DNA from: a virus
DNA length: 39,598 nucleotides
IMG/VR virus record: IMGVR_UViG_3300010885_034387
Coordinates: 1-39,598 of that record
Strand: one strand, 5' to 3'
Part shown: piece after piece, positions 1 through 39,598 of the stretch
How positions within the stretch are numbered: position 1 is the first letter of the stretch
Layout: every line of letters starts with the position of its first letter
Position numbers and translations under genes: made by a program
The notes under the pieces: generated by a model
Told to the model about the DNA's origin: nothing
Database searches by the model: none
Seen by the model: the letters and a program-made list of their open reading frames with translations, nothing else

Positions 1-2478
1 GGCACGATCTTCACCGCGACCGGCATGGGCACCGGGCGGCTGATATGGAATGGCGTTGGCAATCTTACCGCTGAGATGTTCGGTGCGGTTGTCAACGATG
101 GCGTTTCCGATGTGACCGCTATCACAGCAGGACTGGCCTATCTTACCACGCAGACTTCCGGGGTGCTGTATTTTGGTGTCGGTGAATACCTGATTGATTC
201 CACCATCCGACTGCCAATCCGCACGTCACTGGTGGGTATAAATGATAACAAATTTACAGATGTGACTTCCGTTGCTGCGGGGACGAATAAACTCTACGCC
301 GGTTCAACGGTTTGGCGTCTTGGCAACGGCGCAAACTGCAAGATGCTCATCGGCGATTATGCCACGAACGGATATGTCCGTCAGGCTAATGAAACATGGG
401 AAGATGGAAGCGGACCTTACAATTCCGTCTATCAGTCTTCTTCCATAGAAGGTATCGTATTCATGGGGAACGGGTCTAATCAGACATCCTATAACTGCGA
501 CATTCTCGATTTTGCGGCCAAGTGGAATCTGACCGTCCGCAACTGCACCTTTTTCGCAGCGAAAGGCTATTCCGCGCGGTTTATGGACCTGAATTATCTC
601 AAGTGGGAGGGCAATCAGGAGGTCGGCGACCAAACAGGTTTTGGAAAAGGGCTTTTTCTGTGGGGTAGTGCCGACAGCATCTTTTCGGATTCTATATTTG
701 GTGGCACCATGGGTCCGACACTGTGGATTGGTGGGGCGTCATCTGCTTACAACCTCTTCAACAACACGATGAACTACAACGCAGTGCGAACCAACAGTTC
801 GCATCTGGTAACTGGTCCCGCATCGGGAATCTTCACCACGGCCAATGCTCACGGGCTGGAGACTGGCGACCCGGTGCGATGGGTCACTGACGGCACCATG
901 CCGACTGGGCTTACGAAATCTGGCATAAGTTGGGTCACTAAACTGAGCAGCACCACCTTCGGGGTAAGCCCGACATGGATGAACGCCACCAACGGGGCCT
1001 ATGTTTCCAGCTACGCGTCTTCCGGGTCGGGAAATCTGTATCAAACAGTTGGCCCAGCAGTGGGCTTGTATATGTCAGACGGAGCTAACGCCAACGTGTT
1101 TTCCAGCACGCGCGCCGACCAGTCGAGCGATGGGGGAATCTATCTTGATGGGTCAGGCGTGACGCTCAACCAGTTTTCATCGGTGATCGCGTCACTGAAT
1201 TACGGCTCTTACAATTCGGAGACGAACAGCAACACCTACGCCGTCACGCTCGATGGAGCCACCGGCAACACGCTAAACAGCGTAGCAGTGCAAGGTGGTT
1301 TCGGCGGAGTCCTGTTCACGAACGCCGGATATTACAACTACGTGACAATGAATTCCTTCGGCAACTCCCCAACGAATGACGTGACTGATTCTACGGCAGG
1401 GCTATTAAACAGTTGGATGTCTCAGGGGGTTTTTGGTGGCAGTCATCCTGTATCTGGAGTCGCAACCTTCACGGGCACCGTGGCTTATTCTAATAGTGCG
1501 CCAACTCTGACCGTGACGGCAGGTAATGGCACCAGTGGCCTTCGTATAAACGTGCTCGGCGGCGCGTCGAACTTGGTCCGTTTCCAGACCAACGGAACCA
1601 CTACCCATACGTTCAACGGGGACGGCAGTGCAACCTTCACGGGCGGGCTTACTACTACGGCGGTCACGTCTTCCGGCCCGGTCAGTGGCACTACCATTAC
1701 GGGGTCGGGTGCAGTGTCCGGGACCGATCTTAATCTCACGGGAACCGCACCAGTTCTGACCGCGACGGCCAACAACGGCAGCAGTGGATTGCGATTGAAC
1801 GTGCTCGGAGGCACCACCGCACTGCTGCGAATCCAGACCAACAGCACGCCGACTCACACTTTCAGTGGCGATGGAAGTGCGACGTTCACGGGCGGATTGA
1901 CAACCACTGCGGTTACTGCATCCGGCGCGGTCAACGCCGGAACGCTGGCCGTCGGTGCAACTGGTAGCGGAAACGTGGCGACCTTTACTGGTGGCTCAGG
2001 TGGTGTATCAATCATGCAGTTTGTTCGTAGTGGGTTCAACACGCTTGGCTTTAGAAACACAGGCGGCTTTTACGCCTACGACGAGACGGCTGGTAAAGGT
2101 ATTTATCGAGCGGAATGGACCGGCTCAAACCCGAGGATGACGATTGGTAATACCGCCAACGCCTCGCCGGTTGACGCCTACCTGACCGGAGAAATTGCCA
2201 GCGGCTCCAATATCGCGGGCAACGACCTCTGGATACATTCGGGTCAAGGCACTGGAAACGCATCAACTGCCAGCTCATGGATTCGGTTGGCGACTCCCAC
2301 GGCGGGCGCTAGCTCGTCCACGCTCCAGACGATGACGGAGCGGGTCCGCATTACGGATGACAAAGCGGCCTCAACCACCGCGCTATGGCTCGATGTCAAC
2401 GGCACGTTCTACCAAGTCACAATCGGCGCGGCGGACAGTGCCGGGGCCGGATTTAGACAACTGCGAATTGTAAACTAA
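1..2478 (+). CDS. Tail fibre/tailspike protein with pectate-lyase-like fold, 5' partial
   Basis: The reading frame is open from base 1; the first ATG is at 25, but the codons before it continue without a stop, so the true start is probably left of the window. The visible 825 residues begin with a motif (AEMFGAVVNDGVSD, about nt 73-114) typical of the start of a pectate_lyase_3 right-handed beta-helix, the fold used by many tailspikes to bind or cut host polysaccharide. Ser/Thr/Gly/Asn-rich sequence consistent with beta-helix follows to about nt 1410, then two tandem copies of an 83-residue unit (nt 1471-1719 and 1720-1968). The end is aromatic-poor and beta-rich. No N-terminal virion-anchoring domain is visible, in keeping with truncation. 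No catalytic residues can be assigned, so binding or depolymerase activity is open. The stop is TAA. Confidence 0.85.
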   Translation, partial: GTIFTATGMGTGRLIWNGVGNLTAEMFGAVVNDGVSDVTAITAGLAYLTTQTSGVLYFGVGEYLIDSTIRLPIRTSLVGINDNKFTDVTSVAAGTNKLYAGSTVWRLGNGANCKMLIGDYATNGYVRQANETWEDGSGPYNSVYQSSSIEGIVFMGNGSNQTSYNCDILDFAAKWNLTVRNCTFFAAKGYSARFMDLNYLKWEGNQEVGDQTGFGKGLFLWGSADSIFSDSIFGGTMGPTLWIGGASSAYNLFNNTMNYNAVRTNSSHLVTGPASGIFTTANAHGLETGDPVRWVTDGTMPTGLTKSGISWVTKLSSTTFGVSPTWMNATNGAYVSSYASSGSGNLYQTVGPAVGLYMSDGANANVFSSTRADQSSDGGIYLDGSGVTLNQFSSVIASLNYGSYNSETNSNTYAVTLDGATGNTLNSVAVQGGFGGVLFTNAGYYNYVTMNSFGNSPTNDVTDSTAGLLNSWMSQGVFGGSHPVSGVATFTGTVAYSNSAPTLTVTAGNGTSGLRINVLGGASNLVRFQTNGTTTHTFNGDGSATFTGGLTTTAVTSSGPVSGTTITGSGAVSGTDLNLTGTAPVLTATANNGSSGLRLNVLGGTTALLRIQTNSTPTHTFSGDGSATFTGGLTTTAVTASGAVNAGTLAVGATGSGNVATFTGGSGGVSIMQFVRSGFNTLGFRNTGGFYAYDETAGKGIYRAEWTGSNPRMTIGNTANASPVDAYLTGEIASGSNIAGNDLWIHSGQGTGNASTASSWIRLATPTAGASSSTLQTMTERVRITDDKAASTTALWLDVNGTFYQVTIGAADSAGAGFRQLRIVN
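1471..1968 (+). repeat. Tandem 249-bp in-frame repeat (2 x 83 aa) in tail fibre
   Basis: Two consecutive 249-base units at 1471-1719 and 1720-1968 encode closely similar 83-residue blocks. Each contains SGLR-NVLGG, then THTF-GDGSATFTGGLTTTAV. The copies differ at many bases but keep the protein pattern, so the duplication is old and under selection. Beta-rich repeated shaft segments are common in tail fibres, and unit number often changes by recombination. Confidence 0.8.
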
Positions 2479-2488
2479 GAAGACAACT

Positions 2489-2827
2489 ATGAAGAAACCA
2501 ATGTTAATAATCTCCGCTCTGGCGGCTTGTGCGGTCATCGCAGACGGTATTATTGTCAGTTCAACGAGCGAGACCGTGACCACCACAGTAACGAAATCGC
2601 TTGGCGGTCTGCATATCGTGCAGGACGATAAGACGGGCGAGTATTCCGCCGTCGCGGAGTATTTTGAATACACCCGCAAAGTCGGCCCCAGCGGGACGAC
2701 GGTGGTAATCAAGCCGCTCCGTGAAGTCCATGCGACGTGGGCCGAGGTCATCGCCATCGCCCCGGCAATGGTGCAGGCCCGCGAACAGTTGCAGGCCGCG
2801 TTGCCGACTCTGTTGGCCAATCCCTAA
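2489..2827 (+). CDS. Small exported or membrane-anchored protein, unknown function
   Basis: This 112-residue protein begins with a Lys-Lys pair and a hydrophobic stretch (residues 5-24, LIISALAACAVIADGIIV), fitting an N-terminal signal or membrane anchor. The rest is soluble and ends in an Ala/Leu-rich helix (AMVQAREQLQAALPTLL). It starts 10 bases after the tail-fibre stop and leads a string of five closely spaced small plus-strand genes, so it is probably cotranscribed with the fibre. I do not recognise the family. Position after the tail fibre and the membrane signal suggest a lysis-associated or host-surface role, but this is inference only. Confidence 0.7.
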   Translation: MKKPMLIISALAACAVIADGIIVSSTSETVTTTVTKSLGGLHIVQDDKTGEYSAVAEYFEYTRKVGPSGTTVVIKPLREVHATWAEVIAIAPAMVQAREQLQAALPTLLANP

Positions 2828-2872
2828 CCCAAGAAAGATTTGAAACCAGTGCAAGAACACCATGACGCCATC

Positions 2873-2878
2873 GGAGGG
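2873..2878 (+). promoter_or_regulatory. Ribosome binding site GGAGGG selecting the start at 2885
   Basis: GGAGGG lies six bases before ATG 2885 and favours that start over the in-frame TTG at 2840, which would add 15 residues with no hydrophobic character. Confidence 0.55.
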
Positions 2879-2884
2879 AGCGCA

Positions 2885-3034
2885 ATGTTGATCTCGGGAA
2901 TGCTGATCCAGTGGGTGCATGGGTTCGACGAACTGTTCCTCTTCATCGCCCACGGCGCGGGTGCCCTGGCCGCGCTGGTCGGCCTGTGGCTGATCGTCCG
3001 CAAAGCCATCCGCGACAAACGGGAGAACCCCTAA
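2885..3034 (+). CDS. Small single-span membrane protein, holin-like candidate
   Basis: This is a 49-residue protein if the ATG with the GGAGGG site is used, or 64 residues from TTG 2840. It has one long hydrophobic segment (LFLFIAHGAGALAALVGLWLIV) followed by a basic tail (RKAIRDKRENP), giving one membrane span with a positive C-terminus. Size and topology would suit a class III-like holin or a lysis regulator, but there is no diagnostic motif. The next gene, also a small membrane protein, starts one base after this stop. The function call is weak; the gene itself is well supported by spacing, ribosome site and composition. Confidence 0.65.
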   Translation: MLISGMLIQWVHGFDELFLFIAHGAGALAALVGLWLIVRKAIRDKRENP

Positions 3035-3035
3035 T

Positions 3036-3257
3036 ATGGACGACATCATTCATTTCATTCCTGAGAAGTATCGCGGGACTCTGCTTTTCCTGATCGCTAT
3101 TTCTCCTTACCTGACCCGTGCCTATCATGCGCTCCGTAACGGAGGTGGTTTGAAGGGGATTATCAATGCGGTCTGGTGCGGCACCAACACCGACCCAAAA
3201 CTCAAGGCTGAGATTGAAGAACTCCGTTCCGCTACCTCGGTTATCACCAAGCCATGA
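3036..3257 (+). CDS. Small membrane protein, possible lysis-cassette member
   Basis: The 73-residue protein has one hydrophobic stretch near the N-terminus (TLLFLIAISPYL, residues 15-26) and a charged C-terminal helix (PKLKAEIEELRSATS). It begins one base after the preceding stop, with GGGAG about ten bases upstream of the ATG, and its TGA overlaps the next ATG (ATGA at 3254-3257), so translation is coupled. One membrane segment plus a cytoplasmic or periplasmic helix is compatible with a holin or inner-membrane spanin, but neither can be claimed from sequence. Confidence 0.65.
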   Translation: MDDIIHFIPEKYRGTLLFLIAISPYLTRAYHALRNGGGLKGIINAVWCGTNTDPKLKAEIEELRSATSVITKP

Positions 3258-3607
3258 AACGCTTCACACTCGCCATGCTATTCTGTTTGGCAATGGCCTT
3301 CGCTGGCTGCCAGACGCCTCCCGATCGCATTGCGTTATCAACCGTCAATACAGGCGATGCCGCTTTGAATGCCGCCTATCAAGCGTGGCTTGCGGGATGG
3401 AAGCAGAGGCGCACCAACGAAGGTTCTTCGCCCTCGCTGTTGGCCGAAAGGGATCGGGTTGCTGTTCTCATATCGGACTACCAGTCAGCCCATCGAACTG
3501 CCATAAAAGCTGCCGAAGCGGCTGTCAACGCAGGAATCACAGAAATCAACGTCGCTGAATTGCTGGCCATGAAAGGGGAACTTCTAAATGTCCTTACCCA
3601 CCGATAA
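3254..3607 (+). CDS. Predicted lipoprotein, possible outer-membrane spanin
   Basis: The 117-residue protein starts with MKRF, a hydrophobic core and the lipobox AFAGC (Cys at residue 19), a signal-peptidase II site. The mature part is helical and Ala-rich (AIKAAEAAVNAGITEINVAELLAMKGELLN). Lipoproteins beside tail-fibre and small membrane genes in phages are often o-spanins that join the inner and outer membranes at lysis. This one is longer than a typical Rz1 and lacks the usual Pro richness, so superinfection exclusion or another role is possible. ATG overlaps the preceding stop. A lipobox implies a cell envelope with lipoprotein sorting. Confidence 0.7.
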   Translation: MKRFTLAMLFCLAMAFAGCQTPPDRIALSTVNTGDAALNAAYQAWLAGWKQRRTNEGSSPSLLAERDRVAVLISDYQSAHRTAIKAAEAAVNAGITEINVAELLAMKGELLNVLTHR

Positions 3608-3845
3608 ACCGCCGCTGAACAACCTTCAGATTGTCCTAAAAACCGTTGGTGCATTGATTCAGCTTGCACCTATTCCTTACGTTGGTTTAGCGTCCGTAAC
3701 GCTTGGCAGTTTAGCCGACCACGAACCCGCTATTGCCGATGCCATTGCCGGGTTCTCCAACGTAAAGCACATTACGATTGGTGAGTTGCTAGCGGCGGAA
3801 AATGAGCTCATCATGCAGGTTGACGTGATGGCGGATACGATTTGA
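3588..3845 (+). CDS. Small hypothetical protein at the end of the left plus-strand operon
   Basis: This is an 85-residue protein overlapping the end of the lipoprotein gene by 20 bases, with AAAGGGGA placed seven to eight bases before its ATG. The middle is moderately hydrophobic (VGALIQLAPIPYVGLASVTLGSLA), which could be one membrane hairpin or an amphipathic region; the C-terminal half is acidic and helical. I do not recognise it. It is the last plus-strand gene before the 3868-3893 terminator. Confidence 0.65.
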   Translation: MSLPTDKPPLNNLQIVLKTVGALIQLAPIPYVGLASVTLGSLADHEPAIADAIAGFSNVKHITIGELLAAENELIMQVDVMADTI

Positions 3846-3862
3846 GGTTAGTATGGCATATG

Positions 3863-3904
3863 ACAAACCCCCGGCCCAGTGATGGGCCGGGGGTCTTTGT
3901 TTTA
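3863..3904. terminator. Strong bidirectional rho-independent terminator
   Basis: A perfect 11-bp stem, CCCCCGGCCCA (3868-3878) with TGGGCCGGGGG (3883-3893), closes a GTGA loop. It is followed on the plus strand by TCTTTGTTTT and preceded by ACAAA, so both directions have a U-rich tail. It sits between the convergent genes ending at 3845 (plus) and 3911 (minus). Confidence 0.9.
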
Positions 3905-3910
3905 ACGGAG

Positions 3911-5251
3911 TTACCGCAACGAAGGAGCCGCATCAATTTGAGCCAGCATGGATGCCAACCCGCCTGATTCACCGGACTCCTTGCCGCGCGGAGCCTTGCG
4001 GCCTTCGCCTTCACCCTTGTTGCCAACGGTTGGCTCGCTGGTGTCGTAGCCTTTGAGCTTCGATTGCAACTCTTCGACCTGTGCAGCGAGCGTGGCGTTT
4101 CGCATGAGGACAACCGGAAGGGCAGCCACACGCGCCGCCACGTCCGCCTTGGCCTTGCCCCAAAAGTCATACGCCTGCTTGGTGGTATCGAACTTGGGAA
4201 CTCCGCGTCCGAACAGGGCTACGTCAACTATTGGCTTCACCGCGTCCATCGCCTCCTTTTCCTTTGGGTCGGTCGGTGCCCAAATTTCCGGGTATTCCTT
4301 GGCGTAGGCGTTGTAACGATTCTCGTAAACGGATTTACCGAGTGCTTCTAACTCTTCGTTTTCCCGCGCTTTGGACTGCTGATGTTCGGTTCCCTTGGTT
4401 CGCCATGTTGAAACCGCTTCATCGCGTTTTGCAATCAACCCACGAATTTTCGTGCGAGATTCCAAAACAGCCTGCACAGCATCGGGACCAAACAGTTCAC
4501 GCGCCTTGCGGGTCGCCTGAATCGTGTTGGCAATGCCGACCACAGTTTGAACATCATCCGAAGTGGTTTTACGAGGAATACCGTCCACTTCAATATCCTG
4601 ATCCACCAATTCCTGAAGCGAATCAGTCCAGGCTTTCTCCAGCGGTTTGATGTGTTCACGTTCAAACTCTGGAGACTTTTCGTAGGAGACGATGCGAAGG
4701 TTTTCTTCAGCGGACTCCGCGCGTTTGCGTTCGTTTTCAACTTCCGATTTCCACTTGGCTTCAAGTTCAGGGGGAGCGGACTTCTTGGACCACTCTTCCT
4801 TTTCCTTGGTCAACGCGGCAACCTTGGATTCCAGTTCATCCGCCTTTGACTTGGCCGTATAAAACGCTTCACGAAGTTTATCAGGAGCCTTTTGCCATGT
4901 GATTTTCTCTTCTGATGACGCCTTGGCCTGTTTTGCATCCGGTTTTGACGGAGCCACTGGAGGCGGTGTCGGTTTCTTCTTGGGAATCAGCTTGGAAATA
5001 CCAAGTTCATCCGGTTCTTCCGAAACCTCAGTTTTAGAAACCGGCTTTTCAACAGCTTCGGGAGGTGTTGCGCTTGGAGCTTCTTCCACCGGGTCACTGG
5101 TTGAAACAGGGGGTGTTTCTCCCGGTTGAATCCTGGTTGATTCCGTGGTGGCCATGTTGACCACCATCGAATCAAGGAATGACGGTTCTGGTGTTTGGTT
5201 TTCGCGTGAGGGGGACGCGACGGCTGATGCGCCCTCAATTTCGTCTGGCAT
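3911..5251 (-). CDS. Probable capsid scaffolding protein
   Basis: The 446-residue protein is highly charged. Residues 1-110 are acidic and Pro/Ser/Thr-rich (disordered-like), followed by a long Glu/Lys/Ala helical region with coiled-coil character (about 115-200). A mixed middle domain and a basic Gly-rich tail complete it. Size, composition and position two genes after the portal in the terminase-portal operon match phage scaffolds, which guide capsid assembly and then leave. No protease motif is apparent. The ATG follows the upstream stop by six bases and has no Shine-Dalgarno site. It is the last gene of the operon; a capsid gene would normally come next but the terminator and a convergent operon follow instead. 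Confidence 0.7.
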   Translation of the reverse strand: MPDEIEGASAVASPSRENQTPEPSFLDSMVVNMATTESTRIQPGETPPVSTSDPVEEAPSATPPEAVEKPVSKTEVSEEPDELGISKLIPKKKPTPPPVAPSKPDAKQAKASSEEKITWQKAPDKLREAFYTAKSKADELESKVAALTKEKEEWSKKSAPPELEAKWKSEVENERKRAESAEENLRIVSYEKSPEFEREHIKPLEKAWTDSLQELVDQDIEVDGIPRKTTSDDVQTVVGIANTIQATRKARELFGPDAVQAVLESRTKIRGLIAKRDEAVSTWRTKGTEHQQSKARENEELEALGKSVYENRYNAYAKEYPEIWAPTDPKEKEAMDAVKPIVDVALFGRGVPKFDTTKQAYDFWGKAKADVAARVAALPVVLMRNATLAAQVEELQSKLKGYDTSEPTVGNKGEGEGRKAPRGKESGESGGLASMLAQIDAAPSLR

Positions 5252-5257
5252 GATATG

Positions 5258-5575
5258 TTACTGCGTTTTTGGTTTACTGACTGGAAAAGTGGGTCCGCCA
5301 CGAATTGTGGTATCTTGGAGCGGTGTATCCAGACTGTTATGCTTCACCGGTTTCTGCGGGACCGTAAAGCTGGCGATGCGTTGAGCCAGTTCAAGTGCCC
5401 CCTGACGTTTGGCGTTCAAGGCGATGGCGGTTCCCCCATCAACGGCACTTCCAAGATCGTGGCAATACTGGGAGAAGACGGCAAAAATGGCTTCTTCGGA
5501 CTGTGCATTCTGAAACGTCGAGGCATACCACTTACGGCGTTCATCGTTGGCGAGGTATAGTGCTTGCGGGGTCAT
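5258..5575 (-). CDS. Small conserved-type virion-operon protein between portal and scaffold
   Basis: This 105-residue soluble protein is helical in its first two thirds (ANDERRKWYASTFQNAQSEE) and has a Pro/Thr-rich C-terminus. The portal stop TAA is directly followed by its ATG, so translation is coupled. Small proteins of this size between portal and scaffold are frequent in podovirus-like genomes, but I cannot assign a function. A role in head assembly is inferred from position only. Confidence 0.7.
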   Translation of the reverse strand: MTPQALYLANDERRKWYASTFQNAQSEEAIFAVFSQYCHDLGSAVDGGTAIALNAKRQGALELAQRIASFTVPQKPVKHNSLDTPLQDTTIRGGPTFPVSKPKTQ

Positions 5576-7906
5576 TTATTCCGGTTTGGTCAGTTGTTGT
5601 GCCTGTTTTGCGCTTCCGCGCTTTATCTCCATGTCGTTAGCGGCCTGTGCCGAATCCAAGGCGACATCGACGTGATGTTCCCGGTTGTCCTGACTGATTT
5701 TCTGAACCTTGGCAGCCGTATCAAGAGCATGTCCCTGTTGGCGATGCTGGAATGTCAGCGCGTGTTCTTGAGCCTGATTCTGAAGCGACAACTGATGCGA
5801 CTGAGCCTTGAACTGCATTTCCTGTTGTGCCTTGGCTGCTTCAATCGCCGCCTTGGGGTCTTGTTGCGGCTGCTGCGCCTTCATGGCCTGTTGCGTGCGC
5901 TGGATGAGTGCCTTTAACTCGTTGTTAATCTGAGCCATCGTGTCCTTGGCAGTCTTGACCCATGCGGAAGAAGACAGGTCGGCGGCTATCATCTGCATTT
6001 CGTGCTGGATGGTTTGGGAAATGAAGGCATAGCCCATGAGTGTTTCCATCGTAGGAAGCTGACCGGCCTGCATGGACTGACCCGTTTTCTGAACCGCTCC
6101 GAACAGCAACGTAATCAACGTTGACGTGTAATCCTTGTGGTCAACGGCAGTGGTGAGTGCCACCGGCTGCTGATCCATAAGGGTGCCCCATGCCATCGTG
6201 GCATACATGACGGACGAAGACGGGGAAACGTCTGCATCGGGAACCAGTTGAAGTGCCAGTCCGGCGTTGTCCGTGTAAGCCGTGGCCGCAAGCTGGTCGA
6301 TGATGCGTTGGGCGGGAGGGGAAAGCCGGGGTTGAAGTCCGCGCAACTCAGAAATCATCGCCATTTCAATGGCTTTGTTGCCGCCACCGACCGTGCGTTG
6401 CGCCTTGATAACCCATGAATCGGGGTCTTTCCAGATAGCCTTGTCAACGCCCTGTTCTTCGCATTTGCGGCGGAACTTTTTGCAGTCAGGATGGTCCAAC
6501 GTGGCAAAACGACGCGCAAGTTCCTGATAGAAAATCTCCATGTCGTCCATGCCGTCCGAAATGGTGTCATTCTGCATCGCATTCCGGTTATTGGCATCGG
6601 CCACGATTTGCGTCGCCGTAGGAGGCTGGCCACCGGCATTCTCGTTGGAATCGGCGATTACCGAAGTCATGTCGGTAATGCTGCGAGTCATGCCACCAAT
6701 GACGGAAAGGATATTCGGCCAGTTCAGGTTAAGCCGTTCCCCCTGTGGAATCACGGTAACGCCATCGGGAATAACCCCGTAGTTGTAGAGGTCAATGTTC
6801 TGAACCCGTTCCTTGTCGCCGGTTCCGTCCACCCGGAAATACATGTTCTGCGACTCCCAAAAGGCGTCCATCATCTTGCACTTGGCGCGGTTCACCAGAT
6901 GACCGATGGCGTAGAGCATCATGCCGGTCGAACGGGCGTTATGCCACCGATACGGAGAAACCGGGTTGTTGTCGATGAACAGAACGTGCATCAACGATTC
7001 CAAGGAATCCGCGTAAGACCGATTTCCAGGATTGAACAAGAAACTGTTCTGATTCGGTCCACCGTCTTTCTGGCTGATACCGATATACGGTTCGTTCACC
7101 CGGTCCAACAGGATGCGTCGAACCCACACTTCCTTGCCTTTGATTTCCTTGCGGAAATAGAAGTCGTAGCAACGGACGCGCGGTGCGGAATCAATGCCAA
7201 TGTAGGCACTGTTTTCCACCACGTCCTGACCCCACTTCTCAGGATACTGCCAGTTCTGAAGCTGCGACGTGTAGGAAACGGAACCAAGCTCCCTTTCCAT
7301 CTTGTCGCAAAGAGCCTGCACCAAAGGCATGTTCCATCCAGGGTCAACAAAGTCTCCGGTGGTCATTCGGCGAAGTTCCGCCAGCGTGAACGTGGTAAAG
7401 ACTGCGAAATAGTCCAAGTTGGACCGGTCGCGTAACGTTAAAGACGGAACCAAGATGTCTTCAACGCCGCGAGTGTGGGGACACCATTCCTGACGTTTGG
7501 TCCACACCGAAGGTCCAGGTCCATGCAGGACGGCACTGCCAACCTTGCTTTTGATTACCTCGGTCAGCTTGTGACTCCGTTTCAGAACCCGGTTAATCTC
7601 GTTGGATATGGTAAGACCCCATTCCATGCGCTTCGCTTGCGGGCCGGTGTCTAGTGACCAATCGAAGTATCGGGGTGGCTTCAGATACGCCTGACGGGTC
7701 TGAAGCTGTGCAGTTGCCAGAGCGCGTCGAGGGTCAAGGAAGTTGACGTTGGTGAAAATCTTGTTGTCTGTCGCCTCGCGTTCCGTGAATGGCGGCGCAC
7801 CAACCATGAGGGCGTTGATGCGTTCACGGTTCTGCGCTCGCGGAATGTCCGCGATTATCATCTGGTAAATTGTGAACCAGATTTCGTCTGCGTTTTTGAA
7901 GCTCAT
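5576..7906 (-). CDS. Portal protein (podovirus type)
   Basis: The 776-residue product has the length and layout of large podoviral portals, which form the dodecameric DNA channel at the capsid vertex. An N-terminal helical region is followed by the clip/stem core with many aromatic and Asn-Pro motifs (for example GVIPDGVTVIPQGERLN and the PPTATQIVADANNR helix, a portal hallmark). The C-terminus, from about residue 650, is a long Gln/Ala-rich helix, like the barrel of P22-type portals. The ATG overlaps the stop of the upstream glycosyltransferase (ATGA at 7903-7906). Assignment rests on pattern, length and neighbourhood with TerL and scaffold. Confidence 0.85.
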   Translation of the reverse strand: MSFKNADEIWFTIYQMIIADIPRAQNRERINALMVGAPPFTEREATDNKIFTNVNFLDPRRALATAQLQTRQAYLKPPRYFDWSLDTGPQAKRMEWGLTISNEINRVLKRSHKLTEVIKSKVGSAVLHGPGPSVWTKRQEWCPHTRGVEDILVPSLTLRDRSNLDYFAVFTTFTLAELRRMTTGDFVDPGWNMPLVQALCDKMERELGSVSYTSQLQNWQYPEKWGQDVVENSAYIGIDSAPRVRCYDFYFRKEIKGKEVWVRRILLDRVNEPYIGISQKDGGPNQNSFLFNPGNRSYADSLESLMHVLFIDNNPVSPYRWHNARSTGMMLYAIGHLVNRAKCKMMDAFWESQNMYFRVDGTGDKERVQNIDLYNYGVIPDGVTVIPQGERLNLNWPNILSVIGGMTRSITDMTSVIADSNENAGGQPPTATQIVADANNRNAMQNDTISDGMDDMEIFYQELARRFATLDHPDCKKFRRKCEEQGVDKAIWKDPDSWVIKAQRTVGGGNKAIEMAMISELRGLQPRLSPPAQRIIDQLAATAYTDNAGLALQLVPDADVSPSSSVMYATMAWGTLMDQQPVALTTAVDHKDYTSTLITLLFGAVQKTGQSMQAGQLPTMETLMGYAFISQTIQHEMQMIAADLSSSAWVKTAKDTMAQINNELKALIQRTQQAMKAQQPQQDPKAAIEAAKAQQEMQFKAQSHQLSLQNQAQEHALTFQHRQQGHALDTAAKVQKISQDNREHHVDVALDSAQAANDMEIKRGSAKQAQQLTKPE

Positions 7907-8814
7907 GGGGTATTATTATCGGTTGGAAGCTTTAGTTGCAATACCGCAGACCATTTACGACGAAACAAGTCAACGCTTAATTCCTGAAGCACTGTCTTGC
8001 GCGCCATAGCTCCCATGCGCCGGTTAAAGTCTTGGTCGTTCACAAGACGGCTTACATACTCGCGCATTTCCTCAAGGGAATCCGTTGCCCGGTTCCGGGT
8101 GATGAAACAGTTCCATCCAGAGAACAGAAATCTTGGAAGATCAAGCGAGGCTCCGAACACCACGGGAACGCCCTGAGCCATTAGTTCCAGTGGCGACATG
8201 CCGCATGAATCACCATTCACGATGTTGATAGCCGCCGACAGGGAACCGGTTTCATCCAACATCCCATCCAATCCACAGGGAGAAGAAAGCTTGCCCATGA
8301 ACAGCGTGTTGCCATGCCCGATACCAACCGAGTCGTGCCCCCACAGGACTCCATTTGCGATGATTGCCTGTTCGCCGTTAAGTCCGTTGTGAACGAACCC
8401 GACTTTCTTTGGAAGGTCGTATCGGCGTTCTGGAAACATGGCTTCATCGAAACAGAACCATATCCAATGGACCTTCGGGTTGAAGCAAAGTTCCCGGTGC
8501 GTCCACAGCTTGTGTTCCGAGACCGATACGAACGCATCAACGTTGTCGATCACATGCTGGCCACCGGTTTCCGAATGGGAATACTCGTTGTGGTCGATGA
8601 ACACCTTGCGCTTTGCCGACACGTCCAACGGGGTCAAATCCCAATGGTCGGTAATCAGCACGTCATAATCACCGGACCACGGTTCCCATTTGGCGTTCTC
8701 TGGCAAAGGTCTGAAGATTTCATCCCAAGCATCGACGGTAAAACTCAGTTCAGGAAACGCCCGCATGAACATGTAGGCGTAAGGGGTATGACGGCCTGAC
8801 CATGCAATTCTCAT
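7903..8814 (-). CDS. Glycosyltransferase, GT-B fold, GT4-like
   Basis: The 303-residue protein (start ATG 8814, sharing one base with the upstream TGA) shows the GT4-type donor-site pattern near its C-terminus: CGMSPLELMAQGVPVVFG, where Glu and the small residues contact the nucleotide sugar. A Rossmann-like N-terminus (MRIAWSGRHTPY) and an FIDHNEYSHSE stretch precede it. GT4 enzymes transfer sugar from NDP-sugars with retention. It is the fifth gene of the coupled sugar-modifying cassette between GroES-like and portal genes. Donor and acceptor cannot be read from sequence; candidate acceptors are virion proteins or host envelope glycans. Confidence 0.8.
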   Translation of the reverse strand: MRIAWSGRHTPYAYMFMRAFPELSFTVDAWDEIFRPLPENAKWEPWSGDYDVLITDHWDLTPLDVSAKRKVFIDHNEYSHSETGGQHVIDNVDAFVSVSEHKLWTHRELCFNPKVHWIWFCFDEAMFPERRYDLPKKVGFVHNGLNGEQAIIANGVLWGHDSVGIGHGNTLFMGKLSSPCGLDGMLDETGSLSAAINIVNGDSCGMSPLELMAQGVPVVFGASLDLPRFLFSGWNCFITRNRATDSLEEMREYVSRLVNDQDFNRRMGAMARKTVLQELSVDLFRRKWSAVLQLKLPTDNNTP

Positions 8815-9563
8815 CAGTTGTAACCTCTTTCCGAAAGCCATTGTTTGGCAATGTTGGGATGGTCGCCCGTAAACTTTTTGCATTCCGACAAAGGGATATG
8901 CTGTTCAAACCCTTTTCGCTTGTCTTCCAGCATCGTGTCCAAAGCCGGGTCATAATTGCTACCCGTGAACGCCAGGTGCATCGGCTTCGCCTTGGCCACA
9001 TACTCCTTGGTGCGACGAATGAAGCCGTAATGAAATATCTGCGGACGATCCAGAAGAACCGGACGTTCGGCCAAGATGGATTCGGCGTCACCGACGTAAG
9101 CGGCATCTATGGGGCCGCAGCGTATAACCTGGTCATTGCAGACCCGTCCGCGAGGAACCAGATGCCGGTGGTCAATCCAGAAGTTCAACCGATAAAGGGC
9201 GCAAGGGGCTTCCTCAATGTAGTTACGCAACCATTTTGGGTCAACCGCCTCCAATACTTCGTCCGCCTGAATTCCAATGTGATGCGTGCAACCGGACGCC
9301 TTCAACGCCTCACGCGACATGTTGGAAAGGTCGGACAACCAAGAACCCCACCCGCCTGGGTTGGGACGCCAAGGGGCAGACAGGACGCGAAGCTTGGTAA
9401 ACTCCACCGCCAGTTCCATGAGGATGCTTCGGGTTCCGTCATCGGATTCCGCATCCACGATTACCACCTCGTCACAGACGGGAAGCAGTGAACGAAGTGC
9501 AATTTCAACGCAGTAGTCAAATTCGACTGCGTTATGGATTATCATGGAGCCGCCGAGTTTCAT
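8814..9563 (-). CDS. Glycosyltransferase family 2-like protein
   Basis: The 249-residue protein starts at ATG 9563, overlapping the upstream stop as ATGA. It has the GT-A pattern: a VVIVDAESDDGT segment (nucleotide-binding Asp), then IQADEVL, where the QAD takes the DXD position, and later HYGFIRR, typical of the WaaE/KdtX-like branch of GT2. These enzymes act in the cytoplasm on lipid- or protein-linked acceptors. It sits fourth in the cassette. The acceptor is unknown. Longer start choices (to 9599) would run into the upstream gene and are not needed. Confidence 0.8.
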   Translation of the reverse strand: MKLGGSMIIHNAVEFDYCVEIALRSLLPVCDEVVIVDAESDDGTRSILMELAVEFTKLRVLSAPWRPNPGGWGSWLSDLSNMSREALKASGCTHHIGIQADEVLEAVDPKWLRNYIEEAPCALYRLNFWIDHRHLVPRGRVCNDQVIRCGPIDAAYVGDAESILAERPVLLDRPQIFHYGFIRRTKEYVAKAKPMHLAFTGSNYDPALDTMLEDKRKGFEQHIPLSECKKFTGDHPNIAKQWLSERGYN

Positions 9564-10171
9564 TTTTGTAATACGAAAATACCGACACCGTTCCACCACC
9601 CGGAAGCGTCACCATCGGGGCACGGCTGTTCGTGCGACCGGAGAATCTTCAACCCACTGGCAGCTATTCCACGCCTTGCACTTTCTTGAACCTGTGGCCA
9701 GTTCCAATCATCCACGATGTAGATAAATTGGTCCGACATTTTGGAGGCATAGACCGTCAATGCCTTCTCCTGCGATTCAACCGAATGGCAGCCGTCGTAG
9801 AAATACAGGTCCACTTTGCCATCGGGTATCTGTGCGATGGTTTCGGGCAACCAACAGTCGCCAAAGATTAGTTTCGCTTGCGGAGCAAACTTGGTGACAT
9901 TTCCGGTCAGTGTCTCGCGGTTTCCATCGAACTCGCTGAAGTTCTCAATGGCGTAGGCTTCAATATCGTTGCCGTAACAAGTGGAAGTGAGCGATGCGCC
10001 GTGAAGTGAACCAATCTCAAGGTAGCATTCGCAAACTGAACCAAAGTTGTTCATCAGGTGACGGAACCGGTCTCCGCAGAAGCCTCCAACTGCACCCATG
10101 ACTTCCGGGGTGAGTTCGGACTTTCTGCCGCCGTGCGCCGCCACCATGTCAAAAACAGCAACCATATTCAT
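9560..10171 (-). CDS. Class I SAM-dependent methyltransferase (Methyltransf_24-like)
   Basis: The 203-residue protein starts at ATG 10171, overlapping the previous TGA (10168-10171). Motif I is CYLEIGSLHGAS (SAM-binding glycine loop), followed by acidic residues at the end of strand 2 and FGDCW, then VDLYFYDGCHSVES, in which the YDGCHS acidic/His motif is typical of the Methyltransf_24 group that often modifies sugars. It neighbours glycosyltransferases, so O-methylation of a transferred sugar is the likeliest role, by inference. The genuine start removes 42 non-conserved upstream residues. Confidence 0.8.
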   Translation of the reverse strand: MNMVAVFDMVAAHGGRKSELTPEVMGAVGGFCGDRFRHLMNNFGSVCECYLEIGSLHGASLTSTCYGNDIEAYAIENFSEFDGNRETLTGNVTKFAPQAKLIFGDCWLPETIAQIPDGKVDLYFYDGCHSVESQEKALTVYASKMSDQFIYIVDDWNWPQVQESARRGIAASGLKILRSHEQPCPDGDASGWWNGVGIFVLQK

Positions 10172-10719
10172 ACTTTTACCCTCGCATTCTTGGACAGTTT
10201 TTCGACCGTCATGTTTTCTTTGCCGATGTCTTTCCACGCCCAAAATGCGCCGTGGGTTTCGCCGCTGGGAAACAGATGATATTTCGGCCACGTCCATGTT
10301 TCGTATCCCATCGCCTCAAACATGTCCGGGGTCCAGCCCGAATGATGCCCGTCTGGACCCGAATCGTTGTTCATCCACAGTTCTCCGATGGGAGTAAACA
10401 CAACAATCCGTTCCGAAATCGACTCCAGTTCCTTCAACAGCTTCAGGGCCGGTTGCTGGTAAAGATGCTCCACGGAATCCAGCATATATGCCACGCCAAA
10501 CTTCCGGCCTTCGTAAACCTTTGGAACATCCAAGATGTCCATTTCCACTAAGTTATCTGGCGGATTGGTATGACGAATGAGGTCAACAAACGTAATCTGC
10601 GGAAGAAGCCGGGTATGGCTTGCATTGCAACATCCAAGGTCAATGCCGGGTGACTTGTAAAGCTCCCATACAATTCGGGAAGACTCCTTGGGGTCTCCAA
10701 CCCTGTCAGTGATGGTCAT
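10168..10719 (-). CDS. SAM-dependent methyltransferase (Methyltransf_11-like)
   Basis: The 183-residue protein starts at ATG 10719 in an ATGA overlap with the GT9-GT2 gene. It has IDLGCCNASHT as motif I and a hydrophobic-Asp segment (VEMDILDVP) as motif II/III. VAYMLDSVEHLYQQP follows, matching the DvlEHl signature of class I methyltransferases. It ends with an aromatic-rich strand (GAFWAWKDI). It shares the operon with the second methyltransferase and three glycosyltransferase genes, suggesting decoration of a glycan. The substrate is unknown. Confidence 0.8.
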   Translation of the reverse strand: MTITDRVGDPKESSRIVWELYKSPGIDLGCCNASHTRLLPQITFVDLIRHTNPPDNLVEMDILDVPKVYEGRKFGVAYMLDSVEHLYQQPALKLLKELESISERIVVFTPIGELWMNNDSGPDGHHSGWTPDMFEAMGYETWTWPKYHLFPSGETHGAFWAWKDIGKENMTVEKLSKNARVKV

Positions 10720-12941
10720 CGTAGTGGTTTTGTTTCCGTCAGGTAAGTCCCCCAACGTTTCGCGAACAACGCTTCACCTTCCTGAAGCAGCTTCATTTTC
10801 ATTGGGGATGTGGTTTGGGATTCGTCATGTATCCCGGTCGCTTTCGGTTCGTAAATCAGTTTCCACCCGGCCTTTTTCAAACGAATGCAAAGATCGGCAT
10901 CTTCGGAATAGCAGTCGTATCGTTCGTCAAAACCTCCAACCTGATAGAATGCCTTTCGGCGAACGATGGCGGCGGCAAAGTTGATGAACTCCATTTCAGT
11001 TGGTTCAGTGAACCGGTTGTCCTGAATGTGTCCGAAGTTCGTGGCTCCGTGTGGCCGGTGACTTCCCGCGAAATAAAGCTTCCCGTTGGGATACCGGGTC
11101 TTGCAACCGACCACTGCAACAGACGGGTCAACAAAATGCTTCAACATCTCAGAAACGGAACCGGGGTCCATGTAGCAGTCGTCATTCAGGAAGAACAGGA
11201 ATTCACCCATGCTATGACGGGCCATCCGGTTGCACGTCTTGCCGAATCCGTTTCGTTTCTTGGATATGTTGGGAACCGGGTGGCCATATTGACGATAGGG
11301 TTCCGGTGATGCGTCCCCGTCCAGACCGATCAACAGTTCGTATTCGATCTGGCCCATCGACTTATCCAGCGTCTTGGCCAACCGCTCCATTCTTGGAAGT
11401 CCCGTCATTGTTGGGACTAGTGCGGAAACTCCATGCGGAAACACCTTCATCCGCATGACTCTGGCCATTTCATTTACATCCAGCCGTTGGCAGGGCGGCT
11501 TTTCCTTGTCGAATTTCTGACAGGTGTAGGTGGAACAATACAGGCAATCAACCGGTGCCTTGACCGCCAAGAAATCGGAACCGTCCGTAACCCGCAACTC
11601 ACTTCGGAACGGTCCTTCAATGACGCCTATCGGCTTCCTGAACGCAGCAGCGACATGAAGAAGACCGGTATCAACACCCACGAACGCATCGCATTCGTTG
11701 ATTAACGCCATGACCCTTCGGAAACCGTTCACGTTCAGATTGCGAACGGGATGCGGCAATGGCCACGGTCCAAGGCTTATGAAGGTTGCTTCCGGCATGG
11801 TCTCCGCAACCTTGCGCCAGTCTTCGGTGTGCGTTTGACGATTCTTCCATGACCCGGAGGCGGCAGCGATTCCGATAATGGGACGCTTCAAACCGATCAA
11901 CGCATTGAACGCTTCCTTCTTCTCTTCCTCGGTCAGAAACAGTTGGGGAACCCGTTGGTGTTGCAAGCCATGACCGTTCTTGCGATGCAACAACGTCTGA
12001 ATGCTGGTCGTGGGGAAATCAGGCGACCGTTCATAAGCCCAATCCAGTTCAATGGTTGGAACATTAGGCGCAGGCGTGTTTGATGCGATGGACGGATGCC
12101 CCTTTAGAACCACGCCTTCCACTTCACCGGCCATGAAATGAACATCGTAACCATGTTCACACAGAGCGTCGGCAATGGTCGTAGATTGAATCACATCACC
12201 GAATGCGCCGCCGCGATGAACGTTGATCTTGGGGCGAACTGAAGTTGGCTTGCTATCCCCCTTTTGCCAACACCATGTCGGACGACCATCCATTGCCGGG
12301 ACGTTTGGAACCCACACTTTCAACGGCAGATGACACCCGCAAAGCTCGCATGTTTTAAGTCCAGGTTCTCCCGGAACCACCAGTTTGATTTCCTTTCGGA
12401 AGGAAGTCTGCGCCAAAATCTCTTCGGCGATGGCCGTTTCAATGTGGCCACCCGGTTGATTGTGCGGGCACGTGTTTCCACCATTGCCGCGAAGACAGGC
12501 GCGTGCGCGTTCGTCGGCTACCGACTGGTCAACGGGAACCGCGCCATCACCAATCCATCGGCCAAGGATAGCCAGCCCGCGCGCATCGTTTTTGAAGCGA
12601 TTCCAAAAACGCTCAACGACACCCGGTTGAACATCTTTTGAATCCTTTGGGGAGTAAGTCTGGTGAGTCGGTGAGTTTTTTTTTGAGTCTTCGTCAAACG
12701 CCTCGCACCAGTTCACATGGTAGTTGAGACGGGCGGCGGTGAAGTTGTGAAGTGCCTGTTCACAGTCGGCCAGATTCGGACTCAGGTTCAGCCGTGGATT
12801 CTGGCGGCGAAAGTTGGCGATGTTGACAATCTGATCCCGGAAACCTGTGCCCAATGGAGCCGGTGCGTTCCAGCCTTCTTCCGAATACATCCAGCCACCG
12901 GGCGGAAATACACCGTAACAGTTTTTGATTCGGAAGTTCAT
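10716..12941 (-). CDS. Three-part protein: zinc-ribbon-like N-domain + GT9 heptosyltransferase-like + GT2 glycosyltransferase
   Basis: 741 residues. Residues 1-230 carry a Cys-rich region (C149, C158, then TCELCGCHLPLK at 197-208 and WCW at 223-225) that may bind zinc. Residues 238-495 match GT9: RGGAFGDVIQS (243-253), the IGIAAASGSWKNR base-binding segment, and CDAFVGVDTGLLHVAAA (417-433). A Cys cluster (C466, C469, C474, C484) follows, as in ADP-heptose transferases. Residues 505-741 are a GT2 domain with FLNDDCY (585-590, metal-binding DXD position) and FINFAAAIVRRKAF...SEDADLCIRLKKAGW (acceptor/catalytic region with ED at 680-681). Fusion of the two folds in one phage protein is unusual. 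The ATG is six bases after the GroES-like stop. Confidence 0.85.
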   Translation of the reverse strand: MNFRIKNCYGVFPPGGWMYSEEGWNAPAPLGTGFRDQIVNIANFRRQNPRLNLSPNLADCEQALHNFTAARLNYHVNWCEAFDEDSKKNSPTHQTYSPKDSKDVQPGVVERFWNRFKNDARGLAILGRWIGDGAVPVDQSVADERARACLRGNGGNTCPHNQPGGHIETAIAEEILAQTSFRKEIKLVVPGEPGLKTCELCGCHLPLKVWVPNVPAMDGRPTWCWQKGDSKPTSVRPKINVHRGGAFGDVIQSTTIADALCEHGYDVHFMAGEVEGVVLKGHPSIASNTPAPNVPTIELDWAYERSPDFPTTSIQTLLHRKNGHGLQHQRVPQLFLTEEEKKEAFNALIGLKRPIIGIAAASGSWKNRQTHTEDWRKVAETMPEATFISLGPWPLPHPVRNLNVNGFRRVMALINECDAFVGVDTGLLHVAAAFRKPIGVIEGPFRSELRVTDGSDFLAVKAPVDCLYCSTYTCQKFDKEKPPCQRLDVNEMARVMRMKVFPHGVSALVPTMTGLPRMERLAKTLDKSMGQIEYELLIGLDGDASPEPYRQYGHPVPNISKKRNGFGKTCNRMARHSMGEFLFFLNDDCYMDPGSVSEMLKHFVDPSVAVVGCKTRYPNGKLYFAGSHRPHGATNFGHIQDNRFTEPTEMEFINFAAAIVRRKAFYQVGGFDERYDCYSEDADLCIRLKKAGWKLIYEPKATGIHDESQTTSPMKMKLLQEGEALFAKRWGTYLTETKPLR

Positions 12942-12947
12942 CAGGGG

Positions 12948-13235
12948 TTAGGATTCCACCACCGCCAACACAGCGAAGTCATCGTATATCTTGAACGGGA
13001 TGCCATCCACCACCACGTCCTTGCCGTTGTAGGGATTCACCACCACGCGATTACCAACCTTCGCTTCGCACTTGCTGTTGGTCCCGTGAATCATCAGTCG
13101 ACCCACTTGCGGACGTTCCGCCATGTGCCCGCTTTGGGGAACGATATGGAGTCCATTAACAACGGTTGGCAACTCTTCCATCTTGACCAGAACTTTTTTT
13201 CCGGTGGGTCGAAACCTGAATAAACCTTGAGCCAT
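12948..13235 (-). CDS. GroES-like co-chaperonin
   Basis: The 95-residue protein fits the GroES/Hsp10 pattern from end to end: FRPTGKKVLVKMEE aligns with the N-terminal strand of GroES, and GLHIVPQSGHMAERPQVG covers the mobile loop and following turn. CEAKVGNRVVVNPYNGKDV matches the KVGDxVlf strand, and DDFAVLAVVES matches the C-terminus. GroES caps GroEL; phage versions (T4 gp31 type) adapt the host chamber to the capsid protein. It lies between terminase and the glycosylation genes in the head operon. Start: ATG 13235 matches family length; a GTG at 13265 would add ten residues and carries GGAGGTG inside the reading frame. Confidence 0.85.
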   Translation of the reverse strand: MAQGLFRFRPTGKKVLVKMEELPTVVNGLHIVPQSGHMAERPQVGRLMIHGTNSKCEAKVGNRVVVNPYNGKDVVVDGIPFKIYDDFAVLAVVES

Positions 13236-13283
13236 AAATGACGGAATAACTTTTTTCACCTCCACGACCGACTGTCAACTCTT

Positions 13284-15068
13284 TTAGACACTACGCATCG
13301 GAACAAGGTCATGGCCACGGATGGTTTTGCGTATCCGTTCCGCTACTTTAAGCAACGGATTCTCGCCGGATTTCTTCATTACTTTTGCGCGGCCAAGCTG
13401 GAATCCATGCCGTCTGGCCATCTCCAAAAGAATCACGAACGAGTCCATCAAATCGGGTGATTCCTTGGTGCGCTCTTTCATTTCAACCTTGGGTTCAACC
13501 TGGACTTGCACGAAGCCGGACACCTTTCCGGTCTCCTTGTAGATTCGCTGGCAACCTTCTTGAGCGCAGTCACGCGGAAGTCCCCGTATCTGCCCCAGCT
13601 TGATTGCCTCACGAACGGCGAACCAAAGGCCGGTCACGCGATTCCGATAGGCTTGCGATTCCATGTCGGGCGAACCGGCACGAACCGGGCGGTCAGGGGC
13701 GGAACCTCCAAAATCAATCGGCACGCATTTATGGCTCCACAGGTGCGCGAACTCGGAAGCCAGAGTGGCGTTGCCGGTTGAGTCGTAACCGAAGTTCTCC
13801 GGGGGTATGTCGCGGTTCAGGCATTCTTTCATCACGAACTTTACGATCTGTGTGTCCACATCCTCTGAAGAATTCACGATGGGAATGTTCACTTGCAACT
13901 CAGGCTTCAAAACCATGACCCCGTTGGCGTCATCTCCGAACGTTCCAATCGTAAGAACCTTGCGGTCGCCATCAGCCACCTTGCCGGGGTCCAGCGCGGC
14001 CACCTTCTTGAGCGGGCTGCTTGACCATGTGACATCGTTGAAAGCCATGCCGTCTTCGCATAGCTGCATCGTCAGAACCCGCTTGTCGAGCGACAGAATG
14101 GGCATGATGCCATAATACATCATGGTCATGTTGATGTCGTTCACGTCTTTGTAGTAAGCCAGTTTTCGCTCAATCGTTTCCGGCTTCAAAATGCCGTGCC
14201 ACGGATTGATGCCACGCGGGGAGTCACCGTTGGGAGTGTCCGGCCCGTAAATCTGAATCCCCACACCGCCGTCACGGGTTGCCCATGTCCGGGTTCGTTT
14301 CTCCTGACCTATGGACGACCAGCCGCCTACGGGTTCACCGAGTTTACCCAACGAATCAAGCGGGTCTTTTGGGTTGCCCATGCCGATGAACTGAACGCTT
14401 ATGGCACCACCTGTGGCCAGGTTTGCCATCGCGTCAATGGCACCCGAACCCATCAGGGACAACTCATCCATGATGACCAGCAACCTCTCGTTTTTCACGC
14501 CGACGTAATTGCTCATGCCGGTCCATTGGTCGGGACCAACTTTGCAGGCGACACCCTTGATTCCGCCTTTGAAGCTTCGGCCTTCGCCTTCGACTGAACC
14601 GGATACCGTCAGGGAATAGTTTGCGTCAGTGATATGACCGTCCAGCCAAGGGCGGTTTTCTTTGCAGGCACGATGGATGCCGCAGATTTCACCCCACACA
14701 CGTTGCGGCAATAGCTCGCGGGTAGTTGTCGAAACAAGACAAGTCAGGTCTTTTCCCCATATCTGGAAGTTCAGATATGCCCACGCGGCGGACGTGTAGG
14801 TTTTGCCAGAGCTGCCGGGTCCGCAGATGGCAATCTGGTCATGCTTTACGAAGTTCTCGAAAAGGAGTTCGGACCATCGGTGCCATTCAAACTTGGGCAT
14901 CAGGGCGGTCAACGCCTCGCGGTAATGGTGCAAATCATCTTTGCGTTCCGGGACATAGGACGGCTTACGGATGATTTCGCGCTCTATCAGAAACCGGTCG
15001 GTCCCAATCGGGAACGTGCGACCGTAAAGGGTGAAGGAACCTTTTTTTTCTGCGCGAGATATTTCCAT
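13284..15068 (-). CDS. terL: Terminase large subunit (TerL)
   Basis: 594 residues from ATG 15068 (a TTG at 15107 would add 13). The ATPase half has Walker A CGPGSSGKT (about residues 82-90) and Walker B LLVIMDE (about 196-202). The nuclease half has AALDPG (Asp about 360), FGYDSTG (Asp about 429) and SPDLMDSFVI (Asp about 542), matching the three acidic positions of the RNase H-like nuclease. It packages DNA into the prohead through the portal. No small terminase is apparent next to it. It is the first gene of the minus-strand head operon and is divergent from the tail operon, with only 38 bases between the two starts. Confidence 0.92.
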   Translation of the reverse strand: MEISRAEKKGSFTLYGRTFPIGTDRFLIEREIIRKPSYVPERKDDLHHYREALTALMPKFEWHRWSELLFENFVKHDQIAICGPGSSGKTYTSAAWAYLNFQIWGKDLTCLVSTTTRELLPQRVWGEICGIHRACKENRPWLDGHITDANYSLTVSGSVEGEGRSFKGGIKGVACKVGPDQWTGMSNYVGVKNERLLVIMDELSLMGSGAIDAMANLATGGAISVQFIGMGNPKDPLDSLGKLGEPVGGWSSIGQEKRTRTWATRDGGVGIQIYGPDTPNGDSPRGINPWHGILKPETIERKLAYYKDVNDINMTMMYYGIMPILSLDKRVLTMQLCEDGMAFNDVTWSSSPLKKVAALDPGKVADGDRKVLTIGTFGDDANGVMVLKPELQVNIPIVNSSEDVDTQIVKFVMKECLNRDIPPENFGYDSTGNATLASEFAHLWSHKCVPIDFGGSAPDRPVRAGSPDMESQAYRNRVTGLWFAVREAIKLGQIRGLPRDCAQEGCQRIYKETGKVSGFVQVQVEPKVEMKERTKESPDLMDSFVILLEMARRHGFQLGRAKVMKKSGENPLLKVAERIRKTIRGHDLVPMRSV

Positions 15069-15078
15069 TGCCGCTTGA

Positions 15079-15107
15079 ACTATAACCTTGGCTGTGTCAA
15101 GTTTCAA
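15079..15107 (-). promoter_or_regulatory. Sigma70-like promoter for the terminase operon
   Basis: On the minus strand TTGAAA (15107-15102), a 17-base spacer and TATAGT (15084-15079) form a good -35/-10 pair. The expected start would lie about four bases before ATG 15068, so the message would be almost leaderless. An offset TTGACA (15100-15095) is too close to the -10 to be used with it. It overlaps the first bases of the divergent tail gene. Confidence 0.4.
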
Positions 15108-16951
15108 TGGAAATGGGTTCAGGCATTAACGACCCCAACCGGGTTTACGATGGAATCACCGCATGGGATGGCGGGGTGGACTCGTCTTTGCCTGCCACGA
15201 TTATCAGCCGGAATCAGTCTTCGTGGGCTACCAACCGGGTTTTCCGATCCAGATACAACGATATTCGACCGGGGATGGTTCAGAGAAAGACCGGTTATTT
15301 GCAGGGACTTTTTCAAGGATTTGGCACTTACACTTCGGATTCCGGTCAGGTCTTTGCCGCCGTTTCGATTGCGGGTCGCGTCTATCTGACCAACCTGAAC
15401 GACAACAACTACACGGTTACTGAGCTAACGTCGGGAACGATTGTAAACGACCCGACCGCTCCGCACGTCTGGTTCTGTCAGGCTGAACGAAACCTGATTG
15501 TTCAGAACAACGTAAACCTGCCTATCTTTTGGAACGGTGTCATCTCCCGCAGAAGCAACGGAAATCAGACGACACTGAACGTTCACGAACTGCCCCCTGG
15601 AGGACCAACGGCTTATTACCAAGGACGGGTGTGGGTGGCGGAAGGAAGCAACTACATTGGTGGCGACATCGTAAACGGGAATTTGGAACTGGCCGATCCC
15701 CGCGACTCCGTATTGCAATGCACTGAGAATGACTTCCTGAATGAAGGCGGTTCATTCGCTGTGCCGGGAATTCAGGGCGGCATCACCGCCATAACGTATT
15801 CGGCGAACATTGACACATCCCTTGGTGAAGGCAGCCTTTTGGTTGGCACGTCACAGGGCATCTTTGCGTTCAACGCTCCGACCGACCGAACCGTCTGGAA
15901 AAATCTCCAGCAACCCATTCAACAGTATGCGTTGATTGGTTTCGGACCCGTATCTCAGGAGTGCTTTGACAACGTGAACGGAGACATGTTCTTCCGGTCC
16001 AGCGATTCGCAGATACGCTCCTATTTCTACGCCCGTCGCGATTTCGTCCATCAATGGGGCAACATCCCGTTGAGCCGTCAACTGGTTCGGGCCATTGAAG
16101 GCGAGGCTGCGGTATGGCTTTACGGAAGCAGCGGAATGACATGGCAGAACCGCTACCTGTTCACCGTCCAGCCGCAACGCGACCAGACCACCGGCATCTA
16201 TTACCTCGGTCTTGGCAGCTTGGACTTCTTCAACGTTGGTGGCGTCGGCAAGACCAGTCCACCGGCTTGGGATGGAATCTGGACCGGACACCAGTTCTAC
16301 GGAGTTTTCAAGGCTACGGTGAACAACTTGGAACGCGCTTTTGCGTGGGTCCGTAATTCATCCACCAACCAGATTGAGCTATGGGAATTCGACCCCAACG
16401 CCAGACAGGATTACAACGGAACCGCCTACGTTCCGATTCAATGGTCCTTTGAAACGCGGGCATTTGATTTCGCCAACCAGGAAACGTCTTCCTTGGATTT
16501 GAAACAGTTGCTTGGGTGCGACCTATGGTTCGACCAGGTGGCCGGGAGCGTATCCATAAACGGATACTACCGTTCATCCCTTGGACCGGCATGGACACCT
16601 TGGGCCACCACGTCGGCGTGCGCCATAACCGGAGCCTGTTCCAATCTTGGGTGTTATCCGCCTGTGTTTCCTGACCCGTTGGCTTTTAATCGGGTTTCAT
16701 TCCAAACTCCTGACCCGGCTGTTAATCCGGCACAGAACACGTCGGCAAGCTGGGGTTACAACTTCCAAGTTCGGGTTGCCGGTTCCGGGGCTGTCCGATT
16801 CAAGGAAATGCGGGCATGGGCGCACAAGAAGCCGGAAAAGCCTTCAGGCGATTTGGACAGGAGTGTTTGTCTCACCGCAAACACCACGCAATGCACGGCG
16901 GCTGGCGTTTGTCCGGTGGTGCAAGTTTGCGACGTGAACGATTACTACTGA
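15107..16951 (+). CDS. Tail nozzle / beta-propeller tail protein
   Basis: 614 residues, rich in Gly, Asn and aromatics with repeated short beta strands. The N-terminal part (GLFQGFGTYTSDSGQVFAAV, then SIAGRVYLTNL) and the WFCQAERNLIVQNNVNLPIFWNG segment are typical of podovirus tail-nozzle proteins of the P22 gp10/T7 gp12 kind. These form a beta-propeller ring through which DNA leaves. The RSSDSQIRSYFYARRDF region also fits this group. The C-terminus carries several Cys (CAITGACSNLGC and CLTANTTQCTAAGVCPVVQVC), which is unusual. First gene of the plus-strand tail operon; ATG 15107 or 15113 is possible, with no clear ribosome site. Confidence 0.75.
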   Translation: MEMGSGINDPNRVYDGITAWDGGVDSSLPATIISRNQSSWATNRVFRSRYNDIRPGMVQRKTGYLQGLFQGFGTYTSDSGQVFAAVSIAGRVYLTNLNDNNYTVTELTSGTIVNDPTAPHVWFCQAERNLIVQNNVNLPIFWNGVISRRSNGNQTTLNVHELPPGGPTAYYQGRVWVAEGSNYIGGDIVNGNLELADPRDSVLQCTENDFLNEGGSFAVPGIQGGITAITYSANIDTSLGEGSLLVGTSQGIFAFNAPTDRTVWKNLQQPIQQYALIGFGPVSQECFDNVNGDMFFRSSDSQIRSYFYARRDFVHQWGNIPLSRQLVRAIEGEAAVWLYGSSGMTWQNRYLFTVQPQRDQTTGIYYLGLGSLDFFNVGGVGKTSPPAWDGIWTGHQFYGVFKATVNNLERAFAWVRNSSTNQIELWEFDPNARQDYNGTAYVPIQWSFETRAFDFANQETSSLDLKQLLGCDLWFDQVAGSVSINGYYRSSLGPAWTPWATTSACAITGACSNLGCYPPVFPDPLAFNRVSFQTPDPAVNPAQNTSASWGYNFQVRVAGSGAVRFKEMRAWAHKKPEKPSGDLDRSVCLTANTTQCTAAGVCPVVQVCDVNDYY

Positions 16952-16952
16952 T

Positions 16953-17975
16953 ATGGCGACCATCACTTTCAACGCGGGAACTTTGCCGAATGGGTTCTGC
17001 CCCACGACATGGCAGCAGACGTTCACCGGGTTCGTTAATGCGCTGACGGGAACGGTAAACGGGCTGAATTACTCGCAGGTAATAGTGAGTAAAGATGTGC
17101 CCGTTACGGACTTGGTAAACCCATCAAACTTGTGGCTTCAGATCACGGATACTGGAATTCCAGTTCAACTTTACGTCTATTCGGTGATAGCTGGCAGTTG
17201 GGAACCGGTCCAACAGAACTGGTTCTTTTCGGGCTACACGGACACGGGCGCGGCCAACGCCTATGTTGTCACGCTGTCGTATCTGCCCATCAGTCAGACC
17301 ACGGGAGGCATTGCCACGTCGGGCCTTACCACGGGCATGACGTTTCTGTTCAAGGCGACGCACGCGAACACGGGCAACTCCACGTTTCAGGTCAAGGTGG
17401 GTGCATCGGCGTATGCGGCGGCTCCGATTAAGATTATAGCGGCGCAGATTGGTGCCGGTTACATCGTCGCCAACGGTTGGTATCTGGTTCAGTATGATGG
17501 GACTAATTTCCAACTGTTGAACCCGGATATAACGGCGATTGTGACGCCGTTGATTCCGCCTACGCCAGCCATTGCGTTTGCGGTTCTGGAAAGTTCCCCG
17601 TTGATTGACTTGCTGGCTGGGGTTGCGCCGCCGCAACTGCTTCAGACATACAACCACGGTTTTGGAGCAGTTCCAGCCTTTGTTCGTCCAGTAATGGTTT
17701 GTCAGGCTGACGATGCCTCCTATCTGAAGGACGATGAAGTTGATGCTGATCTTTTTGTAGTCAATGTGAACACGTCTACATTGGCTGTTTCCTCTTCTGC
17801 ATTTTCAGTTAGGACCACTTCGGTTAGTGTTAAAACCTATCAAACGTTTGACACAACGGGATTTCCGGCCACGCATAAAATCTTTGCCGTTGGAGATGGT
17901 GCTGCTGGTCTTGTTCCAAACCTTTATCCAGTGACTCCAGCCAACTGGAAATACAAGGTGTATGTCGCCCACTAA
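16953..17975 (+). CDS. Virion-associated protein, paralogue A of a tandem pair
   Basis: The 340-residue protein starts one base after the nozzle stop. Residues 1-190 are beta-rich and closely resemble the next gene: FNAGTLPNGFCPTTWQQTF, VNALTGTVNGLN, GMTFLFKATHANTGNSTFQV and GWYLVQYDGTNFQLLNP all have counterparts there. The C-terminal part (from about 200) is different. A conserved N-terminal module with a variable C-terminal module suggests a common attachment domain carrying different distal domains, as in short tail appendages. The family is not recognised by name. Confidence 0.75.
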   Translation: MATITFNAGTLPNGFCPTTWQQTFTGFVNALTGTVNGLNYSQVIVSKDVPVTDLVNPSNLWLQITDTGIPVQLYVYSVIAGSWEPVQQNWFFSGYTDTGAANAYVVTLSYLPISQTTGGIATSGLTTGMTFLFKATHANTGNSTFQVKVGASAYAAAPIKIIAAQIGAGYIVANGWYLVQYDGTNFQLLNPDITAIVTPLIPPTPAIAFAVLESSPLIDLLAGVAPPQLLQTYNHGFGAVPAFVRPVMVCQADDASYLKDDEVDADLFVVNVNTSTLAVSSSAFSVRTTSVSVKTYQTFDTTGFPATHKIFAVGDGAAGLVPNLYPVTPANWKYKVYVAH

Positions 17976-17978
17976 TCC

Positions 17979-18911
17979 ATGATTACCCTTACCTTCACCG
18001 CTGGAACGCTTCCGCCCAACTTCTGTCCGGCGACATGGCAGTTGACGTTTCAGGCGTTCGTCAATGCCTTGAGCGCGACGGTCAACGGTCTGGATAACGC
18101 ACAGATTCTCGTTTCCAGTTCCACCCCGGCCATCAGCACAAACTACCTGTGGTTGCAAATCTCCGGTGGAGGAACGCCGTTGCAACTTTACCGGGCGAGT
18201 GGTGGTGTGTGGGTTCCGAACCAACCGACGTTCTTCTTCCCCGGCCTGTCCGACATAGGCGCGGCCAATTCGTATCAGGTCACAAGCGTCACGATTCCGG
18301 TTTCCGTAAACCCGGATGGAACCCCTGCCACTGGACTGGTTGCGGGCATGACCTTCGTATTTCTGGCCGCACATTCCAACACGGCTGCCAGCACGTTTCA
18401 AGTAAACGCCTATACGTTGCAAACACTTCTAGTTGGTTCTGCGGCAACCACGGCAGGTCAGATTGTGGCCGGTAACTGGTATCTGGTGCTTTACGATGGA
18501 GCACACTTCCAACTTCTGAACCCTTCTTTTGGTTATCTGTTGACGACCAAGTTTGTTTCCGCGCTTTCGGCGGTTCCGGTGGCGGGTGCCAACACTTCGG
18601 TTGCCCACACTCTGGCACAGCTTCCGAGTTTCTGTAACGTATGGTTGCGCTGTGTAAACAATAACAACGGCTGGGTTACTGGTGACATCGTGTCTCCAGA
18701 TGCGTTTGTAAGCGATGACAACGGAGGCGGTTCCAGCGTGTCGGGAACGCCTGCCCTTTATTGGCAAGTTACCACCACGGCATTTACTCTGTTTCAAAAG
18801 AACTGTGCCGGAACCGTTTTCAAGGTAATCAACAAGGGTGGTGATTATTCAGGCGTTGCCACTTTGGAAACAGACTGGCAATTCTACGTTTCGATGGGTT
18901 ACGTTCCTTAA
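17979..18911 (+). CDS. Virion-associated protein, paralogue B of a tandem pair
   Basis: The 310-residue protein starts three bases after paralogue A ends. It shares the N-terminal module (FTAGTLPPNFCPATWQLTF, VNALSATVNGLDN, GMTFVFLAAHSNTAASTFQV, NWYLVLYDGAHFQLLNP) but then diverges, with a C-terminal domain containing NVWLRCVNNNNGW and VINKGGDYSG. Duplication followed by C-terminal exchange is the simplest reading. It is probably a minor tail or appendage protein, by position between nozzle and connector genes. Confidence 0.75.
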   Translation: MITLTFTAGTLPPNFCPATWQLTFQAFVNALSATVNGLDNAQILVSSSTPAISTNYLWLQISGGGTPLQLYRASGGVWVPNQPTFFFPGLSDIGAANSYQVTSVTIPVSVNPDGTPATGLVAGMTFVFLAAHSNTAASTFQVNAYTLQTLLVGSAATTAGQIVAGNWYLVLYDGAHFQLLNPSFGYLLTTKFVSALSAVPVAGANTSVAHTLAQLPSFCNVWLRCVNNNNGWVTGDIVSPDAFVSDDNGGGSSVSGTPALYWQVTTTAFTLFQKNCAGTVFKVINKGGDYSGVATLETDWQFYVSMGYVP

Positions 18912-18919
18912 AGGTCACT

Positions 18920-19975
18920 ATGCCAATCCGAACTACATTTGCCGATCTTCAAAACTCCGGGGTTGGGGACACCCTTAACCTTCCGCCCTGCAACGCGCGG
19001 TTCATCGCCTTGGCCAACCGGGCGCAACGCACGCTGGCCGATGCCGGACGCTGGTATGGAACCATCGTGGTAATGCGGTTCTGCCAATACAACGGGTGCA
19101 TCACTTTCCCGCGTGACGTGGCCGTAGTGGAGAAGATGGATATTTGCCGGGAATCCGTTTACATCCGCAATCAATGGTGGGAGTTCCAGACTGATTATCC
19201 GGTGCCACCGGTCGGGCAAAGCAAGCAACAGCAACAGGGATGGACGCCGGAGCTATTACCGAGAAATAACGTCTGCACGTTCCAAGACGTTACCGGTTCA
19301 CCGGCTTACATCCAGCTTTACCCGCAGTCGGCGGCTGACGTGGGCAAGATTATTTTGCTTCAAGGTATCGACTCTTCCACGCTGCAACCGGTTCAAGAAT
19401 CGGTCACACTGGCGTTGCCGTATGCACAGTCTGCCTACCAGTATCTTCCTCCAGGGCTTACCGGAGTTCAGAAGCCGGTTACGGTGGGTCAGATCAACGT
19501 CACCGCCTATTACCCGACCAGCACGCAGTCTGCACCGATTGCGATTTGGGAGGCATCCGAAACCGACCCTTGGTATATTCGCCGTTACCTGCTGAACTTC
19601 CCGACGTATTGCGCTTCAAATGCACCTGTCACCGGAGGTAATTGCTGCACCGATTACGGCACGGGTTGCGCTCCCGCACTGACAAACTGTCAGAACGGAA
19701 TTGCCGCCACGTTCTTGGTGCGCCGCGAATTTGTCCCCGTGCTGGTGCCTACCGACTGGATGTTTATCCAGAACATCGAGGCTGTCCGGGAAGAAATGAT
19801 GGCGTTGAATTCACGGGACCAGCATCAGTTTGACTTGGCCAGTCAACACCATGCCATTGCGATTCAGCTTCTCCGAAACGAATTGGACAAGTATCAACCA
19901 CCACAACAGATCACGGTGAACTGTCAGCCGTGGGGAGACGCCCATCCCCGGCGAGTGTTCGGGGCGTTTATATGA
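18920..19975 (+). CDS. Putative head-tail connector / tail-tube-like protein
   Basis: 351 residues. The N-terminal part, with ALANRAQRTLADAGRWYGTI followed by ITFPRDVAVVEKMDIC and YIRNQWWEF, resembles podovirus connector/adaptor proteins, in which an N-terminal helix pair is followed by a beta domain. The middle is beta-rich with a Cys cluster (CASNAPVTGGNCCTDYGTGC). The C-terminus is a helix pair (EAVREEMMALNSRDQHQFD). It is larger than T7 gp11, so other tail roles are possible. It lies eight bases after paralogue B, and its TGA overlaps the next ATG. Confidence 0.6.
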   Translation: MPIRTTFADLQNSGVGDTLNLPPCNARFIALANRAQRTLADAGRWYGTIVVMRFCQYNGCITFPRDVAVVEKMDICRESVYIRNQWWEFQTDYPVPPVGQSKQQQQGWTPELLPRNNVCTFQDVTGSPAYIQLYPQSAADVGKIILLQGIDSSTLQPVQESVTLALPYAQSAYQYLPPGLTGVQKPVTVGQINVTAYYPTSTQSAPIAIWEASETDPWYIRRYLLNFPTYCASNAPVTGGNCCTDYGTGCAPALTNCQNGIAATFLVRREFVPVLVPTDWMFIQNIEAVREEMMALNSRDQHQFDLASQHHAIAIQLLRNELDKYQPPQQITVNCQPWGDAHPRRVFGAFI

Positions 19976-20391
19976 ACGAACTTGCCGTCATTGACCCGGT
20001 GGAACAGATGGAGGCACTGTTGCTTCCGAATTCAACCGTCGATATGGCGTCGGCAACCCATCACTTTTTGAGCGGCATGTATATCCGGCACATGTCCGCC
20101 CCGGCAGGGATGTTGTTGCTGGGGCACAGGCACAAGACCACGCATCCAAACTTGTTGCTTAAAGGAAGAATGCGCCTTTGGATGAACGGGATTGTTCAAG
20201 ACATTGAGGCTCCGCACATATTTGAATCGGTCGCCGGGTCGAGGAAGGTTGCGGTAACGCTTGAAGACGTGGAGTTCGCCACCTTCCACATCACCACTGA
20301 AACCAACGTGGAAACACTGGAAGATGAACTGTTTGAAAAATCAAACACTTGGTTGGAATTTCATAAACGAAAGGAACTATGTCAGCCCTAG
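19972..20391 (+). CDS. Cupin-like small protein in the tail operon
   Basis: The 139-residue protein starts at ATG 19972, overlapping the connector stop (ATGA). The centre matches a cupin/jelly-roll pattern: AGMLLLGHRHKTTHPNLLLKG (His-x-His metal-type motif), then RLWMNG, PHIFESVAGSRKVAVTLED and FATFHIT. Cupins bind small ligands or metals or serve as structural jelly rolls. In a phage tail operon it may be a virion component or an assembly enzyme. It ends with TAG, inside the start of the next gene (overlap of 13 bases). Confidence 0.65.
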   Translation: MNELAVIDPVEQMEALLLPNSTVDMASATHHFLSGMYIRHMSAPAGMLLLGHRHKTTHPNLLLKGRMRLWMNGIVQDIEAPHIFESVAGSRKVAVTLEDVEFATFHITTETNVETLEDELFEKSNTWLEFHKRKELCQP

Positions 20392-21161
20392 CAGCAGCTA
20401 TCGGATTATCCGCCGTGGGAACGGTCGGCTCACTTGTGTCATCCAGCCAGACCAAGAGCGGTCTCGGTAAAATAGCCAACACGCCCTACGTTGATCCAAA
20501 CAAGGCTTACACCGATTCGTTGAACGCCTCGTTGGCGGCACTGCCACAGGCGCAAAACCTGACCAGTCAGGAGAACGTCTATAACCAGCAACAGATGCAG
20601 GATGCGCTTAACAAGAGCATCCCCGGTTACAGTGCCATCCAAGGGGCGCGGTCAAGCCAGATTCAGGATGAATTGGCCGGACGAATTCCGCCCGATGTTC
20701 AGGCGGCAATTGAACGGTCGGGCGCGGCGCATGGTTTGAGCGGCGGCTTTGGCGGGTCGCAGGCCGGTAGGAACCTTACCGCCCGCGATCTTGGAACCAC
20801 CTCACTTGGTCTGATGAACAGCGGTCAACAGCAGGCGCAACAATTGATTTCTGGAACCCCGATGTCCACGCCGATTAGCATCGCCCAACAGTTGGGTATC
20901 AACCCGTCGTTGCTCTACGGCGGAAGCGAACAGCAGCGCGGCCAGAACATGGAAGCGGCGGCAAATGCGGCGGTGGCTCCAGGTGCGCTGGGAACGCTGG
21001 GAGCGGCTGGACAGCAACTTGGAGGCGCATTGTTGGGCTACGGGCTTATGAGTGGCGGTCTCGGTGGTCGTGGTGCCGTGGCCCCTTCGGTCGGCGGTTC
21101 ATACGTTGGCGCGGCAGACAGCTTCGGAAACCAAAACTACGCGCCTGTAAGCTCCTACTAA
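20379..21161 (+). CDS. Probable internal virion (ejection) protein 1
   Basis: 260 residues. A hydrophobic N-terminus (ALAAAIGLSAVGTVGSLV) is followed by Gln/Asn/Ala-rich helix and a Gly/Ala-rich C-terminus (LGGALLGYGLMSGGLGG). Small proteins with a membrane-active N-terminus and Gln-rich helices, upstream of two larger ones in a tail operon, are typical podovirus ejection proteins that enter the host envelope with the DNA. Assignment is by composition and position, not by a named motif. It overlaps the cupin-like gene by 13 bases. Confidence 0.6.
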   Translation: MSALAAAIGLSAVGTVGSLVSSSQTKSGLGKIANTPYVDPNKAYTDSLNASLAALPQAQNLTSQENVYNQQQMQDALNKSIPGYSAIQGARSSQIQDELAGRIPPDVQAAIERSGAAHGLSGGFGGSQAGRNLTARDLGTTSLGLMNSGQQQAQQLISGTPMSTPISIAQQLGINPSLLYGGSEQQRGQNMEAAANAAVAPGALGTLGAAGQQLGGALLGYGLMSGGLGGRGAVAPSVGGSYVGAADSFGNQNYAPVSSY

Positions 21162-21164
21162 TTT

Positions 21165-22538
21165 ATGCCAAACATTCCAGACGCAGCATCGTATGTCGCT
21201 CCGATGGGTGCCGGATTGCAAATCGGACTAGGGCTGGCGCGGCAACAGCAGGACCGTCAGCAGTTCATGCAATCGTTGGCCGAAAAGAAGCGGGAATCTC
21301 AGTTCACCGAGGGGATTCAAAACGCACAGGCCGCACGTCAGGCCAAGGAGTTCCAAGACACCCAGGACTGGCAGAAAGGTTTCGCCACAGATTTCCAGAG
21401 TGAACTTGAAAAGGAATCGTCCAAGAACAAGGACATGGGATTGGGCGCGGACGTGAACAACGCATTCTCGCAACCGACGCGCACACCGCAACCGACGCGC
21501 ACACCGCAACAGATTCAAAACGAGGTGCTGTCACGATGGTTGCCGCGCGCTCCCGCTCCGGTGTTGGAGAAGCTGGCTCCGATGATGCAGAGGCAGTTTA
21601 TTACTCCCGCACAACAGGCGTTGATTGAATATCGAAATGGGATGCTTACGGAAAAACAATATCGTGATTCGGTATTGGAAAACCAGGGTCAGGAAAGAAA
21701 CGATCTTCGCCGTTCAGCCATTAAGAGCGGACAGATGACTCAGTTGCGTTCATTGCAGACTTCCACCGGAGAACCTATTTTCGACCCGGAGACTGGTGAA
21801 TTTGATCCTGAAGCGTATCAGAGAGCACTCAAGAAGGCGGGAACGTCTTTTGAATTCAACAAGACAATGACTGCGGCCGAACGGCAGGCGGACAAAATAA
21901 TCAGTTCGGATAATAACCTTGCATCTTTGCCAAAGGACGAGAAAGCGAAAGTGCTTTCACTGATTGTTGCCAATGGTGGAAAATTCCCGGACCTGTCCAA
22001 AGAACAGGTCAAGGATTTGGGCCTGTTTGAAAATACGCTTCGCGGAACCGAAAAGCTTGAGGAAAAGCTGAAGGGTTACGAAGGTGATTTTGGTCCCATC
22101 TGGACGCGCGCAAAGAATCTGGCAGGCAAGGCGACCGGAGCGTATCCGAAAGAGCGGGAATTGCTGCAAGAATATCAGACACTTGCCACAGGTCGCGCAT
22201 TTACATTTGGCGGCAAAACCCTGACTCAGAATGAGAAGGACGCAATCCTTGAACAGATTGGCAATCCAAACGATTCAGATTTCAGAAACCGTTTCAAGAG
22301 TTTCCGGGTGAACCAACTGGAACAGCTTGGCGAGAAGCTGAAAGAAATAGAGGACTTGGGAATTCAGAACAACCCAAAGATTCGCGACCGATACGTCACC
22401 ATGAAGTCCCTTTACGACAAGACGGCCAAGAATATCGGAGTTCCCGCTTCCGATGCGTATCCTCCCGGCGATGCCAAAACCGAAGCGTCAACCTACGATA
22501 TTGGCGGTCAAAAAGTAACCGTGAAAAGGGTAAAATAA
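21165..22538 (+). CDS. Probable internal virion (ejection) protein 2
   Basis: 457 residues, mostly helical, with Gln/Arg-rich segments (RQQQDRQQFMQSLAEKK) and an imperfect short duplication (QPTRTPQPTRTPQ near residue 105). A central Lys/Glu-rich part follows. It begins three bases after the previous stop, and its TAA overlaps the next ATG (TAATG at 22536-22540). This places it as the middle gene of a three-gene ejection block. No enzymatic motif such as a lytic transglycosylase is visible. Confidence 0.6.
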   Translation: MPNIPDAASYVAPMGAGLQIGLGLARQQQDRQQFMQSLAEKKRESQFTEGIQNAQAARQAKEFQDTQDWQKGFATDFQSELEKESSKNKDMGLGADVNNAFSQPTRTPQPTRTPQQIQNEVLSRWLPRAPAPVLEKLAPMMQRQFITPAQQALIEYRNGMLTEKQYRDSVLENQGQERNDLRRSAIKSGQMTQLRSLQTSTGEPIFDPETGEFDPEAYQRALKKAGTSFEFNKTMTAAERQADKIISSDNNLASLPKDEKAKVLSLIVANGGKFPDLSKEQVKDLGLFENTLRGTEKLEEKLKGYEGDFGPIWTRAKNLAGKATGAYPKERELLQEYQTLATGRAFTFGGKTLTQNEKDAILEQIGNPNDSDFRNRFKSFRVNQLEQLGEKLKEIEDLGIQNNPKIRDRYVTMKSLYDKTAKNIGVPASDAYPPGDAKTEASTYDIGGQKVTVKRVK

Positions 22539-25273
22539 TGCCTACCTACCAAGTCAGTGGGCAGAATGGGGAAACGTATAACATTGAAAGCGAGAAAGAG
22601 CTTTCGCATGAAGACGTGCTCAAAGCTGTTGGAATGCACGGCGTAAAAACCGAAGAATCGAAACCCGGTGTAGGCGAACTGCGCCGACGTGAGGGACAGG
22701 GCGAGATTGCGGCAAGCAAGCCTCGCAGGGAGAGAACGTTTCTGGAAACCATGTCGGCAGCATCGCCTCAGAATCTTTCACCGGCAGGATTGGCTTTGCC
22801 TGTTCCAACAACTGAAGAAGATGTAAAATCCAACGAGAAAGTTGGAAGGATGGCGGCCCCTTACGTTGCCGGTGCGCTTGCCTCCGAAGCATTGCCCGCA
22901 AAATATGCCATTGGCGCTGCAAAATCATTGGCCGGATATATTGTCCGTAGCGCATTGGCCGGTGGCACATTTACCGGAGCGCAGAATGCAACCGAACAAG
23001 CTTTGGAAGGCCGCTCCAACCCAGCCGAATTGGGTCGAAACATAGCCGGTGGTGCAGTGGCAAATGCTGTTGCGGGTCCAATCATCGGAAAAGCCGCCAA
23101 TGCTGTTGGTGGCGGAATTGCATCAGCCATTGCCCCGGAAGCAGCGGGGTCGCGGATTGCATCTGGAATGAGGGGTGCGATTGGCGGTTTGATTAAGCCC
23201 TTGGTTGAACCGGTGGAATCTGCCGGACGCCGTGCAGCCCGTGAAGCCATCCAATCGGCATACGGAATCGAAGTGCCAACAACTCCAGGCGATGCCGTTG
23301 GAAAATACGTTCAAGAACTCAAGAAGCCAATTTCTGGAAGCGTTTCGCCCCAAGAGATGGATGGCGCAAGGCAGGCGGTAATTTACGCGGCCACCAAGAT
23401 AGCGCCGCCCGGTGCGTCCCCTTCACAGATAGCCACCGCAACCCGTGACTTGCTCAAAAGCCAGTTGGCTCCAATTGATGCCAATGCCAACGCTGCGATT
23501 GATATGTTTTCAAAGGAAATAGCCGACCACCTTGAAGCTTCAGGTGTGGCAACTTCTGCCCGTGGTGCCTCGCTTATTGGACCCGGAACCGACCGGCACA
23601 GTGCGGGTGATGCGGTCAAAACTCTTGCCGGTGAAGGCTTGGAACGGCGAGATGCAGCGGTGACAAAAGCATACGATGAGTTTCGTGACCATCCGTTCGT
23701 CAAGGTGAAGGGTAAAGCCACGTTCACTTCGCAGATTGCCAAAGAACTTGAATCGCAAGCCCTGAAAGAAACAGTTGTAAACGAAAACAAAATCGTCGGA
23801 CCCAAAGGGGAAGCGATTTCCACTGAATCCGTGGCTCCGATTCCGGCAACTCTTGGCGCAATTCAGAGAGAGGTTGGACAGATAAAGCGTTTTGCAGACA
23901 CAGATCAAAGTTTGGAAGACTTGCTCAGGTATAGGACTTTGGTTCGTGATTCCGTAAATGACCCGGCCAGAATGGTTGGAATTCCAGAGCGGGATAAATG
24001 GAAACTGGTCTCTGCGCTGACCAAGGACATTGACCGTATTGTTTCCAGCCTGCCAACCACCGGCCTTAAAAACCGGCTTCAAGCGGCCAACAAGCTTTAT
24101 GCTGAAACTGCGGATTCCTACAAAGACCCGTTCGTTCAAAGTTTGAGCCGTGATGTTGGGGTTGCAAAGGGAACTCAGCCTTCCGAGGTTTACTCCCAAC
24201 TGACAGGTGGAAACGCGCAATCGAACTTTGATCGGTTGAAGCAGATTTCCGGTGATGATTACCCCAAAGTTTTGGAATCCGTCCGCCGTGGTTTGGCCCA
24301 GGAGATACATGAAGACGCCTTCAATTCTGTCTCTGGAAAATACAATTTGGGACAGGTGGTTAAACGGTTGGACGAATTCAAATCCAATGCGCCCAAAGAA
24401 TTTGGGTCCATGTTTCCCAACTACGACAACGTGGTTAATCTGGCAAAACGTCAGGCGTTGATTGAGTCTTCCGGTAAACTGTCGCCCGCAGATGCTTTGA
24501 AATCGCTTCAGGCAAATCCAAGCGAGATAGCGGACTTGCTTGAACCTGTGTCGCGTCCCGAAATAGCCAGATCAGCCGCCAATGCAATTTCTGCCAACGC
24601 ACTCAGGGAGAAAGCTCTTTCAAATCAGATTTACGCCGATGTGATGGGCGGAAAGACGACATCCGCCGAAAGCGACCCGCACACGCTGATTAACAAAATC
24701 ATCGGTGGTGATTTCAAAGTTGGACCCGGCATGAAACCTTCGGGTGGATCGGGTGGTTATTCCCCGGACTTAGTTGGTCAGATGATGGACTCCATTCATC
24801 GCCAAGACCCGCAACTGGCATCACGGCTTCAGGAAACATATTTGGAGTCGTTGATAAATGATGCCAGAAAATCAACCAAGCTGGGTGGAAAAGTTATCGA
24901 CCCTGACGAGTTGTTGAACCTGCTTACGGAAAAACGCAGGGGTGAAATCGCCAGCAAAATACTTGGACCGACAAAGACAAAAGACCTGATTGAAGCGGCG
25001 CAACTTTTGAAAGGAACCGGTCCAACGGCAAAAGAGTCCATGCTGTCCATGTTGGGAAGCGATGGAATCAATGCTGAAGAAGTGGCGCGCGCTCCACAGG
25101 CCGGAAGACTTGCGTTTCTGCGTGTCAATCTTGGAATTCCCCGTCTGAAACTTGAAATTGCCGGTAAGATTCTCAACAACAATTCGCTCAGAAAGATTGC
25201 GGCCACACCGTTTTCAAAACTGACGGAACCGCAGGCCAGGGAACTTGCGAAAGCCGTTTCCGAAGTCCCCTAA
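22538..25273 (+). CDS. Large internal virion (ejection) protein 3
   Basis: 911 residues, the largest tail-operon product. The N-terminal 50 residues resemble a small phage domain (PTYQVSGQNGETYNIESEKEL, then a short helix) often seen at the start of podovirus ejection proteins. An Ala/Gly-rich hydrophobic region follows (about 105-230: ASEALPAKYAIGAAKSLAGY, then several Gly-Gly/Ala stretches), which could interact with membrane. Helical, Lys/Glu-rich sequence continues to the end. No peptidoglycan hydrolase motif can be seen. It ends in front of a stem-loop and the convergent early region. Confidence 0.65.
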   Translation: MPTYQVSGQNGETYNIESEKELSHEDVLKAVGMHGVKTEESKPGVGELRRREGQGEIAASKPRRERTFLETMSAASPQNLSPAGLALPVPTTEEDVKSNEKVGRMAAPYVAGALASEALPAKYAIGAAKSLAGYIVRSALAGGTFTGAQNATEQALEGRSNPAELGRNIAGGAVANAVAGPIIGKAANAVGGGIASAIAPEAAGSRIASGMRGAIGGLIKPLVEPVESAGRRAAREAIQSAYGIEVPTTPGDAVGKYVQELKKPISGSVSPQEMDGARQAVIYAATKIAPPGASPSQIATATRDLLKSQLAPIDANANAAIDMFSKEIADHLEASGVATSARGASLIGPGTDRHSAGDAVKTLAGEGLERRDAAVTKAYDEFRDHPFVKVKGKATFTSQIAKELESQALKETVVNENKIVGPKGEAISTESVAPIPATLGAIQREVGQIKRFADTDQSLEDLLRYRTLVRDSVNDPARMVGIPERDKWKLVSALTKDIDRIVSSLPTTGLKNRLQAANKLYAETADSYKDPFVQSLSRDVGVAKGTQPSEVYSQLTGGNAQSNFDRLKQISGDDYPKVLESVRRGLAQEIHEDAFNSVSGKYNLGQVVKRLDEFKSNAPKEFGSMFPNYDNVVNLAKRQALIESSGKLSPADALKSLQANPSEIADLLEPVSRPEIARSAANAISANALREKALSNQIYADVMGGKTTSAESDPHTLINKIIGGDFKVGPGMKPSGGSGGYSPDLVGQMMDSIHRQDPQLASRLQETYLESLINDARKSTKLGGKVIDPDELLNLLTEKRRGEIASKILGPTKTKDLIEAAQLLKGTGPTAKESMLSMLGSDGINAEEVARAPQAGRLAFLRVNLGIPRLKLEIAGKILNNNSLRKIAATPFSKLTEPQARELAKAVSEVP

Positions 25274-25276
25274 TCA

Positions 25277-25308
25277 AAGCGCGCCAGGTTTGGATTCCTG
25301 ACGCGCTT
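25277..25308. terminator. Stem-loop between convergent late and early operons
   Basis: AAGCGCGCCAGG (25277-25288) pairs with CCTGACGCGCTT (25297-25308) with one C/A mismatch around an eight-base loop. It lies four bases after the tail operon and 17 bases before the end of the early operon. There is no long U-run on the plus strand; the minus strand has a short T-rich tail. It is probably a shared, imperfect terminator. Confidence 0.5.
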
Positions 25309-25324
25309 CGGCTCAGAATAGGCA

Positions 25325-25573
25325 TTAAATTCCTAGCAAATTACGAATGTTTGGATTCCGCGAAAAATCACAAAAGTTGTCCACGAACATTTTTCCAAAT
25401 GGAGTTTTATAAATCTCAATCAGCTTTGCGTTGTTTTTAGCTTGCTTGGACAATTCCATCTTAGGGTCATGCGGACTTTTAATGTCCACATGAGTTCGGA
25501 TGCCCATTGCCTCTTCGATTGCATCGGTAATTTCTTCCATATTTTCTATCGGTTCTTTTTGTGTCGTTTTCAT
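25325..25573 (-). CDS. Small hypothetical protein, last gene of early operon
   Basis: 82 residues from ATG 25573 (residues further upstream are Arg-rich non-coding-type sequence overlapping the neighbouring gene). The protein is helical and charged (ENMEEITDAIEEAMGIRTH, then KLIEIYKTPFGKMFVDNFCDF). GAGAAG lies a few bases before the start. No family recognised. Confidence 0.6.
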   Translation of the reverse strand: MKTTQKEPIENMEEITDAIEEAMGIRTHVDIKSPHDPKMELSKQAKNNAKLIEIYKTPFGKMFVDNFCDFSRNPNIRNLLGI

Positions 25574-25598
25574 AACTTCTCGTTCACCGCGCCGATTA

Positions 25599-25973
25599 TC
25601 ATTGAACCACCGCCTGCGCCTGCACCATGCGCGGCGCACTGACCTGTTGTGCCCGAACAAGTCCAGTGGGGAGTCCTTGCGCCTCAAAGGACTGCACCAC
25701 CGCCTGAGCCACGGCAGAAGCCATGCTGGGGCGTTGAGGCGGTTCAGGTGGTGCCCACCGCAAGGCGCGTTCAACGGCAACCCGCATGTTGCGGAGGTCG
25801 TTCAACTCATCGGTGTTGGATTCAACTTGAACAGATTCGGTTGGCAGGTTGGCTTTGTAAGCTTCCAAACTGGCTGACGCGCGTTTCCAGAATTCAACCG
25901 GGGCGCGGCCTTGCAGGTTCTTGGCTTCAATCAATTCTTCGAGTGCTGTTTCTAATGGATGTTTATTGCTCAT
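25599..25973 (-). CDS. Hypothetical protein, helical, phage-type
   Basis: 124 residues from ATG 25973, behind an A-rich leader (AAACAAAACACAAAC then ATG) with no Shine-Dalgarno site. The first half is helical with Trp/Lys/Glu (EFWKRASASLEAYKANL); the middle repeats charged Asn/Asp/Arg; the C-terminal third is Pro/Gln/Ala-rich (RWAPPEPPQRP). A 90-base gap upstream with a TATACT box could hold a local promoter. Function unknown. Confidence 0.65.
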   Translation of the reverse strand: MSNKHPLETALEELIEAKNLQGRAPVEFWKRASASLEAYKANLPTESVQVESNTDELNDLRNMRVAVERALRWAPPEPPQRPSMASAVAQAVVQSFEAQGLPTGLVRAQQVSAPRMVQAQAVVQ

Positions 25974-26063
25974 GTTTGTGTTTTGTTTGGTGTTTCAAAT
26001 TTAACCCGCCCAAAACCCGCCAGTTCTACGACCAATAGTATAACGGATTATGGACGGTTGCCA

Positions 26064-26318
26064 TCACACGATGGCTAAAGTTGACTCCGGCCATGAGGCG
26101 AGGATGGCGTCACGGATTACGTTGCACTCAAATCGTATGGCCGCATCGGCAATGGAGATTCCCGGCTCGCCAAGTAAGCCATACATTTTCTGTAACCCCT
26201 CAATCGCCGCGATGGTGGACTTCCAGCCCGCTTCGGCGTATATAAGCCTACCTTCGCATATATCAATGCGCTCTTGGCACTTGGCCTTGATCTTTTCGAG
26301 GTGTTCGGTGGTGGTCAT
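26064..26318 (-). CDS. Small hypothetical protein downstream of the DfrB-like gene
   Basis: 84 residues from ATG 26318; the longer frame to 26441 only covers antisense of the DfrB-like gene. It starts MTTTEHLEKI, strikingly like the [10 protein letters not shown] start of the upstream DfrB-like protein, and is otherwise helical (AAIEGLQKMYGLLGEPGISI). It lies seven bases after the DfrB-like stop and so is probably cotranscribed. No family recognised. Confidence 0.65.
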   Translation of the reverse strand: MTTTEHLEKIKAKCQERIDICEGRLIYAEAGWKSTIAAIEGLQKMYGLLGEPGISIADAAIRFECNVIRDAILASWPESTLAIV

Positions 26319-26325
26319 ATGGTCT

Positions 26326-26535
26326 TTACTTAACAATCTCCAACGCCTTCGCCGGATAGATTTGAACGCTGCCTTTGTGTGTGGACGATTCGACACACAC
26401 GCCATTAGGAGTGAGGCTTGTGGAGTAGTAACCACACACAAAGCCCTCCCACTGTGAGCCGGACTTTTTCCTTACGCGCGTGCCGATGTCGAAGGTGTGG
26501 GTGCTAAGTTGATGGAGGGGTTCGGTGGTGGTCAT
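26326..26535 (-). CDS. dfrB: R67/DfrB-type (type II) dihydrofolate reductase homologue
   Basis: 69 residues. From residue 14 on it lines up without gaps with plasmid R67 [31 protein letters not shown], then the active-site block [12 protein letters not shown]. By eye about 33 of 56 positions are identical. The R67 catalytic surface (Lys in RKKSG and Gln-Ile-Tyr of VQIY) is kept, as is the SH3-like barrel core. R67 acts as a homotetramer reducing dihydrofolate with NADPH and is insensitive to trimethoprim. In a phage it could raise folate for thymidylate synthesis. It sits in the early operon between two small unknown genes, with an A-rich leader and no Shine-Dalgarno site. The N-terminal 13 residues differ, as they do among DfrB variants. 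Confidence 0.88.
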
Positions 26536-26542
26536 TGTTTGT

Positions 26543-26953
26543 TCATTTCTTTAGAAGTTGTATAAGATGTTCAATGTCTTGGTGATTATACTGAAGGTCT
26601 CCTAGGCAGTAATTCAGAGCATCATCCACCACCTGCCGAAGCTTCTCGTTCTCGGCGCGTAGTTCAACGGCTTGGTTAGCTCGAAACTGTTCGTAGGATT
26701 CGATGATTTCCGATGAGCAGTGATAGTGTCCTTCCGCGTAAGCCTTCTCCAATTCCTCTGCGGGCACTAGTCGGCACCAGAGACCTTTAATCTCTGATGG
26801 TTCTTCGTATGATAGTTCGTCAACCACCCCTTTGAACGTGCATTTCTTTAGGACGATAAGGCGTCTTCCGCGCACGTCTTCGTCGCTTATGTCTTCTCGC
26901 GCTTTCCAGGCGTAGAACCCAGTAGTGGTCGGTGGTGTTGATGTAAAGGTCAT
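26543..26953 (-). CDS. Hypothetical early protein with C-terminal helix
   Basis: 136 residues from ATG 26953, behind the A-rich leader AAGAAACAAAAAC. The N-terminal part is a small beta-type domain ([29 protein letters not shown]), similar in style to phage proteins that begin with a PGFYWW-type strand. The C-terminal part is helical ([20 protein letters not shown]) with leucine-zipper-like spacing, suggesting self-association. Seven bases separate it from the DfrB-like gene. Function unknown. Confidence 0.65.
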
Positions 26954-26990
26954 GTTTTTGTTTCTTGAGTTCTTCAGAAATAGAATTTCA

Positions 26991-27281
26991 TCACAACCGA
27001 CAGTCTTTTTGCCGAGTCACGTCGCATATTCTTATGTTAGGACGACAGCATCCATCGCATCCATGAATCGTCAGATGTTCACGACCGATTCGGACATTGT
27101 GCGCGGCGTCGTCCGGGTCGGGATGGCCGACACCGTGCGGGCAGATTCGCTCCATCACGCCCTTATCGTCGCGCCAGTTCAGCGGCCACGTCCTCATGTG
27201 GTGGTCGGACGGGTTGTGGATGCAGCAGTGTTCGCCGCTGCATTGCGATTCGTCGTGTGTTCTGAGTGTTACGTTTTGCAT
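26991..27281 (-). CDS. Cys/His-rich protein, probable metal-binding
   Basis: 96 residues with an unusually dense Cys/His set: CSGEHCCIHNPSDHHM, then ERICPHGVGHPDPDD and HGCDGCCR and CDV near the end. The first two blocks together look like a small zinc-binding module; I recall similar CCIHNPS...HGxGHPDPDD proteins in phages and actinobacteria, with no known function. It lies in the early operon after the exonuclease. Acidic/His clusters would also allow a nuclease role, but this is not shown. Confidence 0.7.
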   Translation of the reverse strand: MQNVTLRTHDESQCSGEHCCIHNPSDHHMRTWPLNWRDDKGVMERICPHGVGHPDPDDAAHNVRIGREHLTIHGCDGCCRPNIRICDVTRQKDCRL

Positions 27282-27345
27282 AAAAAGCCCTAACCATACG
27301 CTTCAGCGAACCCGGCCACTTCGCTCTTATTGCAATTTGCGTCAC

Positions 27346-27648
27346 TCATGGTCTGGTCGCTGATGAGCTTGCTTTCGGCAAAATCACGCGGACGGGTTGC
27401 CCAATGCGTAAGCCAGCAGGCGAAACATTCAACTTTACCATGATCCAGCCTTCGCGAATGTCGCCGCCGTCGAGTTCTCCCGGAACGCCAGCGAGTTGTT
27501 CGGAGACGCTCACGATTTCCGCAAGTTCCGATTCCAAAAGCGTCAGTCCATGCTCGCGGCTCATGAGTTCAAAAAGAGGGTAAAAGAAAGACGACGGACA
27601 CGAACCAGACGCCACAGAACAACGCTCTGGATTTGCAATAGTTTTCAT
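27346..27648 (-). CDS. Small hypothetical protein after the exonuclease gene
   Basis: 100 residues from ATG 27648. Only this part of a longer open frame looks coding; the upstream 139 codons are antisense-type sequence shared with the exonuclease gene. The protein is Ser/Cys-containing at the start (CSVASGSCPSSFFYPLFELM), then amphipathic helix (LLESELAEIVSVSEQLAG) and beta-rich sequence (EGWIMVKLNVSPAGLRIG). No family recognised. Confidence 0.55.
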   Translation of the reverse strand: MKTIANPERCSVASGSCPSSFFYPLFELMSREHGLTLLESELAEIVSVSEQLAGVPGELDGGDIREGWIMVKLNVSPAGLRIGQPVRVILPKASSSATRP

Positions 27649-27679
27649 AGTCAAAGTGGTTCTACGATGAGGATGTGCG

Positions 27680-28537
27680 TTAGGACACCCACTTCGGCAC
27701 CGTGCATACAACCTCAGTCGCGGGCGAACCAGGCCAGATGTTTTCGCGCGAGCACTTGGCAAAGACTGGCAGAAGTTGACAAACTTCCTCCCAACCTTTC
27801 GCAATGAATTCGTCTGAGCACGCGAACACCTTAACGTCATGCGGAGGTTTCGATTCCACGGAGAAGAATTTGAAACCCCGCTTACGATCTTCCGACCCAC
27901 AGAGCGCATTCCACACAAACAGATATAGCGCAGCTTGGATGTGATAGCCCATGTCGTAGGCGTGACGCGGAAACTGGTGGTCGTCCACTGAGTTAGTAAA
28001 TTTGCAATCGGCCAAGAAATCAAACCGTTGCGACGGGATGATGTCCATGCGGCAACGAACACCAACGTCGTTGGTCTGGTCCCAAGTTAGAAGCGACAGT
28101 TCTGTTTTGCAGTCCCGCAGAACCGGGCCGGTAATCGGATGGTCCGACAACGCCTTGGCCGCGTTCACGGCGTTGTCGAAGTCAGTGGATGATAGCACTT
28201 GGAAACCCTGATCCTTCTTCATTTGCTCCCATGTCTTGCAAACCTTTGACGCTCCGTGCCACGGCTTCTGATTTCCGTTATCGTCCGTGTAGGTTTCCGG
28301 TTTCTTGATAATCATCGGCGGTTCCGCCAACGGTTCCAGTGCGTAGTGATGCGCCAGTGTGCCCGCTATCATCGCAGGTGACGGTTCCTCGCGCTTGTCC
28401 AGATACAGCCGCAAATGAGCGGGAGTGCCTTGCCACAGCGTCCGAAGTATTGACGCGGATGCACCCGGCAAAGCGTGATATTGCTCCGCTGGCATTCCTT
28501 CGTGGACGCCGATAAGGGTTTTGAAGTCGGTGGTCAT
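27680..28537 (-). CDS. PD-(D/E)XK exonuclease, RecE/phage exonuclease-like
   Basis: 285 residues. A Ser/Ala-rich start motif (LPGASASILRTLWQGTPAHL) and GTLAHHYALEP are characteristic of the RecE-like putative exodeoxyribonuclease 8/PDDEXK group. The catalytic set reads E146, D165 in RMDI, D177-C-K179 in FLADCKF, and QAALY (201-205) as the QxxxY motif. Such enzymes degrade one strand of double-stranded DNA to give single strands for the partner annealing protein. It lies in the same operon as RecT, separated by one 64-residue gene, and its ATG overlaps that gene's stop (ATGA at 28534-28537). Confidence 0.85.
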   Translation of the reverse strand: MTTDFKTLIGVHEGMPAEQYHALPGASASILRTLWQGTPAHLRLYLDKREEPSPAMIAGTLAHHYALEPLAEPPMIIKKPETYTDDNGNQKPWHGASKVCKTWEQMKKDQGFQVLSSTDFDNAVNAAKALSDHPITGPVLRDCKTELSLLTWDQTNDVGVRCRMDIIPSQRFDFLADCKFTNSVDDHQFPRHAYDMGYHIQAALYLFVWNALCGSEDRKRGFKFFSVESKPPHDVKVFACSDEFIAKGWEEVCQLLPVFAKCSRENIWPGSPATEVVCTVPKWVS

Positions 28538-28728
28538 GGGTTTACCCCTTTATCTGTTACAAGTCCGGTTAAGACACCTTGGCATTTATTGCACTTAAAA
28601 TTCCCAACCAATAACTTAATTGGCCCCATCGGAAATGTGTCCACTGTTTCTATTCTTGGTTCTCCTTGAAGAATATATTCGCCGTCACACATTTCGTGGA
28701 ACTTCCCGTCTGCTCGTTCGTGACTCAT
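28534..28728 (-). CDS. Small protein with one CxxC knuckle, between recT and exonuclease
   Basis: 64 residues. The only clear motif is FKCNKCQG, a CxxC pair, with another Cys at residue 14. It begins four bases after the RecT stop and its stop overlaps the exonuclease start, so it is coupled to both. A role as accessory to recombination is inferred from position; a four-Cys zinc site is not complete. Confidence 0.65.
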   Translation of the reverse strand: MSHERADGKFHEMCDGEYILQGEPRIETVDTFPMGPIKLLVGNFKCNKCQGVLTGLVTDKGVNP

Positions 28729-28732
28729 ACCC

Positions 28733-29752
28733 TTATCCCCTTATCGACTTCACCGCGTTTTCCCAATCGCCAATCATGGCCTCAAGCGAATGGCTGGAAA
28801 TGGACGCAATTTCGTCGATGGTTTTCGCGTTCGCCGTGGATTCAGGTCCGCCAACCGTTCGCCACCAACCGAGGAACGTTTCAACCTGAATCGGTGGCTT
28901 GGCCGATGCCAAAAGCCGAATCACGGTCTTGGTAATGTCCGTGTCAGGTTTTGATTTCGTTGCCGATGCAGTTGCAGTTGCCATAGTCACCGGAGCGGCC
29001 TGAAACGACGGTGCATCTGTTACCGGCCCGTCGCCCGTCTCCATTTCGATTACCGCGCCGTTATCAACCATCGTGGTATGCCCGATTTCCGCCGCATCAG
29101 CCGCAACAATGGCGTTGTTCAACTCAATGCTGCGCGGCATATACTTGAGAACCTGGAGCAACACCACCTTGCGGGCATACATCTCAAAGTTGGCATACGA
29201 ATAGTGCCGTTGCCCGACCTTGTTGTAGCGGTCCCGGTGTTTAATCACGCGCGACACGGGCCACGCTTCGATGACTTCTTGTTCCGAACCGTTGACCTTG
29301 CCGCAGGCATAAACCCACGTCAAAGAATCGGGGTCGCCATAGTTCGGTCCCGGCAGATGACGGCACTTCGGACGGCTGCCCAACTCAAATTCCCACACGT
29401 CGCCTTCAAACACCGCCCCGGTCCATGCCGTCGCGCGTCCCGTGTTGTTCAGAAGTCCGACCAACCCCTGCCAGCCCGGAACCATCGTGCAGGTTCCTTT
29501 GTATGGAATTAGATAGCACTGACCCGCTACACCTAGCTCAAGGCCAATCTGCGCGGCGACGACCAGCGATGAAAGAATGCTTTGCGGAGTGCATTTCTTG
29601 AGTTCCGCGTTGGTGCTGTAACACGTTTGCGCCAGCCGGATCATGCGGTCGGCCTTCAGGTGCGAAGGGAGGGCGTTGACGATTGCCGTCCGTGATTTGC
29701 CTAGGTAATCCCCAAGCTGTTTTGCGTTTGATACTGTCAGTTCGTTGCTCAT
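28733..29752 (-). CDS. recT: RecT-family single-strand annealing protein
   Basis: 339 residues. The core matches RecT: LAQTCYSTNAELKKCTPQS, SLVVAAQIGLELGVAGQCYL, IPYKGTCTMVPGWQGLVGLL, and GDVWEFELG; the SpqSll/GLelg and Q-G-Y/W-r-Gli-Lm blocks are diagnostic. RecT binds single-stranded DNA and anneals complementary strands in phage recombination. The C-terminal ~90 residues are Thr/Ala-rich then helical, as usual for a variable tail. It is followed by a small gene and the exonuclease. The start is preceded by AACTTCAAAAC, an A-rich leader. Confidence 0.92.
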   Translation of the reverse strand: MSNELTVSNAKQLGDYLGKSRTAIVNALPSHLKADRMIRLAQTCYSTNAELKKCTPQSILSSLVVAAQIGLELGVAGQCYLIPYKGTCTMVPGWQGLVGLLNNTGRATAWTGAVFEGDVWEFELGSRPKCRHLPGPNYGDPDSLTWVYACGKVNGSEQEVIEAWPVSRVIKHRDRYNKVGQRHYSYANFEMYARKVVLLQVLKYMPRSIELNNAIVAADAAEIGHTTMVDNGAVIEMETGDGPVTDAPSFQAAPVTMATATASATKSKPDTDITKTVIRLLASAKPPIQVETFLGWWRTVGGPESTANAKTIDEIASISSHSLEAMIGDWENAVKSIRG

Positions 29753-29837
29753 GTTTTGAAGTTAGATTTGTTAAAAGAGTCCCGTGCCGAATCCGCCACA
29801 ACCTTCTTATGATTCCTCTTGTTATGTCAGTTGCTAC

Positions 29838-30164
29838 TTATTTGCGCTTAGTTGGTGGTTGCGAGGCTGCGGAGATGCAGGCGGTCGGATTGGATTCCGT
29901 TCCGGCACGGGTGGAGATTTTTGGCTGAGTGGAGATTTTTGGCTGAGTGGTCGGCGTTGCCAGAGCGGCTATCTTGGTCCGAACCATGAATTCTGATTCC
30001 TTGGACGGCGTTCGTCCGTTCTCCCAAAGACACCAGCGGTTGCGGGTCACACCCACGAAAGCGGCGGCATCCTTCTGGAGCATGATCGGCTTTTGCGATA
30101 ACCGCCAGCGGCGGATTGTCTGTGCGAAGTGTTCAATAAAGGTCACGGCGTTAGTGTTGTTCAA
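29838..30164 (-). CDS. Helix-turn-helix (XRE-like) DNA-binding protein
   Basis: 108 residues from TTG 30164, or 102 from GTG 30146; no ribosome site decides. Residues 8-60 read like an XRE helix-turn-helix: QTIRRWRLSQKPIMLQKDAA, then AFVGVTRNRWCLWENGRTPS, the WENGR-P motif being typical of this family. The C-terminal tail is low complexity and contains an exact 18-bp duplication (KISTQP unit). It is a candidate early regulator, located just upstream of recT. The phage has no integrase here, so a lysogeny switch should not be assumed. Confidence 0.7.
   Translation of the reverse strand: MNNTNAVTFIEHFAQTIRRWRLSQKPIMLQKDAAAFVGVTRNRWCLWENGRTPSKESEFMVRTKIAALATPTTQPKISTQPKISTRAGTESNPTACISAASQPPTKRK
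29911..29946. repeat. Perfect 18-bp tandem duplication
   Basis: GTGGAGATTTTTGGCTGA occurs twice back to back (29911-29928 and 29929-29946) followed by GTGG. It adds six codons to the tail of the HTH protein on the minus strand without shifting frame, indicating recent slippage. Confidence 0.95.
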
Positions 30165-30183
30165 AGTTACAGGTTGTCAAAGG

Positions 30184-30330
30184 TTATTTTATTTGAGCGT
30201 AAAATATACGGTTTTGCTGGCGTATTTGCCACTGGGTTCCGCGCGGAGATTTCAGTCCGTTGACTGTCCACGTCCATCCGCGATGGGTTAGCAGGACGAT
30301 TTTCCAGAGGGTTAGGGGGTGCGATTTCAT
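30184..30330 (-). CDS. Possible 48-residue protein
   Basis: A short open frame begins one base after the stop of the zinc-finger gene (TGA, one base, ATG) and ends 19 bases before the HTH gene start. It reads MKSHPLTLWKIVLLTHRGWT, then a Trp-rich middle (GTQWQIRQQNRIFY). Its exact fit between two genes in a packed operon supports it. There is no ribosome site and no recognised family. Confidence 0.45.
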   Translation of the reverse strand: MKSHPLTLWKIVLLTHRGWTWTVNGLKSPRGTQWQIRQQNRIFYAQIK

Positions 30331-30331
30331 G

Positions 30332-30610
30332 TCACTTCATCAGTTTTTCCGCTTCCGCTTCGATGACGGACAAGCAGGCTTTGAGTTGTGCTTGATAGGA
30401 TGAAGCTCTTTCAGGTTGCAGCTTGGTAAGTGCTTCCGCTTGTCGCGTTACGCGGTGGAAGTCATTTTTCAATTCTCTCAATTCATCCTCGTTCTTCATT
30501 CCTTTACGAAGCATAAGGTTTTCGATGGTGACTTTTATAGAACCGTCGCCGTTGCATTCTTCGCATGTAACTTTGCCGGTTCCGTAGCATTCTTTGCATT
30601 CGCATTTCAT
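30332..30610 (-). CDS. Stand-alone DnaJ-type zinc-finger protein
   Basis: 92 residues. The first 25 contain CKECYGTGKVTCEECNGDG, two CxxCxGxG-type repeats as in the DnaJ central domain, enough for one zinc site. The rest is a charged helix (NEDELRELKNDFHRVTRQAE). No J domain is present. Such half-size DnaJ-like fingers occur in phages and may act as RNA- or protein-binding adaptors. It follows the cytosine methyltransferase by 14 bases, behind AAAACACGATAACCCT and ATG. Confidence 0.7.
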   Translation of the reverse strand: MKCECKECYGTGKVTCEECNGDGSIKVTIENLMLRKGMKNEDELRELKNDFHRVTRQAEALTKLQPERASSYQAQLKACLSVIEAEAEKLMK

Positions 30611-30624
30611 AGGGTTATCGTGTT

Positions 30625-31446
30625 TTAGTTAGTAGGAACATCAGGGTTGGTATCGTGCTGAATCATCATCTTGATTAAGTGCGCCGCGATTTGCGGGACG
30701 ATGGCGTTGCCGATTGCACCGATTCTGACCAGCCTGCCGGATATCCCATCAACTGTTCGGTGAACATTGGGGAAAGAAAGCCGCCAGGTTTCCGAATCCA
30801 CGGATGATTTGATAGCATCACTTGCATCACACCTTTCGGACTTCCAGCGGCATCCTCGTTCTTGCAAGGAGTGGGCAACCACCCACACCCGATGTCGTCT
30901 GTGATAAGCTCCGATTCCTGAAGCTGGAATATCAAACGCCCCGCAGGAGTAGCCGACGCCTTCCAAGTCAGATAACACCGTGTCGAGTTCCATACCTATG
31001 ATCCCAGGCACGTTTTCGCCAAGAAATAATCTCGGTTGTAATGCTTCAACAATTCTAAGCACTTGAGGCCAGAGCGCACGGTCATCATGCCTGCCTCTTT
31101 GCTTCCCGGCGACACTGAAAGGCTGGCATGGCCATCCAGCGGTAATGAGGTATGGTCTTTCCCTGTCGAGTTCCCATCCCATTGGCGTGATGCACGGGCA
31201 TTCACCGAGGTGCGCTTGGTGCCTTTCGCACCACCGATCATCACAGCATTCGCATTGTGGATATTCTCCAATATCAACGGCAATGTTTCGGACATCTCCA
31301 AAGTTTTCGATTTCCGGCCAATGTTTTTTGAGGATGGTGTTTGCATATTCGTCAGTCTCACAGAATCCAATTGTCTTTAACCCGTTCCACTCTGCCGCCA
31401 GCTTGAAGCCACCAATTCCACTGAACAGGTCAAGATGGGTTTTCAT
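30625..31446 (-). CDS. DNA (cytosine-5) methyltransferase
   Basis: 273 residues with the C5-methyltransferase motifs in order: motif I LFSGIGGF (7-14), motif IV GWPCQPFS (104-111, catalytic Cys 107), motif VI ENV (144-146), motif VIII RHRVW (184-188) and motif X GNAIVPQIA (246-254). It methylates cytosine in DNA using SAM, probably to evade host restriction. Between motifs III and IV is a Cys/His insert, CECCDDRWCERH...CPC (65-85), that could bind zinc. The target-recognition region is short. No cognate nuclease is nearby, so it is an orphan. ATG overlaps the preceding stop (31443-31446). Confidence 0.9.
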   Translation of the reverse strand: MKTHLDLFSGIGGFKLAAEWNGLKTIGFCETDEYANTILKKHWPEIENFGDVRNIAVDIGEYPQCECCDDRWCERHQAHLGECPCITPMGWELDRERPYLITAGWPCQPFSVAGKQRGRHDDRALWPQVLRIVEALQPRLFLGENVPGIIGMELDTVLSDLEGVGYSCGAFDIPASGIGAYHRRHRVWVVAHSLQERGCRWKSERCDASDAIKSSVDSETWRLSFPNVHRTVDGISGRLVRIGAIGNAIVPQIAAHLIKMMIQHDTNPDVPTN

Positions 31447-31628
31447 ACCGGTTTCAAAGTCTCCCGGTCACACTCCGCATAAACCACCGTGCGCCGTTCA
31501 TCCATCGGCAGGCCGCACTCTAAGGCTAGGGAGTCACATTGAGCCTTGGCAGCTTCGATAGTTTCCGCCTCAAACCAGTCCACGAAGAATTTTCCCTTAA
31601 CCGTCGTTGTCGCCATGAACAGTTTCAC
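31443..31628 (-). CDS. Small early protein upstream of the methyltransferase
   Basis: 61 residues from GTG 31628, which overlaps the previous TGA (GTGA) and has AAGGGGGGAGA directly upstream; ATG 31616 would give 57 residues. It is alpha/beta in style (KGKFFVDWFEAETIEAAKAQ, ERRTVVYAECD). The stop overlaps the methyltransferase start. Unknown function. Confidence 0.6.
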   Translation of the reverse strand: MKLFMATTTVKGKFFVDWFEAETIEAAKAQCDSLALECGLPMDERRTVVYAECDRETLKPV

Positions 31629-31795
31629 TCTCCCCCCTTCCCATAAGCAAACCTTCGCCCCTTAACCTTCGGCCTGTCATCCGGTTCAGACATCCGCGCG
31701 CATTCTTTGATTTCGGTAATCGCTCCGCGCACGCGAAGAGGGTCAACCCATTTCTTGGCGCGCTTAATCAGCTTGCCAGCACTGTGCGCGCTCAT
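31625..31795 (-). CDS. Small basic protein
   Basis: 56 residues from ATG 31795, in ATGA overlap with the membrane protein gene. Arg/Lys-rich (KLIKRAKKWVDPLRVRG, then KVKGRRFAYGKGG), so it could bind nucleic acid. No family recognised. Both ends overlap neighbours, indicating translational coupling. Confidence 0.6.
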   Translation of the reverse strand: MSAHSAGKLIKRAKKWVDPLRVRGAITEIKECARMSEPDDRPKVKGRRFAYGKGGE

Positions 31796-32058
31796 CGTTT
31801 GCCCTCCGTCAGCCACACCAGGCGATAGAAAACCGCAAGGATGGCCGCACTAAGGCCAACGGTGGCGCATTTAGGAAACCAGCGGATCACCAGCACAAGG
31901 ACGATGGCGATGATTACCGCCATGCCGACCATACCGGACCAGACAACCACCTTGCCTTGCCAGCGCATCGGCAACGGGTCGAAGTTAATGCCGGGGTCGT
32001 CGGGGTGTTTATCCATGCCAACGGATGCGCCTAATGGTGTTTTATTCACGGGTGTCAT
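31792..32058 (-). CDS. Two-span membrane protein
   Basis: 88 residues from ATG 32058 (a TTG at 32079 is less likely). A charged N-terminus is followed by two hydrophobic segments: VVVWSGMVGMAVIIAIVLVLVI, then VGLSAAILAVFYRLVWL after a short loop (RWFPKC). A membrane role such as exclusion is possible. The start lies 17 bases inside the end of the epimerase gene, behind TTAACACAAAACAAC, an A-rich leader. Confidence 0.65.
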   Translation of the reverse strand: MTPVNKTPLGASVGMDKHPDDPGINFDPLPMRWQGKVVVWSGMVGMAVIIAIVLVLVIRWFPKCATVGLSAAILAVFYRLVWLTEGKR

Positions 32059-33214
32059 GTTGTTTTGTGTTAATAGCAATTTGTGCCTGTGCGATGCGTA
32101 AAGATTCGTATTCGTCGAAGGATGTTGGAGACGTGTCTTTGCCGTTTATGGTTGGCACATGCTGGCCTGTTTTCCGGTCGTGTCGCACTCCCGGAATTTT
32201 AGAACAAGGCGACGCACACGAACCACTGCCCGCCGCGTTCAACGCGCAGATGAGTTTGCTTTCCGGCTGCCAGTTTCGCAACGAGTCTTCGAGCGCCTCG
32301 TCCATCGGGCGGATATTCACGCCGGTGGCGAGCAGCTTGGCGGTGTCGAGGATGCAGTTGGAGCGCGGGGTCTTCGCGGCGACGCGGTAAAACTCCGCGT
32401 CGTCGGCCCAGAACTCGAACTTTCGAGACGGCTTCAGCACGCGCTGGATCGCGGCGACGACTTCGCGCGTCGAAACGTAGCCGGGGTTCACCACGTTGTA
32501 GATGCCCGTGGGCGCGCGGCGCTCCCAGAGGTCGAGGCAGGCACGCACGAAGTCCGTGCGGTGTGAGATCGAGTTCACGTTGTCGTAAACCTTGGCGTAG
32601 CGCTGGACCTTGCTGATGTAGTTGCGCGCGTTGTCCACCTCGTCAAACGGGATGCGCAGTCGCCAGAGGTAGCCGTCGAGGCCGCGCAACGCCTCTTCGC
32701 CGAGCGCCTTGGTGCCGCTGTAAAAACTGCACGCGCCCTGACGGAAGGAGAAGTTCGGCTCGTCGGTCTCGGTGAAGCCGCGGATCGCAGACCGGTCGCC
32801 ATCCATCAGCGCGCGGAAGGACGGCGTGGTGAGATCGGGTTCGATGCGGATGCCGCTACTCTCGACGACCTTCGCCCCCTTGTAGATGCAGCCGGACGAG
32901 ACGTGCCCCCACGCGACACCCGCCGCGTGACATGCGTGGGCGACGGTCTGCGGCAGCAGCGAGTTGCCGACCAGCGTTTCGGACGGGGCGGATTCACAGG
33001 CGTCCACATTGGGTTTGCCGGTGTATCCGGCGCAGTTGATTACGAAGTCCCAGCGAGCTTCGCGCAGCACCGCGAGCAGCCGGTCGAAGCGTGTGTAGTC
33101 CACGTCGGCGCGACGCAGCACCCGCGAGTCCCAGCCGCGCCGCGACAGTTCGCGCGCGAACGCATCGCCCACATAGCCCGTGCCGCCGAGCAGCAAAACT
33201 TTGGGCACCCTCAC
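32042..33214 (-). CDS. NAD(P)-dependent sugar-nucleotide epimerase/reductase (RmlD-like), with C-terminal extension
   Basis: 390 residues from GTG 33214, with GGAGGT (33220-33225) upstream and GTGA overlap with the preceding gene. N-terminal LLLGGTGYVGDAF (7-19) is the Rossmann NAD(P) motif; HVSSGCIY (104-111) and Y165-SGT-K169 give the Ser-Tyr-Lys set of short-chain dehydrogenases. A sugar-binding C-domain follows. It probably reduces or epimerises a nucleotide sugar. The gene is clearly GC-richer (runs of gcgcg) than its neighbours over about 32264-33210, pointing to recent transfer. Residues from about 318 to 390 (nt 32042-32263) switch back to phage-like composition and look like an added tail, including SGSCASPCSKIPG and RKTGQHVPTINGK. 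Confidence 0.85.
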   Translation of the reverse strand: MRVPKVLLLGGTGYVGDAFARELSRRGWDSRVLRRADVDYTRFDRLLAVLREARWDFVINCAGYTGKPNVDACESAPSETLVGNSLLPQTVAHACHAAGVAWGHVSSGCIYKGAKVVESSGIRIEPDLTTPSFRALMDGDRSAIRGFTETDEPNFSFRQGACSFYSGTKALGEEALRGLDGYLWRLRIPFDEVDNARNYISKVQRYAKVYDNVNSISHRTDFVRACLDLWERRAPTGIYNVVNPGYVSTREVVAAIQRVLKPSRKFEFWADDAEFYRVAAKTPRSNCILDTAKLLATGVNIRPMDEALEDSLRNWQPESKLICALNAAGSGSCASPCSKIPGVRHDRKTGQHVPTINGKDTSPTSFDEYESLRIAQAQIAINTKQHDTRE

Positions 33215-33468
33215 GCGACACCTCCGAGCCGTTTTGCCTCGGCGTCGTCGCCGACGAGATAGTCACGATATTCGCAGTTCGGCAGGGTGGATGTTAGCGC
33301 GCCAAGCTGGTCGCGTTTTAGCAACTCCCATGAAGTCCACGCGGGAGAACCTGGCGCGGGCGTGCTCATGGTTTGAGCGGTGGCAATGGCTGCTTCCTTG
33401 GTCCGGAACGAGATGTTCCGATGTTGGCCGTTTAAGACGTAAACGAGAGAGTAGGGGTGAGTTTTCAT
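33211..33468 (-). CDS. Small early protein, unknown
   Basis: 85 residues from ATG 33468, in ATGA overlap with the previous gene and GTGA overlap with the epimerase. It is beta-rich first (YSLVYVLNGQHRNISFRTKE), then helical. It may be a small DNA- or protein-interacting protein. No family recognised. Confidence 0.6.
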   Translation of the reverse strand: MKTHPYSLVYVLNGQHRNISFRTKEAAIATAQTMSTPAPGSPAWTSWELLKRDQLGALTSTLPNCEYRDYLVGDDAEAKRLGGVA

Positions 33469-33668
33469 TGGTTAGAACGAGAACATTTTTTAAGGACGAC
33501 ATATTCAGCACCACCGTCATACCATCTCCGGTTTTCGTGACGAGCAAACGCCAACGCATCAGATTTTCGGTCAAATGCAATTCCGGCCAACGTTTCCGGG
33601 TTGTTTCGGTTTGGGTTTCGCGGCTCAAAGTGCCGGGTCGCAAGCCATGTGTGACGTGGTGTTTTCAC
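33465..33668 (-). CDS. Small basic early protein
   Basis: 67 residues from GTG 33668, chosen because it overlaps the previous TGA (GTGA) and follows AAAGGGGGAC. A start at 33728 would overlap that gene by 60 bases. Arg/Asn-rich (WLATRHFEPRNPNRNN, then FDRKSDALAFARHENRRWYD). Function unknown. Confidence 0.55.
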   Translation of the reverse strand: MKTPRHTWLATRHFEPRNPNRNNPETLAGIAFDRKSDALAFARHENRRWYDGGAEYVVLKKCSRSNQ

Positions 33669-34051
33669 TTGTCCCCCTTTCCGCAACGGGCAAGGACGGC
33701 ACGGGCGGAAACCATAGCCAAAGCCCATTTCTTTCCTGAGGCAGAAAAGCTTGCGTCGCGCAAATAAACCATTTGCTCCAACGCCGCCCGCAACTCGTCC
33801 CGCTCGCGTAGAAGGTCAGGAGCGGCGGCGAACAAGAGCGCGTTAGCAGGATGAACGTCCCGCATGGTGCAAAGGATTGACCCCTCTTCCATCGACCAAT
33901 CTTCCGGCATGCTGCCGCCGTGATCCACCTTTGAGCCAGCGGTGACAATGTAGCGGTGATCGTGCTGGACGTGCCTGCCTGCATTCACGGGACAGGGCAT
34001 TATTTCAAGCTCCTTGAATGCGGCGAAAAAGTTTTTCGTGTCGGTGTTCAC
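33665..34051 (-). CDS. Hypothetical early protein with phage ANALLFAAAPDLL motif
   Basis: 128 residues from GTG 34051, supported by the strong site AAGGAGGT five bases upstream. The HPANALLFAAAPDLLRERDEL stretch matches a motif common in small phage early proteins (ANAxLIAAAPxLL), followed by an amphipathic helix. The same motif is present in the gene at 36509. The first half has MPEDWSMEEGSILCTM. Function unknown, widespread in phages. Confidence 0.7.
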   Translation of the reverse strand: MNTDTKNFFAAFKELEIMPCPVNAGRHVQHDHRYIVTAGSKVDHGGSMPEDWSMEEGSILCTMRDVHPANALLFAAAPDLLRERDELRAALEQMVYLRDASFSASGKKWALAMVSARAVLARCGKGDK

Positions 34052-34797
34052 TTCTCACCTCCTTCCTCAAGCTTCGCGCATCGACGGATGTCTTGCATCA
34101 CCGTTTTGTTGTCCTCAAAAAACCGGCACGGCGAAACCGGAATTTCAGGTGATGACAGGTGATAAATTTTCATTGCGGCAAACAGGGTTGAAGTTTCCGA
34201 TTCCAGTTTTTTGCCCGCTTCTCCCGCCAGATGGACAACCCAGCCCGCGCGACAGTGAGTGGTTTCGCAAGTGTGCCATGTAGACATGTCTAGTGAGTTT
34301 TCGACGATGGTAGCCGACAAAATAGCGGCGTGTATTTTTGGGATTCTAGGAACGGTGAATGATTTTGATTGACCCCAGCAATCCGAGCAATCCGAGCAAC
34401 GCGAGCAACGCGAGCAACGCGAGCAACCCGAGCAACGCGAGCAACCCGAGCAATCCGAGCAACGCGAGCAACCCCAGCAATCCGAGCAATCCGAGCAACC
34501 CCAGCAATCCGAGCAATCCGAGCAACGCGAGCAACCCGAGCAATCCGAGCAACCCCAGCAATCCGAGCAACCCGAGCAACGCGAGCAATCCGAGCAATCC
34601 GAGCAACGCGAGCAAACCCAGCAATCCGAGCAATCCGAGCAACGCGAGCAACCCCAGCAATCCCAGCAACGCAAATTGTTTTCATTTTGCTTCTCAAAAT
34701 CAGAATGGTTTTGCGCGAATTTCCGAGAAACGCCGTTACAATCTTTGTCTTTGCGCGCGTCAAAGGCGGCGCGATCCTTAAATATCAGTGTTTTCAT
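34048..34797 (-). CDS. Cys-x-x repeat protein with phage C-terminal domain
   Basis: 249 residues from ATG 34797, four bases after the preceding stop; a longer frame to 35019 is antisense-type sequence. Residues 1-43 are charged. Then 33 uninterrupted triplets of the form Cys-Ser/Trp-x follow (CSD, CSR, CSG, CWG), every third residue being Cys. The C-terminal ~100 residues contain MSTWHTCETTHCRAGWVVHL, a block I recall from phage proteins with similar repeats. The repeat could form a regular metal-binding or disulfide-stapled helix; function is unknown. The array is coded by 9-bp repeats, so length can vary without frameshift. Its TGA overlaps the GTG of the next gene. Confidence 0.75.
   Translation of the reverse strand: MKTLIFKDRAAFDARKDKDCNGVSRKFAQNHSDFEKQNENNLRCWDCWGCSRCSDCSDCWVCSRCSDCSDCSRCSGCSDCWGCSDCSGCSRCSDCSDCWGCSDCSDCWGCSRCSDCSGCSRCSGCSRCSRCSRCSDCSDCWGQSKSFTVPRIPKIHAAILSATIVENSLDMSTWHTCETTHCRAGWVVHLAGEAGKKLESETSTLFAAMKIYHLSSPEIPVSPCRFFEDNKTVMQDIRRCAKLEEGGEK
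34057..34064 (-). promoter_or_regulatory. Strong Shine-Dalgarno AAGGAGGT before GTG 34051
   Basis: Minus-strand AAGGAGGT (34064-34057), then GAGAA, then GTG. It lies inside the end of the Cys-repeat gene and fixes the GTG as the start of the overlapping gene. Confidence 0.6.
34374..34675. repeat. 9-bp direct repeat array (about 33 units)
   Basis: Units of the type cccgagcaa/tccgagcaa/gcgagcaac repeat about 33 times with small changes at two positions. They code for the Cys-x-x triplets on the minus strand. No frame contains a stop across the array, so several long spurious frames appear on both strands. The in-frame unit permits slippage. Confidence 0.95.
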
Positions 34798-34801
34798 GTT
34801 A

Positions 34802-35155
34802 TCAAAAAGAGTGATCCCGCGCTTCGTCAATCTGTGCCTTGAGGTCGTCAATCTGTTTCTGGATTCCGTCGCCTGCGTCCGCGTCGGATGATTCTTCCGC
34901 GTCCGTGTTTTCCTCCTGGTCCTTTTCCAGCGTGGCAAGCTCCGTTTCAAGCTCCGCAACGAATTCTTCCCGCGCTTCCTCAACGTCTTGCCTGTTGTAA
35001 GTCTCGCCGTCAACCTCAACGAAGTCCTCGCCGTCCGCCCAGTCGTTCACCCCGCAACGGTAGGCGGTAGGGTCTTCGGATTTAAGCACCGACGACGGCG
35101 ACATATAAGCAAACGGACCGCCAACGGATGAGAACGAATAGCATTCGTCAAGCAT
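34802..35155 (-). CDS. Acidic early protein, phage-type, LDECY...AYRCG...DW
   Basis: 117 residues from ATG 35155 (TTG 35167 would add four). The first half has MLDECYSFSSVGG, VLKSEDPTAYRCGVNDWAD, a conserved phage-type segment; the second half is a strongly acidic helix (AELETELATLEKDQEENTDA) with coiled-coil character. Function unknown. Directly upstream in frame is a TAG at 35168-35170 that closes a separate short frame. Confidence 0.65.
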   Translation of the reverse strand: MLDECYSFSSVGGPFAYMSPSSVLKSEDPTAYRCGVNDWADGEDFVEVDGETYNRQDVEEAREEFVAELETELATLEKDQEENTDAEESSDADAGDGIQKQIDDLKAQIDEARDHSF

Positions 35156-35167
35156 GGAATCGAACAA

Positions 35168-35236
35168 CTATTCACGGTCAACGGGTTGGCATTCGGCGAC
35201 AACGTGCGCCTCAAGTTTTTTGATAGTGTAGGACAT
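35168..35236 (-). CDS. Possible 22-residue peptide ending in TAG
   Basis: ATG 35236 opens a 22-codon frame (MSYTIKKLEAHVVAECQPVD, then RE) that stops at TAG 35168-35170; the next codon is in frame with the gene at 34802. It may be a tiny gene, a leader peptide, or the N-terminus of the next gene if the amber codon were read through. No ribosome site is apparent. Confidence 0.3.
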   Translation of the reverse strand: MSYTIKKLEAHVVAECQPVDRE

Positions 35237-35273
35237 AGTGATCATAACATTTTTCCATTAACCAACGGACTTC

Positions 35274-35340
35274 ATGCCCGCCTCCGGGGCTGATTCCCCG
35301 CCATGCCGTCCCGGTTTCCCGAGGCGGCAGGACGGAGGGT
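35274..35340. other. GC-rich structured intergenic segment
   Basis: The largest gap inside the early operon. CCGCCTC (35278-35284) pairs with GAGGCGG (35321-35327) enclosing CGGGG-CCCCG (35285-35289/35296-35300). It folds as a branched stem and contains no supported gene. It may be an RNA control element or attenuator. Confidence 0.4.
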
Positions 35341-35957
35341 CAATTAAACCAACGCGAAGCAATACCCCGCCCGAAACGTTCGCGGAACGAGCGGCGAATT
35401 ACCTCGCCGACATTCTTAACGCCTGGCGCGTGATCCGGGCAAACTTCCGTTTCGTCGATGCTTAACGTGTCCCGCTTGTGATTCCACAAAGCCGACGCCA
35501 GCACAGCACACACGGCGGAACGGTATTCAGTCGGCCAGTATTGCCCGGTAACGTAGTCAAGCCGCGCGCCATCCCAAGACAACCGGCCAGAATATGCAGA
35601 GAACGCATAAGCCAAAGCCTGGCCCGTTATGCCTTGTTCAGATTCAACGGCGACGAGCAACGCCTTTGCTTCATGCAGCGTCGTAGTGATCCCGCGAAGC
35701 TCCTTGAAATAAGCGGAACGGCCCGCCTTGTCGTCGTAGCTGCTGCAATAGTTCTGAAACTCAAGGCCTGGCCGTTGGCGGATGAATGCCCGAAGGGCGG
35801 AGATTATTGCGGGTTTGTCGCCAACCGGCTTGGCGACGATTGCCCCGGCTTCCCCGCGTTCAATTGCGCCGGTGACGTGATGTTCCAGCATGGAAACCGG
35901 CGTGCAATGCTGCGCCTGCATCTGTGAGGGATAGACTGACAGTCCGTTAATGTTCAT
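35340..35957 (-). CDS. Hypothetical early protein, 205 aa
   Basis: The protein has a mixed alpha/beta pattern (GAIERGEAGAIVAKPVGDKP, then YFKELRGITTTLHEAKALLV, then SYSGRLSWDG-type segment, then ALASALWNHKRDTL). It contains a helical C-terminus rich in Arg (RRSFRERFGRG). It starts at ATG 35957 behind TAAAACACAAAACAT, a textbook example of the A-rich leader. No family recognised and no catalytic motif apparent. Confidence 0.65.
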   Translation of the reverse strand: MNINGLSVYPSQMQAQHCTPVSMLEHHVTGAIERGEAGAIVAKPVGDKPAIISALRAFIRQRPGLEFQNYCSSYDDKAGRSAYFKELRGITTTLHEAKALLVAVESEQGITGQALAYAFSAYSGRLSWDGARLDYVTGQYWPTEYRSAVCAVLASALWNHKRDTLSIDETEVCPDHAPGVKNVGEVIRRSFRERFGRGIASRWFN

Positions 35958-35975
35958 ATGTTTTGTGTTTTAATC

Positions 35976-35994
35976 GCGGGCGGTTATCGCCCGC
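35976..35994 (-). promoter_or_regulatory. Stem-loop upstream of the 205-aa gene
   Basis: GCGGGCG (35976-35982) and CGCCCGC (35988-35994) form a perfect 7-bp stem around GTTAT, 18 bases before the start codon on the minus strand. It could be a terminator of the upstream gene without a U-run, or a leader structure. Confidence 0.4.
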
Positions 35995-36031
35995 CATGAA
36001 TCCGAGTTGCCCCGGACTCAAGGCGGGGGAT

Positions 36032-36211
36032 TTAGAACCAACGGCAGAGCCACAGACGGGACCACGGCGAGACCACGCGCACCGCTACCCGGTCAAGGGC
36101 TAGCTTGTGCCGTTGGTTATCCGCTGCCAGCCGGTCAAGGGTGGCGCGAATCGTTGCAAGGTTTTTTTCGGCCCGGTCAAGGGCGGACCAATCGGATGAG
36201 GTTTGTTTCAT
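36032..36211 (-). CDS. Small helical protein
   Basis: 59 residues from ATG 36211, preceded by CATACAAAACC (A-rich leader); ATG 36229 would add six residues. Helical and charged (ALDRAEKNLATIRATLDRLA, then RHKLALDRV), ending with an aromatic/Arg segment. No family recognised. Confidence 0.5.
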   Translation of the reverse strand: MKQTSSDWSALDRAEKNLATIRATLDRLAADNQRHKLALDRVAVRVVSPWSRLWLCRWF

Positions 36212-36284
36212 GGTTTTGTATGCGTTCATTACAAGGAGATGTTGCTTGAGGTTACACGTTAAGGCAAGGAGAAAATGAATTTAT

Positions 36285-36512
36285 TCAATAACAGCATGCC
36301 CCGCATTCATCCGCCGCCATGCTGAAAAATTCACGATAGGCTTTGTCCGCGCAGCCGCAAGCCCTGGCCAAGACTCGCTTCCCGGTTGGATAGTAAAACA
36401 CGCGGTCACCTTTGCGGATTGCCTGCCCGCAAGCTTTACCGTCTTTTGTGCCAGCACAAACGGAGGAAACCTTGGCGACGATGAAGCGGGGGTCTCCCGC
36501 GTAGGAGTTCAC
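36285..36512 (-). CDS. Small Cys-rich protein, possible zinc finger
   Basis: 75 residues from GTG 36512, in GTGA overlap with the previous gene and behind AAAGGGACCAA. Cys at VCAGTKDGKACG and RACGCADKAY plus DECGACCY gives seven Cys, enough for one or two zinc sites. The middle KGDRVFYYPTGKRVLA is beta-type, as in small phage zinc-binding proteins. Function unknown. Confidence 0.6.
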   Translation of the reverse strand: MNSYAGDPRFIVAKVSSVCAGTKDGKACGQAIRKGDRVFYYPTGKRVLARACGCADKAYREFFSMAADECGACCY

Positions 36513-36829
36513 TTGGTCCCTTTCGCTTTGGCGATGGCGGCGCGGGCCGCCCGAACAATGGCTTGCAAATCCTCGTTTTCCGGCGTCTTGGGGCGTGTAA
36601 ACGTGATGGCACAAAGTCCCGCCGTGGTTGCGATAAACTGTAACGCCGCCAGCAATTCCGGGGCGGCGGCAATTAGTCGCGCGTTGGCCTGTTCAGTTTG
36701 CCAATCGGATTTTCCGTTGACCCAAGGTAAATCGGAAACTGTGGCAACTTTCAAGTCGCCGTCATTTGCCCAGATTGTCGGTTGCGTTGGATCATTTGTC
36801 CACGGCCCTTGTGTGTGTTGTGTTTTCAT
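36509..36829 (-). CDS. Conserved phage early protein (QGPW...ANARLIAAAPELL family)
   Basis: 106 residues. It begins QHTQGPWTNDP, continues with IWANDGDLKVATVSD, and has ANARLIAAAPELLAALQFI, the hallmark of a common small phage protein family of unknown role. The C-terminal helix is Ala/Lys-rich. It starts behind AAAGCATAAC (A-rich) and its stop overlaps the next GTG. Confidence 0.75.
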   Translation of the reverse strand: MKTQHTQGPWTNDPTQPTIWANDGDLKVATVSDLPWVNGKSDWQTEQANARLIAAAPELLAALQFIATTAGLCAITFTRPKTPENEDLQAIVRAARAAIAKAKGTK

Positions 36830-36868
36830 GTTATGCTTTTATGTTAATCGGTGTTAATTCACCGCCAC

Positions 36869-36892
36869 CTTGCCAAGCGTGAACCTGGCAAG
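36869..36892. other. Inverted repeat between early genes
   Basis: CTTGCCA (36869-36875) and TGGCAAG (36886-36892) form a perfect 7-bp stem with a ten-base loop, just downstream of the gene ending at 36904 and upstream of the start at 36829. There is no U-run, so it may be an mRNA processing or stability element. Confidence 0.4.
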
Positions 36893-36903
36893 CGGGCGGG
36901 GGA

Positions 36904-37272
36904 TCAACGGAGTTTCGTCACTTGTTCCTTAACAAATTCCCCAGTTGCGTTCATTCCCATTGAACCAAAGCCGGTAAGTTCATCGTCGTTTGACGACAGG
37001 GCGTGGAAGTAAACCGTCCTTCCGTCCGATTGCTTTCCGCAACTAACCGGGAAAAATTCGCCGTGACGGTTGGCGACATAGAAAAACCAAGGTTCACCAT
37101 TGCCACGGCAAAACAGAATGCCGCCCGCTTTTACCCGGTAAAAACCCGAATCCGTTCCGCCCGGATTAAAAAGCGAAGAAACCATTGCCTTGACAGACGG
37201 GGCGAAACTAAGACCGCTTGGAGTTTTAAGCTTCACTAAGTCCTCCGGGTTGCTTTCTAGCGTTATGTTCAC
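36904..37272 (-). CDS. Hypothetical early protein, 122 aa
   Basis: Starts at GTG 37272, which overlaps the previous TGA and has AAGGAGGT (37278-37285) upstream. Beta-rich: GFYRVKAGGILFCRGNGEPW, then FFYVANRHGEFFPVSCGKQ and TVYFHALSSNDDEL. Possibly a small beta-barrel. No family recognised. Confidence 0.65.
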   Translation of the reverse strand: MNITLESNPEDLVKLKTPSGLSFAPSVKAMVSSLFNPGGTDSGFYRVKAGGILFCRGNGEPWFFYVANRHGEFFPVSCGKQSDGRTVYFHALSSNDDELTGFGSMGMNATGEFVKEQVTKLR

Positions 37273-37616
37273 AGCACACCTCCTTGAATATACCGTGTGT
37301 AAGCTAATCCGTAAACGCGTGACTTGCGCTCATAGTGGCCGTCAAGCCTACGATTCCAAGCATCCAAAGCTTTGTGTGCAAATACGTTTCCCACTGCCGG
37401 ACCATCTCCCAGTGTCCAATTGTGCAACAAATGAAACCACTCGCCACATGGCTCCGAATCGCCAAAGACGCCGGATTTTTTGGCGTAGTAAAAAGCAAGC
37501 TGCGCCACCGCTTTTGCTTGCTTTGCTTGCCGACGTTCAAGCCACAGCGTGATTTTGTTCACACGGTTGATACCGGGATTCCATGTGCCGTTAATTGTCC
37601 AAGATTTCGTTTTCAT
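37269..37616 (-). CDS. Hypothetical early protein, 115 aa
   Basis: Begins MKTKSWTINGTWNP and is rich in Lys/Gln/Arg (WLERRQAKQAKAVAQLAFYY). The second half has GEWFHLLHNWTLGDGPA and many aromatics. ATG overlaps the preceding stop (37613-37616). No known motif. Confidence 0.65.
   Translation of the reverse strand: MKTKSWTINGTWNPGINRVNKITLWLERRQAKQAKAVAQLAFYYAKKSGVFGDSEPCGEWFHLLHNWTLGDGPAVGNVFAHKALDAWNRRLDGHYERKSRVYGLAYTRYIQGGVL
37278..37285 (-). promoter_or_regulatory. Strong Shine-Dalgarno AAGGAGGT before GTG 37272
   Basis: Minus-strand AAGGAGGT (37285-37278), then GTGCT and GTG. Same arrangement as at 34064-34057: an internal site within the end of the upstream gene selecting a GTG start in a GTGA overlap. 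Confidence 0.6.
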
Positions 37617-37810
37617 GTGCTTTGTTTCTCCGCAGCGATTTTTTCGACCAGAGTCGTCGCCTGCTTGACGCTATACACGGGATGCCCCATGCCGTTGATC
37701 CAGAGAACTACCTCGCCGGTAGTCGCGTAGCCGTTGCTGTTGATGCCGTTGACATATTGGCGGAGATTTTTGTTTTTCAGGGCCGCTTCAACTTTCGATT
37801 TGTTCGTCAT
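37613..37810 (-). CDS. First gene of the early operon, small protein
   Basis: 65 residues. Starts MTNKSKVEAALKNKNLRQYV and has NSNGYATTGEVVLWINGMGH, then a helix (VKQATTLVEKIAAEKQ). It is the promoter-proximal gene of the minus-strand early block, preceded by an A-rich leader and a stem-loop. No family recognised. Confidence 0.6.
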   Translation of the reverse strand: MTNKSKVEAALKNKNLRQYVNGINSNGYATTGEVVLWINGMGHPVYSVKQATTLVEKIAAEKQST

Positions 37811-38259
37811 ATTTTTGTTGGTCGCCTTTCACCGGCGACAAGGTGAAGTTACTCTGGACAACGTTAGAGCACAAGATAAATCGACAACTTTTTTCACTTT
37901 GTTTCCGCATGGATCACCGGCATTCCGGCCATTTCGCTTCTGTAAACCGTTGACTATCAACGTGACTGTCCGTTGCCCTAGGCTGAAAAACACCATGCTA
38001 CCACCCTGCCGACAAATAAAAGCCCGTCATATCGAATCCTAGAGCGTTCGTTTATGTATGTAAACGGTTATGGTGGGGATTAGAAAAGCTAATACCTTTA
38101 AATTTCCCCACAATTGGCATTGAATCTATCGCATCAACGCATTCGGATAGGCGGATGACTGATGAACTTCCCTCGCGGAATAATCTACACTTAGCGCATA
38201 GGACCAGGAGATATGACCAAGTAGCTTTTCTTTTTCGCAATTCTGAACCAGCTCACATA
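37811..38259. promoter_or_regulatory. Early regulatory region, no supported gene
   Basis: About 450 bases without a supported gene. They hold a leader stem-loop (GTCGCC 37821-37826 with GGCGAC 37834-37839) and a weak minus-strand promoter TTGTGC-17-TAACTT (37874-37846). A near palindrome CGTTTA-N6-TAAACG lies at 38049-38066. A long inverted repeat GTGGGGA (38073-38079)/TCCCCAC (38105-38111) encloses the smaller stem ATTAG-AAAAG-CTAAT. The region is likely to be where early transcription is controlled. Confidence 0.5.
38049..38066. promoter_or_regulatory. Operator-like palindrome CGTTTA-N6-TAAACG
   Basis: Perfect 6-bp arms around TGTATG. Size and symmetry suit a dimeric repressor site. It is located between the divergent early minus-strand operon and the plus-strand gene near 38260. 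Confidence 0.45.
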
Positions 38260-38463
38260 ATGCTTTTATTGCGTAAAGCACGCAAAGCATTAGAGCATGA
38301 TTTAGACAGCGCAGACGAAGAAACCGACAGCGTTGCCATAGTCGGCGCAGTCTGCAAACTAGCCGATACAACGGCCCGATTCGCTGGCGTTGCGCTCGCC
38401 CCCAAAGGCACAGCCGCAAAGCCAGGCGACAACGCGAGGCCGGTGCTTCCTATGGAATCCTAG
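38260..38463 (+). CDS. Small plus-strand gene, unknown
   Basis: 67 residues from ATG 38260 (ATG 38155 is in frame but the upstream part has poor coding character). The protein is helical and acidic (MLLLRKARKALEHDLDSADE, then SVAIVGAVCKLADTTARFA), ending with a Pro/Ala/Lys tail. The SVAIVGAVCKLADTTAR block has clear coding quality. It is the only plus-strand gene in this stretch apart from the partial one at the right edge. Unknown family. Confidence 0.5.
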   Translation: MLLLRKARKALEHDLDSADEETDSVAIVGAVCKLADTTARFAGVALAPKGTAAKPGDNARPVLPMES

Positions 38464-38923
38464 ACTCAGGACTAGCAAATCTAAGGAGTTTCCTGTGATG
38501 CACACTGTGTGTTATATTTAATTGTATTCTAGCAGCAGCAACGGAGGGCGATCAACTAAGGGATGCGCCTAGCCTCCGTCCGCCGTCCGTCTGTCGTCTG
38601 TCTGTCGCTGGCTATGTGATCCAGGTTCTCCCGTCCTATCCTTCCAGGCCATCCCCAGGCCGTCCCCACCCCCTACCCCGCCCACCCCGCGTTGGGGGCC
38701 GTGGCTGTTTCCAAGCCCCCTCAAAAAGTGCCGCCATTTTTTGGGGAAAGACCGGCAAGATTTGCCTAGCATGGAAGGCTTCAGGAGGCTCAGGAGACTA
38801 TCTGGGGTCTATGGACATACCAAAGAGGCATCAAAACGTCGTGGTGAGGCGGATAGAGCGTTTGCTGACGGGTTGCGCTTTGGGGTTGGACCGTGGATTT
38901 GGTGGGGGTGACCTGATTCCGGT

Positions 38924-39226
38924 TTCCACTCCTTTGGATTTCTTGTCGGTTTTTTGAGTTTCCGGTGTCCTCAAGTCTTTTTCCATTCCACTCGCCCCTA
39001 CGGGAGCGAGAGTGGAAGTGGAAAACGCCTAGAACTTCCGCCATTTTTCCACCAGCGGAAAATGGTGGAAAATGCCATTTCATTGGGCTTTTAAAGAATT
39101 GTTGATTTACTTGTTAGGCTCAAAAGTGCGTTTCCACCCGATGAACATTGATCGGAAGTGGTGGAAGAATTTGAGATTGATGACATAGGTATCTACCGCA
39201 ACGGTCTTGGACTTGACTGGTTCCAC
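38924..39226. repeat. TTCCAC/GTGGAA motif array with stem-loops
   Basis: Nine hexamers: TTCCAC at 38924, 38986, 39047, 39132 and 39221; GTGGAA at 39012, 39018, 39065 and 39161. Pairs form stem-loops at 38979-39025, 39045-39072 (perfect 10-bp stem TTTTCCACCA) and 39131-39167. The last copy lies inside the promoter spacer as CCACT-A-AGTGG. Such clustering is far above chance for a 6-mer. Confidence 0.75.
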
Positions 39227-39240
39227 TAAGTGGTTATAGT
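39213..39240 (+). promoter_or_regulatory. Sigma70-like promoter with operator in the spacer
   Basis: TTGACT (39213-39218), 16-base spacer, TATAGT (39235-39240). The spacer contains CCACT-A-AGTGG (39223-39233), a perfect palindrome overlapping the last array hexamer. The predicted start lies about two bases before ATG 39249, so the transcript would be leaderless. Confidence 0.55.
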
Positions 39241-39248
39241 TGTTGCCT

Positions 39249-39598
39249 ATGAGTGAAACACTGGTGTCTGTATCAATGGAACTTCAAAGCCTGATTGCCA
39301 AAAGGGCTGCGCTGGCTAAAGAGCTTGATGAATTTGACCGGATAATTACCCTAGAGAAATCGGCAAAGCATAAACGGCCACGGAATTCGTTGACCTTGGC
39401 TGAAGCTGTTCTTATTGCCACTGCCGACAAACCGCTTACGAAACGGGAGATACTGGAAGCGGTTAAAGGGACGGGTTATACCTTTGCCACAGTTACGCCA
39501 ATGACATCCTTGCACCCTTTGCTTTTCAAGGGTGGAATGTTCAAAAACAAAGATGGAAAGTTTTGGCCAGCGATACAGGAACCAGCGATACAGGAACC
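39249..39598 (+). CDS. Winged-helix-like small protein, 3' partial
   Basis: Open to the right edge (116 residues visible). The first 45 residues form a charged coiled coil (ELQSLIAKRAALAKELDEFD). Then comes NSLTLAEAVLIATADKPLTK, REILEAVKGTGYTFATVTP, ending LLFKGGMFKNKDGKFW. This reads like a winged helix of the HARE-HTH type (helix, recognition segment, then F-x-x-x-DGKFW wing). With an operator-bearing promoter it may be an autoregulator. The last bases are two copies of a 15-bp repeat coding for PAIQE. No stop is seen. Confidence 0.6.
   Translation, partial: MSETLVSVSMELQSLIAKRAALAKELDEFDRIITLEKSAKHKRPRNSLTLAEAVLIATADKPLTKREILEAVKGTGYTFATVTPMTSLHPLLFKGGMFKNKDGKFWPAIQEPAIQE
39567..39596 (+). 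repeat. Tandem 15-bp repeat at the right edge
   Basis: CCAGCGATACAGGAA is present twice in direct contact (39567-39581, 39582-39596), then CC. It codes for PAIQE twice. A longer array could continue beyond the edge. Confidence 0.9.

Follow-up and report, generated by a model that had tools for sequence, protein, structure and literature searches.

A DfrB homologue in a variable slot of a phage early operon

The window, by which we mean the whole 39,598-nt stretch of viral DNA analysed here (IMG/VR record IMGVR_UViG_3300010885_034387), carries a dfrB-like gene of 69 aa on its minus strand (26326..26535), with an ATG at 26535 and a stop codon ending at 26326. A preliminary description had the coordinates and length right; strand is the sole correction, the plus strand of this interval being interrupted by an internal stop. 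R67 is a trimethoprim-proof folate enzyme of hospital plasmids, and DfrB ranks among the simplest enzymes known and is an effective determinant of trimethoprim resistance. The claim that the R67 core is preserved holds: 34 of 56 aligned residues are identical to R67 without gaps (33 had been counted by eye), and the motifs GSVQIYP and RVRKKSG are present, keeping both the VQIY active-site motif and K32. Searching the R67 family profile gives a clear match (Pfam PF06442 DHFR_2, residues 11-68, 79.9 bits where the cut-off is 25, E=1.3e-22), PDB entry 1vie of R67 matches at the sequence level (E=1.6e-18), and profile, PDB and structure matches together place an SH3-like DfrB domain at residues 14-68. 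Against the NCBIfam model for resistance DfrBs (NF000331, DfrB1-21) the protein scores 89.1 bits, under the cut-off of 137. The gene is a genuine DfrB/R67-type homologue, located in a phage early operon and outside any integron.

This early operon is tight and codirectional, with a 7-nt gap between dfrB and each neighbour and with exonuclease and RecT genes upstream. On inspection, neither an integrase gene nor an attC site was seen near dfrB. The gene directly upstream (26543..26953, minus, 136 aa) ends 7 nt ahead of the dfrB start and matches no significant family, and our search confirmed no relatives of it. Downstream lies a gene of 84 aa, counted from a repeat described below (26064..26318, minus). 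Further upstream are the exonuclease (27680..28537, minus; PHROG exonuclease VIII, E=2.3e-57), a RecT-like annealing protein (28733..29752, minus) and, about 4 kb from dfrB, a DNA methyltransferase (30625..31446, minus).

Two IMG/VR contigs, L231 and L232, are near relatives of the window, with aligned stretches 81-100% identical in nucleotides. Both lack dfrB, which is therefore accessory and occupies an early slot of variable content. The slot spans 1.57 kb (26112..27686, minus) and in L231 and L232 holds instead about 555 bp with small ORFs unrelated to those of the window. Its right border is the exonuclease, kept in both relatives together with the RecT-like protein (97% aa identity); its other border falls inside the downstream 84-aa gene, because the 3' end of that gene is common to L231. 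The closest known relative, L001, has only dfrB in common with the window (84% nucleotide identity over 165 nt). No close DNA relatives of the window were found among GenBank phages, and a search for tRNA genes returned none.

A repeat search identified a 21-nt direct repeat, one copy of which forms the dfrB start (26515..26535, minus, ATGACCACCACCGAACCCCTC) and the other, identical at 20 of 21 positions, the start of the next gene (26298..26318, minus). Together they bracket dfrB in a unit of 217 nt, and the 20-nt pattern occurs twice against an expectation of 0.01. We infer that recombination between these repeats could gain or lose dfrB.

Elsewhere in the window, glycosyltransferase-like and methyltransferase-like ORFs lie amid structural genes (7903-12941, minus; Pfam GT2 and GT9 match a 741-aa ORF), and an RmlD-like epimerase is encoded at 32042-33214. 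Together, the cluster and the epimerase suggest sugar-related functions. A further minus-strand ORF (34048-35019) contains a long Cys-Ser-Asp/Gly/Arg repeat run (CSDCSGCSRC...) that is open in other frames too.

Predicted fold and conserved pore

The AlphaFold model of the monomer has five strands in an SH3-like barrel (mean pLDDT 87.9), and Foldseek gives just seven matches at E<0.001, each of them an R67 entry (rmsd 0.6-0.8 Å, TM to target 0.94-0.96). Conservation within the family is concentrated at the R67 pore-lining positions, which we take to be 32, 36, 46, 51 and 64-69: mean entropy across 77 phage rows is 0.21 at these positions versus 1.44 at the rest (permutation p=4e-4). K32, W38, Y46, T51, V66 and Q67 are invariant in these rows, and the R67 ligand-binding residues K32, Q67 and Y69 are retained across almost the whole family. 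Position 62 is mostly E or H in the phage rows (H62 in the window), and position 45 mostly F, T or Y. On the tetramer pore, raised as a check in the preliminary description, we find the known pore, ligand-binding and tetramer residues of R67 retained save W45; at the subunit interface W38 is kept and W45 is replaced by Y. W45 is stated to be replaceable without significant loss (PMC9835603).

Compared with R67 DHFR/DfrB1 (PF06442; PDB 1vie, 2rk1), the window protein is thus of similar small size and fold, and it retains K32, W38, Y46, T51, S65 and V66-Q67-I68-Y69. It differs in having Y for W45, S for A36 and a shorter N-terminal tail, and in its setting, R67 belonging to integrons whereas the window gene is a candidate reductase, by homology, in a phage operon. 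Pairwise dN/dS values (0.10 for the window versus L001; median 0.26 over phage pairs) indicate purifying selection on the protein. Conservation of the pore is consistent with ligand binding and is no proof of catalysis; the pore residues could also serve assembly or the binding of another ligand.

Phage DfrB diversity and the source of integron genes

Phages hold a large pool of DfrB domains, in keeping with the proposal of the preliminary description that they are a natural reservoir of this fold. Relatives confirmed in IMG/VR numbered 131 in one scan and 216 in another, the two sets overlapping, and matches were found in 26 GenBank phage records and 98 plasmid records, with 50 loci in one genome scan. 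Phage-borne DfrB is already known and not new. DfrB-H4 of a Vibrio phage gave trimethoprim resistance in E. coli, and DfrB-H3 of a Pseudomonas phage gave none on expression, for which poor expression was blamed (PMC9835603). Both resemble the window protein in being encoded by phages and in having VQIY, K32 and W38 in the DfrB domain; unlike this stand-alone 69-aa protein, they are multi-domain, and DfrB-H4 is a more distant homologue. Phage-borne dfrB-like genes 50-76% identical to DfrB, from freshwater and wastewater viromes and lytic phages, are also listed in the available text of PMC7265639, PMC10580818 and PMC12466917, where they appear as putative resistance genes only and with no 7-deazaguanine link.

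The architecture of viral homologues varies widely. Among 122 viral loci left after dropping identical copies, the part N-terminal to the domain is at most 40 aa in 55 and exceeds 120 aa in 52 (~43%). The long homologues are mosaic proteins, often in the style of Ea22, and one is fused to DUF551, a module in lambda Ea22 variants (PMC10834534). In L005, L010-L019, L052, L175 and roughly 50 other viral loci like them, the DfrB domain is the C-terminal module of a mosaic protein of 200-490 aa with a coiled-coil-like start. Neighbour clustering and Pfam/PHROG tallies revealed no operon partner conserved across all dfrB clades, the commonest neighbours being HNH endonucleases (3-4 of 139). The 139 phage dfrB neighbours also include one match to anti-CBASS protein Acb1 (E=8.8e-33) and two to Lar restriction alleviation proteins.

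In a tree of the family (129 rows, 56 columns), the window protein groups with L001 among viral rows, and integron DfrBs cluster with bacterial genes. All class 1 integron DfrBs compared (DfrB1-4, 6, 10 and a DfrB9-like protein) fall in one 22-row clade (support 90, not starred) that excludes the window protein and also holds genes from bacterial assemblies, mostly betaproteobacterial. This clade sits among phage sequences, but an alignment of 56 columns is too short to establish the deep direction. In amino acids, integron DfrBs are 94-100% identical to bacterial genomic proteins and at most 78% identical to any phage protein, leaving the idea of phages as the direct ancestor unsupported. Given the identity to bacterial genomes, clinical dfrB seems to come most immediately from bacteria, with phages as a wider and more diverse pool.

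The genomic settings of the bacterial genes are mixed. Some are in fact integrons or resistance plasmids: L097, L100 and L118 match plasmid integrons over long flanks, and L133 is of plasmid origin. By contrast, L093, L094, L098, L107, L111 and L114 are large contigs or environmental MAGs in which only a short dfrB unit is common. This unit measures about 285-400 bp among environmental bacterial genomes, its neighbours are ordinary chromosomal genes, and there are no phage families among the 25 neighbour families listed for the bacterial clade.

Two other plasmid settings stand apart. The DfrB of Pseudomonas aeruginosa plasmid p1160-VIM (L228, 1486-1689) groups with phage rows, is 80% identical to that of phage L173 and is closer to phage than to the chromosomal DfrBs compared. 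It adjoins IS110-type transposases on a clinical carbapenemase plasmid, a possible second recruitment of DfrB judging from its sequence affinity. A separate rhizobial and sphingomonad lineage (L134-L141 and L229, a plasmid of Rhizobium sp. K1/93) is marked by AAKKGRASWRG..., and its L229 member, which lies beside a recombinase and a Tn3-family transposase, represents a mobile form not tied to integrons.

The diversity of phage DfrBs also bears on whether the window gene is a trimethoprim-resistance gene recently acquired from a resistance plasmid or integron, a reading to which we give almost no weight: identity to R67 at 34 of 56 residues is what it has in its favour, and it is contradicted by the tree and by identities (core at most 65% identical to the integron DfrBs compared; nearest relative the phage gene L001, at 90% aa identity over the core). 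The lack of resistance genes nearby, a phage family far more diverse than the integron clade and the synthetic nature of trimethoprim also count against it.

Linkage to 7-deazaguanine genes in freshwater phages

A neighbour tally revealed a PTPS/QueD gene beside one freshwater dfrB. QueD occurs in 20 of 50 dfrB-bearing viral records, all within a freshwater clade marked by 'SGSQWHG' (~24 of the 50), and in 0 of the 26 others. Among 30 distinct loci of this clade, a count that excludes five mosaic or WKG members, 28 have a FolE, QueD, QueE or TGT-like gene in the dfrB flank, and L058 and L079 show no linkage in the available flank. In 23 of the 30, dfrB directly abuts such a gene: QueD upstream in 10, FolE upstream in 5, a TGT-like gene upstream in 5 and QueE downstream in 6, with 3 loci abutted on both sides. 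In the freshwater lineage, dfrB is nearly always seen next to 7-deazaguanine genes. The linkage is tight on long contigs also, QueD lying within ~2.8 kb of dfrB in 8 of 8 contigs of at least 60 kb that carry both. In L061 (cluster at 2116-6013, dfrB at 4992-5171) the dfrB reading frame shares 4 nt with queD and 16 nt with queE. L045, L061, L063, L074, L076 and related IMG/VR loci carry dfrB inside a folE-queD-queE-TGT/DpdA-like cluster with varying neighbours. The three upstream partners suggest at least three independent placements of dfrB, a count that is uncertain because the loci are related.

Assignments of the partner genes differ in strength. FolE scores above its NCBIfam cut-off; QueD and QueE have PHROG and NCBIfam matches, with NCBIfam scores under the cut-off. 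The TGT-like protein has no HMM or PDB sequence match and was identified by its GDSGGFQ motif and a fold search, all ten matches at E<0.001 being tRNA-guanine transglycosylases. QueC was found next to dfrB in 0 of 50 records. QueF was rejected as a partner: its matches, in 14 of 48 records, are weak and sub-cut-off, and those that were placed fall on FolE because the two proteins have a common fold.

The reverse association is loose. In 43 long loci picked for a close QueD, FolE and QueE are each present in 36 and dfrB in 2, both times directly after queD; dfrB is therefore optional to the pathway. In 23 further phages with QueD, whose records of up to 364 kb were searched in full, no dfrB was located elsewhere. 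The window contains no FolE, QueD, QueE or TGT-like gene, so the linkage concerns the family and not the window gene directly.

Phage 7-deazaguanine clusters with FolE, QueD, QueE, QueC and DpdA have been described (PMC6884629), and the freshwater dfrB clade lies within such clusters; it differs in that QueC and QueF were not found near dfrB, and the window phage lacks the pathway genes. DHFR goes unmentioned in that paper, and our search of openly accessible journal articles turned up none that connects DfrB to 7-deazaguanine or queuosine. The origin and native function of DfrB are stated to be unknown (PMC9835603, PMC9774602), and the freshwater linkage apparently gives the family its first functional context.

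Proposed function

We propose, with a probability of roughly 55%, that the window gene is an accessory early DfrB/R67-type gene for pterin or folate reduction, with trimethoprim resistance as a by-product. By analogy with R67, four 69-aa SH3-like subunits would assemble around one central pore, and we consider a DfrB-type tetramer very probable. The pore would bind NADPH and a dihydropterin such as dihydrofolate, with hydride transfer by proximity and poor binding of trimethoprim; the purified protein is likely to reduce dihydrofolate, at least weakly. The phage would retain dfrB for use early in infection.

As to the native substrate, R67 reduces a dihydropterin ring and FolE and QueD make pterins, which renders a pterin reductase the most economical reading of the linkage. 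A pterin of the FolE-QueD-QueE-TGT/DpdA-like pathway, as suggested by one freshwater lineage, could be the substrate; DfrB may, for instance, hold the tetrahydropterin substrate of QueE in its reduced form. We offer pterin reduction as the native role only tentatively, as a hypothesis, since the window lacks 7-deazaguanine genes and the cluster usually lacks dfrB. A bolder version, which we think unlikely, is that DfrB arose in phages as an accessory pterin reductase serving the 7-deazaguanine modification of DNA, where it might keep 6-carboxytetrahydropterin, the product of QueD, in reduced form for QueE. R67 resistance would then be its by-product, and stand-alone copies such as that of the window would descend from it and act on host pterins or in another modification pathway.

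The main rival to a pterin reductase is a role in binding only. The DfrB domain would be a portable SH3-like tetramer whose pore holds a nucleotide-like ligand or a protein, in countering host defence or tuning lysogeny for example, and DHFR activity would be adventitious, as has been suggested (PMC9835603). The long N-terminal extensions in ~43% of distinct viral homologues, often Ea22-style mosaics, and the fusion to DUF551 argue for such a module, as do the variable early slot and the single, mobile and partnerless occurrence of dfrB outside the freshwater clade. Retention of K32, Q67 and Y69 over almost the whole family and the abutment of freshwater dfrB on pterin-pathway genes argue against it, and we regard it as possible but somewhat doubtful.

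A classic DHFR making tetrahydrofolate for phage thymidylate or nucleotide synthesis, like that of T4, appears improbable. The family's DHFR activity is established (PMC9835603) and the early-operon location would suit this role; against it, the bacterial host has a DHFR of its own, and a thymidylate partner fails as a general explanation, with ThyA in 3 of 50 dfrB-bearing viral records (15-59 kb from dfrB; 0 of 30 in a RecT-selected background) and ThyX and FolA in 0 of 50 each.

Implications

The window adds one clean stand-alone phage DfrB to the family, and its near relatives mark the gene as an exchangeable accessory. The search for the source of clinical dfrB cassettes should turn to environmental betaproteobacteria, phages being a more remote pool. 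The repeated tight linkage with genes leading from pterins to 7-deazaguanine makes the native function of DfrB testable.
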